From Bifidobacterium asteroides (GTDB lineage: Bacteria; Actinomycetota; Actinomycetes; Actinomycetales; Bifidobacteriaceae), in the NCBI RefSeq assembly GCF_019469425.1, contig NZ_CP048272.1:1736001-1800000 (forward strand): DNA of 64,000 nt. Reading direction: 5' to 3'. Both the position numbers and the translations under genes were made by a program. The notes under the pieces are model-generated. The model made no database searches and was not told where the DNA came from. It was given only the letters and a program-made list of their open reading frames with translations. Below, piece after piece: positions 1 through 64,000 of the stretch; position 1 is the first letter of the stretch, and each line of letters starts with the position of its first letter.

Positions 1-342
1 GGAGATGGAACCGACCTCCAGGCCTGCGGACTGCAGGGAACGGATGGCGGTCTCACGGCCCGAGCCCGGGCCCTTGACGAAGACATCCACCTTTTTGACC
101 CCGTGCTCCATAGCCTTGCGGGCTGCGGATTCGGCGGCCATGCCCGCTGCGTAAGGAGTAGACTTACGGGAGCCCTTGAAGCCTACATCGCCGCCAGAAG
201 CCCAGGCTACTACAGCACCGGAAGGATCGGTGATGGAGATGATGGTGTTGTTGAATGTTGACTTGATATGCGCCTGCCCGACCGGAACCGACTTGCGATC
301 CCGACGACGAGGCTTGCGCGCGGCCTGCTTTGCTGCTGCCAT
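1..342 (-). CDS. rpsK: 30S ribosomal protein S11, C-terminus cut by the window edge
   Basis: Small-subunit protein S11, which sits on the platform near the Shine-Dalgarno helix. The minus-strand reading starts at the ATG at 340-342 (MAAAKQ, then a basic KPRRRDR stretch) and runs with no stop to the left edge, so the last few residues lie outside. It follows rpsM in the same direction with about 80 bp between them, as expected for the alpha operon (infA-rpmJ-rpsM-rpsK-rpsD/rpoA). The start is fixed by a GAGGATCA ribosome-binding site just upstream. Confidence 0.95.
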
Positions 343-422
343 TGATCCTCGTTTCCTTGTCACGAATAACTGATTGCTAGTGCGAACCATCGGGGACCCT
401 CATCCCCGCTTCGCATACGGCC

Positions 423-800
423 TTACTTGGTCGCCTTCTTCTTTCCGGCGACGGTGCGCTTGGGTCCCTTGCGGGTGCGGGCGTTGGTCTTGGTCCGCTG
501 ACCGCGCACAGGCAGGCCCCGGCGATGGCGCTGGCCCTGATAGCAATTGATCTGGATCTTACGGCGAATATCAGCGTCGATCTCACGACGCAGATCACCC
601 TCGATCTTGTAGTTTCCCTCGAGGTAATCACGCAGCGTAATGAGCTGCTCGTCCGTGAGATCCTTGACGCGGGTGTCCGGATTCACTCCGGTCGCGGCAA
701 GTGTTTCCTTGGCGCGAGTACGCCCCACACCGAAGATGTAGGTGAGGGCTATCTCTATGCGCTTCTCGTTGGGGATGTCGACTCCGGCAAGACGTGCCAT
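423..800 (-). CDS. rpsM: 30S ribosomal protein S13
   Basis: S13 sits at the head of the 30S subunit, contacting 16S rRNA and the P-site tRNA. The 125-residue product begins [14 protein letters not shown] and ends in the usual basic tail ([14 protein letters not shown]), the normal length for the family. It lies between rpmJ and rpsK on the same strand and is very probably co-transcribed with them. Confidence 0.98.
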
Positions 801-933
801 TGCGATTCCTTTTTTGCTCTACGCAGGTCGTGCACCGAGTCTTCCGGTCTCCCGGCCCGGGCCTGCGCACCCGGGGTTCAGCCTATCGGCTGTGACTCAG
901 CGCCTTTGGTGTTCGTTGCCGCTGGGAATCCGC

Positions 934-1047
934 TCAGCCCTGGCGCTGCTTGTGGCGTGGGTTTTTGCAGATCACCATGACGCGGCCGTGACGACGAATC
1001 ACGCGGCAGTTCTCGCAGATTCTCTTCACACTAGGGCTGACCTTCAT
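934..1047 (-). CDS. rpmJ: 50S ribosomal protein L36
   Basis: A 37-residue protein (starts [14 protein letters not shown], ends HKQRQG) with start ATG at 1045-1047 and stop TGA at 934-936. It has the zinc-ligand pattern of the C+ type of L36: CxxC near residue 11, a third Cys at 27 and a His at 32. It lies between infA and rpsM, its standard position. L36 stabilises the 23S rRNA core. Confidence 0.96.
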
Positions 1048-1072
1048 GGTTTTCCTTTGCTTGTGTACCTTG

Positions 1073-1291
1073 TTACTTGTACCGGTACGTAATCCGTCCG
1101 CGGTTCAGATCATAGGGGCTCATTTCGAGCACCACCCGATCCTGGGGCAGAATGCGGATGTAGTTCTTGCGCATCTTGCCGGAAATGGTGGCCAGCACCA
1201 GGTGCTTGTTCTCGAGCTCGACGCGGAACATCGCATTCGGCAGGGCCTCAACCACACGCCCTTCCACCTCGATCACACCATCTTTTGCCAT
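1073..1291 (-). CDS. infA: translation initiation factor IF-1
   Basis: IF-1 binds the ribosomal A site during initiation. The 72-residue product starts [15 protein letters not shown] and forms a single S1/OB-fold domain ending GRITYRYK. A longer reading in the same frame exists upstream, but the family start at 1291 gives exactly the usual length. The candidate -10 box at 1352-1357 lies about 60 bp upstream, leaving room only for this start. It heads the alpha operon followed by rpmJ. Confidence 0.97.
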
Positions 1292-1351
1292 AAGCCTTCT
1301 ATCCGATCCTCGGCCGGTTACACAGCGCGCCGAAAGACACGCCAAATGATA

Positions 1352-1360
1352 AGTATAGCA
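1352..1360 (-). promoter_or_regulatory. extended -10 promoter of infA operon
   Basis: On the minus strand TGC-TATACT is an extended -10 element (TGn plus a 5/6 match to TATAAT), placed about 60 bp before the infA start. No good -35 box lies 17 bp upstream, which fits an extended -10 promoter. Read by eye. Confidence 0.45.
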
Positions 1361-1400
1361 TTGATGGACCCAAAACTGGGCAATAGCGTGTTGACACGAC

Positions 1401-1457
1401 AAAAGGGCCGTCTGAACGGCTGTCACTCAATCAGTATAGCAGTCGTTCAGGCGGTCC
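1401..1457 (-). terminator. rho-independent terminator after the Hsp20 gene
   Basis: On the minus strand, arms GGACCGCCTGAACGACTG and CAGCCGTTCAGACGGCCC form a long imperfect stem directly followed by TTTT. It starts about 20 bp after the Hsp20 stop codon and separates that gene from the infA promoter. Confidence 0.75.
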
Positions 1458-1475
1458 GATAAGGACCGGAATTCC

Positions 1476-1937
1476 TCAGTCCTCAATAGCGATGTTCTGC
1501 GTGTTGTCAGCCGGCTCGATGCTGGTCTTGGGCAGGGTCACCTCCAGAGTGCCGTTGGCATAGTGGGCATGGATGTCCTCCTGGCGAACCTTGTCGCCCA
1601 CGTAGAAGCTACGGGAGCAGGACCCGGTGTAGCGCTCACGCCGAATCCACCGTCCCTGGTCGTCCTTGTCGCCCTGATCACCGTTCTTCTGGGCAGAGAC
1701 AATCAGGTAGCCATCCTCCAGCCGCAGGCCGATGTCCTTCTTGTCGAAGCCGGGCATGTCGATGGAAAGCTGGTACTGTCCATCCTTCTCACGCACATCC
1801 GTGCTCATCAAGGGGCTGTTCAGTGCGTTCTTTGCGCCCTGTCCCTGCCGACGCCCGTCGCGCCAGTTGTTGAAGAAGGGATCGTCGAAGAAATCGCCGA
1901 AAATCGAATTGTTCATCAAGGCGGGAAACATAGCCAT
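1476..1937 (-). CDS. small heat-shock protein, Hsp20/alpha-crystallin family
   Basis: A 153-residue ATP-independent holdase chaperone that binds unfolding proteins in the cytoplasm. The N-terminal arm (MAMFPALMNNSIFGDFFDDP) is followed by the alpha-crystallin domain from about residue 43. That domain carries the DMPGFDKKDI motif and the GTLEVTLPK signature near the C-terminus. A good RBS (AGGAGATGCGATT) precedes the ATG. It is a single-gene unit with its own terminator. A perfect HAIR-type inverted repeat about 150 bp upstream predicts repression by HspR and heat induction. Confidence 0.95.
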   Translation of the reverse strand: MAMFPALMNNSIFGDFFDDPFFNNWRDGRRQGQGAKNALNSPLMSTDVREKDGQYQLSIDMPGFDKKDIGLRLEDGYLIVSAQKNGDQGDKDDQGRWIRRERYTGSCSRSFYVGDKVRQEDIHAHYANGTLEVTLPKTSIEPADNTQNIAIED

Positions 1938-2079
1938 AATCGCATCTCCTGATTCTCTAAGTCAATAGTTTTTGCGGACCGGAACCCCAGGCGGACATCC
2001 TAACTTGTCCTCCCGGGCTCCCTGCCCTTCACTTTGTCCAAACTGCGGACCCTTGGTTCCATGCCCAATGTTCACCCAA

Positions 2080-2108
2080 AGAATAAAAGTTGAGTCTTAG
2101 TAACTCAA
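2080..2108 (-). promoter_or_regulatory. probable Hsp20 promoter overlapping HAIR
   Basis: Minus strand: TTGAGT (4/6 of a -35 box), 17 bp, then TATTCT (4/6 of a -10 box). The -35 box lies inside one arm of the HAIR element, so repressor and polymerase would compete. The start codon is about 140 bp downstream, giving a long leader. Confidence 0.5.
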
Positions 2109-2112
2109 CTTT
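2086..2112. promoter_or_regulatory. HAIR operator (HspR-binding inverted repeat)
   Basis: AAAGTTGAGT-N7-ACTCAACTTT is a perfect 10-bp inverted repeat with a 7-bp spacer (CTTAGTA). It matches the actinobacterial HAIR consensus CTTGAGT-N7-ACTCAAG except at the outermost base of each core arm. It overlaps the -35 side of a plausible Hsp20 promoter, the position where HspR would block transcription. Confidence 0.8.
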
Positions 2113-2193
2113 GACAAAAGCTTTGTTTTTGTCTTTGCTCTCTCACTCTTCGGCTTTGAATGACCACATATCAGACATTAGTGGCCAAAATTC

Positions 2194-2222
2194 TTGTGAC
2201 ACGACTTTGAAACATTTAACAT
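2194..2222 (+). promoter_or_regulatory. candidate gdhA promoter
   Basis: TTGTGA, 17 bp, TAACAT on the plus strand, about 95 bp before the gdhA start. Each box matches 4 of 6 consensus positions and lies in the AT-rich part of the spacer between the divergent genes. Confidence 0.35.
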
Positions 2223-2317
2223 AAAATGAGATTCCGCCAGCCCCCGTAGGCTCTTGAGGGCGGACCCAATCGTACGCGGACCGGACGGACCGGCCATTCC
2301 TAGTCAAAGGAGCTCAG

Positions 2318-3664
2318 ATGCTCACCAACGAATACATCAAGCGCGTATACCAGCAGGTTGAGAAGCGTGACGGCGACCAGCCGGAATTCCTGCAGGCTGT
2401 GCGTGAAGTTTTCTCCAGCCTGGAGCCCGTGGTGGAGCGGCATCCCGAGTATGAGGCCAACGGCGTGCTGGAGCGCTTGGTTGAGCCCGAGCGTGCAGTC
2501 AAGTTCCGTGTGGCATGGACCGATGACCAAGGCCATGTCCAGGTCAACCGCGGCTACCGGATCCAATTCAATTCGGCCATCGGCCCCTACAAGGGCGGCC
2601 TGCGCTTCCACCCGACCGTGACCGAGTCGGTCATCAAATTCCTGGGCTTCGAGCAGATTCTGAAGAATTCGCTGACTGGACTGCCCATGGGCGGCGCCAA
2701 GGGAGGATCCGACTTCGACCCCAAGGGCCGCTCGGATGCCGAGGTCATGCGCTTCTGCCAGGCCTTCATGACTGAGCTGCAGCGTCACATCGGACAATTC
2801 ACCGACGTGCCCGCCGGCGACATCAACGTAGGGTCCCGCGAAATCGGTTACCTGTTCGGCCAGTACAAGAGAGTGCGCGATGAGTACTCGGGTGTTCTGA
2901 CCGGCAAGGACATGACCTTCGGCGGCTCCCTGGCCAGGACCGAGGCCACAGGCTACGGCCTGTGCTACTACACCCAGGAAGCCCTGCAGACGCTGCGCAA
3001 GGATTCCTTCCAGGGCAAGACCGTCGTTATCTCCGGTTCGGGCAACGTGGCCATCTTCGCCACCGAAAAGGCCCAACAACTGGGCGCCAAGGTGGTAACG
3101 GCATCCGACTCCAACGGATACGTCTACGATCCCAACGGGATTGACCTCGACGTCGTCAAGGACATCAAGCTGGGTCACCGCGGCCGAATTCGCGAGTATG
3201 CGGACCGAGTTGATTCCGCTGAGTACCACGAGGGCTGCAAGGGCGTCTGGACTGTACACTGCGACATAGCCCTGCCCTGCGCCACGCAGAACGAAATCGA
3301 CGAGGAATCCGCAAAGACCCTGATCGCCAACGGATGCACCGTGATCTGCGAGGGCGCCAACATGCCCTCCACCCCCGAGGCCATCCAGGTCTACCAGGAT
3401 AACAAGGCGCTCTACGGGCCCGCCAAGGCCGCCAATGCCGGCGGCGTGGCAGTCTCCGGTCTGGAGATGAGCCAGAACTCGCTTCGCCTGCAGTGGACCT
3501 TCGATGAGGTGGACCAGCGCCTGAAGGACATTATGACTGGAATCTTCCAGAAGTCTTACCAGGCATCCAAGGAATACGGGCATGAGGGCGACCTGATGCT
3601 GGGCGCCAACGTGGCCGGCTTCGCCAAGGTGGCCGATGCCATGGTGGCCCAGGGCATCCTATGA
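2318..3664 (+). CDS. gdhA: glutamate dehydrogenase, NADP-type
   Basis: Catalyses reductive amination of 2-oxoglutarate with ammonia, the main ammonia-assimilating step when ammonia is plentiful. The 448-residue length is that of the hexameric NADP-dependent class. Visible landmarks are the substrate-site KGGLRFHP (about residue 93), the glycine-rich PMGGAKGG with the catalytic lysine region (about 123-130), and a Rossmann segment VVISGSGNVAIFA near 230. The RBS AAAGGAG lies 5 bp upstream of ATG. It is a lone gene, divergent from Hsp20 and closed by a strong hairpin. Cofactor preference is inferred from family length and sequence only. Confidence 0.96.
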   Translation: MLTNEYIKRVYQQVEKRDGDQPEFLQAVREVFSSLEPVVERHPEYEANGVLERLVEPERAVKFRVAWTDDQGHVQVNRGYRIQFNSAIGPYKGGLRFHPTVTESVIKFLGFEQILKNSLTGLPMGGAKGGSDFDPKGRSDAEVMRFCQAFMTELQRHIGQFTDVPAGDINVGSREIGYLFGQYKRVRDEYSGVLTGKDMTFGGSLARTEATGYGLCYYTQEALQTLRKDSFQGKTVVISGSGNVAIFATEKAQQLGAKVVTASDSNGYVYDPNGIDLDVVKDIKLGHRGRIREYADRVDSAEYHEGCKGVWTVHCDIALPCATQNEIDEESAKTLIANGCTVICEGANMPSTPEAIQVYQDNKALYGPAKAANAGGVAVSGLEMSQNSLRLQWTFDEVDQRLKDIMTGIFQKSYQASKEYGHEGDLMLGANVAGFAKVADAMVAQGIL

Positions 3665-3690
3665 GCTAGGACTTAGCCCATCTGAACAGA

Positions 3691-3725
3691 GGGGTCCGAT
3701 TTGCAGAAATTGCGGGTCGGACCCC
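3691..3725. terminator. bidirectional terminator between gdhA and the GH2 gene
   Basis: Perfect 9-bp stem GGGGTCCGA / TCGGACCCC with a 17-base loop, followed by TTATT on the plus strand. It lies between convergent genes and can serve both. Confidence 0.75.
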
Positions 3726-3751
3726 TTATTGTGCTCAGTGGACTGATAAAC

Positions 3752-6430
3752 TCATGCGACCAGCTGGTCGATGACCTCGGGATCGATCCTCTGGCGCGGG
3801 TCGAAGTCCTTGGAGCCCAGATACCGGTATATGCTCGCCTGCAGGGCCCGAGCCTCCGGATATTCGTTCAGATTCTGCAGGCCCACGGAGGAGAGCAGAA
3901 GCCGCCCCCTCCCGCAACGGCATTCCAGCAGCTGCGTCATGGGTCGCAGGTAGGCGTAGCTGTCCATCTCAGTGACAATGGACTGATAGCGCTCGGGCAG
4001 GATGATGGCCCGCTGGGAGGCCATGGGCCACCACTGCCAGTCAGTGTGCGAGTCACTCGGGAAATCGGAGAAAACAGGGTGGTCAGCCTGAATGTACTGC
4101 CCCATGGTGCCGCTCTGGTCCTTGAATGTACCCACTGACCAGAAGTCCGTGGAGAAGTGGGCCTGAACGGATCTGGGCAGGGACTGGGCTGTGGAGTCGG
4201 GACTCAGATAGACCGTGCCACCCTGGTCCAGGACCCGACGCGCCTGCTGGTCGAACCTTCTGGTCTGGTACAGACCGTCGGGCTGGTCAGACTGGCTGTC
4301 CTGGTAGACCCAGACCGGATAGACGTTGGTCACACCGTCGATCTCCAGACTCAGACGGCAGCGCTGGTTACCATGAATGCCGTCCAGAGGCAGTTCGAAG
4401 GTTCCTAAATCAGTTAGCTTGCCCATCGGGCAGGTGACCTGACAAAAGACATGTTCCAGATCAACCCCCTGGCCCTGCAACCGCAGATGCAGATCACCCC
4501 GCAGCGTGCGTCGGCCGTAGTTGGCCACCTTGACCGTCCCTGAGAGCTTCTCCCGACTGGTATAGGCATAGCGGTCCATGACGGCCAGCGGCAACTGGTC
4601 GGTGAAGAAGGACCGAAAACGCTCAGGGCGGGCGAAGGGAAAGCGCTTGGGTTGCAGATGGGCGTCCATCATGCCCACCAGAGCCGTGCCCTGTCCAGGA
4701 AAGTCCTGAAGACCCAGCAGCGAAAGCCCCGACATGGAGGGGGTCCGCAGAACGGACTCCACCTCCTCCCGGTAGCAGATCCGTGACAACTCGCCTGTAG
4801 CGGCCACCCAATCCAGCCAGGTGCGCTGGTCCAGGCCCGATTCACGGACCCTGTCACGGATCATTGCGTAATTGTCAGGACGGGTGACTCCGGTGAACTC
4901 TTCAATCTCACGGAAGTCGGGCAGCACCTCATACTGCCCTACCTCGAATCCATAGACCGGCACCGTGCACTCTTTGCGGACTGCCTGCATGGAGTCCTCG
5001 AAATTGTGGGCAGTGCCCGGATGAACCGCGTTGGTGGACCCACGCATGTTGACGAAGCAACAGCGCAGGTCATGGCCCTTGTAGGACTCGGAGGTATAGA
5101 CCTCGTTGCAGTCGTCGCTGCCCAGCTGACCATAGTGCGGGTTGGAGGAATTGGCATAGAGCCTGGTGCCGTCAATGCTCCGGGCATCCTTGATAAGCTG
5201 AGCCATGCGCTGGTGGCCGGTCTCATCCGCAGACAGCTCGTTGCCCAGGGCAAGCATGACGAAGGAGGGGTGGTTGGCCAGGAAGAGCAGTGTCTGCTCC
5301 AGTTCGCTGCGATAGTAGCGATAACTGGCATCCTCCTGAAAGGCATGATAGTGGTCCCAGTGGGAGAGCTCGGGCTGCATCATCATCCCCATCCGGTCCG
5401 CCGCGATAAAGGCTACCTCGGGCGGGCAGTGCGAGTGGAAGCGGACCACATTCACTCCGTATGACCGATAGGTCTCCAGAATACGAATCCAGGAGCCCAC
5501 GTCCATGGGCGGGAAGCCGGTCTGCGGAAACTCGGCGCAATTGGCCTCGCCACGCAGGAAGAAGGCTCTGCCATTCAGAGCCAGTCTCCCCTGCCCATCG
5601 GCTGCGAAGTCACGGATGCCGAAATCCGTGCTGACCCGCGATATCACCCTGGATCCGTCCGGCGGCAGGAGCTCGATTGTCATGCTATGCAGACACCCCT
5701 GGTATTCGTCCCAGCGATCCGCCTGGACGTCAAGCTGCAGATCGGACCAGGTCAGTGTTCGCCGTCCAGGTTCCAGGTTTGCGGCGACCTCCAGAGGCTG
5801 GGCCAGCGCATCGGAAGAGAGCCTCAAGCGACCATGGAATCCTTGGCGCGAGTCCACATCGGCCTCTACTGTCAGCACATCGCCATGGGGATAGGCACGA
5901 ACGCCATCTACAAAGGTGTCCTCCTCCACACGCAGGCCGATATTGCCCAGAAGCCCGTTCCAGTTGGTCTGGGTGTGGTCGGTGGCGGTCGAGGAATCCA
6001 GGATGGCGTCGCGGGGCATGCCTTGGTAGGCGTTGTCGGAATCCACCTGCAGCAGGTCATCGCCCGTCAGCAGCCCAGTCAGCTCGAAGACATGCGGAGT
6101 ATTCAAGGTCTGAGGGCGAGATGGCTCAGCCAGGCGTTCACCGACCCTGACCTCCAGGCGGCGAGCGCGCTCCACCTCGAAGAAGACCCTCCGCTCCGGC
6201 TGCGGGGTCCATCGAATCTGTCGGGACAGCTTGACTGTCCCCTCGAAGGTGTGCCGCCTGGTCAGCCGAGAGCCAATGGGGCCGGGCTTGCCGCTGCCAT
6301 AGTCAGCAGACAGCTCCTGATCATCATGTCCGAGTCCGTTGGTGTCAAGCGTGCCTGGCAACAGAACGGTTCCCTGCAACTCAGGCGGGGACTGAACCTG
6401 CCAGGCTCCAGCCAATGCAATCTTGGTCAT
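3752..6430 (-). CDS. glycoside hydrolase family 2 protein (beta-galactosidase/glucuronidase-like)
   Basis: An 892-residue cytoplasmic enzyme (no signal peptide) with GH2 architecture: jelly-roll sugar-binding domain (about 1-170), immunoglobulin-like sandwich (about 175-280), TIM barrel (about 285-580) and a C-terminal region. The acid/base glutamate is probably Glu398 in LALGNELSADE, and the nucleophile probably Glu496 in YGFEVGQYE. Exact substrate is not readable; GH2 members act on beta-galactosides, beta-mannosides, beta-glucuronides or arabinosides. The start ATG overlaps the stop of the upstream DUF5107 remnant (ATGA), so the two once formed an operon. It looks intact although its partner is broken. 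Confidence 0.88.
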   Translation of the reverse strand: MTKIALAGAWQVQSPPELQGTVLLPGTLDTNGLGHDDQELSADYGSGKPGPIGSRLTRRHTFEGTVKLSRQIRWTPQPERRVFFEVERARRLEVRVGERLAEPSRPQTLNTPHVFELTGLLTGDDLLQVDSDNAYQGMPRDAILDSSTATDHTQTNWNGLLGNIGLRVEEDTFVDGVRAYPHGDVLTVEADVDSRQGFHGRLRLSSDALAQPLEVAANLEPGRRTLTWSDLQLDVQADRWDEYQGCLHSMTIELLPPDGSRVISRVSTDFGIRDFAADGQGRLALNGRAFFLRGEANCAEFPQTGFPPMDVGSWIRILETYRSYGVNVVRFHSHCPPEVAFIAADRMGMMMQPELSHWDHYHAFQEDASYRYYRSELEQTLLFLANHPSFVMLALGNELSADETGHQRMAQLIKDARSIDGTRLYANSSNPHYGQLGSDDCNEVYTSESYKGHDLRCCFVNMRGSTNAVHPGTAHNFEDSMQAVRKECTVPVYGFEVGQYEVLPDFREIEEFTGVTRPDNYAMIRDRVRESGLDQRTWLDWVAATGELSRICYREEVESVLRTPSMSGLSLLGLQDFPGQGTALVGMMDAHLQPKRFPFARPERFRSFFTDQLPLAVMDRYAYTSREKLSGTVKVANYGRRTLRGDLHLRLQGQGVDLEHVFCQVTCPMGKLTDLGTFELPLDGIHGNQRCRLSLEIDGVTNVYPVWVYQDSQSDQPDGLYQTRRFDQQARRVLDQGGTVYLSPDSTAQSLPRSVQAHFSTDFWSVGTFKDQSGTMGQYIQADHPVFSDFPSDSHTDWQWWPMASQRAIILPERYQSIVTEMDSYAYLRPMTQLLECRCGRGRLLLSSVGLQNLNEYPEARALQASIYRYLGSKDFDPRQRIDPEVIDQLVA

Positions 6431-7055
6431 GCCTTCCTCCCGATGAGAATTGCCCTGTGGTCCAATTCATCAGTAAACAGCCCGGTCTGAATATGGCCGG
6501 CATCCAGTTCCAGCACCTGCTTCAGGTACTCCCGAGCCTGGTTGATCTGCCCTATGCCTATGCGTGCCAGGGCCATCAGATAGAGGCAACGGACCCGATT
6601 CATGCGGGCATAGCCCGCATCGAAAGTCAAGAGGTCGGGCAGGAAGACTGCAAAGCAACCCGTTCCCACATGGTCGTCCAAGTGCTGCTCGCCTGCGGCG
6701 AAGTCGCCACATCGAAGCAGAAGTCGGCCGCAGGCGTTGCTGATGCACGCATCGCCCGGGTCACGCTTGAGCCTCTCCAGGTAGTAGGGGTCAGGCCGGT
6801 AAGTGGCATAGCGGTAATGTTCCAGACGCAGACCGGTCAGCAGCAGTTCCTCGTTGGCGGCGAAATGCTCCGACCGATCGGCGCCCTGCCACTGGTAAGG
6901 GATGGATCCATCGTCTGCAACGAGCTGGACACGTGCGTTTTCTTGAACCCGAGTAGCGTAGGATTTTCAATAAATTGCGGATTTTTGTCCGGTTTTCCTA
7001 CCCCATTGGTCGAAATCGTAAGCTCTGTGACTTTCACTGTGACGCCCATGGTCAT
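6427..7055 (-). pseudogene. DUF5107/TPR protein reduced to its two ends
   Basis: The 5' end is preserved: an ATG at 7055 with RBS AAGGGG opens a reading of about 50 codons. Its VKVTELTI and VGKPDKNPQFIEN resemble the N-terminus of DUF5107 proteins. In another frame, 6966 down to 6427 is open for 179 codons without any ATG. It reads like the DUF5107 C-terminus (GADRSEHFAANEELLLTGLRLE, then TPR-like repeats REYLKQVLEL). Full proteins of this family are roughly a thousand residues, so most of the middle is gone and the ends are joined out of frame. It overlaps the GH2 start by 4 bp. The family assignment is from memory of its motifs. Confidence 0.7.
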
Positions 7056-7221
7056 CAGCCCCTTGTCGGCTCAGCAAAACTATATATATATCTGCTCTCA
7101 GTCTATAGTCGGAATCAGCCCTCAGAACTGCACAAATTGTTTAAAAATATTAACAAGTTGCTACTAGGTCATAATGACTTCCCAGTACTTGTCGAGCTCG
7201 GGGCGACTTCTGAAAATGGGT

Positions 7222-7231
7222 GGGGGGGGGG
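7222..7231 (+). repeat. homopolymeric G10 tract
   Basis: Ten consecutive G between TGGGT and ATGCATAC, in non-coding sequence. It could be a slippage-prone site or a sequencing weak spot. No coding sequence spans it. Confidence 0.8.
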
Positions 7232-7243
7232 ATGCATACACAT

Positions 7244-7276
7244 GAAAGGGAGTCGGCCCATCAAGGACCGACCCCC
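7244..7276 (-). terminator. terminator-like hairpin after the ABC exporter operon
   Basis: Minus strand: GGGGGTCGG, 11 bases, CCGACTCCC, then TTTCATG. There is one mismatch in a 9-bp stem. It is about 75 bp after the end of the second exporter gene. Confidence 0.55.
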
Positions 7277-7349
7277 TATGCTGGCGTTCGCCTAATGCCG
7301 GTTCATGCCTTTCGGCATCTTCCCCCGGCTTCGGCAATCCCGGAGAGCC

Positions 7350-9362
7350 CTACTCCAATTCCAAGGCCCCAGTGTAAAGCTGGTAATACTCGCCGTGCCT
7401 GGCTATCAGCTCATCGTGATTGCCGCGCTCGATGATTCGCCCGTGGTCCAAGACCATAATTACATCGGAGTTGCGAACCGTGGAGAGCCTATGGGCGATG
7501 ACGAAGACTGTCCGGCCGCGCATCAGCGCGTCCATGCCCTGCTGAACCACCTCCTCGGTCCTGGTATCGATTGAGGAAGTGGCTTCGTCCAGGATCATGG
7601 CCGGAGGATCCTCCACCGCCGCCCTGGCAATGGAAATCAGCTGGCGCTGACCCTGAGACAGTCCGCTTCCGTCTCCCTCAAGAACGGTCTGATAACCCTG
7701 GGGAAGCATACGGATGAAGCTGTCGGCGTTGGTCATCCTGGCAGCTTCGATGCACTCCTCGTCCGTGGCATCCAGGCGCCCATAGCGTATGTTGTCCAAG
7801 ACGGTGCCCGTAAAGAGGTTGACATCCTGAAGGACGATGCCCAGGGAGCGACGGAGGTCAGGCTTGCGGATGTTCCTCACATCGATCCCGTCATAGAGGA
7901 TCTGGCCCTGCTGGATTTCGTAGAAACGGTTGATCAGGTTGGTGATCGTGGTCTTGCCAGCACCGGTGGCGCCAACCAGCGCCACCTTCTGCCCGGGCTT
8001 GGCGAACCAGGTGATGTCATGCAGGACAGGCTTGCTCGGGTCGTACCCGAAGCTGACATCAGTGAATCGCACATCCCCCTGGAGAAGGGTGTATCGCCCA
8101 TCAGGGGATGTGATGGCCTGATCCTTGGCCTTCAGGGCCACGTCCCGGGCATCGCCTGGAAGCTTCATGGCGGCCTCCAGCGAGCGCCGGCCGTCGTCAT
8201 CGGCCTCACGCTTCCAGGCCCAGTGCCCTGTTTCATGGTCGACGGGGGTCATGGTCCGGCCGTCCGAGCCCAGTTCGACGCTGACCAATCTGACCGTGCC
8301 TTGGTCGGACTCGACAGGCTGGTCCATCAGGTCGAAGATCCTGGAAGCGCCTGCCAGGGCCATCATGACCATGTTGAACTGCATGGAGACCTGGCCGATG
8401 GGATTGATGAAGGAGCGGGAAAGGGTCAGGAGGGAGACGATGGTTCCCAGGGTCAGCGGCCCTGCCCCGGTCAGTCCTGCATTGCCCATCCCTGCGATAC
8501 CGGCCAGCCCGCCGACGATGGCCAGGATGACATAGAGCAAGTAGCCCATGTTGCCCACGACCGGCATGGTGACGTTGCCATAGGTGTTGGCCTGGGCCGA
8601 GGCCTGGAAGAGCTCCTCGTTCCTCTCCTCGAAGACCTCAGCGGTGGCATCCTCGTGGTTGAAGACCTTGATGACCTTCTGCCCGTTGACGGCCTCTTCA
8701 ACGAAGGCGTTCACCCGGCCCAGATAGCGCTGCTGGTGAACGAAGTACCGACCGCTTCGAGTGACCAGAACCCTGACCACCACAATCAGGACCGCCGCGA
8801 AAACCAAGGTCAGGACGGTGAAAGGGATGGAGAGCCAAAGCATGGAGATCAGGGCCGCCAGGGCGGACAGGACCGAGGAGACCATCTGCGGAAAGGACTG
8901 GGAGATGGCCTGACGGAGGGTATCTGTGTCGTTGGTGTAGCGGCTCATGGTGTCGCCGTGCTCATGGGTGTCGAAGAAGCCGATGGGCAGCTCCTGCTGG
9001 TGGGCGAACATCTGGTCGCGAATGGTCTTCAGGGTGCCCTGCTCCACCTTGACGATCAGCCAGTTCCAGAACCAGGAGCAGAAGGTCCCGACCGCATAGA
9101 GGCAGCCCATCAGGATCAGGGTCCTCATCAGCGGTCCCCAGTCAGGGTCGGCGGCCCCGACCAGCGGCAGGATGTAGTGGTCGATCAGCGGCTGGAGGAA
9201 GAAGGCCGACGCCGCCTGGGCCCCGGCGCTGATGATGATGCAGACCACGATCACCGCCAGCTGCCAGCGGTAGGCCAACAAGTAGCTCAGGATGCGACGG
9301 GTCGTTCCCGGCGCGGCCTTGTCCAGGCGGGGCTTGCGGTCCTTGAATGATCCGTCACTCAT
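7350..9362 (-). CDS. ABC exporter subunit, catalytically competent half (TMD-NBD)
   Basis: 670 residues: six-helix type IV exporter membrane domain (about 30-330) followed by an ATPase domain (about 430-660). Walker A is GATGAGKTT and Walker B is MILDEATS with the catalytic glutamate. The switch histidine is present (VIAHRLS), but the signature motif is altered to LSQGQ. An unusual, charged linker of roughly 70 residues separates the two domains. Its start lies inside the end of the upstream exporter gene (8-bp overlap), so the two are translationally coupled and should form a heterodimer. Substrate is unknown; relatives include LmrCD/TM287-288-type multidrug and lipid exporters. Confidence 0.93.
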   Translation of the reverse strand: MSDGSFKDRKPRLDKAAPGTTRRILSYLLAYRWQLAVIVVCIIISAGAQAASAFFLQPLIDHYILPLVGAADPDWGPLMRTLILMGCLYAVGTFCSWFWNWLIVKVEQGTLKTIRDQMFAHQQELPIGFFDTHEHGDTMSRYTNDTDTLRQAISQSFPQMVSSVLSALAALISMLWLSIPFTVLTLVFAAVLIVVVRVLVTRSGRYFVHQQRYLGRVNAFVEEAVNGQKVIKVFNHEDATAEVFEERNEELFQASAQANTYGNVTMPVVGNMGYLLYVILAIVGGLAGIAGMGNAGLTGAGPLTLGTIVSLLTLSRSFINPIGQVSMQFNMVMMALAGASRIFDLMDQPVESDQGTVRLVSVELGSDGRTMTPVDHETGHWAWKREADDDGRRSLEAAMKLPGDARDVALKAKDQAITSPDGRYTLLQGDVRFTDVSFGYDPSKPVLHDITWFAKPGQKVALVGATGAGKTTITNLINRFYEIQQGQILYDGIDVRNIRKPDLRRSLGIVLQDVNLFTGTVLDNIRYGRLDATDEECIEAARMTNADSFIRMLPQGYQTVLEGDGSGLSQGQRQLISIARAAVEDPPAMILDEATSSIDTRTEEVVQQGMDALMRGRTVFVIAHRLSTVRNSDVIMVLDHGRIIERGNHDELIARHGEYYQLYTGALELE

Positions 9363-11229
9363 GGTCCTCGTCCTCCTCGCTCCGATTCCTGGTCTGTGAT
9401 TCGTAAATAGACCGGTACTCCTGACATGTTCGCAGGAGCTCTTGGTGGGTGCCCTTGTCGAGAATCCTGCCCTCTTCCAAAACCATGATCATGTCGGCGT
9501 CCTCCACAGAGGCCAGGCGCTGGGAGATGATGATCTTGGTGGTATCGGGAATCTCTTGACTGAAGGCGCGGCGGATCAGCTGGTCGGTTTTGGTGTCCAC
9601 AGCGCTGGTTGAGTCATCCAGAATCAGGATGTCAGGCTTCTTCAGAAGGGCCCGTGCTATGCACAGACGTTGTCGCTGGCCGCCGGAGAGGTTGGTGCCG
9701 CCCTCGTCCAGGTAGGTCTGATACCCATCGGGAAACTCCCGCACGAAACCGTCAGCCTGGGCCAGGGTGCAGGCGCGCACCAGCTCTTCGTCCGTGGCCT
9801 CAGGGTTGCCCCAGCGCAGGTTTTCGGCGATGGTCCCGGTGAAGAGGACGTTCTTCTGCAACACCATGGCCACATGGTCGCGCAGGACGGTCAGATCGTA
9901 CTGACGCACATCCACTCCGCCCACCTGGAGGGACCCTTCGGTCACGTCGTAGAGACGGGGAATGAGCTGGACCAGGCTGGATTTGGAGGAGCCAGTCCCG
10001 CCCACGATGCCCAAGGTGGAACCCGAAGGAACGTCCAGGTTGATGTGGCTCAGAACGGGACGTTCGGACCGGCCCGAGTAGCGGAAGGTCACATCCTGGA
10101 AGCTGATGGACCCGTCGGCCACCCTCATGACCGGCTTGGCGGGATCGTGCACGGTGCTGACCTCCTTCAGTACCTGGCAGATGCGCTCGGCCGAGGCCTG
10201 GGAGATGACGACCATGACCACGATCATAGAGACCATGTTCATGGCCATCATGATCTGAATAGCATAGGTGACCAAGGCGGTCAGATCGCCCGTGGTCAGC
10301 CCCAGAGCGGCATTGTTCCCAGAGGCCACAATCTGGGAGGCGCCCATCCAGGATATAACCAGCAGAGAAGCGTAGATACAGAAGTTCAACAACGCCGGAT
10401 TCAAGCTCATAATCCGCTCGGCCTTGCAGAAGGCACGGTAGATAGCCAAAGAAATACGGTTGAATTTACGCTCCTCGTAGTCCTCCCGGTTGTAGGACTT
10501 GACAACCCTGATGCCCTGAAGATTCTCGTCCACGACGTTGTTGAGGTGGTCGTAGGTGTGGAAGACCCGCTCAAAAATGGGGTGAACCAGCAGGGACAGG
10601 CCTATCAGCCCGAAGCCCAGGATGGGAATGGCGATCAGGAAGACCAGCGATATGGGCCTGGAGATCTTATAAGAAAAGAGCCAGGCCACGATGACCATGA
10701 TCGGCGCCCTGACCCCGACCCTGATGACCATCTGATAGGCGTTCTGCAGATTGGTCACATCGGTGGTAAGCCTGGTAATAATGGATCCGGTGGAGAAGCG
10801 GTCGATGTTTGTGAAGCTGAAGGACTGCACTTTGGCGAACAGATCACTGCGGACATTCTTGGCCAGGCCGGAAGAGGCGATGGCCGCATACCGTCCGGAC
10901 ATGAACCCGGAGAACAGGGAGACGGCCGAACAAGCCAGCAGGATCAGCCCGAATTTGAAGATGGCCGGCATGGACCTCCCCGAAACGCCTTGGTCGATCA
11001 GGGAGGCCATGATGGTCGGAATCACAATCTCTAGAAGGCTTTCAAGAAAGACGAAAGCCGGAGCCAGAAAGCTGGCCTTTCGGTATTCCCGCAGGGAGCG
11101 CAAGATGGTTCGGATGGTGTACCGCGGACGCGCTGGTTCCTGTTTATCCGATCTGACCACGGATGCCCTAGACCCCTTCAAATGGACCTCTTCTGTTTCT
11201 GTACTGGTTTCTCTATCTTTTACGGCCAA
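9355..11229 (-). CDS. ABC exporter subunit with degenerate ATP site (TMD-NBD)
   Basis: 624 residues with an exporter membrane domain and an ATPase domain. Walker A is GGTGSSKSS and the signature is canonical (LSGGQRQRL). The residue after Walker B is Asp instead of Glu (LILDDSTS), and the switch His is replaced by Gln (IISQRLA). Together with the altered LSQGQ of its partner this makes one degenerate and one working ATP site, the hallmark of heterodimeric exporters. The TTG at 11229 has a weak RBS. A GTG about 30 codons downstream, preceded by AAGGGGTC, is an alternative start that would remove only the polar N-terminal tail. Confidence 0.92.
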   Translation of the reverse strand: MAVKDRETSTETEEVHLKGSRASVVRSDKQEPARPRYTIRTILRSLREYRKASFLAPAFVFLESLLEIVIPTIMASLIDQGVSGRSMPAIFKFGLILLACSAVSLFSGFMSGRYAAIASSGLAKNVRSDLFAKVQSFSFTNIDRFSTGSIITRLTTDVTNLQNAYQMVIRVGVRAPIMVIVAWLFSYKISRPISLVFLIAIPILGFGLIGLSLLVHPIFERVFHTYDHLNNVVDENLQGIRVVKSYNREDYEERKFNRISLAIYRAFCKAERIMSLNPALLNFCIYASLLVISWMGASQIVASGNNAALGLTTGDLTALVTYAIQIMMAMNMVSMIVVMVVISQASAERICQVLKEVSTVHDPAKPVMRVADGSISFQDVTFRYSGRSERPVLSHINLDVPSGSTLGIVGGTGSSKSSLVQLIPRLYDVTEGSLQVGGVDVRQYDLTVLRDHVAMVLQKNVLFTGTIAENLRWGNPEATDEELVRACTLAQADGFVREFPDGYQTYLDEGGTNLSGGQRQRLCIARALLKKPDILILDDSTSAVDTKTDQLIRRAFSQEIPDTTKIIISQRLASVEDADMIMVLEEGRILDKGTHQELLRTCQEYRSIYESQTRNRSEEDEDHE

Positions 11230-11329
11230 TCACCGACATGCAAGACCCTCGAAAGAGAGTCCGAATGCACCTAGGCTATCATCCTGTCCACCAGGCTTGG
11301 GCGGACGCGCTCAGATTTCCGCCCTCTAC

Positions 11330-11368
11330 AAAAAGAAGCTGTCACGCCCCTCGGGGTCATGCAGCTTC
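11330..11368 (-). terminator. rho-independent terminator of adk
   Basis: Minus strand: GAAGCTG stem closed by CAGCTTC with an inner CCCCGAGGGG hairpin, followed by TTTTT. It lies about 105 bp after the adk stop and ends the secY-adk unit before the exporter genes. Confidence 0.85.
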
Positions 11369-11474
11369 TAAGCTTCAGTGAGTCCTGTCAGCAAGTCTTA
11401 CCTGTGTGTCCTGAACATGGCATTCATACAGCTGATTCAGCTGACGACAGGACTCTCGCTTGACAGGCTATGAA

Positions 11475-12047
11475 TTAGCGCTTGTCCAGCTGGGCGATAA
11501 TCTCCTTGGAGATCTGGTCGACCTCGCCCTGGCCATCCACCGCGACCAGAAGGCTGCGGGACTTATAGGTATTCAACAGGGGGGCAGTCTCCTTGGCATA
11601 GATATCCAGACGCTTGGCAATGGCCTCGGGGGTATCATCCGCTCGCCCTTCTTCCTTGGCCCGCTTGGCGATGCGCTGCATGAGCACATCATGGTCGGCA
11701 TCCAGCGCCACCACAGCCGTCAGCGAAGTGCCCAGCTCGTTAAGCATCTTGTCCAGCGCCTCGACCTGGGAGGCCGAACGAGGGTAGCCGTCCAGAATCC
11801 AGCCATGGGCAGCATCGTCCATGCCCAGACGGTCCTTGACGATCTTGTTGGTCAGCTCGTCTGGAACCAGCTCACCCTTGTCAGTGTAGGCCTTGGCCTG
11901 CTTGCCCAGTTCGGTTCCGTTCTTGAGGTTGTAGCGGAAAATGTCGCCGGTGGAGATGGCCGGAATCCCGTAATGCTTGCTGAGCAAGGCCGCTTGCGTG
12001 CCCTTGCCAACACCTTGAGGTCCCATGATCAACAGTCGCTGTACCAT
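11475..12047 (-). CDS. adk: adenylate kinase (short form)
   Basis: Interconverts ATP + AMP and 2 ADP. At 190 residues it is the short variant without the extended, often zinc-binding LID. The P-loop is GPQGVGKGTQ (about residues 9-18); AMP-binding and core motifs include STGDIFR and the DGYPRS signature. It follows secY on the same strand after about 250 bp, the usual actinobacterial order. A strong terminator lies downstream, so here it does not run on into infA. Confidence 0.97.
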   Translation of the reverse strand: MVQRLLIMGPQGVGKGTQAALLSKHYGIPAISTGDIFRYNLKNGTELGKQAKAYTDKGELVPDELTNKIVKDRLGMDDAAHGWILDGYPRSASQVEALDKMLNELGTSLTAVVALDADHDVLMQRIAKRAKEEGRADDTPEAIAKRLDIYAKETAPLLNTYKSRSLLVAVDGQGEVDQISKEIIAQLDKR

Positions 12048-12211
12048 TCCCTATCCTTTGCTCGATGTTCTATTGCTCTTAGCCTTACGGCCCCGGACGG
12101 TATTAACAGTCTAAGCCGCGCAGGACCCTCATTTACGTATGCTAGCGGCTGCCTGGCCCGACACAGGTTCCACTCGCCAAACCCATGCAACCAGTCTTCC
12201 AAATATTACAG

Positions 12212-12248
12212 GGTCCGGCCCCAGGCCACCAAGGGCCAGGGCCGGACC
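12212..12248 (-). terminator. strong hairpin between secY and adk
   Basis: GGTCCGGCCC / GGGCCGGACC form a perfect 10-bp stem with an inner GGCC pairing. The tail is only weakly T-rich (TAATATTTGG), so it may be a partial terminator or an mRNA-stabilising element. Confidence 0.55.
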
Positions 12249-12295
12249 TTCATCCGTTTTGGCTTGACACCGCTTGCAAGTGTCTGACCGAAAGG

Positions 12296-13624
12296 TCAGC
12301 CCTCCTTGTGTTCGCCCTCCAGCAGGAAGCCGGTGTACTGGAACTGCTCGGTCTGAGCCCTTGCTTGTCGCAGAGTGTCCAGGCCGACACCGGCGATGAT
12401 CAGGATGGTGGTGCCGCCGAAGGGCAGCTTGGAGTTGATCTTCAGCAGCATGATCAGCACCGTGGGGATCAAAGCCACGAAGAGCAGATAGACGGCGCCC
12501 ACCGTGTTCAGCCGATTCATCACGTATGAAAGGTACCGGCTGGTGGCGCGTCCGGCCCTGATGCCCGGAATGAAGCCGCCGTATTCTTTCATGTTGTCGG
12601 CTGTCTCGTCAGGATTGAAGGTGATGGAAGTGTAGAAGAAGCAGAAGAAGACAATCATGACCGAGTAGAGCACGATGTACCAGACCGAAGTCGTGTTGGC
12701 CATGTTGGCATCGATCCACTTGACCCAGCTCTGATCGGATTTGCCGAACTGGGCAACAAGGGTCGGAATGGCCAAAATGGAGGATGCAAAGATTGGGGGA
12801 ATCACGCCTGACATATTGATCTTGAGCGGCAGATAGGTGGAAGATCCGCCGTACATCTTGCGGCCAATCATCCTGCGGGTGTACTGGACGGGAATACGGC
12901 GTTGGGCCAGCTCGACGTAGTCGACCAGAATCAGAATGACCAACAGAACGGTAACAACTATGCCGAACTTGACCCAGTCGCCGTTCTTGCCGTTGGTCCC
13001 CCATCCGATGTTCCAGAGCTGGGGCAGGAAGCCAGAGCAGATGGAGATGAAGATCAGGACGGACATGCCGTTACCGATTCCCTTGTCGGTGATCAGTTCG
13101 GCCATCCACATAATCAGACCGGTGCCGCCGGTCATGATCAGAACCATGACCCCCATATTCCACCAAGAGCTGTCAGGGATGACCTGCTGTTGGCAGGCAC
13201 CACCGAAGAGCGCACCCTTGTTGGCCGTAACCAGAATGGTCGTGGATTGCAGCACTGCCAGGCCGATGGTCAAATACCTGGTGTACTCAGTCAGCTTGGC
13301 CTCGCCTGACTGGCCCTCCTTGTGCAGAGCCTCGAAGCGGGGAATGACCACGCGCAGCAACTGCACCACAATGGATGCAGTGATGTAGGGCATGATGCCC
13401 AGTGCGAAGATGGACAACTGCAGCAGGGCTCCGCCCGAGAACAGGTTCACCAGGCCGATGAAGTCCTCATTGCCAGCCGTGGAGATGCACTTCTGCACGG
13501 CGGGATAATCCACGCCTGGAGTAGGTATAAACGACCCAATGCGATAGATGATGATGATACCAAGAACGAAGAAGATTTTCTTCCTCAACTCCTTGGTCTT
13601 GAAGGCCTGGATTAACGTCCTCAC
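12296..13624 (-). CDS. secY: protein translocase subunit SecY
   Basis: Central channel protein of the Sec translocon in the cytoplasmic membrane. The 442-residue protein starts MRTLIQAFKTKELRKK and has the early PTPGVDY segment, then ten predicted membrane helices. The plug/helix 2 region IMPYITASIVVQLL and the cytoplasmic-loop GIRAGRATSRYL region are recognisable. It follows rplO and precedes adk. The 184-bp gap before it carries mutually exclusive hairpins, which suggests SecY level is set separately from the ribosomal proteins. Confidence 0.97.
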   Translation of the reverse strand: MRTLIQAFKTKELRKKIFFVLGIIIIYRIGSFIPTPGVDYPAVQKCISTAGNEDFIGLVNLFSGGALLQLSIFALGIMPYITASIVVQLLRVVIPRFEALHKEGQSGEAKLTEYTRYLTIGLAVLQSTTILVTANKGALFGGACQQQVIPDSSWWNMGVMVLIMTGGTGLIMWMAELITDKGIGNGMSVLIFISICSGFLPQLWNIGWGTNGKNGDWVKFGIVVTVLLVILILVDYVELAQRRIPVQYTRRMIGRKMYGGSSTYLPLKINMSGVIPPIFASSILAIPTLVAQFGKSDQSWVKWIDANMANTTSVWYIVLYSVMIVFFCFFYTSITFNPDETADNMKEYGGFIPGIRAGRATSRYLSYVMNRLNTVGAVYLLFVALIPTVLIMLLKINSKLPFGGTTILIIAGVGLDTLRQARAQTEQFQYTGFLLEGEHKEG

Positions 13625-13725
13625 CTAAGTTCCCTCCCTACGCGCCCGCGCGCTGGTCCCGGTGCATCGCACCCTCTTGCTCCGACCAGCTTAGCCGATG
13701 GCTCCGTCAAACCCGACGGCAACCA

Positions 13726-13776
13726 GGCCGGAAACGAGTTCCGGCCCTCGCCCGCTTGGAGCGGGGAGGGCCGGAA
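13726..13776 (-). promoter_or_regulatory. alternative hairpins in the rplO-secY spacer (attenuator-like)
   Basis: In the minus-strand transcript TTCCGGCCCTC (13776-13766) can pair perfectly with GAGGGCCGGAA (13749-13739). The latter can instead pair with TTCCGGCC (13733-13726). The two stems exclude one another. No T run follows, so a terminator function is not proven; it may act on mRNA stability or processing. Confidence 0.5.
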
Positions 13777-13808
13777 ACATCTGCCTTGCGGTCTGTCCCC
13801 TGTGAGTA

Positions 13809-14273
13809 TCAGTCCTCGGAGACGGATCCGCCTGCGGCTTCTATCTTGCTTTTGGCCGAGGCCGAAGCCTTGACGCCCTTGAGGGTGAAAGCTGCCTTGA
13901 CATCACCATCACCCAGGACCTTGACGGGGTGGCCCTTGCGGACCGCTCCCTTGTCAACCAGATCCTCGACGGTGACTTCGCCGCCCTTGGGGAAGAGCTC
14001 TTCCAGAGCACCCAGGTTGACCACCTGGTACTCCTTCTTGAAGGGGCTCCTGAACCCGCGCAGCTTTGGCAACCGCATGTACAGGGGCAGTTGGCCGCCT
14101 TCAAAGCCCGGGCGGACCTGGTAGCGGGCCTTGGTGCCCTTGGTGCCACGACCAGAGGTCTTGCCCTTTGATCCCTCACCACGACCCACACGAATGCGGT
14201 CGCGCTTGGCGCCCGGAGCCGGACGCAAGTCATGCATCTGCAGGATGGTGGGCTCTTGCTTGTCGCTGGCCAT
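13809..14273 (-). CDS. rplO: 50S ribosomal protein L15
   Basis: L15 is an early-assembly 23S rRNA-binding protein. The 154-residue product has the typical glycine-rich arginine N-terminus ([20 protein letters not shown]) and the [19 protein letters not shown] core. It sits directly after rpmD (2-bp gap), the last ribosomal gene of the spc operon before secY. Confidence 0.97.
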
Positions 14274-14275
14274 AA

Positions 14276-14461
14276 TCAGTCTGCCTCCTCTACGCTCACC
14301 AGGTGGCGGACCTTGTCGGCCATCCCCCGGTAGACGGGGGTGTCCTCACGCAAGACTGACTGGCCGATCTTGTGAAGGCCCAGAGACCTGACGTTCTCCT
14401 TCTGGCGGTCAGTGGCATGAGCCACGCCCTTGACCAGGGTGATCTTGATCTGCTTGGTCAT
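14276..14461 (-). CDS. rpmD: 50S ribosomal protein L30
   Basis: A 61-residue protein starting [12 protein letters not shown], the normal length for L30. The ATG at 14459-14461 overlaps the TGA stop of rpsE by one base (TGATG). A GTG one codon earlier is also possible but unnecessary. Translational coupling to rpsE is likely. Confidence 0.96.
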
Positions 14462-15213
14462 CACTCACCTGCCTTCGACTGCTCGTCAGCCTTGGCCTTA
14501 GCCTCTTCACGCTCTTTGCGCTCGTCGGCGATGCCGGCGGCACGTGCACGCAGGAGGGAGTCGGGGGCGACCTCCTCCAGGGGCAGACCGCGGCGTGCCG
14601 CGATCTCCTCGGGCTCCTCCAGCTGCTTCAAAGCGGCTACAGTGGCCCGCACCATGTTGACAGCAGTGGCCGATCCCATGGACTTGCTCAGGATGTCGGT
14701 GATGCCGGCGCACTCCAGGACGGCGCGGACCGGGCCGCCAGCGATAACGCCGGTTCCAGGGGCTGCTGGCCGCAGGAGAACCGTACCGGCCGCATCGTGG
14801 CCAATCACCGGGTGGGTGACAGTGCCACGGATGCGGGGGACGGTGAACATGTGCTTCTTGGCATCCAGCTGACCCTTGGAGATGGCTGCGGGGACCTCAC
14901 GGGACTTGCCATAGCCAACGCCCACGGTGCCCTTGCCGTCGCCCACGACCACCAGAGCCGCGAAGCTGAAGGTACGGCCTCCCTTGTGGACCTTGGAGAC
15001 GCGGTTGATGGTCACGACTCTGTCGAGCATGTCGTCACGCTCGTCGCGATCGCGACGGCCACGACGGCCATCCCTGCGGCCATCACGGGAACCTCCACGA
15101 CGACCGCCGCGGCGATCGTCGTTCCGATCCCTTCTGCCACCCTGGCTGGACTGAGCGTTTGTGGAATCTTCAGTCACCTGGGTTGTTTCCTTTGTCGTTT
15201 CGTTGTCGCTCAC
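14461..15213 (-). CDS. rpsE: 30S ribosomal protein S5 with long Arg/Gly/Asp-rich N-terminal extension
   Basis: S5 acts at the mRNA entrance and in decoding accuracy. The conserved core begins near residue 62 ([18 protein letters not shown]) and runs through [14 protein letters not shown] to the end. In front lie about 60 residues of acidic/polar and then RGG/RRD-rich low complexity, making the protein 250 residues against roughly 165-200 in other bacteria. The start is GTG and overlaps the rplR stop (GTGA), so the extension is translated by coupling and is not an annotation artefact. Confidence 0.95.
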
Positions 15214-15581
15214 AGTGCCAATCCTCCCTCACGGGCGCCTTCCGCAACCGCTGCGACCCTTCCGTGGTACTTGTTGCCACCGCGGTCGAAGACCACGGCA
15301 GTAATGCCAGCCTTCTTGGCCTTGGCTGCAATCTGCTCGCCCACCTTGCGGGCGGCCTCGGTCTTGGTGCCCTTGAAGGAGCCGTAGTCCGAAGCCATAG
15401 TCGACTCGCTGACCAGGGTGACGCCCTTGGTGTCGTCAACAATCTGGGCAATCATGTTGCGATTGGTCCGTGTGACCACCAGACGGGGGCGCTCTGCCGT
15501 ACCGGAGACGTGCTTGCGAAGACGGGCATGGCGGCGCAGACGGGCGATCTTCTTGCCTTTGCCTAGTATCGAGACCGTCAT
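15210..15581 (-). CDS. rplR: 50S ribosomal protein L18
   Basis: L18 binds 5S rRNA. The 123-residue product starts [22 protein letters not shown], where the basic N-terminus contacts 5S rRNA, and ends [10 protein letters not shown] longer in-frame reading upstream runs into rplF and is not real. It lies 1 bp after rplF and overlaps rpsE by 4 bp. Confidence 0.96.
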
Positions 15582-15582
15582 A

Positions 15583-16122
15583 TCACTTACCAGCCTTTCC
15601 AGCTTTGCGCAGGATGTGCTCGTCGGCGTACTTGATGCCCTTGCCCTTGTAAGGCTCAGGCGCACGCAGGGCGCGGATGTTGGCCGCAGCCTGGCCGACG
15701 GCCTGCTTGTCGATGCCGGAGACGACCACTTCGTTGGCGTTCGGCGTCTCGAAGGTGATGCCCTCCGGGGGGTCGACAGTGATGGTGTGCGAATAGCCCA
15801 GCGAGAACTCCAGGGACTTGCCCTTTGCGACCACGCGGTAGCCGGTGCCGACGATCTGCAGGTGCTTGCTGTAGCCTTTGGAGACGCCTTCAACCATGGA
15901 AGCCACGATGGAGCGGCTCAGTCCGTGCTTGGCCTTGGTGGTGCGGTCCTCGTCGGCTGGGGTCATGATGATTTCATTGCCCTCGACCTTGCCGGTGATG
16001 CCCTCGGGCAGCGTGCATCCGTCCGAGCCCTTGGGACCCTTGGCGGTGAATTCCTGGCCCTTGAAGGCCACCTCCACACCTGCCGGAACGGCGATGGGGA
16101 GCTTACCAATATGCGATGCCAT
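15583..16122 (-). CDS. rplF: 50S ribosomal protein L6
   Basis: L6 lies near the sarcin-ricin loop and the factor-binding site. The 179-residue product begins [18 protein letters not shown] and keeps the C-terminal signature [14 protein letters not shown]. Position between rpsH and rplR is standard for the spc operon. Confidence 0.98.
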
Positions 16123-16138
16123 GTTCAGCTCTCCTTTC

Positions 16139-16537
16139 TCACCATACGTAGGCGACTATTTCGCCGCCGATGCCCCTGTCGAGGCATTCTTTCTGGGTCA
16201 TCAGTCCCGAGCTGGTCGAGATGATGGCGATTCCCAGCCCGCCCAAGGGCATAGGCAGGGAATCCGACTTGGTGTACCGACGCAGACCGGGCTTGGAGAC
16301 ACGCTTGATTCCCTGAATGGACTGGCGCCCATCGGGACCGTACTTGAGCGTGATCTCCAGATCCTGCCCGACGCGCGCCTCCTTGGCACGGTAATCGGCG
16401 ATGAAGCCTTCGCGCTTGAGGATCTGCGCGATGTTCGCCTTGAACTTGGAGTACGGCATATCGACTGTTTCATGCTTGGCCGCACTCGCATTACGCAGAC
16501 GTGTCAGCATGTCTGCGATGGGATCTGTCATTGTCAT
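16139..16537 (-). CDS. rpsH: 30S ribosomal protein S8
   Basis: S8 binds the central domain of 16S rRNA and in E. coli represses the spc operon by binding its own mRNA. The 132-residue product starts [17 protein letters not shown] and contains [15 protein letters not shown] near the C-terminus. Whether this spc operon is autoregulated cannot be read from the sequence. Confidence 0.98.
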
Positions 16538-16617
16538 GTGGGCTTATGCCCTTCCTCGCCGTGGTTTCCACCGCCGGGCAGCAATCTGCCGCGACCGCGG
16601 ACCTTCAGCGTCGATCT

Positions 16618-16803
16618 TTACCAACTGGACTTCGTCACACCCGGCAGCTCGCCGCGATGAGCCTTCTCACGAAGGCAGATGCGGCACAGGCCGAACTTGC
16701 GATAGACGGAATGAGGACGACCGCAGACCTGGCAGCGCGTGTATCCACGCACCTTGAACTTCGGCTTGCGTGCCGCCTTGTTTCTCAGAGCGGTTTTTGC
16801 CAT
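16618..16803 (-). CDS. rpsN: 30S ribosomal protein S14, zinc-binding type
   Basis: A 61-residue S14 of the short, zinc-ribbon type (also named rpsZ). The motif is [20 protein letters not shown], giving two CxxC pairs. It lies 1 bp after rplE and before rpsH. A zinc-free paralogue, common in actinobacteria for zinc starvation, is not in this window. Confidence 0.97.
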
Positions 16804-16804
16804 A

Positions 16805-17377
16805 TCAGTTCTCCTTGAAGGGGAAGCCCAGCTGCTTGAGGAGCGCCCGGGCTTCCTGATCGTTCTTGGTGGAGGTCACCACGGTGATATCCATACCACG
16901 CTGGTGATCGATCTGATCAGGATCGATCTCGTGGAACATAGACTGCTCCGTGAGACCGAAGTTGTAGTTGCCCTGGCCGTCGAACTGACGGTCGCTGATG
17001 CCGCGGAAGTCACGGATGCGGGGCAGAGCCAGGGTCAGCAGACGATCCAGGAACTCCCACATGCGCACGCCGCGCAGGGTGGCGAAGGCACCGATGGCTT
17101 GTCCCTCACGCAGGTGGAACTGCGCCACGGACTTCTTAGCCTTGGTGATCTTGGGCTTCTGGCCGGTGATGGCCGTCAGATCCTTGATCGCGCCCTCGAT
17201 CAGCTTGGAGTCGCGTGCCGCGGCACCCACACCCATAGAGACCACGACCTTCTCGATCCTGGGCACCTGCATGGGGTTGGAGAACTTGAACTCCTTCTCC
17301 AGCTCGGGCACAATGCTCTCGCGGTACTGCTGCAGCAAACGAGGGACTGCCGGTGCTTCAACGGTGGTATCGCTCAT
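16805..17377 (-). CDS. rplE: 50S ribosomal protein L5
   Basis: L5 binds 5S rRNA and contacts P-site tRNA. The product is 190 residues, with an N-terminal extension of about ten residues before the conserved [13 protein letters not shown]. Core motifs [15 protein letters not shown] and the C-terminal [18 protein letters not shown] are present. The start overlaps the rplX stop by 4 bp. Confidence 0.97.
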
Positions 17378-17709
17378 GACAGCTCCTTGCCTGACTTCTT
17401 GGCGAAGCGGGTGCGCACGACCTTGACCTTGCCGTCACGCGCCTCCTCCTTGATGTTCACGCCGATGCGAGTCGGCTTCTTGGTCTCCGGGTCAATGACC
17501 ATCACGTTGGAGCGATGGATGGGCGCCTCGGTCGGGACGATGCCCGACTCCTGACCCTGCTGGGTGGCCCGCACATGCTTCTTGACGATCTGAATACCCT
17601 CGACGATCAGGCGGTCATTGGGCAGAATCCGCAGAACCTTGCCCTCCTTGCCGCGATCCTTGCCGCGGATGACCTTGACCTGGTCGCCTGTCTTGATCTT
17701 GGCTACCAC
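17374..17709 (-). CDS. rplX: 50S ribosomal protein L24
   Basis: L24 initiates 50S assembly. The 111-residue product starts [23 protein letters not shown], a KOW motif typical of the family. It lies 1 bp after rplN and overlaps rplE by 4 bp. Confidence 0.97.
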
Positions 17710-17710
17710 T

Positions 17711-18079
17711 TCAGATCACCTCCGGTGCCAGGGACACGATCTTCATGAAGCGCTTGTCGCGCAGCTCACGACCGACCGGTCCGAAGATACGAGTGCCGCG
17801 GGGTTCACGGCCGGTGCCGAGGATGACTGCCGCGTTCTCGTCGAACTTGATGTAGGAGCCGTCGTGACGACGATGCTCCTTGACCGTACGGACGACGACC
17901 GCCTTCACGACCTCGCCCTTCTTGACCGACCCGCCGGGAATGGCATCCTTGACGGTGGCGACGATCACATCGCCAATGCCGGCATAGCGTCGCTTCGACC
18001 CGCCGAGCACGCGGATGGCCAGAATCTCCTTGGCACCCGTGTTGTCGGCGACCTGAAGCCGCGATTCCTGCTGAATCAT
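17711..18079 (-). CDS. rplN: 50S ribosomal protein L14
   Basis: L14 forms an intersubunit bridge. The 122 residues begin [20 protein letters not shown], the canonical N-terminus, and end IVSLAPEVI. It is the first gene of the spc group, separated from rpsQ by a 79-bp spacer with a hairpin. Confidence 0.98.
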
Positions 18080-18103
18080 TGATTCTCCTTAGCCGCGCTG
18101 GTT

Positions 18104-18144
18104 CTCCGCAGACACCCCGCACCAGGGCGGGATGAAATGCGGAG
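18104..18144 (-). promoter_or_regulatory. hairpin at the S10/spc operon boundary
   Basis: CTCCGCA / TGCGGAG form an outer stem enclosing CCCGC / GCGGG, in the only sizeable gap between rpsQ and rplN. No T run follows. It marks the classical boundary between the two ribosomal operons and could be a processing or regulatory element. Confidence 0.4.
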
Positions 18145-18158
18145 CCTGGCCGAACTTG

Positions 18159-18425
18159 TTACTTGGCGCGCTCGACGATGGAGTCGAGACGCCAGCGCTT
18201 GGTCTTGCTCAGAGGACGGGTCTCCATGATACTCACGAAGTCGCCCACATGGGCCTCATTCTTCTCATCATGGGCCTTGACCTTGCGGTTGCTGCGGACG
18301 ACCTTGCCGTACAGGGGGTGGGTCGAACGCTGCTCCAGCTCAACGGTTATGGTCTTGTCCATCTTGTCGGACACGACGTAGCCGCTGCGAACCTTGCGGA
18401 AGTTGCGCTCCTGCTTGTCAGCCAT
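18159..18425 (-). CDS. rpsQ: 30S ribosomal protein S17
   Basis: S17 is a primary 16S rRNA binder. The 88-residue OB-fold protein contains [20 protein letters not shown] and the typical [18 protein letters not shown]-terminal signature. It lies 2 bp after rpmC. Confidence 0.98.
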
Positions 18426-18427
18426 GC

Positions 18428-18691
18428 TTACTTCTCCTCAGCTTTGCTCTCGGCCTTTGCTTCGGCGGGCTCCTGGCTGATGCCCAGCTCGCGCTCGCGC
18501 AGGACGGTGTACATCCTGGCGATGTCGTGCTTGACGGCCTTGAGGCGGGAGGTGTTCTCCAGCTGACCGGTGGCCGACTGGAAGCGCAGGTTGAACAGCT
18601 CTTCCTTGGACTTCTTCAGGAAATCCTCGATCTCCGCATTGGTCTTTTCATTCAGATTCTTGATGGAATACTCGGCTGTTCCGACTGACAT
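18428..18691 (-). CDS. rpmC: 50S ribosomal protein L29
   Basis: L29 lies at the peptide exit tunnel, near the SRP and trigger-factor docking site. The 87 residues include [20 protein letters not shown] and a [17 protein letters not shown] helix. The C-terminus has an Ala/Glu-rich tail ([14 protein letters not shown]) beyond the usual 65-70 residues, as seen in actinobacteria. Its start overlaps the end of rplP. Confidence 0.97.
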
Positions 18692-19110
18692 CAGATGTCA
18701 CCGCCTTCACGTGCAATAATCCGGCACTTCATGGGAAGCTTGTCAGTAGCGCGGCGAAGTGCCTCGCGGGCCACATCCTCGCTCACGCCGCCGATCTCGA
18801 AAAGCACCCGACCAGGACGGACGTTGGCCACCCAGAACTCAGGTGCCCCCTTGCCGGAACCCATTCGGGATCCCAGGGCATGCTTGGTCAGGGGACGATC
18901 CGGGAAGACCGTGATCCAGACGCGGCCACCACGCTTGATATACCGGGTCATGGCGATACGGGCCGCCTCGATCTGCCGGTTGGTCAGGTAGGCCGGAGCC
19001 AGGGCCTGAATGCCGTAATCGCCAAAAGCGATCTCGTTGCCGCCCTTGGACATGCCCGAACGACCCGGACGATGCTGCTTGCGGTATTTAGTCCTCTTTG
19101 GGATAAGCAC
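18691..19110 (-). CDS. rplP: 50S ribosomal protein L16
   Basis: L16 helps position aminoacyl-tRNA in the A site. The 139-residue product begins [19 protein letters not shown] and carries the family signature [17 protein letters not shown]. It lies 3 bp after rpsC and overlaps rpmC by one base. Confidence 0.98.
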
Positions 19111-19113
19111 GGC

Positions 19114-19959
19114 TCACTCCTTTGCTTCGGTTGCGACGGGGGCCGAAGCGGTATGCTCCTGAGCCGACGCCGGCGGCGCGGCCACACCGCTGTTCTGCTT
19201 GGCTGCATCCTGCTCGCGGCGGGTGCGCCCCTCGGAGGGACGGACGCCACGACGGGGACGACGATCCCCGCGCCGACCGGGGCGGTTGTTCTGCTGAGCC
19301 TGCTGCTCCTCGAACTGACGCTCGGTCATGTCGCCCTTGTAGATCCAAACCTTGACGCCAATGCGGCCGTAGGTCGTCCTGGCCTCGAAAAAGCCGTAGT
19401 CAATCAGGGCGCGCAGAGTCTGCAGGGGCACACGGCCCTCGCGGTAGAACTCCGAACGGCTCATCTCAGCTCCGCCCAGTCGGCCGGACAGCTTGATCCT
19501 GATGCCCTTGGCGCCGGCCCGCATGGCATCCTGCTGAGCCTTGCGCATGGCCCGGCGGAAGGTGACGCGGTTGGTCAGCTGCTCAGCGATTCCCTGAGCC
19601 ACCAGCTGAGCATCGATGGAGGCGTTCTTGACCTCGAAGATGTTCAGCTGGACCTGCTTGCCGGTGATCTTCTCCAGCTTGGCGCGCACACGCTCAGCCT
19701 CGGCTCCGCGACGGCCGATGACGATGCCCGGCCGAGCGGTGTGAATGTCGACGCGCACACGGTCACGGGTCCGCTCGATAACGATCTTGGAAACGCCTGC
19801 GCGCTCCAGATCCTTGTTCATCTCCTTGCGGATCTTGTCGTCCTCAAGAACGAAGTCGCTGTAACGCTCCCCCGTCTTGTTGGAGTCGGAGTACCACTTG
19901 CTGCGGTGCTCCTCGGTGATGCCGAGTCGGTACCCAAACGGGTTGATCTTCTGCCCCAT
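19114..19959 (-). CDS. rpsC: 30S ribosomal protein S3 with extended C-terminal tail
   Basis: S3 forms part of the mRNA entry tunnel. The start [14 protein letters not shown] at 19959 is canonical; a longer in-frame reading overlaps rplV and is not real. The product is 281 residues: KH domain with [20 protein letters not shown], conserved core to about residue 212, then a tail rich in Arg, Gln, Ala and Ser ending VATEAKE. Its ATG shares one base with the rplV stop (TAATG). Confidence 0.97.
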
Positions 19960-20318
19960 TATCGGGCTCCTTCCTTGTCGGCCACCACGACAGTGATGTG
20001 GCTGGTCCGCTTGTTGATGCGGGCCGCACGACCCTGAGCGCGGGCGCGGAACCGCTTCAGGGTGGTGCCCTCGTCCACGTAGGTCTCCCGAACCGTCAGT
20101 TCGTTCTCGCGGAAGGGCTGGTTGGCCTTGTCCGCCTTGACACGCGCGTTGGCGATGGCGCTCTCCAGGCATTTGCGGACCGGAACGGCCGCGTCCTGGG
20201 GGGCAAACTTCAGTATGGTCACGGCCTCGGTCGCCTGCTTGCCTCGGATGAGGTCGACGACGCGGCGAGCCTTGCGAGGCGTCACGCGAACGTGACGTGC
20301 AATTGCCTTAGCTTCCAT
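19959..20318 (-). CDS. rplV: 50S ribosomal protein L22
   Basis: L22 lines the nascent-peptide exit tunnel with its beta-hairpin loop. The 119 residues start [27 protein letters not shown] and include the hairpin sequence [17 protein letters not shown] near residues 80-97. It is coupled to rpsC by a one-base overlap. Confidence 0.98.
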
Positions 20319-20339
20319 GTGTCTCTACTCTCCCTCGCC

Positions 20340-20618
20340 TCAGCGGCGTGCTTTCTTGTCGTCCTTCACGTGACCCCTGAAGGTCCGGGTGGGGGCGAAT
20401 TCGCCGAGCTTGTGGCCGACCATGGCCTCGGTGACGAAGACCGGGACATGCTTGCGGCCATCGTGCACAGCAAAAGTGTGCCCGATGAAGTCCGGGGTGA
20501 TCATGGAACGACGGGACCAGGTCTTGATGACGTTCTTGGTGCCCTTTTCGTTCTGCTCGTCGACTTTCTTCTGCAAGTGGGCGTCGACGAATGGGCCCTT
20601 CTTGATGCTACGAGTCAT
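20340..20618 (-). CDS. rpsS: 30S ribosomal protein S19
   Basis: S19 is located in the 30S head, close to the A-site tRNA. The 92-residue product starts [15 protein letters not shown] and includes [21 protein letters not shown], the family signature. It lies between rplB and rplV. Confidence 0.98.
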
Positions 20619-20633
20619 CTTTCCGACACTCCC

Positions 20634-21464
20634 TTACTTGCGGTTCTTACCATTTGGACGACGACGCACAATCATCTTGTTGGAGGCCTTCTTGGGCCTG
20701 CGGGTGCGGACCTCGCCCTTGCCCCAGGGAGACACTGGCGGCTTGCCGCCACGAGTGCGTCCGCCATGCGGGTGGTCGACCGGGTTCATGGATTCACCGC
20801 GGGTGATGGGCCTGCGTCCCATCCAGCGTGCACGTCCCGCCTTGCCTAGCTGGACATTGGCGTGGTCGTTGTTGCCGACCTCGCCCACTGTTGCGCGGCA
20901 ACGGGAATCGACATTGCGGATTTCGCCGGAGGGCATACGCAGCTGGGCGTAGGCACCGTCCTTGGCCACCAACTGGACGGCAGCACCGGCCGAGCGTGCG
21001 ATCTTGGCGCCGCCCAGGGGCCGCAGCTCAATGGCGTGGACGATGGTGCCGGTGGGGATATTGCGCAGGGGCAGGTTGTTGCCGGGCTTGATGTCGGCCT
21101 GGGGACCGGTCTCGATGACGTCACCCTGCTTGATGCCCTGTGGGGCGATGATGTAGCGCTTCTCACCGTCTGCGAAGTGCAGAAGGGCGATGCGGGCCGA
21201 GCGGTTGGGATCGTATTCGATCTCAGCCACCTTGGCGGGCACACCGTCCTTGTCCCAGCGACGGAAGTCGATGAGGCGGTACTGGCGCTTGTGTCCGCCG
21301 CCCCGATGGCGACTGGTGACGCGGCCGTAGGAGTTGCGCCCGCCGGTCTTGCTCAGCTTGCGAACCAGCGACTTCTCGGGCTTGGAGCGCGTGATTTCGG
21401 CGAAGTCCGAAACCGAGGCGTTGCGACGGCCCGCGGTCGTCGGCTTGTATGTACGGATAGCCAT
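20634..21464 (-). CDS. rplB: 50S ribosomal protein L2
   Basis: L2 is needed for subunit association and lies next to the peptidyl-transferase centre. The 276 residues start [18 protein letters not shown]. The essential histidine loop [15 protein letters not shown] is intact near residue 225, and the C-terminus is the usual basic [13 protein letters not shown]. It is followed by rpsS after 15 bp. Confidence 0.98.
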
Positions 21465-21499
21465 AATCTAGTTCTTCCTTAACTTTTCTCGGCTAGCCT

Positions 21500-21802
21500 T
21501 CAGTTTTTGGTACCGAAGACATCGATCGACTGGCCCTCGGCCACCTTGACGATGGCGCGTTTCTCGGCGGCACGACGACCCCAGCCCGTACGGGTCCGGG
21601 TCCTCTTACCCTGCCGGTTGAGGGTGTTGACCGATGTGACCTTCACGTTGAAGATCTGCTCGATGGCCTGCTTGATGGCGACCTTGTTGGCTTCAGGGTC
21701 CACCACGAATGTGTACTGGCCTCGGTCCGAGTTGGCGTAGCTCTTCTCGGAGACGACCGGGCGCAGAATGATGTCGTGTGCTGGCTTGTGAATAGCTGCC
21801 AT
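21500..21802 (-). CDS. rplW: 50S ribosomal protein L23
   Basis: L23 is the docking site for trigger factor and SRP at the tunnel exit. The chosen start [20 protein letters not shown] at 21802 gives 100 residues, the family size. The longer in-frame reading extends into rplD and is rejected. The 5-bp gap to rplD supports this start. Confidence 0.97.
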
Positions 21803-21807
21803 GAAAA

Positions 21808-22482
21808 TCAGGCCTCCTTGACGGTCTTGGACTTGGCGCCGCCCTTGACAGCCAGGAAGGCATCGAAGCCGTCCTTGCTGAAGACGACATCCTCGGCCGT
21901 GACCACATCGTAGGTGTTGAGCTGATCGGCGAAGAGGACATGGACGGTGGGCAGGTTCCTGACGGAGAGCCACTCGTTGATGTTCTCACGGGACAGCACG
22001 ACGGTGGTGAATCTACTGTCGACCAGGGGCAACAGGGCTGCCTTGGCTGCCTTGGTGGACGGAGTCTCGCCAATGCCGAAGTCGACCACGTGCACGCGTC
22101 CGGCGTTGACCCGGTCGGACAGGACGTAGCGCAAAGCTGCGGCCTTCATCTTCTTGGGGGTGCGCTGGGAGTAGTCGCGCGGCTGCGGGCCGTGGACAAT
22201 GGCGCCACCGGTCCACTGGGGAGCGCGAATGGAGCCCTGACGAGCACGTCCAGTGCCCTTCTGCTTCCAAGGCTTGCGGCCGCCACCTGAGACGGTGGAC
22301 CGGGTCTTGACCGAGTGTGTCCCCTGACGGGCTGCAGCCAGCTGGGCGACAACCACCTGATGGATCAGCGGCACGTGTGAGCGGATATCCTCTTCTGCAA
22401 TGCCGAAGATCTGCTCGGGTGCATCCACAGTTCCGGTGTTCTTGCCCTGGGCGTCGGTGATGTTCAGAGTCAACTTAGCCAT
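21808..22482 (-). CDS. rplD: 50S ribosomal protein L4
   Basis: L4 lines the exit tunnel and in E. coli also represses the S10 operon. The 224-residue product contains the tunnel-loop region ([20 protein letters not shown]) near residues 63-82. It lies 4 bp after rplC and 5 bp before rplW. Autoregulation here is not demonstrable from the leader. Confidence 0.98.
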
Positions 22483-22486
22483 GGTT

Positions 22487-23140
22487 TCAGGCTCCCTTCA
22501 CTGCCGAACGAACCAGGACGATGGCGCCGCGGGGCCCGGGCAGGGCACCCTTGATGGCGATGACGCCCTTCTCGGCATCTGCGGAGACAATGGTCAGATT
22601 CTGGACGGTCGAGGTGTCGTGACCCATGCGGCCGGCCATCCGCTTGCCCTTGAGGATGCGGCTAGGCGTGGCGCAGGCGCCCACTGAGCCAGGACGGCGC
22701 TCGTTCTTGTGCGAACCGTGGGTGCGGCGGTAGGACTTGAAGCCCCAGCGCTTGATGGTGCCGGCGAAGCCCTTGCCCTTGGTTGTTCCGGTCACGTCGA
22801 CCTCGCTGCCCTCGGGCAGCAGGTCCAGGCCCAGCTCCTGGCCGGGCTGATAGCTGTCGGCATCAGCGGTGCGGACCTCGACCAAGTGGCGACGCGGGGT
22901 CACTCCGGCCTTGGCGAAGTGGCCAGCCAGCGGCTTGGTCACCTTGGTGGGATCGATCTGCCCGTAGCCGATCTGGATGGCCTGATAGCCGTCCTTCTCC
23001 TGGTTCTTGACCGCGGTCACCACGTTGGTGGACACGTCCACCAGGGTCACCGGGACGAAGAAGCCGTTCTCGTCCCAGACCTGGGACATGCCCAGCTTGC
23101 GGCCCAGGAGAGCCTTGCGGTTCCTCTGCTCTTCAGCCAT
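22487..23140 (-). CDS. rplC: 50S ribosomal protein L3
   Basis: L3 reaches the peptidyl-transferase centre through its long central loop. The 217 residues contain [19 protein letters not shown] at the start and the loop signature [20 protein letters not shown]. It follows rpsJ after a 16-bp gap containing a GGAGGAAAC ribosome-binding site. Confidence 0.98.
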
Positions 23141-23156
23141 GCGGTTTCCTCCTCCC

Positions 23157-23465
23157 CTACAGCTTGATCTCGATGTTGACGTCCGCCGGCAGATCGATGT
23201 GCATCAACGAATCCACCGCCTTGGGCGTGGGATCCACGATGTCGATCAGGCGCTTGTGGGTGCGCATCTCGAAGTGCTCGCGGGAGTCCTTGTACTTATG
23301 AGGAGAACGGATGACGACATACACGTTCTTCTCAGTCGGCAGCGGAACGGGGCCAACCACAGTTGCGCCCGCGTTCGTCACCGTCTCGACGATCTTCTTC
23401 GCCGATTGGTCGATGACCTCATGGTCATAGGACTTTAGCCTGATGCGGATTTTCTGTCCCGCCAT
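23157..23465 (-). CDS. rpsJ: 30S ribosomal protein S10
   Basis: First gene of the S10 operon. S10 (NusE) is a 30S head protein and a partner of NusB/NusG in antitermination. The 102 residues begin [19 protein letters not shown] and contain [12 protein letters not shown]. The 285-bp spacer in front of it, behind adhE, must hold the operon promoter. I could not identify convincing -35/-10 boxes there. Confidence 0.98.
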
Positions 23466-23750
23466 TGCCGTCCGCCCTTTCTAGCGATCTATGAACTGAT
23501 TACCCAGTCTGTTTCGAGGGCACGAAACGACGGCCGCAAGGAGACATTCCTCCCGACAGGCCTCAGCCGGATCCATGCGCAGCCGTGGAGAACCGTGGGG
23601 ATGGGACTCCTCGCTGCACCCGCTATTGTGATTGACAAAATGCGAGCCCAAAACAGGCAACTTTCTTATTAAAGCACGAGGGTCCCCCTAGAAGAATCCG
23701 GGCGTGTCGCGCCGCTTCCAGGGGGGATCCTCGACTGGATTCCGGCCTTG

Positions 23751-26516
23751 TCAGGCCCGCTGGGAGGCCTCTTGCACCTCATCCTCGCCCTGGCGGGCAA
23801 CCCGCATCCGATGGCCCTCCCCCTGGCTGACCCCATAGTAGGCGGCCACAGCCATGTCTTTCATGTCCTCAATCATCGGAATACGAGGATTGGCCGGCGT
23901 GCATTGGTCCTCGTAGGCGCGCATGCCGATCTGATCCAAGGACTGCCAGTAGAGGTCCTCGTCCACTCCGGCAGCCTGGAAGGAGGCATCCATGCCCAGA
24001 CGCTCGTCCCTGTAGGATTCCACAGCACGGGCCAAGAGCTCCACGCCCTCCTCGGCAGTAGCGGATTCGATGCCCAGCACATGGGCCATCTGCCTGTAGC
24101 GCTCCGGGGCCACATACTCGCTGTATTTGGGCCAGCTGGTCGGCTCGTCCGGGATGCATCCGTTGTAGCGGATCACATAGGGCAAAAGGATGGAATTGGC
24201 ACGCCCATGGGCCACATGGCAGAGGGCTCCGATGGTATGCGCCATGCCGTGGCACATGCCCAGGAAGGCCGAGCCAAAGGCCATGCCTGCCATGGTCGCC
24301 GCATTGTGCATCTTCTCCTGGGCGCGTACCTTGGCCTCACCGCCGGCAGTGCTCACAGCAGGCTCCAGGTTGTCCCAGATCAGTTTGGCCGCATGCAGGG
24401 CCATGGCGTCGGTGTAGTCATTGGCATAGACCGAGACAAAGGCCTCCATGCAGTGGGTCAGGGCATCGAAGCCCGAGTCGCAGGCCAGCCTCTTGGGCTG
24501 GGTACGGGCCAGGACCGGATCCACGATGGCCACGCTGGGGGTCAGGGCGTAATCGGTGATGGGGTACTTGTATCCGGTCTTATGGTCGGTGATGACCGCG
24601 AATGGGGTGACCTCCGAACCCGTGCCCGATGACGTGGGAATACAGACCAGCCTGGCCTTCGTGCCCAGGGGCGGAATCTTGAAGGCGCGCTTGCGGATAT
24701 CGAAGAACTTCTCACGGACATCAGCGAAGGAGATCTCCGGGTGCTCATAGAGAAGCCACATGATCTTGGCAGCGTCCATGGGGCTGCCCCCGCCTACGGC
24801 GATGATGGTGTCGGGGCCGAACTCGTTGCGCATCATGGCCGCCCCCCGCTGCACCGTCTCCACGCTGGGTTCAGGCTCGACATAGTCGATGATGCGGAAG
24901 GTGACCGGCTCGGAACGGGCCCGCAGTTGATCGATGATCTTGTCGATGACCCCCAGTTGCTCCATGACCTTGTCACAGACGATCACGGCCCGGCGAATGC
25001 CGAACATGTCGCGCAGATAGCGCACGGAATTGGGCTCGAAGTAGGTCTTGGGCGGCACCTTGAACCACTGCATGTTGTTGTTCCTCCGGGCTATCCTCTT
25101 GACATTGATCAGATTGACCGCCTGAACGTTGCCCGAGACCGAATTGCCGCCGTAGGAGCCGCAACCCAGCGTCAGGGAGGGGGCTATGGCGTTGTAGATG
25201 TCGCCGATGCCACCCAGTGAGCTGGGCTGGTTCCAGACGATCCTGCAGGCGTGCATGCGCTGGCCATACTCCCGCACCAACTTCTCGTTGTCCGTGTGTA
25301 TGGCCGCCGTATGCCCGGCCCCGTAGCGCAGCATCTGCTCGCAGAGGGCGAAGCCCTCCTCCTTGTTCCGGGCCTTGAGCACAGCTTGGACCGGAGCCAG
25401 CTTTTCCATGGTCAGTGGCTCCATGGGGCCGACTTGGTCGCATTCGGCAGCCAGGATGGTTGCATCCTCGGGAATCTCAAAACCAGCCTGACGGGCGATG
25501 AACTGCGGGGACTTGCCGGGAACCACCGAATTGAGCCTGGGCTGGGGGCCGTCTGCTCCGGCATGGGACCTCACCCCGAACATGTACTCCTCCAGCTTGG
25601 CCTTCTCCTCGGCATTGACGAAATACGCCTTGCGTCGCTTCATCTCCTTGATCATTCGGTCGTACACATCCTGATGGGCGATGACGGCCTGCTCCGTGGC
25701 GCAGATCATGCCATAGTCGAAGTGCTTGGACAAGATCAGATCGTTGACGGCCCGAGCAACGTTGACCTTGCAGTCCACATAGGCCGGGGCATTGCCGGCG
25801 CCCACCCCCAGGGCCGGCTTACCCGAGGAGTATGCGGCCTTGACCATGCCCGGGCCGCCGGTGGCCAGGATGGTGGCTACGCCTGGGTGCCGCATCAGCG
25901 CGCCCGTGGCCTCAACAGAGGGGTGTTCGATCCACTGGATGCAATCCTGCGGAGCGCCTGCTTCAATAGCGGCGTCACGGACGATCCGGGCCGCGTCTAC
26001 CGAGCAGCGCTGGGCATAGGGATGGAAGCCGAAGACGATGGGGCAACGGGTCTTCAAGGCCAGCAGGGACTTGAATATGGCGGTCGAAGTGGGGTTGGTC
26101 ACTGGGGTCACGCCGGCCACGACCCCCACCGGCTCGGCAACCTCGATGATGCCGTCCACCTCGTTCTCGCTGATGATGCCCACGGTGCGCTGTTTAGCCA
26201 GGTAGTTGGTCACGTGCTCGCAGGCGAAGATGTTCTTGGTGGCCTTGTCCTCCACCAGTCCGCGTCCTGTCTCCTGAACGGCCATCTGTGCCAGGGCCAG
26301 ATGCTTGTTCAGGGCCGCGATGGAGGCCTTGGCCACGATCCTGTCCACCTGCTCCTGGTTGAGCTCCTCGAAGGTCCTCAGAGCGGTCTGCGCTCTGGCG
26401 ACCAGGGCATCCACCTCCTTGCGGGCCAGCTCGGTTCGATCCTGCTCCGCTCTTTTGCTTCCGGCAGCTGATCCTGTCGCCCGATTCCTGTGTCCTTGCG
26501 TACGCGTTTCAGCCAA
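23751..26516 (-). CDS. adhE: bifunctional acetaldehyde-CoA/alcohol dehydrogenase
   Basis: Reduces acetyl-CoA through acetaldehyde to ethanol, recycling two NADH; the ethanol branch of bifidobacterial fermentation. The product is 921 residues. The N-terminal aldehyde dehydrogenase half has its catalytic Cys in FDYGMICATEQ. The C-terminal iron-dependent alcohol dehydrogenase half has GCGSYGG-type linker sequence before it and the metal/active-site motifs GFDALTHCMEAF and GMCHGMAHTIGALCHV. The TTG at 26514-26516 is the only start with a strong RBS (AAGGAGG, 9-bp spacing). The upstream extension has no family similarity. A repeated element with a Rex-like site lies about 100 bp upstream. It precedes rpsJ in the same direction. 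Confidence 0.95.
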   Translation of the reverse strand: MAETRTQGHRNRATGSAAGSKRAEQDRTELARKEVDALVARAQTALRTFEELNQEQVDRIVAKASIAALNKHLALAQMAVQETGRGLVEDKATKNIFACEHVTNYLAKQRTVGIISENEVDGIIEVAEPVGVVAGVTPVTNPTSTAIFKSLLALKTRCPIVFGFHPYAQRCSVDAARIVRDAAIEAGAPQDCIQWIEHPSVEATGALMRHPGVATILATGGPGMVKAAYSSGKPALGVGAGNAPAYVDCKVNVARAVNDLILSKHFDYGMICATEQAVIAHQDVYDRMIKEMKRRKAYFVNAEEKAKLEEYMFGVRSHAGADGPQPRLNSVVPGKSPQFIARQAGFEIPEDATILAAECDQVGPMEPLTMEKLAPVQAVLKARNKEEGFALCEQMLRYGAGHTAAIHTDNEKLVREYGQRMHACRIVWNQPSSLGGIGDIYNAIAPSLTLGCGSYGGNSVSGNVQAVNLINVKRIARRNNNMQWFKVPPKTYFEPNSVRYLRDMFGIRRAVIVCDKVMEQLGVIDKIIDQLRARSEPVTFRIIDYVEPEPSVETVQRGAAMMRNEFGPDTIIAVGGGSPMDAAKIMWLLYEHPEISFADVREKFFDIRKRAFKIPPLGTKARLVCIPTSSGTGSEVTPFAVITDHKTGYKYPITDYALTPSVAIVDPVLARTQPKRLACDSGFDALTHCMEAFVSVYANDYTDAMALHAAKLIWDNLEPAVSTAGGEAKVRAQEKMHNAATMAGMAFGSAFLGMCHGMAHTIGALCHVAHGRANSILLPYVIRYNGCIPDEPTSWPKYSEYVAPERYRQMAHVLGIESATAEEGVELLARAVESYRDERLGMDASFQAAGVDEDLYWQSLDQIGMRAYEDQCTPANPRIPMIEDMKDMAVAAYYGVSQGEGHRMRVARQGEDEVQEASQRA

Positions 26517-26608
26517 GATCCCGGTCCTCCTTGTGTGCTTGCTCGGACTCCGCCGAGGACCGGGAGGCAGTACTGGACCGCGCCAGCCCTCGAAAGGCAA
26601 AGGCCATA

Positions 26609-26649
26609 AGGTGACGAATATCACAATATAACCGGTCACAATATAACCG
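26609..26649 (-). promoter_or_regulatory. adhE upstream direct repeats and Rex-like inverted repeat
   Basis: Two perfect copies of CGGTTATATTGTGA (plus-strand TCACAATATAACCG at 26621-26634 and 26636-26649) lie head to tail with a 15-bp period. The copy nearer the gene runs into TTGTGATATTCGTCAC, a TTGTGA-N6-TCAC inverted repeat resembling the Rex operator (TTGTGAA-N4-TTCACAA). Each copy contains TATATT, a possible -10 box. AdhE is a classical target of the NADH sensor Rex, but the match is partial. Confidence 0.5.
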
Positions 26650-26790
26650 AGGAGAAGAACCATTGAGCCCCAGGCGGAGCGAACGTTCACTTGCAGCGTG
26701 TCGTGTGGGAATCCGTAGGTTTCCTGGTCACTTGTCAAACAGAAAAGTGCTCTTTGCCGTTCGTTTTTCGGCAGAGGCGGTCCAAGCATG

Positions 26791-26822
26791 AAAAATCCCC
26801 GAGGTTCATGAACCTCGGGGAT
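26791..26822 (-). terminator. rho-independent terminator of rplM-rpsI
   Basis: ATCCCCGAGGTTC / GAACCTCGGGGAT is a perfect 13-bp stem with a two-base centre, followed on the minus strand by TTTTT. It starts 17 bp after the rpsI stop. Confidence 0.9.
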
Positions 26823-26838
26823 AGAAGGACTGCGAACG

Positions 26839-27330
26839 TCAACGCTTGGAGAACTGCGGCGCGCGACGGGCCTTGTGCAGACCTGCCTTCTTGCGCTCCA
26901 CCACGCGGGCGTCGCGGGTCAGGAACCCGGCCTTCTTCAGGGCAGGACGGTTGGCGTCCCGATCGATGGCGTTCAGGGCGCGTGCGACGCCCAGACGGAC
27001 TGCGCCAGCCTGGCCGGTCACGCCGCCGCCCTCGACGCGCACAACCACGTCGAACTTGTTCTCGAGCTTGAGCAACACGATGGGCGAGTTGACCTCCCGC
27101 TGGTGCAGCTTGCTAGGGAAGTACTCCTCCAAGTTGTGCCCATTGATGCTCCACTTGCCGGAGCCCGGGATCAGACGGACGCGGGCGACTGCCTCCTTAC
27201 GGCGACCGGTGCCGTAGCCTGGCTCGATGGCGGAGGTGCCGGTGCCCGCACCGGCATTAGTCTCGGAAGTGTAGGAAGCGCTGGTCTCCTCGGCCTCAAG
27301 AACCGCGGAGCTGTTGTTGTTGTCAGCCAT
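26839..27330 (-). CDS. rpsI: 30S ribosomal protein S9 with N-terminal extension
   Basis: S9 contacts P-site tRNA through its C-terminal tail, here ending RRAPQFSKR as in all S9. The conserved core starts at [14 protein letters not shown] near residue 40. It is preceded by about 40 Ser/Thr/Ala/Glu-rich residues that lengthen the protein to 163. It is co-transcribed with rplM (20-bp gap) and ends at a strong terminator. Confidence 0.97.
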
Positions 27331-27350
27331 GGTGATTATCTCCTCTGGTC

Positions 27351-27800
27351 CTACTTGGCCTGCTGGGCGACCTGGTGGATCTTGTACTCAATGGGCTGCT
27401 GTGAGGTGTGAGGATGCTCCTCGCCTGCGAAGACCCGCAGCCTGGTCAGCTGGACCTTGGCCAGCTTGTTCTTGGGCAACATGCCCTTGACCGCCGTCAT
27501 GATGATGCGCTCGGGATTGTGCTCCATCAACTGCCCGTAGGAGTCGCGACGCAGACCGCCGGGACGACCGGAGTGGGTGTAGAGCACCTTGTCGTTCTTG
27601 TTGCCCGTGAGCACCATCTTGGAGGCGTTGATGACGATGACGTTGTTGCCAGAGTCGGCGTAGGGCGCATAGGTGGGCTTGTTCTTGCCACGCAGCAGAT
27701 CGGCCACCTGGGCTGCCAGACGCCCCAGCACCACACCGGAGGCGTCGACGATATACCAGTCATGTGTCAGATCGGCTGGTTTCGGGGTGAAAGTCTTCAC
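27351..27800 (-). CDS. rplM: 50S ribosomal protein L13
   Basis: L13 is an early 50S assembly protein. The 149-residue product starts with GTG ([20 protein letters not shown]), preceded by AAGGAAAAGG. It contains the signature [19 protein letters not shown]. It pairs with rpsI in the standard rplM-rpsI operon. Confidence 0.97.
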
Positions 27801-28003
27801 GATTCAACCTTTTCCTTGCATTGTGTTTCGGGCTCCCCGCGCCACATGCTGCCATGCTGGCCGAAAGCCGTGTATTCCGTGGGCTCCCTGAAAGTCCTAG
27901 ACGGCGAGTGGGAAAAGCGCTTTGAGGACCCCTTAGGGAAACACAACAATCCATTATTGTAACGCCTGAGCGCCGTTCGTCAAAATTTGCGTCGGCCCCA
28001 GTC

Positions 28004-28636
28004 TCATCGGGAGGCCGCCGCCCGTGCCACCTGCCCGTCCAGGTCCTTGCGCAAGGCATCAAGGGTGGCCTGCCCGGTGTTGGGATTCAGGGCCACGGCT
28101 CGGCGCACCATGGCGGCCAGCACATGTGGGGCATCCTGCTCATCGCGAGTGCCGAGAGCTCCTAGAAAGTCCAGGGTGTCAGCGTCGGTGCGCTCGTCCT
28201 GTGCACCTTCCAGGCGCATCTTCCAGGATGTCATGGGGTTGGTCAGCGCTGCAGCCCTGACTCCGGCGTCCTCGTCCTTGGTGAGCAGACCGGCCAGCCA
28301 GTTTTTGTCGTCCTTGTTGGCGGCCACCGCCCGACGGACCTCTGCGTTGGAATCCTGGGAGAGCTTAACCAAAATATTGGGGAAGGGCATGGTCTGCGCC
28401 AGGTAGACCCTGTCCTCCACCGGCGTGTGCTCGTTACCGGCCACAGCCTCCAGCAGTGCCGTAAAGCGGGAGAAGGCGGCCTGGTCGGACCTGTCGGGCA
28501 GGGGACTGCGGGCGAATTCGTGCAGCTCAGCTGTATCCGTAGAGTGCCTGAGCCGTTCATAGAAAACGGTCAGAGCCTCGTAGGGCTTGCCGGCTGACGA
28601 TGATTCGGTTTCCGGTTGGTCCTGGGGATTGGTCAT
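28004..28636 (-). CDS. HEAT/variant leucine-rich-repeat-like protein, function unknown
   Basis: A 210-residue soluble protein. After a polar N-terminus (about 1-20) it is almost wholly alpha-helical, with repeated units around VKLSQDSNAEVRRAVAANK, DEDAGVRAAALTNPMTSW and MVRRAVALNPNTGQATLDAL. The recurring (E)VRRAVA-N-P pattern is that of HEAT-like or LRV repeats used for protein contacts. It has no signal peptide or membrane segment. It is divergent from the yigZ gene with about 108 bp between the starts. I do not recognise a specific function. Confidence 0.75.
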   Translation of the reverse strand: MTNPQDQPETESSSAGKPYEALTVFYERLRHSTDTAELHEFARSPLPDRSDQAAFSRFTALLEAVAGNEHTPVEDRVYLAQTMPFPNILVKLSQDSNAEVRRAVAANKDDKNWLAGLLTKDEDAGVRAAALTNPMTSWKMRLEGAQDERTDADTLDFLGALGTRDEQDAPHVLAAMVRRAVALNPNTGQATLDALRKDLDGQVARAAASR

Positions 28637-28744
28637 GCGACCAGCTTAGGCCGCCTCCCCGATTTCAGACTAGGCCCGGCATCCCCTCTAGCATGGAGAT
28701 AGCGCGGAAATTGAGGAGACGATAGTCATAGGAGGCAAGCCGAT

Positions 28745-29407
28745 TTGCTCACCATACTGGATACGCCGCAGAAACCAGCCACAGGCTCACTGACCGAGCG
28801 CAAGTCCGAGTTCATCGGTCAGGCCTGCCATGTGGAGGACCAGGAGGCGGCTATTGCCTTCGTCCAGGAGGTCCGCTCGCAACACCCCAAGGCCCGGCAC
28901 ATCTGTCACTGCGCCATCTGGGGACCCGAGGGCCGCACCAGCGAGCGTATGAGCGATGACGGGGAGCCCTCCGGAACAGCCGGCAAGCCCATACTTGAAG
29001 TCATGCGGCGGCAGGGGCTGACCGACTGCGTCCTGACGGTGACCCGATACTTCGGGGGGATCCTTCTCGGGTCAGGGGGGTTGATCCGGGCCTATTCCTC
29101 AGCAGCCTCCCTGGCGCTCAAGGCGGCGAGATCAGCACGCGTACTCCCGACGCAACGCTTCACGATCACTCTGGGCTATCCAGAGTACGACTCCCTCCGC
29201 CGTCTGATCCGCGCCTCTGGTGGGCACGTGGAGACCGAGGACTTCACTGATCGGGTCCGATTGACCTACGACTTGGAGCCCGCAGCCGTGCCGGCCTTTC
29301 ACGGCCGACTGGACGACCTTCTGCAGGGCCGGGCCCAGCCCATTGCACTTGGCGAAGGCCGCAGCCTGATACCCCTGTCCGGGAGCCAGGCTTCGCCTGC
29401 CTCATGA
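28745..29407 (+). CDS. yigZ: YigZ/IMPACT family protein
   Basis: A 220-residue member of the UPF0029/IMPACT family. The N-terminal domain carries the family motif DDGEPSGTAGKP (about residues 75-86) and TVTRYFGGILLGSGGLIRAY. The C-terminal ferredoxin-like domain begins near 140. The TTG start has an AGGAGG ribosome-binding site nine bases upstream. The biochemical role in bacteria is not firmly known; structural work suggests nucleic-acid or elongation-factor-like binding. Confidence 0.9.
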   Translation: MLTILDTPQKPATGSLTERKSEFIGQACHVEDQEAAIAFVQEVRSQHPKARHICHCAIWGPEGRTSERMSDDGEPSGTAGKPILEVMRRQGLTDCVLTVTRYFGGILLGSGGLIRAYSSAASLALKAARSARVLPTQRFTITLGYPEYDSLRRLIRASGGHVETEDFTDRVRLTYDLEPAAVPAFHGRLDDLLQGRAQPIALGEGRSLIPLSGSQASPAS

Positions 29408-29610
29408 CAGCCAAGGCAAGCCATACAGCCAGTGCCTGGCTGCGGTCTGCCTGCCAGACAGACAGGCTCATGCCAAGCACCACCGGTCCTCTGGCGCGCA
29501 AACTAGGACTCTGCCAGGCCGAGGCTTGAAAAAGAATATAGGCGAATAAAGCCCGTTGGAAATGGATAAGACCGGCAATCGTGCACAATCAGCGATCACC
29601 GGTCATCAGG

Positions 29611-29697
29611 CGGAGACGAGGAGATTCGAACTCCTGGACCGCTTGCGCAGTCAACACCTTAGCAGGGTGCCCCTTTCGGCCACTCAGGCACGTCTCC
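29611..29697 (-). tRNA. tRNA-Ser(GCU)
   Basis: The minus strand folds as a class II tRNA of 87 nt: acceptor GGAGACG / CGTCTCC, D-arm GCCTGAGTGGCC, and anticodon loop containing GCT. It has a long variable arm, T-arm GGAGTTCGAATCTCC and discriminator G. The anticodon reads AGC/AGU serine codons. CCA is not encoded. It stands alone, between yigZ and dinB. Confidence 0.96.
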
Positions 29698-29922
29698 ATG
29701 CAAGCTCCCGAGCCAGGACCTGAGCCCCAAAGTTTCGAGAACAAGACAATAGAATACCATGATTGACAGACCTGACTCGCCGGGGCGACAAGAAGCAATG
29801 CGGCAGAGAACAGATTCACTCGTTTTCATAGATAAAAACATGAAAGTGAATCTTTTCCAGGCATCTTGGCTTGAGAATAATTTATCGCACATTCCTCCGA
29901 GACCCCCTTCTATCATGGAGCC

Positions 29923-31194
29923 ATGAGCACCGCACCAAGGCTTGCAGCCGCCAAGAAGGACTGGGGACATGACGAGACCGGCTGCACGGTGCTGCACATA
30001 GACATGGATGCCTTCTACGCCTCCTGCGAAGTCGCTCGACACCCGCAATTGCAAGGCCGACCGGTCATCATCGGCACCGGACGGCGTTCGGTGGTCTCCG
30101 CAGCCAGCTACGAGGCCAGGGCCTTCGGCATCAATTCGGCCATGCCCCTGGCGCGCGCCAGGCGACTGTGCCCGCAGGGGATCTTCCTCCCGGTTGACAT
30201 GGCCTATTACCGGGGCATTTCACGACGGATATTTGATACGGTTTTCTCACGAATCACCGATCAGATCGAACAGGTCTCTGTGGACGAGTGCTACATGGAC
30301 GCGTCCGGGGCGCTCATGCGCTGGGGCATGCCCACGGCCATCGCCCAGTGGATCCGAGCCAGCGTGGCCCGCCAATTCCATGTGACCTGCTCGGTAGGCA
30401 TCGCCACCAACAAGCTAGTTGCCAAGATGGCCTCCACCAACGCCAAACCTGACGGGATGCTGCTGATCCCCAAGGCCCGGCAGGCCGAATTCGTCCAGTT
30501 GATGCCCCTGCGTGGCATTCCCGGAATCGGACCGGCCTTGGAGAAGCGGCTCAACGCCTGGGCCATCAAGGATGTGGCCGACCTGGCCACCATGAGCGAG
30601 CGGGATCTGGCTCGGGCCACAGGCTCGAGCCTTACAGCCAGGAAGCTGGCACAGGCCTCCCACGGACTGGACGACGATCCAGTCCAGCCACGAGCGCCGG
30701 AGAAGTCCCTGGGCGCGGAACGCACCTTTCTGCACGACACCACCAGCATGAAGCAGGTCTGTGACCTCCTGCGCATCTGCAGCAACGAGGTCGCCACCGG
30801 ACTGCGATCGCACGGCCTAATCGCCCGGACCATCACCGTCAAACTGCGCTTTGATGATCTGCACTATATGACCAAGGCCCACACCCTGGAAACCCCGGTC
30901 AACTCAGCCAACCGCATCTATCCGCAAGCAGTCGGCCTGCTCAAGGCCATGCTGGGGCTGCCCGATGGAGCGCCCATGGACACACCCCTTCCCCGTCTGA
31001 TCCGTCTGGCCGGTGTCAGCGCATCCGGCCTGAGCCGGGTGGAGGACACTCCCATCCAGCCTTCCTTGGACGACATTATCCACGAGAGCCAACGCAGCGC
31101 CGGCAGCGAGGCCCAGCGCCTGGATCAGGCAGAGGCCACCATGGACTCCATCAGAAGCCGCTATGGCAAGGGTTCAGTCAGCATGGGCCTCTAA
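29923..31194 (+). CDS. dinB: DNA polymerase IV (Y-family translesion polymerase)
   Basis: Error-prone polymerase that bypasses damaged bases. The 423-residue product shows the Y-family motifs: LHIDMDAFYASCE (about residue 24, metal-binding Asp), SAASYEARAFGINSAMP, and SVDECYMD (catalytic Asp-Glu, about residue 116). A helix-hairpin-helix GIPGIGPALEKRL lies near 195, followed by a little-finger domain. No clear beta-clamp-binding motif was picked out at the C-terminus. No SOS (LexA) box is obvious upstream. Its stop codon overlaps that of dapC on the other strand. Confidence 0.95.
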   Translation: MSTAPRLAAAKKDWGHDETGCTVLHIDMDAFYASCEVARHPQLQGRPVIIGTGRRSVVSAASYEARAFGINSAMPLARARRLCPQGIFLPVDMAYYRGISRRIFDTVFSRITDQIEQVSVDECYMDASGALMRWGMPTAIAQWIRASVARQFHVTCSVGIATNKLVAKMASTNAKPDGMLLIPKARQAEFVQLMPLRGIPGIGPALEKRLNAWAIKDVADLATMSERDLARATGSSLTARKLAQASHGLDDDPVQPRAPEKSLGAERTFLHDTTSMKQVCDLLRICSNEVATGLRSHGLIARTITVKLRFDDLHYMTKAHTLETPVNSANRIYPQAVGLLKAMLGLPDGAPMDTPLPRLIRLAGVSASGLSRVEDTPIQPSLDDIIHESQRSAGSEAQRLDQAEATMDSIRSRYGKGSVSMGL

Positions 31195-32345
31195 GCAGCA
31201 CTCCGCAGACGCGCCGAGGCCAGCTCCAGCTGCCCGTCAGTTATGGTTGACGAGAACCGCAGATGATGGCCATCCCCGTAGAACTCCCCGGGACTGGCCA
31301 GAATGCCCAGACGGGACAGGTCTGCCATATCGGCCCAACAGTCTCCCGAGCGGGCTCGTGCCCAGATATAAAGACCCCCCTGTGGCATGAAGGCATCGTA
31401 TCCGTAAGATCTAAGAGCTTCAGCCAGGGCTTGCAGGCGACGGGAGTACACCTCGCGCTGAGCCTTCACACCCTCGCTGTCCTCCAGAGCGGCCCGCATG
31501 GCCCGCTGCACCGGACCTGGCACAATCAGTCCCACCTGCTTGCGGTAGGCGGTCATGGCCTCCACCAGATGAGCATCTCCAGCCACCAGCGCCGCCCTGT
31601 ACCCAGCCATATTGGACTGCTTGCTCATTGAGTACAGGCAGAGTATCCCTCTGGCATCGCCGTCACAAACTTGGGGCTCCAGGATACAGGGCGAGGCGGG
31701 GATCGGCGCATCCTGCCCGGCTTGGGTGGGCCCTGACCAATCCAGCAGGGCATAGCACTCGTCACTCAGGACCGTCACCCCTATCGAACGGGCCGCCCGC
31801 ACGATCTTAGCCAGCCCGGCTTGGCCGATGACCCGCCCACTGGGGTTGCCTGGCGAATTGATCCATACTGCTCGCACATCGGGCAGATTCACCCATGAAT
31901 CCGTATCAGTCGGATCGTCCACGGTCGTCACCTGGGCCCCGGCCAGCTGGGTTCCGATGGCGTAGGTAGGATAGGATACCGTCGGCTGCACCACCCGGTC
32001 CCCCGGTCCCAGATGCAGAAGGGAGGCCATGAGCGCCACCGCCTCCTTGGACCCAACCGTGGGCACCAGATCCGCACCTAGGGCATTCAGGTCTACCCCG
32101 CGGCGACGACGGAACCAGTCGGCTGCGGCCTGCCTCAGGGAACCATCACCGGCAGTTTTGGGATAGCCTCGCGCTTGGCCATCATCCGCAGCCGCAGCCA
32201 AGGCGTCCCTGACCGATCTGGGTACAGGATCCACCGGCGAACCTACCGACAGGTCGACCAGACCGCCGGGACACTGCTCAGCACACCGCCGGTAAGAGTC
32301 AATCCTTGACCAGTCGTAGGGAGATTCGAAAGGATGAAAACCCAT
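31191..32345 (-). CDS. dapC: succinyldiaminopimelate transaminase
   Basis: PLP enzyme of lysine and peptidoglycan precursor synthesis, converting N-succinyl-2-amino-6-oxopimelate to N-succinyl-LL-DAP. The start at 32345 (MGFHPFESPYDWSRI) gives 384 residues, a normal class I aminotransferase size. The longer frame reading runs through fdxA and is wrong. Motifs are the substrate region VDLSVGSPVDPVP, WINSPGNPSGRV, SDECYALLDW, and the PLP lysine in LYSMSKQSNMAGYR. It follows fdxA, a pairing conserved in actinobacteria. Confidence 0.92.
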   Translation of the reverse strand: MGFHPFESPYDWSRIDSYRRCAEQCPGGLVDLSVGSPVDPVPRSVRDALAAAADDGQARGYPKTAGDGSLRQAAADWFRRRRGVDLNALGADLVPTVGSKEAVALMASLLHLGPGDRVVQPTVSYPTYAIGTQLAGAQVTTVDDPTDTDSWVNLPDVRAVWINSPGNPSGRVIGQAGLAKIVRAARSIGVTVLSDECYALLDWSGPTQAGQDAPIPASPCILEPQVCDGDARGILCLYSMSKQSNMAGYRAALVAGDAHLVEAMTAYRKQVGLIVPGPVQRAMRAALEDSEGVKAQREVYSRRLQALAEALRSYGYDAFMPQGGLYIWARARSGDCWADMADLSRLGILASPGEFYGDGHHLRFSSTITDGQLELASARLRSAA

Positions 32346-32367
32346 GGCCCGCCTTTCTTTTATGAAT

Positions 32368-32400
32368 AAGCCGCGGAGGGATGGCTCCCATCCGCGGCTT
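32368..32400 (-). terminator. hairpin between fdxA and dapC
   Basis: AAGCCGCGGA / TCCGCGGCTT, a perfect 10-bp stem around a 13-base loop. The tail on the minus strand (ATTCATAAAAG) is only partly T-rich. It probably attenuates read-through from the highly expressed ferredoxin gene into dapC. Confidence 0.5.
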
Positions 32401-32415
32401 GTCAGCCTTAATCGA

Positions 32416-32733
32416 CTACTTGTTGGGTGGCAAGGCTGCCACACCCTCCGGATCGTGATCGTAGGGGCCGACCGCAGCAGCACCGCCGGCATCCCCCACC
32501 TGGGCGAAGAAATCAGTCGCCGCGTCCTTGTACCAGGTCCACTCCTCGGGCAGGTCGTCCTCGTAGAAGATGGCCTCCACCGGGCAGACCGGTTCGCAAG
32601 CGCCGCAGTCCACGCACTCGTTGGGGTTGATATAGAGCGAACGGACGCCCTCGTAGATGCAGTCCACCGGGCATTCGTCCACACAGGCCTTGTCCTTGAC
32701 GTCCACGCAGGGCTGAGCGATGACGTAGGTCAT
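32416..32733 (-). CDS. fdxA: 7Fe-type ferredoxin
   Basis: Small electron carrier of 105 residues. It has the pattern of actinobacterial FdxA with one 3Fe-4S and one 4Fe-4S centre: [17 protein letters not shown] at the N-terminus and [15 protein letters not shown] near residues 40-55. The C-terminal half is a cysteine-free extension. It could serve pyruvate or other oxidoreductases; no partner enzyme is in this window. It precedes dapC with a hairpin between. Confidence 0.94.
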
Positions 32734-32790
32734 GGGTTACCTCCTGAGTATGCGAGCATTCACTCTACACTGCAGCGCCGACGCTCCAGG

Positions 32791-34314
32791 TCAGTCCAGA
32801 CCGGCCTGGGTGGCCTGGGATATCTTCCCGCTGAGCTGATGACGACCGAGCAGGGAGTGCCGGTAGGAATAGCAGAAATAGATGGCCAGGCCTGCAGCCA
32901 GCCAGACCACGAATCGAATCCAGGTCAGCACGGTCAGGTTGAGCATGAGCCAGAGGCAGGCCAGGGCTATCAGAATGGGCACCCAGGGATTGCCTGGCAT
33001 CTTGAAGGACCGGGGCAGATCCGGCCGGCGCTTGCGCATGATGGGCAGTGAAATGGCCACCAGCAGGAAGGCTGAAAGCGTGCCGATGTTGACCATGTCG
33101 GACAAGACGTCTATAGGGAAGCAAGAGGCGACCACGGCCACCACGATGCCGCCCAGAATCTGAATGCGGGCCGGCGTGCCATAACGGCCAGTGCGAGACA
33201 GGCCACGTGGAAGAAGCCCGTCGCGGCTCATGGCGAAGACGATGCGGGTCAGCCCCAGCAGGAGCACCATGACCACGGTGGTCAGCCCCACCACGATGCC
33301 GAAGGAGATGATCTTGGCGGCCCAAGGAGCCCCCACCATCTCAAAGCCGGTAGCCAGAGAGGGGTTCTTGGCCTTTGCCAGATCCTTGTAGGAGACCATG
33401 CCGGTGGTAACGATGGCGACCAGGATGTACAAAGTGATGACGATCAGCATGCCCAGGCCGATTCCACGGGGAATGGTCTTGTGGGGCTCCTTGGCCTCCT
33501 CGGAGGTGGTGGCGACGATGTCGAAGCCCACGAAAGCGAAGAAGACCAGGGCAGCGCCTGAGAGGATGCCGGGAATGCCGTAGATGGTGGGCTGCATGCC
33601 TGAGACCCACTGCCAGAGCGGCTGACCCATGATTCCCTGCACACTGGCTCCCGGAACGGCCGAGGCAGGTTCGGAAGGCGGAATGAAGGGCCGGTAGTTG
33701 TCCAACTTGACGTAGAAGAAGCCCACCACGATGACGAAGACCACGATGCCGATCTTGAGGACGGTCAGGGCGCCGTCGAACCGGGCGGAAAGCTTGGTGC
33801 CCAGGACCAGAAGAACCGTGAAGAGGGCGACGACCGCCAGCGGGGCCAGGTCCACATCTAGGCCGCCCATATGGAAGCTGGAACTGAAGGAGGTGCCGCC
33901 CATCAGATGGATGAAGTCATTCAAGTAGACGCCCCAGTACTTGGAGATGACCGAAGCGGCCATGAGCATCTCCAGAATCAGGTCCCAGCCGATGATCCAA
34001 GCCACCAGTTCGCCCATGGTGTTGTAGGTGAAGGTGTAGGCCGAGCCTGAAACCGGGATCATGGAGGCGAACTCCGCGTAGCACATGACGGCCGCCGCAC
34101 AGACGATGCCTGCTATGACGAAGGAGATGATGACGGCCGGGCCCGCATGGAAGGCCGCCGCCTGGGCACCCACCGAGAAGATGCCGGCGCCCACGGCCAC
34201 TGCAACGGCCATGATGGCCAGGTCCCAGGTGGTCAGCGTCCGCTTGAGCGACCTGCCCTCCTCCCCGGTCTCTGCCAGGGTCTGTTCAACCGATTTCTTC
34301 CTGAATAATTCCAT
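32791..34314 (-). CDS. APC-family amino acid permease
   Basis: A 507-residue integral membrane protein with about 12-14 hydrophobic segments, starting MELFRKKSVEQTLAET. The APC signature lies in helix 1 (VAVAVGAGIFSVGA), followed by YAEFASMIPVSGSAYTFTY in helix 2/3 and GFDIVATTSEEAKEPHKTIP in helix 6-7. This is the cationic amino acid transporter (CAT/YfnA-like) pattern. The actual substrate is not readable. A longer frame reading upstream of 34314 lacks an RBS and would precede the natural cytoplasmic N-terminus. Confidence 0.9.
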   Translation of the reverse strand: MELFRKKSVEQTLAETGEEGRSLKRTLTTWDLAIMAVAVAVGAGIFSVGAQAAAFHAGPAVIISFVIAGIVCAAAVMCYAEFASMIPVSGSAYTFTYNTMGELVAWIIGWDLILEMLMAASVISKYWGVYLNDFIHLMGGTSFSSSFHMGGLDVDLAPLAVVALFTVLLVLGTKLSARFDGALTVLKIGIVVFVIVVGFFYVKLDNYRPFIPPSEPASAVPGASVQGIMGQPLWQWVSGMQPTIYGIPGILSGAALVFFAFVGFDIVATTSEEAKEPHKTIPRGIGLGMLIVITLYILVAIVTTGMVSYKDLAKAKNPSLATGFEMVGAPWAAKIISFGIVVGLTTVVMVLLLGLTRIVFAMSRDGLLPRGLSRTGRYGTPARIQILGGIVVAVVASCFPIDVLSDMVNIGTLSAFLLVAISLPIMRKRRPDLPRSFKMPGNPWVPILIALACLWLMLNLTVLTWIRFVVWLAAGLAIYFCYSYRHSLLGRHQLSGKISQATQAGLD

Positions 34315-34530
34315 TCTGCTCCCAATCGAGACGCATTGTGTCACAAACCTATCCGGCCCACAACTATAGAGGATGGGGACACGCAACTCCGGACTGTGTT
34401 CATTTCGGAATATTACCTGTTGGGAAATCTTCCGGACACGGCAACTCGAACAGGGCGCACCAATCCGCCAATGCACAGCAAAGCGCCCCAGCTGCTCCGA
34501 CCAGGATGCCCATAGGGTGCAGCCCGCACT

Positions 34531-36147
34531 CTATTCAGTCGGACCATCCTTGAATATGGCAATGTCCTGCATGCCGTTACGCTCATTGCAGGTCTGCTCA
34601 CCGTTGACCACGGCAAGGACTTTCTTACGAAAATCATTGAAAACCTGATCTCCGGGCTCATCCAGAAGACGTCCGGCGTCGAAGTCGATCCAACGGTGTT
34701 TCTTGGTGGCCAGGGGCGTGTTGGTAGCTACTTTCACCGTAGGCACGAAAGTTCCGAAAGGAGTACCCCGGCCAGTAGTGAAGAGGACCACTTGCGCTCC
34801 TGCTGCAGCCATTCCCGTACTGGAGACGAGGTCGTTGCCTGGCGTCTGCAGCAGAGAGAGCCCGGGTCTGGAGATATGGTCGCCATAGTTGAGCACATCC
34901 TCGACCTCGCAACGGCCACCTTTGCGGATGCAGCCCAAGGATTTATCCTCCAGAGTCGTGATTCCGCCCTTCTTGTTGCCTGGAGAGGGATTGTCGGATA
35001 TGACTTCGCCGTATTTACGGAAGAATCCCTTGAAATTATTGATAAGATTGACGACATCATGGAAGACCTGCTCGTCGCGTGCCTGGCTCATCAGGACCTG
35101 TTCTGCCCCGAACATTTCAGGGACCTCGGCCAGGACCACGGACCCGCCCTGGGCGACCACCCATTCAGCGAACCGGCCGACCAGCGGATTGGCCGTGATG
35201 CCTGACATTCCGTCGGACCCACCGCACTTGACGCTGACCTTGAGTTCGGACAGGGGCGTCTCTTCACGACGGTCATCATTTGCAGCCTCGTTGATCTGGT
35301 CCAGGAGGGCATCGGCCTCATCCAGCTCGTCCTCCACTTCCTGGCATATAATCCAACGAATTCGGTTCGTGTCATACTCGCCCAGGGTGCTCAGCATGTC
35401 CTCCATCTGATTGTTTTCACACCCCAGGCCAACGAGGAGAACACCCCCGGCGTTAGGATGGGTGGCGATGTCCTGAAGGCAACGCCTGGTGTAGACTAGA
35501 TCGCCTCCGAGTTGGGAGCATCCATAAGGGTGGCGCGCCACAACCACCGAGTCAAAAGATCCGTTGCCAGGATGGCGGGCTGAGAAAGACCGCGCCATGG
35601 CGTCGCACAGACTGTTGATGCAACCTACGGTCGGGACGATGTAGAGATCGTTGCGGATGCCTACCTTGCCCGTCGAGCGCCTGTACCCTTGGAAGGTCCC
35701 TGTCGGGCTGCCCGGCTTGACCGTGTCGGCAACCGGCTGATAACGGTAGTTCAGGTCGGCGCCCAGGTTGGTGGCCAGATTGTGCGTGTGGACCCATTGC
35801 CCCCTACTGATAGCCTCCTTGGCGTGGCCGATGGCATAGCCATACTTGATGACGTCCTCGCCCTTGGAAATGTTCTGAAGCGCGAGTTTGTGCCCTCGGG
35901 GAACTCGTCCGAGCACCGTCACCTCGCCACGACCCTCGACCATGACTCTTTCGCCGGGCTCCAGATTCCTGGCAGCGACAGCCACCATATCCGCCGGATT
36001 GAGCAGAATCGTGTCCTGGCCGGTCCGAGCCGGTATGTCCTCAAGATAATCGTGTTCCAAACCGACGGCTTGGCCCCCACCACAGGTGGGGACGAATCCT
36101 GTGGAACCGCCTTCTGGGATCATGCAATGCCTCTTCGCCTCACTCAT
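34531..36147 (-). CDS. uxaA: altronate dehydratase
   Basis: Converts D-altronate to 2-keto-3-deoxygluconate (KDG), the third step of galacturonate catabolism. The 538-residue protein has a small SAF-type N-terminal domain (about 35-120, with HTHNLATNLG) joined to the large UxaA catalytic domain. Conserved stretches are GCSQLGGD, GLGCENNQ, VSVKCGGSDGMSGITANP and, near the C-terminus, LFTTGRGTPFG. It is the first gene after the surface pectinase on the same strand and is separated from it by a strong terminator. The rest of the pathway lies 11-23 kb away in the island. Confidence 0.93.
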   Translation of the reverse strand: MSEAKRHCMIPEGGSTGFVPTCGGGQAVGLEHDYLEDIPARTGQDTILLNPADMVAVAARNLEPGERVMVEGRGEVTVLGRVPRGHKLALQNISKGEDVIKYGYAIGHAKEAISRGQWVHTHNLATNLGADLNYRYQPVADTVKPGSPTGTFQGYRRSTGKVGIRNDLYIVPTVGCINSLCDAMARSFSARHPGNGSFDSVVVARHPYGCSQLGGDLVYTRRCLQDIATHPNAGGVLLVGLGCENNQMEDMLSTLGEYDTNRIRWIICQEVEDELDEADALLDQINEAANDDRREETPLSELKVSVKCGGSDGMSGITANPLVGRFAEWVVAQGGSVVLAEVPEMFGAEQVLMSQARDEQVFHDVVNLINNFKGFFRKYGEVISDNPSPGNKKGGITTLEDKSLGCIRKGGRCEVEDVLNYGDHISRPGLSLLQTPGNDLVSSTGMAAAGAQVVLFTTGRGTPFGTFVPTVKVATNTPLATKKHRWIDFDAGRLLDEPGDQVFNDFRKKVLAVVNGEQTCNERNGMQDIAIFKDGPTE

Positions 36148-36207
36148 GCTCCCAAGCTAACGGGCGCTCCAGGATCCATCTCACTTTGTTGCCAGTCTTT
36201 GCGCGGG

Positions 36208-36249
36208 AAAAGGCCCGGGCCCCAAATCTTCGAGGAGGGGCCCGCGGCC
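36208..36249 (-). terminator. rho-independent terminator of the pectinase gene
   Basis: Minus strand: GGCCGCGGGCCCC pairs with GGGGCCCGGGCC (one bulge) across a 13-base loop, followed by TTTT. It starts 9 bp after the pectinase stop. Confidence 0.85.
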
Positions 36250-36257
36250 ATAACGGA

Positions 36258-39200
36258 CTAGCGGCCCGACCGGGGATGCCAAGCAATCCCGATGAGGGCG
36301 ACAAGACCCATGAGGATTCCCGCAGCCGAAGCCAGAACCAGCTGGACCACACCAGAACCGGTATTGGCGAGGGAGGACCCGGCATCCCTCGACTCTGCGG
36401 GGAGCCTGCCCAACCTTCCGCCATCCGCCTTCCCGAGCGGCTGGCCGGGCACGGGCTCGCCCCCTGCAGCTGCGCCGGCACTGATTGCGCCCGGGTGAGC
36501 CGAGCCGGAATCGGCCGCCCCCGTCCCGTTGGCTCCGTTGGCGTCGTCCGTCCCGGCAGAACCGGAACCTGAACCAGGCCTGACCGTGATCGCATAGGTG
36601 GATACATTGGAAGCAACAGCCCCGTTGAAGGCCTGGAAGGTGAACCGATCGCTCCCGCTGAATCCTGGCTGAGGGGTATAGGAGAAGGCGCCGTCCTCAC
36701 GCATGGTAAGCAGACCGTGCTGAGGCTGATCCTTGACCTTGAAGGAGAGATTGGCCTCATCCTCGCTCTGGGCATAAGGCGCCAGAGTCGCGTTCAGCGT
36801 AACGCCTTGGTCAGTGGAACCCTGAGCAGCCACAGTGATCGGCGTGGCCGGCGATGGGGTGGGCGAGACCATCTTCGTGGGGTCCCAGTCATCGACTGCA
36901 TTGATGCCTGCAGAGCGCGCGAGGACCCGTTGAATCGTATAGTCGGAGACCTCTTGCTCCGATAGGGTTTTCGCCCACGGGACGCGACTGGGTTTGACGT
37001 CGTTCTCATAGGTGGATCCATATTCGGAGAATCTCGCAGTTGACTGGTTGGATGTCTTCCCCCAATCATTCCATCCTTCAGACAGGATGTGCCGCGCCAT
37101 ACTGGTATCGATGAAAGCCACGCTTGCATACGGTCTCCAAGGACGGCCCAGGTAGGTTTTGAGAGAACCGCTGTAGGGGTTCTCGGCAGTCAGCTTGCTA
37201 TGCAGGAAGACGAAGCCGTATTTCTGTTCCTTCGGCGTGCTGGCAGCAGTCACATAGCCATTCAGAACGGAATGCAAATCGCAATGATCGAAAACCGCGA
37301 TGGCTGATCCGAAAACGAAGTCCACCGACCCCGCAATAGTCGAATTCCTGAAATACATTCTGTTGGTCTGCACAGTTGGCTGATCCGGAGGATTGCTGCT
37401 GGCGGTCTCATCCGTACGGTTCTGCAAGTACAGGGTGTCCTGGTAACCCAGGATCCGGCAATTGTCGAAGGAGGCATGATCCGCGTTCACATCCAGGGCA
37501 ACTGCCTGGCCGACAGTAGAACCAGCCAGCGTCTGTATGGCAATGTCCCTGGCCACGAAATCCCCGCCGGTAATTTTGACGGCATAGTCGCCATAAGTAC
37601 CCAGGGGATTGCCGTCAGGGCCCAGATCATTGGGCTTGTCATCGTAAGTCAGGACGGTACCATCTGGATCCTGACCCTGGATGGTCACATAGGGACGGTC
37701 GATAAGCAGCTTCTCCCGATAGATCCCATGCTTGATGAAAATCACCCTTCGCTGGGCGTTCCTCTCCGGAATCGAAGCTAGGGCCTCCCCAACGGATCGG
37801 AAGTCACCACGCCCATCAGCCGAAACCACGGTGGGGGTGACCCCCTCCTTGTTGGCCGGGAGGACCAGGACCCTGGCCACGGCTTTGACGCCAGTGCCGG
37901 AAACAGTCCCCCGCACATCGAAGCCATCAATATTCTGGCTGGCATAGCGAGAAGGCTCGACCTTATCCCAGTCAACCGGCAGTATCCTTCTGCTTCCGTC
38001 ATTGAGGACGGCCTTGACCGCGATGGGCATGACCAGTCTGCCAGGGGTGGTTTTGACGATACTGTCGTCGATCGAAGCTATCGCCACCTTGGAAACGCGA
38101 ACAGAGGCCGTGACCCTGTCGCCCCCGGAACTTCCGGCAACCTGGAAGTCGCCCTCGCGGCTATAGGAGTCAGCGCTGATAGCCCCCCATGTAGCCTTGG
38201 CAGGTATGGCGCTTCCGTCGTCCAATGTGCGATAGATGGTCGTCGGCATGACCGGAGCCACGCCCACCGTAGTCATCACTTCTATCGGGACATATCCGGT
38301 TTGCACCTGCTGATTGGTGATCAGCACCGGCAGTATGCCTTGAATGCCCGAGCCATCCGTGGCTGTAGCCGTAACGAGCACAGTGCCGTTGGACTCGGCC
38401 TGGAGGAGACCGTTCTGATCAATCACAGCAGCACTGGTCTGTCCCAAATCAGGACGAAGGACCTGCCAGGTCACAGCATCCGAACGGTCGGGGCCGATCA
38501 GTCGTGCAGCGACCTGGAGGGATCCGCCTCTGCGATTGATAACGCCAGCCGGAGCTGTCAGCTCTATGCCTTGGAGACCGGCACCTGCGGCGGCATCGGA
38601 CTCGACGACCAGATCATCCAAGGCCATGCAGGCCTCCTGGGTGTTGGAATTGGCCATGTGCACTTCGAGCGCAGCCACCCCGGCGGCCTTGGTGTCGCTC
38701 AACGGCGCCTGAGTGACCGAACCTTGTCCGGCGACAGAGGCATCGATCTTCTTGGCATCGGTGTCCATGTGAATGTCAAGGGTGTACCAGGTGCCAGCCT
38801 CCAACTCATTGACGAGGGTCCGATCGCCTGATTTTCCAGTCAGAACCAACTTGGACCGCCGGAGGACGAAAGAAGCCGCAGCCTTGCCATTGCTGTCCTT
38901 GTAGGCGAGAACGGCATTGGAAGCCTTGGCAGGATCATCGGGAAACATAAACGAGAGGGAGGACTTGACCCGCCCCTGCTGCTGGCTGAAGACACGCTCA
39001 ATGGTCTCATAGCCAGGGCCCTTGTTGTCCAGGAGGAGGTATCCCCTCCCGTCCTCGTGGCGTACAACCGCACCGCCGCCGGTCTGGGAATCCTTGGTCT
39101 TCCAACCCTTGGGCAAGGATGCGCCCTCGGCCTCGAAATCGTCATGGACCGGGAACCCGTCATCCTTGTAGACCTTGCCGTCGCGGGTAACATTGACGGA

Positions 39201-40871
39201 GCGGGAAGCCGAGAGGCCATCGGTCAGGCTGGAATCGGCAAAGGACACATTCTGGGTTGTGTCCAGGAAGGCGCCATGGAATCGGCAATCGTCGAAACGG
39301 ATGTCCTTGAGGTACTTGACCAGGCCGTGCCCGAAGTTGGAGCCGCTGATATCGATGACGTTGTCCTTGCCGGCAGGCTTGTCCCAGTTGGGCGCCGTGA
39401 TATGGGAGAACTTGAAATTCTCGGTCTGCGGCAGGGGGGTCCGTGAATCCAGATCATCGACCGAAGTCCGGTCATAGTCGGTGATGACGCTGATCTTGTT
39501 GATCACACTGTCGCGCACCTGGATATTGCGCACGTATCCGCCTCGCTTGGGGCTGACCTTTACTCTGATACCGGGGTTGACCGCACCCGAAGTAAGGTCG
39601 ACCGGGACGATGGTAGAATCCTCCACGAAGACGTTGCGGACTCCTCCTGACATCTCGCTGCCGATGGTCACACCGCCATGGCCGGAGTTGAAAACGTCAC
39701 CGCGGAAATAGATGTTTTCAGATGGGCGAGCTATGGCAATGCCTTCGGCATCCTTCCCGGACTTGATGGCACTGCAATCATCGCCGGTAGAGAAGGATGC
39801 GCCAAGGATCCAGACGTTCGATGAGGAGTTGGGATCGAAACCGTCGCCATTATGGACCGAGGTGACCAATTGGAGGCCATACGCCGTAATGTCCTGGCTG
39901 TAGATGGGAACCACGGTCCACATCATCCCGTTGCGGATATGAATGCCATCCAGGTAGATGCCACCCACGTTCTTCATGCTGATCAGGCTGCCGCCGCCCA
40001 CATGCTGGCCAGGCTGGTAGATATTTGAAGGTATATCCAGATTCCCGCCATTGCCGTTGTGGGTGAAGTCATCGTAGGCCTTGCGCAGGAGCATGCCATT
40101 GGCCTCATCGCCGATAGTCCCCGGACCCATGATTTTGATGTTCCTGGTGGTCACTCCCGCCTTGCTGTCCATCTCACCGGCGTTGAGAAGACTGGAATAG
40201 GCGGGGTTGCGACCCATCACGTCCTCGATGTCGTGCCGTGCGGAGGTAAACGGATAGTCAGCCAGTTCCGCACTGGGCTTGAGCTGGGCGCCAGCATCAA
40301 CAAAGAAGCTCATGTCGCTGTGCAGGTTCAGCGCCCCGGAAAGGTAGGTGCCGGCAGGCAGATACACCTGGCAGTTCTTCTCTTTGCAGGCATCAATGGC
40401 CTTTTGGATGGCTGCCGTATCCTTCGTGCTGCCGTCGCCCAAGGCGCCGAAATCACGCACGTTATAGCGCTTTGGAGTAGCCATCGTGGTCAGGTGAAGC
40501 TTGGCTGATTGGTACGACAGCGTACCGTCAGCGCCAACCGCTCGAACCGTGAAGTCGTAGCCATGCTCTGGCCGCAAACCCAGGACCTTGAAATAAGTCA
40601 TGGAGGTGATCCCCGCCTCCTTGCCGTCACGGTAAATCCGGTACCCGGTGATCTTGTCGTACCCGGCAGGCTTGCTCCAGGTGAGCACCACCGACTGGTC
40701 GGTCAGCGATGCCGGCGCCTGAGCCAGGGCCGATGGCGTCTCAACTGCGATCGGATCGGTCTCACCCGCCCAGGCGTTCTGGGCTCCGGCAATCCCCGTG
40801 GATTCCACGCCCACCAACATAGCCACTGCGGCTATGCCGGCCCAAACGGCTGCAATTCGCTTTCGAATCAT
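36258..40871 (-). CDS. cell-wall-anchored polygalacturonase (GH28) - pectin methylesterase (CE8) fusion
   Basis: A 1537-residue secreted enzyme. In order: signal peptide (1 to about 35), fibronectin III-like domain (45-129), GH28 (136 to about 560), a lectin-like sandwich (575-760), three Ig-like domains (767-1008), CE8 (1012 to about 1313), a cadherin-like domain (1357-1427) and a Gly/Ser/Ala linker. The C-terminus has sorting signal LANTG (1501-1505), a hydrophobic helix and a basic tail. GH28 residues are intact: NGD 341-343, DD 364-365, GHG 397-399, RVK 436-438. CE8 motifs are GQAVAL, GYQDTLY (about 1142), GSVDFVFG (about 1185) and LGRPW (about 1242). It should demethylate and hydrolyse pectin at the surface. 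LAxTG is the type recognised by class E sortases. RBS AAGGAGG precedes the ATG. Confidence 0.93.
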   Translation of the reverse strand: MIRKRIAAVWAGIAAVAMLVGVESTGIAGAQNAWAGETDPIAVETPSALAQAPASLTDQSVVLTWSKPAGYDKITGYRIYRDGKEAGITSMTYFKVLGLRPEHGYDFTVRAVGADGTLSYQSAKLHLTTMATPKRYNVRDFGALGDGSTKDTAAIQKAIDACKEKNCQVYLPAGTYLSGALNLHSDMSFFVDAGAQLKPSAELADYPFTSARHDIEDVMGRNPAYSSLLNAGEMDSKAGVTTRNIKIMGPGTIGDEANGMLLRKAYDDFTHNGNGGNLDIPSNIYQPGQHVGGGSLISMKNVGGIYLDGIHIRNGMMWTVVPIYSQDITAYGLQLVTSVHNGDGFDPNSSSNVWILGASFSTGDDCSAIKSGKDAEGIAIARPSENIYFRGDVFNSGHGGVTIGSEMSGGVRNVFVEDSTIVPVDLTSGAVNPGIRVKVSPKRGGYVRNIQVRDSVINKISVITDYDRTSVDDLDSRTPLPQTENFKFSHITAPNWDKPAGKDNVIDISGSNFGHGLVKYLKDIRFDDCRFHGAFLDTTQNVSFADSSLTDGLSASRSVNVTRDGKVYKDDGFPVHDDFEAEGASLPKGWKTKDSQTGGGAVVRHEDGRGYLLLDNKGPGYETIERVFSQQQGRVKSSLSFMFPDDPAKASNAVLAYKDSNGKAAASFVLRRSKLVLTGKSGDRTLVNELEAGTWYTLDIHMDTDAKKIDASVAGQGSVTQAPLSDTKAAGVAALEVHMANSNTQEACMALDDLVVESDAAAGAGLQGIELTAPAGVINRRGGSLQVAARLIGPDRSDAVTWQVLRPDLGQTSAAVIDQNGLLQAESNGTVLVTATATDGSGIQGILPVLITNQQVQTGYVPIEVMTTVGVAPVMPTTIYRTLDDGSAIPAKATWGAISADSYSREGDFQVAGSSGGDRVTASVRVSKVAIASIDDSIVKTTPGRLVMPIAVKAVLNDGSRRILPVDWDKVEPSRYASQNIDGFDVRGTVSGTGVKAVARVLVLPANKEGVTPTVVSADGRGDFRSVGEALASIPERNAQRRVIFIKHGIYREKLLIDRPYVTIQGQDPDGTVLTYDDKPNDLGPDGNPLGTYGDYAVKITGGDFVARDIAIQTLAGSTVGQAVALDVNADHASFDNCRILGYQDTLYLQNRTDETASSNPPDQPTVQTNRMYFRNSTIAGSVDFVFGSAIAVFDHCDLHSVLNGYVTAASTPKEQKYGFVFLHSKLTAENPYSGSLKTYLGRPWRPYASVAFIDTSMARHILSEGWNDWGKTSNQSTARFSEYGSTYENDVKPSRVPWAKTLSEQEVSDYTIQRVLARSAGINAVDDWDPTKMVSPTPSPATPITVAAQGSTDQGVTLNATLAPYAQSEDEANLSFKVKDQPQHGLLTMREDGAFSYTPQPGFSGSDRFTFQAFNGAVASNVSTYAITVRPGSGSGSAGTDDANGANGTGAADSGSAHPGAISAGAAAGGEPVPGQPLGKADGGRLGRLPAESRDAGSSLANTGSGVVQLVLASAAGILMGLVALIGIAWHPRSGR

Positions 40872-40923
40872 CAGTTTTCCTCCTTGAAAACCGTTGTTGG
40901 CCCCCGGGCAATGTTCAACGCAT

Positions 40924-40970
40924 GGCGGGCACGGGGAACCGCAAGCCTTGCGAACCGTGCGCTTCCCGCC
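40924..40970 (-). promoter_or_regulatory. long hairpin upstream of the pectinase gene
   Basis: GGCGGG / CCCGCC, CACGG / CCGTG and CGCAAG / CTTGCG stack into one long interrupted stem between GH43 and the pectinase start, about 55 bp before its ATG. It would lie in the pectinase mRNA leader if transcription enters from upstream. No clear promoter is visible in this gap. Confidence 0.5.
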
Positions 40971-40978
40971 GATCCAGC

Positions 40979-41009
40979 GTGCCGCCTAGGCCGAATGGCC
41001 TTGCGGCAC
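40979..41009 (-). terminator. hairpin after the GH43 gene
   Basis: GTGCCGC / GCGGCAC with an inner GGCC / GGCC pairing, about 28 bp after the GH43 stop. There is no T run, so it may only weaken read-through into the pectinase gene. Confidence 0.5.
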
Positions 41010-41037
41010 CTCTCCATCGCATGCCCGTTGGGCCTAT

Positions 41038-42678
41038 TTATCGCTGGTGATCTTGTTGATCTTTTGCCACCTCCTGATAGTCGAAACCATTGAAGTCTGC
41101 ATATGAACGGTGGGCATCCATATCCTGAGCACAGATGCCGACCATGGCTCCGGAAAAGACGGTCTTCCCCCGGAGCGCTCCTACGTGGTCATCGCTGAGA
41201 TGGTTGGCTGGCAGAGTGCCCCCCAAAGGCCGGAGATTGTCGCGTTCACCTCGGAGGCTGTCCTGGTCCTGGCTGAAATAGAAGCGGGCCCTCGATCCCC
41301 GAACCTTCACTGCAAGGCCCACGCCCATGCCAGCCTGAAGAGGCAGCAGGTCGCTCCCGAAACTGAAGCGATCCCCTTCGTTGATGAGGATGCGGGCCAC
41401 CGGGCAGTCGCGCTCTTCCTCCTGTGCTGTGACGTAAGCGTACATCCAGTTGGCAGTATCGTAGAAGAGGACCAGGCCGGCGGTCTGCTGGAAGTTGGCG
41501 GGTTCGAACTCCATCCAGGTAAAGGCATCAAAGTTGAAGGCCTGCCAGCGACGGGCCAGCAGGGTTTGCCTGTGCAGGCTGGACAGGCTCTGGCCGCCAT
41601 GGAGCCGCAGCCATCCCGGACGCTCCTTCAGGGAGTAATCAACCTCAGGACGCAAGGGACCACGAAGAGTCTTGAAGGAGGCAGGCAGGCCGCTGGTCGG
41701 CGTAAATCGGACGGATTCGGAACGATCCACAACCTGTTTGGCCGTACTTTCCCTGACCTCCACATGAAGAGACGGATTATGGCCGCCATTGGCCAGGAGC
41801 GGCCAGTCGTCCTGATCCCAGACGATGGGATCCAGGCTGGTCTCCCTGCCCAGAACGCAATCCCCCCTATGGCCCAGAGGACGTGAGCAGAGATAGGCTA
41901 TGTACCATTGGCCTTTGTATTCCAAAAGGCTGCAGTGCCCTGCTTTCTGGATGGGCCCGTCCGGATCGTCCTTGGAAGTGATCAAAGGCGTATGGGGGGA
42001 TTCCTCCCAAGGTCCTGTCAGCTTGCTTGAACGCACCACCGTGGCTGCATGATTCCACTCGGTCCCACCAGCTGCGCATACCAGATAGTAGTAGCCGTGA
42101 CGGCGATAGATCTGCGGTCCCTCACAGACCCCCAGGCTCGTGCCTCGAAAGATGCGGCGGCGAGGTCCGACCAGACGCTTGGCGCTGGTATCAAACTCCT
42201 GGATGACCACGCCAGCGAAACGCTCATGGTCCATTCGCCAGTCATAGAGCATATTGACGAACCATGAACGCCCATCCTCATCATGGAAGAGGGAGGGGTC
42301 GAAGCCGGAAGCCGTTACAAAAACAGGATCGGACCAAGGTCCGGTAATGGAAGGGGCAGTGACGATGTAGTTCAGCGTGTCCTTGTATATGGTCCCGGTC
42401 TTCACATCGGTGAAGACGAGCCAGTACAACCCCTTGGCATAGGAGAGGTGAGGCGCCCAGATAGCTCCGGCATTCGGATCCCCCATCAGGTCGGCCTGGC
42501 TGGTCCGGGTCAGGGGCGAGCACACCCACTCCCAGTTCACCAGATCTGTCGAGTGATAGATGTCGACCCCTGGCCACCATTCGAAGGTGGAGTTGGCTAT
42601 GTAATAGTCCTCCCCCACTTGAAGGGCGGACGGGTCGGGATGGAATCCCGGGATGATGGGATTGGTCAGACTGCTCAT
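41038..42678 (-). CDS. glycoside hydrolase family 43 (xylosidase/arabinofuranosidase-like)
   Basis: A 546-residue cytoplasmic enzyme (no signal peptide) with an N-terminal five-bladed propeller (about 1-320) and a C-terminal beta-sandwich (about 330-530), the layout of XynB-type GH43. The three acidic residues are visible: base Asp in NPIIPGFHPDPS, pKa-modulating Asp in SGFDPSLFHDEDG, and acid Glu in LGVCEGPQIY. It probably removes xylose or arabinose from imported oligosaccharides. Its RBS (GAGGAACG) overlaps the stop of the upstream permease gene, so it belongs to the importer operon. A longer upstream reading in frame overlaps that permease and is rejected. Confidence 0.9.
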   Translation of the reverse strand: MSSLTNPIIPGFHPDPSALQVGEDYYIANSTFEWWPGVDIYHSTDLVNWEWVCSPLTRTSQADLMGDPNAGAIWAPHLSYAKGLYWLVFTDVKTGTIYKDTLNYIVTAPSITGPWSDPVFVTASGFDPSLFHDEDGRSWFVNMLYDWRMDHERFAGVVIQEFDTSAKRLVGPRRRIFRGTSLGVCEGPQIYRRHGYYYLVCAAGGTEWNHAATVVRSSKLTGPWEESPHTPLITSKDDPDGPIQKAGHCSLLEYKGQWYIAYLCSRPLGHRGDCVLGRETSLDPIVWDQDDWPLLANGGHNPSLHVEVRESTAKQVVDRSESVRFTPTSGLPASFKTLRGPLRPEVDYSLKERPGWLRLHGGQSLSSLHRQTLLARRWQAFNFDAFTWMEFEPANFQQTAGLVLFYDTANWMYAYVTAQEEERDCPVARILINEGDRFSFGSDLLPLQAGMGVGLAVKVRGSRARFYFSQDQDSLRGERDNLRPLGGTLPANHLSDDHVGALRGKTVFSGAMVGICAQDMDAHRSYADFNGFDYQEVAKDQQDHQR

Positions 42679-42686
42679 AACGTTCC

Positions 42687-43688
42687 TCACTGCTTGACCG
42701 CGCCGGCCGAAAGACCGGATTGCCAGTACCGCTGCAGGAAGAGGAAGGCGATAATCAACGGCACGATGGCTATCAGCGACCCGGTCAGAATCATGTTGTT
42801 GGGCACCACATGGTAGGTAGCGTCGCCTCCCATCTTCATCCAGACGTTCAGGCCCACAGTAAGCGGGTAGTCTTTGACGTCGGAGAGCATGATCAAAGGC
42901 AGGAAGTAGTTGTTCCAGACACTGACCAAGGCGAAGAGGAGCGTGGTGACGAAACCTGGAGCAAGCAGAGGCATGGCAATCTTCCAGAATATGGTCCAGG
43001 TGTTGGCGCCATCGATCCTTGCAGCCTCCACCAGGGATATAGGGATGGAAGTCTGGGCATAGATGATCATCAAGTACAGACCAAAGGGGTTGGACAGCTG
43101 AGGAATGATGACGGCCCATGGTGTATTGGTCATGCCTATCTTCGAGTACAGGAGGAAGAGGGGAACCGTGATGACCGTGGAAGGTATCGACATGAAGATC
43201 AGCGTGACCCAAAGCAGCGCTTTACGTCCGTGGAACTTCATTGTGGCAATGGCATACCCGGCGAAAGTGGCGAAGAGCGTGGCTCCCAAGCCGGCTACGA
43301 TTGCATAGACCAGGGTGTTGATCAGCCAACGGCCGTAAGTTCCATTCTGAAAAACGAACACGTCATGGATGTTCTGGAAGAAAGCGTTTTGGTCAGAGAA
43401 CCAAAGCCCGGGGGAACTGTAGAGTCCCTCATTGGTCTTAGTCGAAGAGAAGACCAGCCAGATCAAGGGAATCAGACAGTAAATGACCATGATCAGCATG
43501 ATCAGGTGCAGGAGGATATCCATGACCTTCTGCGCTGGGGTCAGACGGACCGGGACGCCACTGCCGCCAGAGGCCTTTCGCAGCCTTATGGCATGATCTT
43601 TCCGCGCTAATTGAGCATCGCGCCTGCTCAGTGATGCAGGACGCTTTGGGGCCTGTATGGGTTGGGATTCGGTTTGCGCACTGGACAT
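42687..43688 (-). CDS. ABC sugar importer permease (MalG type)
   Basis: A 333-residue inner-membrane permease with six predicted helices and a polar N-terminal tail. The ABC contact (EAA) loop reads ISLVEAARIDGANTWTIFWKIAMPLLAPG near residue 230. It belongs to the carbohydrate uptake CUT1 family. The gene starts 3 bp after the stop of the partner permease and is followed within 8 bp by GH43. No ATPase gene accompanies the set. Confidence 0.93.
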   Translation of the reverse strand: MSSAQTESQPIQAPKRPASLSRRDAQLARKDHAIRLRKASGGSGVPVRLTPAQKVMDILLHLIMLIMVIYCLIPLIWLVFSSTKTNEGLYSSPGLWFSDQNAFFQNIHDVFVFQNGTYGRWLINTLVYAIVAGLGATLFATFAGYAIATMKFHGRKALLWVTLIFMSIPSTVITVPLFLLYSKIGMTNTPWAVIIPQLSNPFGLYLMIIYAQTSIPISLVEAARIDGANTWTIFWKIAMPLLAPGFVTTLLFALVSVWNNYFLPLIMLSDVKDYPLTVGLNVWMKMGGDATYHVVPNNMILTGSLIAIVPLIIAFLFLQRYWQSGLSAGAVKQ

Positions 43689-43691
43689 GGT

Positions 43692-44612
43692 TTACCTCCC
43701 CTCCCAGCGGTTGCCCAGGGTCTTGACAACAGTGATGATGATCATGGTGAAGAGGCCGACAACCAGAGAGACGGCAGCCGCGTAATTCAGATCATTGCCA
43801 CTGAAAGCCAAGGAATAGGTGTACAGGTTTGGCGTGTAGTAGCTGGTCACGACCTCAGGCGCAATGGTCTGCATCATGCTGGGGGTGTTGAACAGCTGCA
43901 GCGCATAGATGATGTTGAAGAGCAGGGTCATGACCACCGAGGAACGAATCTGCGGAATCTTGACTGACCAAGCGATTCTGAACTCGGATGCTCCATCCAC
44001 CCTGGCCGATTCATAAAGCTCCTCGGGCAGGGCCTTTAAGGACGAATAGTAAATCAGGGTGTTGTACCCCATGGATACCCAGATGCTGATGTTGATCATG
44101 GCGAAGATCATCAGTTCCTTGGACATCATGTTGGGTGCATGCCCGTTGAAGAGTCTGAAGAACTGCCCAATCAGGCCATAGTCGGTGCCATAGATGTAGC
44201 TCCACATCAGAGCGGCGATGACATTGGGAACAGCATAGGGCAGGAAGAGCAGGATGCGCGGGATGGCCACATGCCGGATCCTCTGGGAATCCAGCATCAA
44301 GGCCGCCAGGAGGGCGAGGAAGGTCATGAGCGGCACTTCAATGATCGCAAATACGGCAACCCGCTTGAAACCGTCCCAAAGCAGGGGGTCCTTCAGGGCC
44401 CTGATGTAATTGGCGAAGCCTGTGAACTGCTCGCCGCCTATCATCTGCTGCTTGAACAGGCCCAGATAAAACGCATAGACCATCGGGATTATCGTCCCGC
44501 CGAGGAAGACGATCACGTAGGGCAGGCACCACAACATTCCAATGTGCTGGAGCCGCTCCTTGCGCGATTCCGCCCGGGATCCGGGCCCGGCGGATACACT
44601 CACTGCGCTCAT
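43692..44612 (-). CDS. ABC sugar importer permease (MalF type)
   Basis: A 306-residue permease starting MSAVSVSAGPGSRAESRKER with six helices. The EAA loop is KALPEELYESARVDGASEFRIAWSVKIPQ near residue 205. The start at 44612 has RBS AAAGGAAAG; the longer frame reading upstream lacks one. It pairs with the MalG-type permease directly downstream and the lipoprotein gene upstream. Confidence 0.93.
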   Translation of the reverse strand: MSAVSVSAGPGSRAESRKERLQHIGMLWCLPYVIVFLGGTIIPMVYAFYLGLFKQQMIGGEQFTGFANYIRALKDPLLWDGFKRVAVFAIIEVPLMTFLALLAALMLDSQRIRHVAIPRILLFLPYAVPNVIAALMWSYIYGTDYGLIGQFFRLFNGHAPNMMSKELMIFAMINISIWVSMGYNTLIYYSSLKALPEELYESARVDGASEFRIAWSVKIPQIRSSVVMTLLFNIIYALQLFNTPSMMQTIAPEVVTSYYTPNLYTYSLAFSGNDLNYAAAVSLVVGLFTMIIITVVKTLGNRWEGR

Positions 44613-44646
44613 GGCGCTTTCCTTTCTTGAAAAATCTAAAGTGGAA

Positions 44647-44674
44647 GCCCCGAGGCCATGCCGGCCTGCGGGGC
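44647..44674 (-). terminator. attenuating hairpin between binding-protein and permease genes
   Basis: GCCCCG / CGGGGC plus AGGCC / GGCCT with a single bulged C, without a following T run. Such stems after binding-protein genes usually keep the lipoprotein in excess over the permeases by protecting the upstream mRNA. Confidence 0.55.
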
Positions 44675-44685
44675 GATATCCGCTG

Positions 44686-46083
44686 CTACTTGACGGTGAT
44701 CTTGAAGCCCTGCCCATCGGCATAGGTCTTCAAGGAAGACTGCCACTTGGAGAAGGAGCCAAACAGGTCTCCGCCCTTCTTCATTTGCGGCACGACGATA
44801 TCCTTGAAGTCCGTGGCGTACTGTGAGTTGAAGGGAAGAACCGACCAGTTGGCATTGAGAGCATCAGCCGACTTGAAATAGACCGTATTGACCTTTTGAC
44901 CGCCAAAGTAGTCGTTGGGCGCATTGGCAGCGTCCTTGTCCGTTTGGAAGGATTTGGCCGCGTTGAAGAAGCTTCCCGTCTTCTGGAAAAGGTCGATGGA
45001 CTGCTTATCCGAACCCATCCAGTTGATGAAGGCGACGGCTGCGGCCTGTTTCTCCTTGGCGCACTTTGAAGTTACGGAGAGCAGCGATCCGCCTATCTCG
45101 CTGGTCTTGAGACCAGCGGATCCATCGCCCCAGGCCGGCGGGAGGGCCACTTCAAACTTCCCCTTGAGGGAGGGCTGCTGCTGGACGAAAGAGGTGCCCT
45201 TCCAGCAACCATCGAACTGGATGCCCCAACGGCCCTGGGCGAATCCGCGGTTGTACTGATCGCTCTTATTGGCTACCGGCTCAAGCACATCCTCATCAAT
45301 CAGCTTTTGAATGAAATCGGCGGCCTCCTTGACCTTGGCATTGGTCATGTCAAGAGTCACATCCTGAACACCCTTGACGGTCCAGGGTTTGGCGCCGGAC
45401 TGACGGACAATGGAAGCCATGTAGCGAACATCAGTGGTGTCGACGAAGCTCATGTACCTGTTGGGGTCAGCCTTGTGCAGGGCGATGCCCTCTTCCTCGA
45501 ATTCCTTCCAGGTGGTGGGCACCTTCAGACCGAACTGATCCAAAACGTCGTGACGGACAAACATGACCTCGGGTCCCTGATCCAACGGGGTGCCATACAG
45601 TCCGTCAGCTACATGGACATTTTTCCAGGCTGCGTCATTATATAGTTTGCCCATGTCGGACTCAATGCTCTTGTCCGCGAAGTTCAGGAGCGAATTCGTC
45701 ACTGCGAACTGGGGCAGGTAGTCGTATTCCAGCTGGACGATGTCAGGAACATCCTTGCCTGACTTCAATATGTTCTGAAACTTCGTGTAGTGATCGGATG
45801 AAGCACCCGTTTGAGTCACATTGACCTTGATGTTGGGGTACTTGGCCTGGAAGGCATCGATGTTGGCCTGCTCGATGTCATAACGCCAGGTCCAGAAGTT
45901 CAGCGTCACCTTCTTGTCGGACTTGAGCGCCTGGTTCACGTCGCTCATCGTCATGCCGCCGCTGTCCTTCCCGGCCTTCGGCGAGGATGAATCGCCGCTG
46001 CCTCCGCAGGCCGTCAACCCGATGATCATAGCCAGCCCGGCACATACGCTCAGGGCCTGTCTTCCCTTTGTTCTCCAGCTCAT
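44686..46083 (-). CDS. ABC importer solute-binding lipoprotein (CUT1, SBP family 1)
   Basis: A 465-residue extracellular sugar-binding lipoprotein. The start at 46083 (MSWRTKGRQALSV) gives a lipobox LTAC with lipidated Cys26. A 29-codon upstream extension in the same frame would bury the signal peptide and is rejected. The mature protein shows MalE-like features: LNFWTWRYD, FQAKYPNIKVNVTQT and AVAFINWMGSDKQ. It is the first gene of the importer-GH43 operon. Its promoter carries two palindromes. Substrate (xylo-, arabino- or galacturono-oligosaccharide) is unknown. Confidence 0.92.
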   Translation of the reverse strand: MSWRTKGRQALSVCAGLAMIIGLTACGGSGDSSSPKAGKDSGGMTMSDVNQALKSDKKVTLNFWTWRYDIEQANIDAFQAKYPNIKVNVTQTGASSDHYTKFQNILKSGKDVPDIVQLEYDYLPQFAVTNSLLNFADKSIESDMGKLYNDAAWKNVHVADGLYGTPLDQGPEVMFVRHDVLDQFGLKVPTTWKEFEEEGIALHKADPNRYMSFVDTTDVRYMASIVRQSGAKPWTVKGVQDVTLDMTNAKVKEAADFIQKLIDEDVLEPVANKSDQYNRGFAQGRWGIQFDGCWKGTSFVQQQPSLKGKFEVALPPAWGDGSAGLKTSEIGGSLLSVTSKCAKEKQAAAVAFINWMGSDKQSIDLFQKTGSFFNAAKSFQTDKDAANAPNDYFGGQKVNTVYFKSADALNANWSVLPFNSQYATDFKDIVVPQMKKGGDLFGSFSKWQSSLKTYADGQGFKITVK

Positions 46084-46116
46084 ACCAGTTGCCTTTCGAT
46101 AATCTTCATTGATTTT

Positions 46117-46133
46117 GCGATTATTATTATCGC
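46117..46133. promoter_or_regulatory. palindrome in the importer leader
   Basis: GCGAT-N7-ATCGC with an ATT-repeat spacer, just downstream of the predicted start of transcription of the importer operon. A related GCGATCGC lies at 46197-46204. Possible repressor site. Confidence 0.4.
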
Positions 46134-46141
46134 TGTTTTCG

Positions 46142-46170
46142 ATAGTAGTTGTGATGTCAATCACAGTCAA
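46142..46170 (-). promoter_or_regulatory. importer operon promoter with TGTGA-N6-TCACA operator in the spacer
   Basis: Minus strand: TTGACT, 17 bp, TACTAT. The spacer plus the edge of the -35 box contains the palindrome TGTGATTGACATCACA (46150-46165), of the CRP/GlxR form TGTGA-N6-TCACA. A protein bound there would occlude RNA polymerase, so it reads as a repressor site rather than an activator site. Confidence 0.6.
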
Positions 46171-46288
46171 ATCGTCTAACTATTACTATTTTATACGCGA
46201 TCGCTGCGATACTTTCATGTCTTTTGCCTGTATATCCCAAAACCGATGTCACCGATTTTACGAATACGTCACATTTTCAGACCATAAT

Positions 46289-46306
46289 TATCGAAACATT
46301 TCGGTA
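46289..46306. promoter_or_regulatory. LacI-type operator before the lacI gene
   Basis: TATCGAAACATTTCGGTA is an 18-bp palindrome (8 of 9 pairs) ending in a TATACT -10-like box (46305-46310), about 40 bp before the regulator start. Two further TATCGAAA half-sites occur in reverse orientation at 46094-46101 and 46137-46144. Autoregulation and control of the divergent importer are likely. Confidence 0.6.
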
Positions 46307-46344
46307 TACTGATCCTATTCAAACATGAGATGCTAGGGGGAACC

Positions 46345-47400
46345 ATGAGTTCAAGCTCGTCGTCCAGCAATGGCAAGAATCCAACCTTAGCCGACGTCGC
46401 ATGCCGGGCCGGGGTCTCCATCGCCACCGTATCCAAGGTGATAAACGGAAAGAGCGATGTGGCCGAAAAGACTCGCGAACGGGTCGAACAGGCCATCGAT
46501 CAGCTCGGATACTTCAGGTCAGGCAGGACCGGAGCCTCTTCCAACCTGATCGAATTGGCCCTGCAACATCTGGACAATCCATGGACCCTGAATCTTCTGG
46601 ACGGGGCTGCCGAAGTAACTTCCAGCCGCGGAATCCGGCTGGTTCTGAGCGAAATCAACGATCCCCGTCTTCTGGCCACGAGGTGGCTGGACGAGGTTTT
46701 GGCCCGCCGGCCCCTGGGTGCCATCCTGATCTTCTCCAACCCATCGGCCGATCTGGCCAGACGGTTCGCGTCACGCCGCATACCAGCGGTCTTCGTTGAC
46801 CCGTGGGGAAACCCGATTCTGGGAACCATGTCGGTTCAATCCGACAACTGGTCCGGCGGGCTCTTCGCCACCCGCCATTTAGTCGAACTGGGCCATCAGC
46901 GTATTGGCACCATCACAGGACCCGATGGGGTCATGTGCTCCATAGCCCGCCTAGACGGCTACCGAACCGCCTTGCACGAGGCTGGCCTGGGATTTGATCC
47001 GAGACTGATCCGCCAAGGGCGATTCAGCGTGGCGGACGGCGAACGATTCGCCATGGAGTTGCTGAACCTCGACGATCGCCCCACCGCCATCTTCGCCCAG
47101 AGCGACTTTCTGGCCATGGGAGTCTACAAAGCTGCCAAACGCCTAGGCATCCGCATTCCTGAGGAACTCTCGGTAGTCGGCTTTGACGACATACAGACAG
47201 CGGGATTCATGGGACCCGCGCTGACCACCATCCATCAGCCCCTGATGGAAATGGCAGCCAGGGCGGCGACGATGATCCTGGATGCCAGATCGGGCAAGAC
47301 CGTCGACCCCAGAGCCATCCTGCCCAACACCCTTGTCGTCCGGGAATCGACCTGCCCGCCGCCGAAACACGCGGACCACAGGCAGGCAGGAGCCCTATAA
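46345..47400 (+). CDS. LacI-family transcriptional regulator, divergent from the importer operon
   Basis: A 351-residue repressor starting MSSSSSSSNGKNPTLADV behind RBS AGGGGG. The helix-turn-helix is TLADVACRAGVSIATVSKVINGK, followed by hinge and periplasmic-binding-protein-like effector domain with SVVGFDDIQTAGFMGPALTTI near residue 275. It is divergently placed to the SBP-permease-permease-GH43 operon with a 260-bp shared control region and should regulate it. It ends convergently 26 bp from uxaC. Confidence 0.93.
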   Translation: MSSSSSSSNGKNPTLADVACRAGVSIATVSKVINGKSDVAEKTRERVEQAIDQLGYFRSGRTGASSNLIELALQHLDNPWTLNLLDGAAEVTSSRGIRLVLSEINDPRLLATRWLDEVLARRPLGAILIFSNPSADLARRFASRRIPAVFVDPWGNPILGTMSVQSDNWSGGLFATRHLVELGHQRIGTITGPDGVMCSIARLDGYRTALHEAGLGFDPRLIRQGRFSVADGERFAMELLNLDDRPTAIFAQSDFLAMGVYKAAKRLGIRIPEELSVVGFDDIQTAGFMGPALTTIHQPLMEMAARAATMILDARSGKTVDPRAILPNTLVVRESTCPPPKHADHRQAGAL

Positions 47401-47426
47401 GGCGCCACTCTTCGATTGGCTGCGCA

Positions 47427-48836
47427 TCAGCTGCTTGCAAAAAGAGACAGCGCGTTCTCATAGGAGACCGCACGCACCAGAGGAGCAAGATGCTCCTTGT
47501 CATCAGGGATGATGCCCTGAGCGGCCCAGTCGCCCAAGAGCCCGCAGAGCACCCTGCGGAAGAGCTCGTGTCTGGGGAAAGACAGGAAACTGCGGGAGTC
47601 CGTAGTCATTCCCACCGCATTGCCCAGGAGTGAGGTTTCAGCCAAAACTTCGAGCTGCCGACGCATCCCGGAGACGGTGTCGTTGAACCACCAGGCGTTG
47701 CCCAACTGAAGCTGGCCCTGATCATCGCCTCCGAAGCAGCCCAAATCAGTGGCTATGGCCATATAGTCGTTGGGGTTGAGGGAATAGACAATGGTTCTGG
47801 GCAAGATATTCGAGCTCTGCGCCTGGTCAAGGAGGGCGGCGAGAGGGGCGGCAACCGAATTGTCAGCCATGGAATCGTAACCCGTGTCGGCTCCAAGCTT
47901 CCCAAAAGCCGTCGAGTTGTTGTTGCGTCTGGCCTGGAGGTGGAGCTGCATGGTCCAGCCCCTATCCTTGTAGATTCGCATCAGCTCAAGAAGGAGGGCC
48001 GCACGATATTGGGCCTGTTCCTGCCTATCAAGGCCTAGACCTGCCCTGGCCTTGCTGAAAATGGCATCCAGATTTTCGACAGTCGACGGAGCGAACTCGA
48101 CCACATCGACAGCATGGTCGGAGAGTCTGGAGCCATGCTGGTGGAAGTAATCAACCCGATCGCGCAGAGCGTCAACCAGTTCGCTGAAGTCATTGATCGG
48201 CTTGCCGCAGACCGACTCCATTGTGCCGATCCAATCGCCATATCCATTAGCGGTCGGATTCAGGGCGGCATCGGGGCGGAAGGCGGGAACCATCCTAAAG
48301 GGCTCCCCCTCCTTGGCGAATTGATCGTGATACTCCAGATTATCCTCAGGGGAATCCGTGGTGCAGACGATCTTGACGTTCATGCGACGCAGAAGCGCTC
48401 TTCGCGAGAAGTCCGGGGTGGCCAGCTGCTCATTCGTCTGGTCAAAGATGGACTTGGCGGTCTTGGTGGTCAGGGGTTCGCAAATGCCGAAGTATCTCCG
48501 CAGCTCCATGTGCGTCCACAGATAGACCGGACTGCCTACAGCCTGTTCCATGGTCTGGGCGTAAGCCATAAATTTCTCCCAAGGGCCCCCGTCTCCGGTG
48601 ATCAGCCGTTCCGGAATGCCGTTGGCCCTCTCCAGCCGCCATTTATAGTGATCTCCATAATTGCGGCCATCTGTCAGCCAGGCATCGACAATATTATCGA
48701 AGTTGGGATCCTCGTAGATCTCCTTGGCGTGCAAATGGCAATGATAATCCACCAGAGGAAGATTCTCAGCTACGTCATGGAACAAGTCCCGAGACAACTG
48801 CGTCCCGAGGAGAAAATCGTCATCCAGGAAAGCCAC
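47427..48836 (-). CDS. uxaC: uronate isomerase
   Basis: Isomerises D-galacturonate to D-tagaturonate and D-glucuronate to D-fructuronate, the entry step of both branches. The 469-residue protein has the N-terminal metal-binding motif LPLVDYHCHLHAKEIYED and the late MTTDSRSFLSFPRHE region with the catalytic Asp/Arg. The GTG at 48836 (MAFLDDDFLLG) is chosen because AAGGAG precedes it by six bases and it aligns with family starts; an ATG 12 codons upstream lacks an RBS. It lies downstream of the two tandem lacI genes on the same strand. Confidence 0.95.
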   Translation of the reverse strand: MAFLDDDFLLGTQLSRDLFHDVAENLPLVDYHCHLHAKEIYEDPNFDNIVDAWLTDGRNYGDHYKWRLERANGIPERLITGDGGPWEKFMAYAQTMEQAVGSPVYLWTHMELRRYFGICEPLTTKTAKSIFDQTNEQLATPDFSRRALLRRMNVKIVCTTDSPEDNLEYHDQFAKEGEPFRMVPAFRPDAALNPTANGYGDWIGTMESVCGKPINDFSELVDALRDRVDYFHQHGSRLSDHAVDVVEFAPSTVENLDAIFSKARAGLGLDRQEQAQYRAALLLELMRIYKDRGWTMQLHLQARRNNNSTAFGKLGADTGYDSMADNSVAAPLAALLDQAQSSNILPRTIVYSLNPNDYMAIATDLGCFGGDDQGQLQLGNAWWFNDTVSGMRRQLEVLAETSLLGNAVGMTTDSRSFLSFPRHELFRRVLCGLLGDWAAQGIIPDDKEHLAPLVRAVSYENALSLFASS

Positions 48837-49025
48837 TACAAACTCCTTAGTCGAAAACAGCAAGTCCAGCATTCGAATTTCCGCAATGCCTAAAATTCTT
48901 CTGTACAGACCAACGGACAGGCGAAACAGTCACGCGATCGGAACTCGCATATGCTATTGGTCAGCCTATGCGCGCCTGAAGAGGCAGAGCATGATGTTGC
49001 CATGATTTGTCGGAACCTCCCCTGA

Positions 49026-50036
49026 TCAGGAACCCGACGCAGCCTTCCCCGTGCTCTCCCGGACGATCAGGCGGGAGGGGATCATGATGCTCTGGGGCAG
49101 ATCAGTTCGTCCATTCAGCCGATCCAGAAGGATGCAGGCTGCTGTCTTGCCCAGTTTCGGCGGGGTGTTGCCCACGCTGGACAATGGCGGATCACTGACC
49201 TGCGCCATAGTGTCATTGTCGAATCCGATGATCACGTAGTCGTCCGGACAACGAATCCCCTGACGACGCACAGCCGCCATGAAGCCCAGGGCCATCAGGT
49301 CGTTGTGAGCAATGACGGCGCCTGTGGGATCATTCAGATACTGCTTCGCCAGGGCATACCCTCCGACGAAGGTGGGAAGACCCGGCCAAATTCGTCGAAC
49401 AGTCACCCCACGCTTGCGGAACTCTTCGTAAGTGTGATTCCACCTGACTCCCACCGACCATGAGGAAGAAGGTCCATCGAGATAGGTCACTCGTGAGTAA
49501 CCCATGGAAACCAGTAGTTCAGCGGCCTGACGGATACCAGTCCCAATATCGATGGCCACGCTGGGCACCCCACGCACGGTCCGGTTAACCACGACGATGG
49601 GCCTGGTCTGGGCGCACTTGCGGATCATGGCATCAGGCATTCTCGATGAGGTCAGAATTACCCCGTCCACATAGGCGGCGATCTTGTTGAAGGCCTCCCG
49701 CTCTCTGGTGGCGCTTTCCTCGGATTCAGCGACGATAAGGGCAAATCCAGCCAGGTTGAACTCGTGCTGTACGGAACGAATGATGTCAGAAAAGAACTGG
49801 TTGGCGATATCCGGAACGATGATGGCGATCATGCCCCGCAACGTCCTGGACGGAACCGTATCGACCGGCTCCGTATAGTACCCCAGTGCGTCGGCTACAG
49901 CGAATATCCGCTTGGTTGTAGCCGCACTGACCCTGTCAGGCCGGGAGAATGCTCTTGATACCGTGGAGGGGGAGACGCCGGCCTTGTCAGCCACCTCTCT
50001 GATCGTCACGCGCCTGGAACGGTTATGACAGCTCAT
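49026..50036 (-). CDS. LacI-family regulator, tandem copy B
   Basis: A 336-residue regulator with HTH TIREVADKAGVSPSTVSRAF and effector domain signatures YVIIGFDNDTMAQVSDPPL. It overlaps the end of the upstream lacI gene by 4 bp (ATGA), so both are made from one message. The recognition helix SPSTVSR-FSRPDRVS is nearly the same in both, so they probably bind similar operators. Role inferred from position: hexuronate control. uxaC follows after 190 bp. Confidence 0.92.
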   Translation of the reverse strand: MSCHNRSRRVTIREVADKAGVSPSTVSRAFSRPDRVSAATTKRIFAVADALGYYTEPVDTVPSRTLRGMIAIIVPDIANQFFSDIIRSVQHEFNLAGFALIVAESEESATREREAFNKIAAYVDGVILTSSRMPDAMIRKCAQTRPIVVVNRTVRGVPSVAIDIGTGIRQAAELLVSMGYSRVTYLDGPSSSWSVGVRWNHTYEEFRKRGVTVRRIWPGLPTFVGGYALAKQYLNDPTGAVIAHNDLMALGFMAAVRRQGIRCPDDYVIIGFDNDTMAQVSDPPLSSVGNTPPKLGKTAACILLDRLNGRTDLPQSIMIPSRLIVRESTGKAASGS

Positions 50037-51100
50037 GACCGAAATTCCTTCTCTGCCCCGTTTCGGTCCAAAGGCTTGCTCGGCCTGGCACCCGTGCTCT
50101 GCCTGATGACAAGACGGGCCGGAACCGTCGGGGCTACAGACAGGTTGGCTCCGGAAAGACGCTGCATGAGTAGGTCGGCAGCCCCCCGCCCAAGGGCTGA
50201 AAGGGACATATGAATGGTGGTCAGAGGCGGACTGCTCACCATGGACATGGTATCGTTGTCGAACCCGATGACGGAGATATCACGAGGGCACTCGCAGCCG
50301 AGCCGTCTGAGGGCCACGATCAGGCCGATCGCCATCAGATCGTTGTGGGCGATGACCGCTCCTGTAGGGTCGTCCATATACTTCTCTGCGAAGGAATAGC
50401 CCCCGTAAAAGGTAGGAGCGCAAGGCAGCGAGCGCTTGACGCTTATCCCCTTGGCGTCGCATTCATTGAAGATATGCCGCCACCGGATGCCTCCTGACCA
50501 TGAGGCAGCCGGACCATCCAAATACGTCAGGCTCCGGCAGCCCAATGCGTACAGGTAATCGACGGCCTGGCACGCCCCCTTGGACACATCGATGCTGACG
50601 CTGGAGACGCCCCGGACATCACGGTTGACGCTGACCAGGGGGCGCAGCTGGGCGCACTTGCGGATCATGGCATCGGGCATCCTAGGGGAAACCAGGATGA
50701 TTCCCGAGACCACAGGAGCGACAGTATCGACGATCCGGCGCTCCCTGGCGATGGACTCCCTAGTATCAAGAATCAGAGTCTCGAAGCGTGAGCGCTCGCA
50801 CTCGTCCTGGACACTGCGAACGACACCAGTGAAAAACTGATTGCCCAGGTCGGGCACAATGACCGCAACCAGTCCCCTGCCCTGCGAACTTGACCGGCTA
50901 TCGACAATATCGCTGTGGTATCCCAGTGCATCAGCGACCCGTTGAACCATTCGAGCCGTCGAAATACTGACCCGATCCGGACGCGAGAAGGTACGCGAGA
51001 CCGTTGAAGGGGACACTCCGGCCTGGCGAGCCACATCATATATGGTGATACGGCGGTTGTCCGTAGAGGAATCGCCACCCGAACCTGCTCCGGTCTTCAT
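50033..51100 (-). CDS. LacI-family regulator, tandem copy A
   Basis: A 355-residue regulator with HTH TIYDVARQAGVSPSTVSRTF and effector-domain segments VAVIVPDLGNQFF, VIAHNDLMAIGL and ISVIGFDNDTMSMVSSPPLTTI. It is clearly paralogous to its downstream neighbour over the whole length. It is divergent from uxuB with a 258-bp gap, so it is placed to control uxuBA as well as its own operon. It has a polar N-terminal tail before the HTH. Confidence 0.92.
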   Translation of the reverse strand: MKTGAGSGGDSSTDNRRITIYDVARQAGVSPSTVSRTFSRPDRVSISTARMVQRVADALGYHSDIVDSRSSSQGRGLVAVIVPDLGNQFFTGVVRSVQDECERSRFETLILDTRESIARERRIVDTVAPVVSGIILVSPRMPDAMIRKCAQLRPLVSVNRDVRGVSSVSIDVSKGACQAVDYLYALGCRSLTYLDGPAASWSGGIRWRHIFNECDAKGISVKRSLPCAPTFYGGYSFAEKYMDDPTGAVIAHNDLMAIGLIVALRRLGCECPRDISVIGFDNDTMSMVSSPPLTTIHMSLSALGRGAADLLMQRLSGANLSVAPTVPARLVIRQSTGARPSKPLDRNGAEKEFRS

Positions 51101-51169
51101 CTATTCGTATCAGCCTTCCTCGTCTGCCCCATATCGCATGAAATACACGCCAACGGCGCCGAGCACTTC

Positions 51170-51190
51170 TAGCTTTTAGCTTCTAGCTTC
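51170..51190 (+). repeat. three tandem TAGCTTY heptamers
   Basis: TAGCTTT, TAGCTTC, TAGCTTC in direct succession within the lacI-uxuB spacer, about 170 bp before uxuB. It may be a regulator-binding array or chance. Seen nowhere else by eye in the island. Confidence 0.5.
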
Positions 51191-51358
51191 CAAGTATATG
51201 CGGCTTCCCGGTCCCATAGCAGCCGACAGCAGCCTGATGAGAAACAAACGGCAACTCTGGAAGCAGATGGGCACCGACTTGGTAGGTTCGGAGTCAGGAT
51301 GGGCAAGCGAGTACGCCTGGTCTCCGCGATATGTTTCTTTTGGTAAAGGAAGACACTG

Positions 51359-53002
51359 ATGCTTCACCTTAGCGGCGATATACATAATGAGGCTGCAGCC
51401 TGGCAGAAAGCCGGCGTGACTCTGCCAACCTACGACATCAAGGCCATGCGCCAGGCCACCAAGCGCTTGCCTGCCTGGGTCCACTTTGGGGCCGGCAATC
51501 TCTTCAGAGCAGTTCACGCCCCCATTGCCCAAAAACTTCTGGATTCACGCGCCACCGACCAAGGCATATTGGTGACCGAATCCTACGACCCAGCCATCAT
51601 CGACCAGGCCTACACTCCCTTTGACGACCGCTATCTTCAGGCCATCCTGAAAGCGGACGGATCTATGAAGACCTCGTTGGTCGCCTCAGTTGCAGGCACC
51701 TACCCTCTGGGTGAAGATCCGAAGCCCCTGCATGATCTGAGGCTGGTCTTCCGCAATCCCGGCCTGCAGATGGTCACCACGACCATCACCGAGAAAGGCT
51801 ATGCCTTGGTCGACTCCCAAGGGCGGCCGCTGCCATGGATCGCTCCGGAATTCGGGGGCGGACCTGATAAAGCCAAGAGCGCCATCGCAGTCATCACGGC
51901 CCTCCTGCTGGAGCGCTTCCAGGCCGGTGCCCTCCCCCTGGCCCTGGTCAGCACCGACAACTTCTCACAAAACGGGAAGCGGTTCGCCCAAGCCGTCAGG
52001 CAGATGGCTGACGAGTGGATAGGGAGGAGCCTGGCAGAAAAAGGCTTCGGCGACTACCTCAGAGACAAGAGCAAGATCACCTTCCCGCTGACCATGATTG
52101 ACAGAATCACTCCCAACCCTGACAAGGAGGTGGGTCGCCGCCTCAAGGCTCTGGGCATCGCTGACGCGGAACCCTTCTGGACCAGGGGCGGAACCGCTAT
52201 GGCCCCATACGCCAATACTGAGGAAACCTGGTATTGGGTGGTTGAGGACGACTTCCCTGCAGGCCGCCCGCCTCTGGAGAAAGCAGGGGTCTACATGGCC
52301 GACAAGGATACGGTCAACGCCGCCGACCAGATGAAGGTCACCACCTGCCTGAACCCCCTGCACACGGCTCTGGCTGTCTTCGGGATGCTCCTAGGGTATC
52401 CGACCATGTCAAGGACCATCGCTGACCCAGACCTCAAGGCCTTGGTCACCCGCCTGGGGTATGCGGAAGGACTGCCTGTGGTCGAGGACCCGGGCATCTT
52501 CTCCCCAAAGGAGTTCCTCCGCCAAGTCATCGAGATCAGGATTCCCAATCCTGGTCTGCCCGATACACCGGCGCGCATCTGCGCCGACACCTCACAGAAA
52601 ATCCCGGTCAGGTACGGAATCACCATCAGCAGGTACATCCGATCCCAGGATCTTGACACAGCCGATCTGGAAGCCATCCCGCTGATCATTGCCGCATGGC
52701 TGCGGCTGCTGATCGGTTCGGACGGCCATGGAACCGACGACGCCGGACGGCTGGTCAAGCTGAGCCCGGACCCGCGTCTGGAGGAGCTTCAAAGGATTCT
52801 GGCCGACATCCCACTCAATGGGTCAGCCAAGAAGGAGACTCTGGCGGCGACCATCAAGCCCATCCTGGCCGATGCCTCCATCTTCGGAACCGATCTGAAC
52901 GCCACACCACTGGCCGACAGAATCGAGACCTCACTGGCCGCCATGTGCCAGGGCAATGGCTCCGTCGCGAACACCCTTCACAAAGCTGCAAGCGCCTGGT
53001 GA
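51359..53002 (+). CDS. uxuB: D-fructuronate reductase (mannonate oxidoreductase)
   Basis: Reduces D-fructuronate to D-mannonate with NADH, the second step of the glucuronate branch. The 547-residue protein is of the polyol dehydrogenase family: N-terminal Rossmann fold with WVHFGAGNLFRAVHAPIAQ (about residue 40) and ITEKGYALV. The C-terminal helical domain contains TFPLTMIDRITPNPD. RBS AAAGGAAG precedes ATG. It is followed by uxuA after 74 bp. UxuB was preferred over mannitol or tagaturonate dehydrogenase because of the neighbouring uxuA; the activity itself is inferred. Confidence 0.85.
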   Translation: MLHLSGDIHNEAAAWQKAGVTLPTYDIKAMRQATKRLPAWVHFGAGNLFRAVHAPIAQKLLDSRATDQGILVTESYDPAIIDQAYTPFDDRYLQAILKADGSMKTSLVASVAGTYPLGEDPKPLHDLRLVFRNPGLQMVTTTITEKGYALVDSQGRPLPWIAPEFGGGPDKAKSAIAVITALLLERFQAGALPLALVSTDNFSQNGKRFAQAVRQMADEWIGRSLAEKGFGDYLRDKSKITFPLTMIDRITPNPDKEVGRRLKALGIADAEPFWTRGGTAMAPYANTEETWYWVVEDDFPAGRPPLEKAGVYMADKDTVNAADQMKVTTCLNPLHTALAVFGMLLGYPTMSRTIADPDLKALVTRLGYAEGLPVVEDPGIFSPKEFLRQVIEIRIPNPGLPDTPARICADTSQKIPVRYGITISRYIRSQDLDTADLEAIPLIIAAWLRLLIGSDGHGTDDAGRLVKLSPDPRLEELQRILADIPLNGSAKKETLAATIKPILADASIFGTDLNATPLADRIETSLAAMCQGNGSVANTLHKAASAW

Positions 53003-53076
53003 CGTCGGCCGTCTGCTGACTGGACAAGGCACGAAATAACCGGGCCCGCCCGATTCGAATGTAAGGAGAGAGCATC

Positions 53077-54210
53077 ATGCACATGGGATTCCGCTGGTAT
53101 GGAGAGGGCAACGACACCATCAGCCTGGATGATATTCGTCAGATTCCGGGGGTGGAGACCATTGTCTGGTCCCTCCACCATAAACAGGCCGGCGAGGTTT
53201 GGCAGCCGGACGAAATCGAAGATGCCATGGCGGCAATCACCGAGTTGTCCGCCAGGGATCGGGCGGCAGGCATAACCAAAACCTTCAACGCCGACGTGGT
53301 TGAGTCGGTCAACGTTCACGAATCCATCAAGACCGGTTCGACAGTCCTCAGGATGAGCCGCGATCAGGCCATTGACGCCTATATCGAGACCGTAGCCAAC
53401 CTGGGCAAGGCCGGTGTCAAAGTCGTCACCTACAACTTCATGCCGGTCTTCGACTGGCTGCGTACGGAGATGTTCCACCCCTGCCCAGATGGGTCCACCG
53501 CTCTCTACTACAACCAGCACCAAGTGGACCAGCTCAGCCCACAGGGCATCATCGACGAAACCTTGAAAGGGGCCCGATCCCTGACTGTGCCCGGCTGGGA
53601 ACCCCAACGGCTTGCTCATCTGCCTGAACTCATGGATGCCTATCAGGGAATGGGCCACGAGCAGATGTACGCCAACTACAAGTACTTTCTGGATGCCGTG
53701 ATCCCCACCTGCGAGCGCTACGGGGTCAAGTTGGCCGTCCACCCCGACGACCCTGCCTTCGACTTGTTCGGCTGGCCGCGCGTGGTCTCCAGCAAGGAGG
53801 GGATTCAACGGGTGCTGGATCTGAATCCCAGCCCCTGCAACGGACTGTGCCTGTGTCTGGGATCCTTCTCATCCAGAAGAGGCAACGACGCAGTGGATGC
53901 AGTCAAGACCTTCATGGGCAGGATCTACTTCAGCCACGTGCGCAACATCCGATTCACCGACGAGCAGGGCTCATTCTACGAGGTAGGTCACCGCGCCAAC
54001 GAGGGGAACGTGGACACCGTCGGCGTCATGAAGGCCTACGCCGAGGCCGATTACCAGGGCTACATCCGCCCCGACCACGGACGGCATTTATGGAGCGAAA
54101 ACACGGAAGCCGGCAGACCGCGGCCAGGCTACGGCCTTTATGACCGCGCCATGGGCATCCAATATCTGCTTGGAGCCTGGGACGCTTACCGCTACAACCG
54201 TCGATACTGA
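53077..54210 (+). CDS. uxuA: D-mannonate dehydratase
   Basis: Dehydrates D-mannonate to KDG, joining the two hexuronate branches. The 377-residue TIM-barrel enzyme starts MHMGFRWYGEGNDTISLDDI and shows the family motifs TYNFMPVFDWLRTE, GVKLAVHPDDP, LCLCLGSFSSR, YFSHVRNIR and YIRPDHGRHLW, which hold the metal and substrate residues. RBS AAGGAGAG lies eight bases upstream. It converges on uxaB with 21 bp between stops, without a clear terminator. Confidence 0.96.
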   Translation: MHMGFRWYGEGNDTISLDDIRQIPGVETIVWSLHHKQAGEVWQPDEIEDAMAAITELSARDRAAGITKTFNADVVESVNVHESIKTGSTVLRMSRDQAIDAYIETVANLGKAGVKVVTYNFMPVFDWLRTEMFHPCPDGSTALYYNQHQVDQLSPQGIIDETLKGARSLTVPGWEPQRLAHLPELMDAYQGMGHEQMYANYKYFLDAVIPTCERYGVKLAVHPDDPAFDLFGWPRVVSSKEGIQRVLDLNPSPCNGLCLCLGSFSSRRGNDAVDAVKTFMGRIYFSHVRNIRFTDEQGSFYEVGHRANEGNVDTVGVMKAYAEADYQGYIRPDHGRHLWSENTEAGRPRPGYGLYDRAMGIQYLLGAWDAYRYNRRY

Positions 54211-54231
54211 TTCCTCGTTCGCACTGTTGGC

Positions 54232-55677
54232 TCATGCCAATCGGTCTATCAGGGGCTGGACACCCTGGTCGGCCAAATCGTCCAAGTCCTTCTGGACAGC
54301 CTCCGCTAGCCCTGCGATTCTGGTCAGGTCATGGCCCCAAACGGAGGCATCAGAAAGAATCCGGTTGACGAAATCATCCTGACCAGCAGCCTTGTGGAAG
54401 GCATCGATAACCTTCTGATCATCCTGAATCTTCACAGCATCACCGGCCTTGCCGCCATAATTCCACAACAGGCAGGACAGCGTCAGGACGATGCGTTCCG
54501 GAAGCCCACTCCCCTGCTCTGCGTTGGCCGTAACCAGCGGGAGAAGGCGTGAGACGAATTTGGAGACCGAGTTCAACCCTATGGAATCCAAAGAATGCTG
54601 GACAAAGGGGTTGTCGAACCGCTCGCGAACCGCAGCAGCGAAGCTCTCCAGCTCCTCCTTGGGCAGTGTCTGGACGGGGATGATCTCCTCTTCCATCTCA
54701 CGGGTAATGAAAGAACGCATGGTCCTATCGCCCATGACCTGTCCTACAGTCTTGAATCCGGCCAACCGGGCCACTTGGGCCATAGTGGTATGAGGACCGT
54801 TGAGCAGATAAACCTTGCGCTCACGGTAGGGCTGTACAGCATCGCAGGTCACCAGGTCGATTCCGGCCTTCCGCGCGGGAAGCAGCTCATCGACCTTGCG
54901 CTGGGCGGTCTGGTCGCCAGCTACGACCCAGAGCAGGAAGGGCTCGGCCTTGACCATGTTCTGGTCCTCGTAACCCAGCTTCTCCCAAAGCTCCTGGGCA
55001 TCTTCGCGCGGGTAGCCAGGAACTATGCGATCCACGAGAGTGGATACGAAGGTGTTCTCCCGATCAAGCCAGTCGATGAAATCCTTACCCCATCCAAACC
55101 GTTCAGCGACATTTATCAGAGCATGATGCAGGGCCGGACCGTTGTCGGCGATAAGCTCGCAAGGCATAATCAGGAAGCCTGGCATGGACCTGTCGAACCT
55201 ACGCTTGAGCAGATGAGCCAACTTCGCCGGATATCCCGCTGGCGGACGGTCTGTGACCTTATCCCCATCATTGACGGCAATGCCCGCTTCGGTGGTATTG
55301 GAGATGATGATCTGCGTATCAGGATCATCGGCTAGAGCCAGAAACCCATCCCAGTCCTGGTAGGGGTCGACTGTCTTGCCGATAGAGTCAATCAGCTCAT
55401 GGCTGCGGACGGGCTTTCCATCCTTGAGACCTTCCAGAATGACTGTATAAAGCCGCTCCTGGTCCTCCAAGACTTGGACTCTGCCCTTTTCAAGGGGCTG
55501 AACAACTGCTGCATTCCCCCCGAACAAGCCCTTGTTGTTGAGCTGCTGGACTATCCAATCAACGAATGCTCTGAGAAAATTTCCCTCACCGAACTGGATG
55601 ATCCTGATGGGTCGTTGAGCTGCCTCTGTACTAGTCAGCCCCAGATGCACGGCCACTGCTTCCCGTAATCTTTCCAC
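54232..55677 (-). CDS. uxaB: tagaturonate reductase (altronate oxidoreductase)
   Basis: Reduces D-tagaturonate to D-altronate with NADH. The 481-residue product has the Rossmann start IRIIQFGEGNFLRAFVDWIVQQLN and the family segment NTTEAGIAVNDGDKV. A substrate-binding part DRIVPGYPRED and KVYLLNGPHTTMAQVARLAG follow. The start is GTG at 55677 behind GGAAAGGAAGC; a longer reading in frame has no RBS and would give an odd N-terminus. It is the last gene of the kdgK-eda-uxaB operon. Confidence 0.93.
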   Translation of the reverse strand: MERLREAVAVHLGLTSTEAAQRPIRIIQFGEGNFLRAFVDWIVQQLNNKGLFGGNAAVVQPLEKGRVQVLEDQERLYTVILEGLKDGKPVRSHELIDSIGKTVDPYQDWDGFLALADDPDTQIIISNTTEAGIAVNDGDKVTDRPPAGYPAKLAHLLKRRFDRSMPGFLIMPCELIADNGPALHHALINVAERFGWGKDFIDWLDRENTFVSTLVDRIVPGYPREDAQELWEKLGYEDQNMVKAEPFLLWVVAGDQTAQRKVDELLPARKAGIDLVTCDAVQPYRERKVYLLNGPHTTMAQVARLAGFKTVGQVMGDRTMRSFITREMEEEIIPVQTLPKEELESFAAAVRERFDNPFVQHSLDSIGLNSVSKFVSRLLPLVTANAEQGSGLPERIVLTLSCLLWNYGGKAGDAVKIQDDQKVIDAFHKAAGQDDFVNRILSDASVWGHDLTRIAGLAEAVQKDLDDLADQGVQPLIDRLA

Positions 55678-55773
55678 AATGCTTCCTTTCCGTCCGCTCG
55701 CATCCCGCCCATACGGGGGATCCGACCAGATCATCGAACCTGGCGATCGATGACTAGCCCGGGACTCTGGCAC

Positions 55774-56439
55774 TCAGCCTTGCACCACCTGCCTGGCCTT
55801 CGCACAAGCATCAGCAACGGCTTTCCAATCGCCTCGGCGCTGGGCCTGGGACGGTACAGGGAAACTCCCGCCCACAGCAAAGACGTTGGGCAGGTCGATG
55901 TATTCACGAGCGTTCCCGAACCCAACTCCTCCGGTGGGCAAGAAGCTCATCTCTGCAAAGGGGCCGGAGAGTGCCTTCAAGGTCTTGATGCCACCGTAAG
56001 CCTCGGCTGGGAAGAACTTAGTAAAACGCAGACCAAGATCATAGGCTTTCTCAATGTCGCTGGGAGTCGCCGTTCCAGGCAAGACCGGGATCCGGGAGCC
56101 CGTGCACCAGTCGACCACAGCATCGTTGAAGGCCGGGGAGACGATACCCTTGCAACCTGCCTGCACTGCCTGGCGTGCCTGGTCGACCGTGTGCACAGTT
56201 CCTGCCACCAGGGTCACCTCAGGCACCTGGTCATAAATAGCCCGCATCCCGTCCAGGGCGGCAGCCGATCGGAAGGTGACTTCCGCGATGGGCACTCCAC
56301 CGGAAGCCAGGGCCCTAGCCAGAGGAACCGCTTCCTCGGGTGAATGCAGGGTCACCAGGGGGACCACTTTGATTGTTCTGATCAGATCAATCAATCCGAT
56401 CCGCTCCTCCGGTACGTCCGTCTTGCCAAACTCGCTCAT
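55774..56439 (-). CDS. eda: 2-keto-3-deoxy-6-phosphogluconate aldolase
   Basis: Splits KDPG into pyruvate and glyceraldehyde 3-phosphate, the last step of hexuronate breakdown. The 221-residue (beta/alpha)8 enzyme has the catalytic Glu in AEVTFRS (about residue 54) and the Schiff-base Lys in LRFTKFFPAEAYGG (about 142). GIVSPAFN and LPTGGV (phosphate binding) are also present. It lies between kdgK and uxaB on the same strand, with gaps of about 95 bp each side. Confidence 0.95.
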   Translation of the reverse strand: MSEFGKTDVPEERIGLIDLIRTIKVVPLVTLHSPEEAVPLARALASGGVPIAEVTFRSAAALDGMRAIYDQVPEVTLVAGTVHTVDQARQAVQAGCKGIVSPAFNDAVVDWCTGSRIPVLPGTATPSDIEKAYDLGLRFTKFFPAEAYGGIKTLKALSGPFAEMSFLPTGGVGFGNAREYIDLPNVFAVGGSFPVPSQAQRRGDWKAVADACAKARQVVQG

Positions 56440-56531
56440 GCCTGCTTCCTTCTCTTGTGGAATTGAACTTGTTGAATCGAATCCATCGCCTGTCTATGGA
56501 GGGCTTCTGATCGTCGCCCGGATAAACCGGC

Positions 56532-57536
56532 TCAGCCAACCTGTCTGACCGCAGCCCGCTGGCGTCCGGCAATAAAGTCATTCAACCGGGCCTTTGTAGG
56601 CAAGCCTTCGTTGTCGGATACCACCTGGGTCTGCATGGCACCGACGGCACACCCACGCTCCAACGCTTCGGACATGGGCCGACCCTCAAGCAGAGCCGAC
56701 AACACGCCGGCCGCGAAACCGTCGCCGGCGCCGACTGTGTCCACCACCGCATCAACCTTGAAACCCGGAACGTAGACACCATCATGACCGTCCGTCGCGT
56801 AGGCTCCATCGGGCCCGTCCTTGACCACCGCATAACGGGCGCCATTGTCAATGAATGCCTGACCGATATCGTGGACGCTGTCCAGCCCGAACAGATGCCT
56901 GCCCTCGGAAATGCCTGGAAGGACCAGATCAGCCTTGGCGCTTAAGGACAGGAGCGTCTGCTTCATATGTCTGTCGCTCTTCCAGAGAGCCGGACGTTCG
57001 TTGGGATCAAAGGAAACGAAGACCTGATTGGCCCGTGACAGCTCAACCAGCGCTTTGCTGGCTTCCAGGGTGCTTGCCGAAAGCGCCGGGAGGATTCCGG
57101 TCATATGCATCAGCGAGATTCCGCTGCAGTCGATGGCTTTGACATCGGCCGGGCCCAGGGCTGAAGCCGCCGATCCCTTGCGAAAGTAGTAAGTCTTGGG
57201 GTCTCCCTGCTCTACCTTGGACTTCATCATAAAGCCAGTGGAACGAGTGGCATCCTCGACGACCAAGGAGGTGTCCAGGTTGTTCTGCCGCATGAAGCAC
57301 AGGATTCGTTCGCCTATCGGATCCTGGCCTATGCGAGTCATATAGACCGGATGTTGGCCAAGCCGCTCCAGGCCGATGGCTACGTTGAGCTCCGCACCTG
57401 CCACCGAGGCGCTGAAGGACCCGACCTCACTGCAGGGTCCCTCCTCGCCAGCCGCGAAGAGCCCCATACCCTCGCCAACCAGGAGAACGCTGCCAGGACG
57501 GATGCCGCTGACCGCTATGTCGTGGGAAACCGCCAT
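56532..57536 (-). CDS. kdgK: 2-keto-3-deoxygluconate kinase (PfkB family)
   Basis: Phosphorylates KDG to KDPG. The 334-residue ribokinase-fold protein has the N-terminal glycine-rich VAGAELNVAIGLERLG, the KDG-kinase-like FRKGSAAS, and the C-terminal PfkB signature DTVGAGDGFAAGV with catalytic Asp. Sugar specificity is inferred from the eda and uxaB neighbours; fructokinase-like activity cannot be excluded from sequence alone. It leads the operon. A perfect 18-bp palindrome lies about 50 bp upstream of its start. Confidence 0.92.
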   Translation of the reverse strand: MAVSHDIAVSGIRPGSVLLVGEGMGLFAAGEEGPCSEVGSFSASVAGAELNVAIGLERLGQHPVYMTRIGQDPIGERILCFMRQNNLDTSLVVEDATRSTGFMMKSKVEQGDPKTYYFRKGSAASALGPADVKAIDCSGISLMHMTGILPALSASTLEASKALVELSRANQVFVSFDPNERPALWKSDRHMKQTLLSLSAKADLVLPGISEGRHLFGLDSVHDIGQAFIDNGARYAVVKDGPDGAYATDGHDGVYVPGFKVDAVVDTVGAGDGFAAGVLSALLEGRPMSEALERGCAVGAMQTQVVSDNEGLPTKARLNDFIAGRQRAAVRQVG

Positions 57537-57584
57537 ACCTTTCCTTCCATAACCAGGACTGATGGATCCGACAGGTTTGTTTCA

Positions 57585-57602
57585 ACCCGCGTCAACGCGG
57601 GT
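57585..57602. promoter_or_regulatory. palindromic operator before kdgK
   Basis: ACCCGCGTCAACGCGGGT: two perfect 8-bp arms around a CA centre, about 50 bp before the kdgK ATG. Length and symmetry suit a LacI-family dimer. It shares the 8+CA+8 layout, though not the arm sequence, with the operator at 46289-46306. Confidence 0.55.
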
Positions 57603-57709
57603 GACGGTCCGATTCGTCCTCTGATGTTTTCAAGCTATGTGATAGAGGGATGGCGGAGGAATATGTTGCCAGCTGTTGCTTGTCCCGGCATTTTTGATAT
57701 GCACTTTGT

Positions 57710-57749
57710 AAAAAACAGACCCTCAGACCTTTGAATCGATCTGAGGGTC
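57710..57749 (-). terminator. rho-independent terminator of murB
   Basis: GACCCTCAGA / TCTGAGGGTC, a perfect 10-bp stem with a 12-base loop, followed on the minus strand after CTG by TTTTTT. It starts 27 bp after the murB stop and insulates the island from the cell-wall gene. Confidence 0.88.
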
Positions 57750-57775
57750 AGAAGAAACGGATCCTTGAGCAGGGG

Positions 57776-59008
57776 CTACCAGGCCAAGTCGATGCCCGGG
57801 GTGACAGGTTCGGGAATCAGATGGATGCCAAAGGTGGAATCCACGCCTTTCTGTATGGCATGTGCCAAGGCTGCCATGTCGTCTGAGCCGGCGCCTCCCC
57901 GGTTGGTCAAGGCCAGTGTGTGCACATCGGACAGGGCGGCTGCCGACCCCTGCTTTAAAGCGAAGCCCTTGTGAAAGCCCGAATGATCGATCAGCCAAGC
58001 CGCTGAGGTCTTGACCAATGCCGAGCCCTCGACAGGATAACGTGGGGCATCCGATGGCAGGGCATCCGCGGCCTTACGACTGATGATCGGATTGGTGAAG
58101 AAACTCCCGCAGCTGTGGCGGTCAAGCAGCACTCGTTCGCCCCTGGGGCCGTGAAGATCATCCTGGACTGCCTCCAGAGCCTCTTCCAGGTCGGAGGTTC
58201 GACGGCATGATCCCATCCAATCGGTCAGGTACCGGTAGGGATCCTCCAGCATCCCCTTGCCCGCTCTGACGGTCAGAACCGCCTGTCGAATCCGATCCAG
58301 GGGAAGCGTTGCTCCTGGCTCCACGCCCAGGGCCTTGGCAAGCTGGGCCGAACCCACCTGAACTTCAGACCCATGTCGCAGAACCAGGGTGACCGAAAGC
58401 ACCACGTAGCGGGGCGTCGGGAAGAACCGTGCTTCGGGCACAGCCGGCGCCTGGTACATGGTCTGCTTGAGCAGGGAGGTCCTGTATCCGAAATCGAGGT
58501 CAGAGGCCCGCAGATAGGCTGTGACCTTGTCCTGACGGTCCCATACCTCGACCGAATCGACAAGGTGCCCGACCTCCTGGCCGTAGGCGCCGATGTTCTG
58601 GACCACCGAGGCTCCGACAGTCCCGGGGATGCCGGATAGGCCCTCTATTCCGATCAGGTGCATGCGCACGCAGTAGGAGACCAGATCATCCCAGTTGGTC
58701 CCAGCCGTAGCGTTGACGTGAACGACGGGAACGCCGCTCTCGGGCGGAGCCACCTCGTCAGGCACGCTGATGTCCTGACGGGTGTCGCGCACGACTACGC
58801 CAGGAAAGTCCTGGTCAGAGGCGAGCAGGTTGGATCCCCCGCCAATCAGGCAGAGGGGCAGCCCCTTGGAATCCGCCCCCTCCACAGCCTCGATCAGCCC
58901 GACCCTGTCATGTGGCTGGACAAAGGCCGCAATACGTCCTCCCACGCCCATGGTGGTGATATCAGCAAATGTCGGAGTTGAGATGTTGACCGTGGCTGCT
59001 TCTGACAT
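57776..59008 (-). CDS. murB: UDP-N-acetylmuramate dehydrogenase
   Basis: FAD enzyme that reduces UDP-GlcNAc-enolpyruvate to UDP-MurNAc in peptidoglycan synthesis. The start at 59008 (MSEAATVNIST) gives 410 residues; a GTG three codons upstream is also possible. FAD-binding stretches are LIGGGSNLLASDQDFPG and GLSGIPGTVGASVVQNIGAYG. The catalytic serine lies in SCGSFFTNPI, near residue 300. Long type I form as in actinobacteria. It is transcribed alone, with a strong terminator. Confidence 0.95.
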   Translation of the reverse strand: MSEAATVNISTPTFADITTMGVGGRIAAFVQPHDRVGLIEAVEGADSKGLPLCLIGGGSNLLASDQDFPGVVVRDTRQDISVPDEVAPPESGVPVVHVNATAGTNWDDLVSYCVRMHLIGIEGLSGIPGTVGASVVQNIGAYGQEVGHLVDSVEVWDRQDKVTAYLRASDLDFGYRTSLLKQTMYQAPAVPEARFFPTPRYVVLSVTLVLRHGSEVQVGSAQLAKALGVEPGATLPLDRIRQAVLTVRAGKGMLEDPYRYLTDWMGSCRRTSDLEEALEAVQDDLHGPRGERVLLDRHSCGSFFTNPIISRKAADALPSDAPRYPVEGSALVKTSAAWLIDHSGFHKGFALKQGSAAALSDVHTLALTNRGGAGSDDMAALAHAIQKGVDSTFGIHLIPEPVTPGIDLAW

Positions 59009-59336
59009 GTCTTTCACTGTATCATCGCAGGTGACAGGGCTGATCTAGAGCCCTTCTAGCCTACCGGCCCTCTGATCTGCTGTCTTGATCCGCCTTCTCG
59101 ACCCACTGGCTCGATTCGATGAATTACGGCAGGCAAAAGCAAAATACAGAGCCACACATGGGCAGGTTCTCTTGATTTAGCCCCGGTCAGCCGTAGCACC
59201 GACAAGGACGGCAGGGGGTGAATAACCCCTTATAAGGAACGCCTATAGAGGCACTGTTGTCTCAGCATCTGAAAAAGGGTTTGATGATCCGTGAAGCACG
59301 CGAGCATCTAGGCCACATTCAGAGGAGCGGGCCGTC
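59009..59336. other. murB-metY divergent spacer
   Basis: No gene seen. It contains GGGGT-N5-ACCCC (59215-59229) overlapping the perfect palindrome CCTTATAAGG (59228-59237), about 100 bp before metY. This may be an operator or part of its promoter. No known sulfur or SAM riboswitch pattern could be fitted. Confidence 0.4.
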
Positions 59337-60668
59337 ATGAGCAAAGGATTCGCGACAAAAGCCGTCCATAACGGCTATGACTGTCAAGGACAGGGCGGAG
59401 GCGCGGCCAGCGTCCCCATCTACCAGTCGGCCGCCTTTGACATGGTCACCGCCGACCGGGGAGACGCCCTGGCCGCCGGCGAAATTCAAGGGTTCTCTTA
59501 CTCACGCTTGGCCAACCCCACGGTCAAGGTCCTGGAGGACCGCCTTGCTGGCCTGGAGGGGGGCAAGGGGGCCGTGGCCATGGCCTCAGGGATGGCCGCT
59601 GTATCGTCAGCCCTCATGTGTGCCGCCGAGGGCGGTGGGAGACTAATTTCCCCGGTCGATCTTTATGGAACCTCGGTGGACGCCATGAAGACTTTCTTCC
59701 CCAACTTTGGCATCGAAACGGATTTCGTGGACGACATCAACGACCTTGATGCAGTGGAACCCCTGATCCAGGACAAGACCAGGGCCATCTTCGCCGAATC
59801 CGTGGCCAATCCGTCCACAGCCATCGCCGACATCCCCGGCCTGGCCGACTTGGCCCACCGGCATGGGCTGGCCCTGATCATCGACAATACGGTGCCCACG
59901 CCATACCTGCTCAACCCGATCGACTTCGGTGCCGACATCGTCGTCCATTCGACCACCAAGGGAATCAGCGGCCATGGCAACGCCCTGGGCGGGGTCATCG
60001 TGGATGCAGGCCGATTCGACTGGGGCAACGGCCGCTTCCCGCAGATGAGCCAGCCCGAACTGATCATCAGCGACGAGCGGCACGGATCCATGGTCAGCTT
60101 TCTGGATGCCTTCGGCAAGATGGCCTTCCTCCACAGGGTCCATACCAAGTACCTGCACACCTTCGGGGCGGTCATGAGCCCCTTCGCAGCCTACCTGCAG
60201 CTGACAGGCCTTGAGACCCTGCCACAGCGGGTCGCCACCGAGGTAAAGACTGCAGCAATCCTGGCCCGCCACCTGCTGACCATTCCCCAGGTGGAGCAGG
60301 TCAACTACTCGGGAATTCGCGAGGGTCGCCACCAGGGCTATGCGGACCAGCAGGACCGCCTGGCATCGACCCTGCTGCCCAAGGGCGTCGGCACGATCCT
60401 CTCCTTCAAGGTCCAAGGGGACTATGAGCAGGTCAAGCGCATCGTAGACTCAGTGCATCTCATGAGCTACATGCCCAATATCGGCGACTGTCGCACTCTG
60501 ATTGTCGACCCGGCCAGGATCACCCACAGGGAGGTTCCAGGCCCCTACCGCCTCAGCGCCGGTGTAGGCGACGATCTGATTCGAATCTCCGTGGGCCTGG
60601 AGGACCCGGGGGACCTGATCGCCGATCTGGATCAGGCCTTTGAGGCCGCCTACCAGGTCAATCTCTGA
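59337..60668 (+). CDS. metY: O-acetylhomoserine sulfhydrylase / Cys-Met metabolism PLP enzyme
   Basis: Forms homocysteine from O-acetylhomoserine and sulfide (or acts in a related gamma-replacement). The 443-residue length fits the MetY subgroup, longer than cystathionine synthases (about 380-400). The fold-type I motifs are SYSRLANPTVKVLEDRLAGLEGG (substrate and cofactor), AMASGMAA, ANPSTAIADIPGLADLAH and the PLP lysine in VVHSTTKGISGHGNALGG near residue 210. The RBS GAGGAGCGGG precedes ATG. It is a lone gene on the plus strand. Confidence 0.88.
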   Translation: MSKGFATKAVHNGYDCQGQGGGAASVPIYQSAAFDMVTADRGDALAAGEIQGFSYSRLANPTVKVLEDRLAGLEGGKGAVAMASGMAAVSSALMCAAEGGGRLISPVDLYGTSVDAMKTFFPNFGIETDFVDDINDLDAVEPLIQDKTRAIFAESVANPSTAIADIPGLADLAHRHGLALIIDNTVPTPYLLNPIDFGADIVVHSTTKGISGHGNALGGVIVDAGRFDWGNGRFPQMSQPELIISDERHGSMVSFLDAFGKMAFLHRVHTKYLHTFGAVMSPFAAYLQLTGLETLPQRVATEVKTAAILARHLLTIPQVEQVNYSGIREGRHQGYADQQDRLASTLLPKGVGTILSFKVQGDYEQVKRIVDSVHLMSYMPNIGDCRTLIVDPARITHREVPGPYRLSAGVGDDLIRISVGLEDPGDLIADLDQAFEAAYQVNL

Positions 60669-60745
60669 AGGCTGAGCCCCCAATATCGCAAAACCCGTAT
60701 GCACGGCAGGCATATAGGCAGATCTGCGTGAGGAAGCGCCTGCGT

Positions 60746-60777
60746 ATAAAAAGAACCCGGCCGAATGGTCGGGTTCC
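60746..60777 (-). terminator. rho-independent terminator of tRNA-rpmG unit
   Basis: Minus strand: GGAACCCGACC, ATTC loop, GGCCGGGTTC, then TTTTTATA. The stem has one mismatch. It lies about 26 bp after the rpmG stop. Confidence 0.85.
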
Positions 60778-60802
60778 GATGAAGCCAAAGGACGGGAAGA
60801 AC

Positions 60803-60970
60803 TCAGCGGGTCTCCCGGTGCAGGGTATGCTTGCCACAACGGGGGCAGAACTTCTTGAGCTCCAGACGGTCAGGAGTGTTACGACGGTTCTTGGTCGTAA
60901 TGTAATTACGCTCCTTGCACACGGTGCACGCCAGCGTAATGCCAGGACGGATATCTGCGGCTTTTGCCAT
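60803..60970 (-). CDS. rpmG: 50S ribosomal protein L33
   Basis: A 55-residue protein ([18 protein letters not shown], ends HTLHRETR) with two CxxC pairs (CTVC and CPRC), i.e. the zinc-binding type. Start ATG at 60968-60970 with GAGGTGAACC upstream. It follows the tRNA-Tyr/Thr/Met genes on the same strand, a linkage common in actinobacteria. Confidence 0.96.
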
Positions 60971-61016
60971 GGTTCACCTCTATAGTCGTTGCACGACCGA
61001 CGTATGTCGGCCACAG

Positions 61017-61090
61017 TAGCGAGGAAGAGACTCGAACTCTTGACCTTACGATTATGAGTCGTACGCTCTAGCCAGCTGAGCTACCCCGCC
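61017..61090 (-). tRNA. tRNA-Met(CAU), elongator type
   Basis: Minus strand, 74 nt: acceptor GGCGGGG / CCTCGCT (G-U pairs included), D-arm GCTCAGCTGGCTAGAGC, anticodon loop with CAT, T-arm AGAGTTCGAGTCTCT, discriminator A. The first base pair is a G-T wobble, unlike the unpaired end of initiator tRNA, so an elongator is favoured. tRNA-Ile2 (modified CAU) cannot be strictly excluded. Confidence 0.9.
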
Positions 61091-61094
61091 AGAG

Positions 61095-61166
61095 AGCCTC
61101 GGGTGAGAATCGGACTCACGACCTCTTCCTTACCAAGGAAGTGCTCTGCCACTGAGCTACCGAGGC
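61095..61166 (-). tRNA. tRNA-Thr(GGU)
   Basis: Minus strand, 72 nt: acceptor GCCTCGG / CCGAGGC, D-arm GCTCAGTGGCAGAGC, anticodon loop containing GGT, T-arm GTGAGTCCGATTCTCAC, discriminator T. CCA is not encoded. Same transcript direction as its neighbours. Confidence 0.95.
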
Positions 61167-61167
61167 G

Positions 61168-61249
61168 TGGCGGATAGAGGATTCGAACCTCTGAAGCATT
61201 ACGCGGCTGATTTACAGTCAGCTCCCTTTGACCGCTTGGGAAATCCGCC
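61168..61249 (-). tRNA. tRNA-Tyr(GUA)
   Basis: Minus strand, 82 nt, class II: acceptor GGCGGAT / ATCCGCC, anticodon loop CTGTAAATC with GTA, long variable arm, T-arm AGAGGTTCGAATCCTCT, discriminator A. First of the three-tRNA cluster leading to rpmG. Confidence 0.95.
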
Positions 61250-61365
61250 ATGCCGCACTAGAACCGAAGCTCTGTACGGCAACTTGCCTATAATGACATG
61301 TTTTTCCATTTTCCGCAAGTCACGCTCCAACGTCGTGTCTTCCACGTCAGAGCGGGACGGACGGG

Positions 61366-62421
<1,056 letters not shown>

Positions 62422-62497
62422 TCAGTCTACCGCATGGACGGACCTGACCCGTGGACGTGGCGACCGGTGACTGCATATGACTCTTAGGACAGGTGCC

Positions 62498-64000
62498 TTA
62501 AAGCATGCAGCTGACGCAGCCCTCGACCTCGGTGCCCTCCAGGGCCTGTTGGCGGATCCTGATGTAGTAAAGGGTCTTGATCCCCTTGCGCCAGGCGTAA
62601 ATCTGAGCCTTGTTGAGGTCGCGAGTGGTGGCCGTGTCAGGGAAGAAGAGGGTCAGCGAGAGCCCCTGATCCACATGCTGAGTGGCCTCGGCGTAGGTGT
62701 CCACGATCTTCTTCCAGCCGATCTCGTAGGCGTCCTCAAAGTAATCCAGGTTCTCGTTGGTCATGTAGGGAGCCGGGTAGTAGACGCGCCCGATCTTGCC
62801 CTCCTTGCGGATCTCGATCTTGGAGGCAATCGGATGGATGGAGCTGGTGGAGTGGTTGATGTAGGAGATGGACCCGGTCGGTGGGACAGCCTGAAGGTTC
62901 TGGTTGTAGATGCCCTCCTTGAGGATGGCCGCCTGGAGTTCCTTCCAATCCTCCACAGTGGGGATATGGACCCGGTACTGGTCGAAGAGGTCCTTGATCC
63001 GCTGGGTCCTAGGCTCCAAGGAACGGCTGCCCTCGGTGTACTTGTCGAAGTAGTTCCCCTGCCCTGCCGGCTTGGCATAATCGGACTTGGCGAAGGAGGC
63101 GAAGGCCTTCCCTCGCTCCACGGCCAGGGCATGAGAGGCCCTGTAGGCGTGGTAGGCCACGGTCATGAAGTACATGTCGGTGAAGTCCAGCCCCTCCTCG
63201 GATCCGTAGTGGATGCCCTCGCGGGCCAGGAAACCGTGGAGGTTCATCTGACCCAGGCCGATGGCATGGCCCTCGTCGTTGCCCCGCTTGATGGAGGGGA
63301 CGGCCTCGATGTTGGTATGGTCAGAGACGGAGGTCAGGGCCCGCACCGAGGTTTCGACCGTGTCGGCCAGGCCGCCGTCCATGGCCTTGGCGATGTTGAG
63401 GGACCCCAGGTTGCATGAGATGTCACGGCCGATATGGTCGTAGTTCAGGTTCTCGGAGTAGGTGCTGGGCTCCTGGACCTGCAGGATCTCCGAGCAGAGG
63501 TTGGACATGGTGATCCGGCCGTCGATGGGGTTGGCCTTGTTGACCGTGTCCTCGAAGAGGATGTAGGGGTAGCCGGACTCGAACTGAATCTCGGCCAGGG
63601 TCATGAAGAAGTCACGGGCATCGATGTACTTCTTGTGAATCCGCTTGTCCTTGACCATCTCCTCGTAGTGCTCAGTGATGGGAATGTCAGCGAAGGGCTT
63701 GCCGTAGACCCGCTCCACATCATAAGGCGAGAAGAGGGCCATGGGCTCCTTGCGTTTGGCCAGCTCGAAGGTGATGTCAGGGATGACCACGCCCAGGGCC
63801 AGGGACTTGATGCGGATCTTCTCATCCGCGTTCTCCCGCTTGGTGTCCAGGAAGCGCATGATGTCAGGGTGGTGGGCCGACAGGTAGACGGCGCCGGCAC
63901 CCTGGCGGGCGCCCAGCTGGTTGGCGTAGGAGAAGGAATCCTCCAGGAGCTTCATGACCGGGACCACGCCGCTGGACTGGTTCTCGATGTGCTTGATGGG
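62498..64000 (-). CDS. nrdE: class Ib ribonucleotide reductase, large subunit, N-terminus outside the window
   Basis: Catalytic subunit reducing ribonucleoside diphosphates. 500 C-terminal residues are visible, with the frame open through the right edge ([17 protein letters not shown]). Active-site cysteines lie in MSNLCSEIL and [12 protein letters not shown]. The sequence [25 protein letters not shown] is the usual late loop, and the end [10 protein letters not shown] gives the redox-shuttle CxxC. Whether it has an N-terminal allosteric cone cannot be seen. It is the upstream gene of nrdF. Confidence 0.95.

Follow-up and report, generated by a model that had tools for sequence, protein, structure and literature searches.

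Proteins in which a pectin methylesterase is fused to a pectin depolymerase are known from ruminococci, whose CE8-PL1-dockerin and PL10-CE8 proteins carry both enzymes on one chain, most of them equipped with a module that attaches them to a surface system (PMC4081043). In these proteins the depolymerase is a lyase (PL1 or PL10), and a dockerin or CBM37 is found instead of a sortase signal (PMC4081043). GH28 genes have been reported in bifidobacteria of fruit-eating hosts (PMC8074910), and the breakdown of pollen glycans has been credited to bee Bifidobacterium (PMC12518797). The exo-polygalacturonase of Yersinia enterocolitica (2uve/2uvf) comprises an FN3-GH28 unit and lacks CE8, Ig-like domains and a sortase signal, while the CE8 pectin methylesterases 1gq8 (carrot), 2nsp (PemA) and 8tne (Butyrivibrio Pme8A) were solved as constructs devoid of a GH28 partner. 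Bifidobacteria are usually regarded as consumers of small sugars or of those from side chains.

The window analysed here, a stretch of DNA of 64,000 nucleotides, encodes a protein that has the FN3-GH28 unit in common with the Yersinia enzyme, and the fold (Z 36-37) and motifs in common with the three methylesterases. With a methylesterase and a pectin depolymerase in one frame, it belongs with the CE8-depolymerase bifunctional pectinases. Very probably the protein is secreted, anchored by a sortase and degrades homogalacturonan with two activities, an exo-acting GH28 and a CE8, feeding an adjacent importer and a galacturonate pathway. Its enzyme activities and exo mode, its anchoring, and the product with its uptake are inferred from sequences and predicted models.

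Architecture of the fusion protein

The fusion gene is an open frame at 36258-40871 (minus strand, as are all its parts), the same coordinates as in the original prediction, coding for 1537 aa from an ATG start with a strong Shine-Dalgarno sequence, AAGGAGG, 7 bases ahead of it. The order is signal peptide, FN3, GH28, concanavalin-A-like, Big_2, two Big_4, CE8, Big_9 and LANTG signal. The signal peptide (approximately residues 1-36; 40764..40871) has a basic N-terminus and a hydrophobic core (KD15 maximum 2.45). The fibronectin type III domain (residues 40-130; 40482..40754) was matched by Pfam fn3 at 55-118 (E 7e-10, above cut-off) and aligned in the model with the FN3 of the Yersinia exo-polygalacturonase. 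The GH28 exo-polygalacturonase-like part (residues 131-569; 39165..40481) matched Glyco_hydro_28 (PF00295) at 296-461, with E 2e-17 and 63.9 bits against a cut-off of 22.9, and its first turns were covered by Pect-lyase_RHGA_epim (residues 137-185, above cut-off). The CE8 pectin methylesterase part (residues 1011-1325; 36897..37841) matched Pectinesterase (PF01095) at 1015-1317, with E 2e-57 and 194.6 bits against a cut-off of 27. The domain search thus recovered both enzymes, which the original prediction had placed on a single chain.

The prediction of lectin-like and Ig-like spacers between them also held. Residues 575-765 (38577..39149), between GH28 and Big_2, had no match in Pfam or in a PDB sequence search, and were modelled by AlphaFold as a confident beta-sandwich, mostly of high pLDDT. 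Its best match was the concanavalin-A-like part of BT_1020 (5mqr 411-614; Z 23.4, rmsd 2.3, 180 residues), and it is considered a lectin/CBM-like domain. A Big_2 Ig-like domain (residues 766-855; 38307..38576) follows, with a Pfam E of 2e-4, slightly below the cut-off here and above it in the Bifidobacterium canis relative, and then two Big_4 Ig-like domains (residues 856-1010; 37842..38306), found by Pfam as two stretches (E 2e-12, above cut-off). Beyond CE8 lies a Big_9/cadherin-like domain (residues 1340-1433; 36573..36854; Pfam 1344-1429, E 6e-9, above cut-off). The AlphaFold models, made from alignments of the fusion protein and its relatives, covered residues 38-1010 (pLDDT 82.5) and 570-1440 (pLDDT 81.1); their pTM was low (0.56-0.59), and they do not fix the relative placement of the domains.

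The GH28 part contains the catalytic motifs NGD 341-343 (D343), GDD 363-365 (D364, D365), GHG 397-399 (H398) and RVK 436-438 (R436, K438), and together with the right-handed beta-helix fold and the PF00295 profile they assign it to family GH28. The CE8 part contains QAVAL (Q1122), QDT (D1145), VDFVFG (D1184) and LGRPW (R1243, W1245); its profile, beta-helix fold and QAV / QD / D(F/Y/W)(I/V)FG / LGRPW motifs assign it to CE8, and its model was closest to bacterial and plant pectin methylesterases (8tne Z 37.4, 1gq8 Z 36.7). Both motif sets are intact, in agreement with the catalytic residues originally predicted, and are kept in all intact relatives and in B. canis, with conservative substitutions only at positions flanking the CE8 motifs.

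At the C-terminus, the predicted LANTG sorting signal was located at residues 1501-1505, followed by a hydrophobic stretch, a basic tail and the stop (36258..36371). All Bifidobacteriaceae versions end in xxxTG before the hydrophobic stretch (LANTG, LSRTG, LAATG, LTATG, LSATG and VAHTG), and the version of Caproiciproducens has no sorting signal at its C-terminus. The genome encodes a sortase of class E (253 bits, cut-off 160) and another of class C. LAxTG is the motif preferred by class E sortases in Actinobacteria, and LANTG fits it. Signal peptide, pentapeptide motif, hydrophobic stretch, basic tail and sortase are those of a sortase-anchored protein, so that the fusion protein is probably anchored to the wall, although LANTG is a variant of LPxTG and not LPxTG itself, and LSRTG in genome G001 and VAHTG in B. 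canis depart from it further.

Gene neighbourhood and galacturonate pathway

The fusion gene belongs to a run of six genes on the same strand, coding for a solute-binding protein, two permeases, a GH43 protein, the fusion protein and altronate dehydratase. The solute-binding protein and permeases form an ABC sugar importer (42687..46170, minus strand; Pfam) whose place next to the fusion gene is conserved in six genomes. The GH43 protein (41038..42687, minus strand) is beta-xylosidase-like, with Pfam matches to GH43 and GH43_C2 and a xylan beta-1,4-xylosidase as best PDB match (1yrz, E 4e-152); its open frame as listed reaches 43212 only through an upstream TTG. Altronate dehydratase (uxaA-like; 34531..36147, minus strand) was identified by Pfam GD_AH. 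A divergent LacI-type regulator (46330..47400, plus strand; Pfam) and uronate isomerase (uxaC; 47427..48872, minus strand; NCBIfam glucuronate isomerase, 553 bits, cut-off 387) are next to the run, and tagaturonate reductase (uxaB; NCBIfam, 527 bits, cut-off 359), KDPG aldolase (eda; NCBIfam, 209 bits, cut-off 156) and a KDG kinase-like PfkB protein (kdgK; PfkB match) are located at 54232..57536 (minus strand). Judging by gene content, the whole route from galacturonate to pyruvate and glyceraldehyde phosphate would be present. LacI regulators and a mannonate dehydratase were also found beside the run. Operator-like palindromes were searched for in the intergenic stretches and none adjoined the fusion gene.

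A second protein of the mannitol dehydrogenase family, of uncertain substrate, is encoded at 51359-53002 of the window, adjoining uxuA; it matched fructuronate reductase models weakly (95 bits, cut-off 603).

Distribution, conservation and loss

According to a whole-genome search, the fusion gene is the sole GH28 and the sole CE8 of its genome, and no PL1 lyase, the lyase family covered, was detected. In G041, G183, G184 and B. canis (G120), too, the fusion gene accounts for the only GH28 and the only CE8; G001 has additional GH28 matches outside it. Across 189 Bifidobacteriaceae species genomes, GH28 was present in 44 and CE8 in 18, and both in one gene in only six: intact in the source genome (G000), G001, G041 (the Bifidobacteriaceae MAG UW_DM_BIF1_1), G183 and G184, and broken in B. 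canis. Outside this family the fusion core was found in the clostridium Caproiciproducens galactitolivorans. No further fusions were seen in the sampled 398 Bacillota, 200 Caproiciproducens-family and 247 Bacteroidota genomes, although distant ones could be missed with this query, and among viral contigs only a distant CE8 fragment matched. The architecture is thus rare and not common in described bifidobacterial proteins; it is not unique to the source genome.

Several candidates were rejected as fusions. Bacteroidota G935 and G839 have stops in the frames, and their GH28 and CE8 are separate close genes. The long CE8 frames of Bacillota (L113, L114, L115, L117 and L127) contain Ig, FN3, SLH or HEAT domains and no GH28, L119 has GH28 and no CE8, and the remaining bifidobacterial CE8 frames (528-1324 aa) have no GH28.

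Identity to the source fusion protein was 89% in G001 (same genus), 58% in G183 and G184, 56% in G041 and 47% for the core of C. galactitolivorans. Leaving G001 aside, conservation was 59-77% in GH28, 53-67% in CE8 and 32-57% in the concanavalin-A-like and Ig-like spacers. The dN/dS values between G000 and G001 were 0.074 for GH28, 0.080 for CE8, 0.095 for FN3, 0.14-0.28 for the spacers and 0.41-0.42 for Big_9 and the tail, the strongest purifying selection being on both catalytic domains. Such values in the catalytic domains, together with the conservation in G001, indicate that the frame is not due to chance. The genes kdgK, eda, uxaB, uxaA, LacI, uxaC, GH43, importer and fusion occur together in G000, G001, G041, G183, G184 and B. 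canis, in a somewhat variable order. In B. canis a single TAG interrupts the frame of the fusion gene near residue 521 (L017:11380-11720) and the LacI regulator of the same cluster is fragmented (L066:8372-9386), as a result of either recent decay or errors in sequencing.

In the CE8 tree, the domains of Bifidobacteriaceae and Caproiciproducens formed one clade (100/99), and in the GH28 tree the fusion proteins and a free-standing FN3-GH28 of Clostridium muellerianum did so (100/99). The simplest reading of these phylogenies is a single origin of the fusion and an inter-phylum transfer in one direction or the other. The C. galactitolivorans locus (L018:5175-16831), where a 2290-aa GH28-GH28-CE8 protein lies beside uxaA, uxaB, uxaC and GH43, as in bifidobacteria, is probably related to the bifidobacterial loci by such a transfer.

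The locus has also been lost. In G005 (same genus) a stretch of about 10.4 kb is gone that began within the fusion gene and extended close to the end of the LacI gene, the uronate genes being kept, and two scraps of the fusion gene (equivalents of 36258-36337 and 36683-36869) persist between intact uxaA and uxaC. In G012 (same genus) 64 bases of the fusion gene survive in the equivalent gap. The deletion scars are at L141-L142 (G005:C1:519000-522000) and L145-L146 (G012). G016, G010 and G003 are without the pectin part, and G024 is without the whole cluster; from full locus to none, the natural series is G000/G001, G005, G012/G016/G010/G003, G022 and G024. Remnants at the same site in two genomes of the genus indicate that the locus was ancestral in the lineage and was lost repeatedly, and its loss as one module ties together enzyme, importer and GH43. 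A cytochrome bd oxidase encoded outside the window (G000:C1:433134-434531) was present in 24 of the 27 genomes of the genus and in none of ten other Bifidobacteriaceae, each of another genus; respiration of Bifidobacterium asteroides is the subject of PMC3447821, and the two together point tentatively to an insect lineage of the asteroides type.

Proposed function and comparison with known systems

In the proposed mechanism, CE8 would strip the methyl esters from pectin and the FN3-GH28 unit would hydrolyse the bared chain from its non-reducing end to mono- or digalacturonate. The concanavalin-A-like and Ig-like domains would hold the two catalytic helices apart and may bind substrate, and the LANTG signal would tie the protein to the wall, so that product is freed beside the ABC importer and processed inside the cell by UxaC, UxaB, UxaA, KDG kinase and KDPG aldolase. 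A further hydrolase would be required if digalacturonate were the product. Methylated residues would be expected to stall an exo-enzyme, and a tethered methylesterase is therefore sensible and likely to matter. A cluster for galacturonate uptake and catabolism fits the original suggestion that product is kept at the cell surface, a retention that is presumed here.

The GH28 part is best modelled as exo-acting, since the closest match of the FN3-GH28 model was the Yersinia exo-polygalacturonase, its FN3 included (2uve_B; Z 39.4, rmsd 2.2, 482 residues, 32% identity). An endo-acting GH28 in the same bifunctional pectinase, with oligogalacturonides partly shared with the community, is unlikely. 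Pfam GH28 spans both modes, the Z to the endo-polygalacturonase 1bhe was still 33.2, and an endo mode might be anticipated for the only depolymerase of a genome; however, this match was weaker (347 residues), as were those to other endo-polygalacturonases (Z ≤ 33, about 345 residues), the three best matches by sequence and by Foldseek were exo-acting enzymes (by sequence, the Yersinia enzyme was followed by 3jur and 5olp), and no gene for cleaving oligogalacturonides was recognised in the cluster. An exo-acting GH28 of the Yersinia type, attacking from a closed pocket, would supply a feed of mono- or digalacturonate, not random cuts. Even less credible, indeed extremely improbable, is a protein that is mainly an adhesin or surface coat, with pectinase folds kept for binding and not for catalysis. 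It would account for the many Ig-like domains and the wall signal, and adhesins with a beta-helix fold are known, PfbA being one. Against it, none of the intact relatives has lost the catalytic motifs, and the gene stays linked to those for the importer and for galacturonate use.

A more serious alternative, still doubtful, concerns the main substrate, which might be xylogalacturonan or another substituted galacturonan, from which GH28 would free Xyl-GalA or GalA and an intracellular GH43 would take off the xylose. The conserved GH43 neighbour is nearest to beta-xylosidases and adjoins GH28 in Bifidobacteriaceae, Caproiciproducens and C. muellerianum. On the other hand, GH43 identities between species are low (37-59%, closest pair excluded), so that its substrate may differ, GH43 may serve xylo-oligosaccharides instead, and CE8 suggests methylated homogalacturonan as a major substrate. 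That GH43 constantly accompanies GH28, C. muellerianum included, points to an additional use of galacturonan substituted with xylose. The preferred reading remains an anchored exo-GH28/CE8 enzyme of homogalacturonan. With about even confidence it can be extended to a one-protein pectin strategy, in which the sole extracellular homogalacturonan enzyme of a (probably bee-associated) bifidobacterial lineage is wall-anchored and works together with an importer and the Ashwell pathway; in this view the system came to be common to bifidobacteria and a clostridium through transfer, and was deleted as one module on several occasions.

For a bifidobacterium, the locus represents a complete genetic basis, open to testing, on which a wall-bound enzyme would attack the methylated backbone of pectin and galacturonate would be used. 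Should the host lineage be bee-associated, the locus is relevant to the question of which organisms digest pollen-wall pectin. Exo-hydrolase and methylesterase on one chain also allow the effect of tethering on stalling at methylated residues to be tested.

In open-licence full texts, a collection with most subscription journals outside its coverage, no account was found of a chain combining GH28 and CE8, nor of a bifidobacterial protein of this kind. GH28 and CE8 occur as separate neighbouring genes in several phyla, and the same enzyme pair is encoded by adjacent genes, as two proteins, in B. avesanii (L027), Paenibacillus (L020), a Cetobacterium plasmid and Bacteroidota G935. A close counterpart is the Caproiciproducens protein, in which the FN3-GH28-ConA-Big_2-Big_4-Big_4-CE8 core aligns end to end; unlike the bifidobacterial protein, it has an additional N-terminal GH28 and a FIVAR domain, and no recognisable Big_9. 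The parts are therefore familiar, while a predicted exo-GH28 as the partner of CE8 on a sortase anchor seems to be a rare, new and previously undescribed combination.
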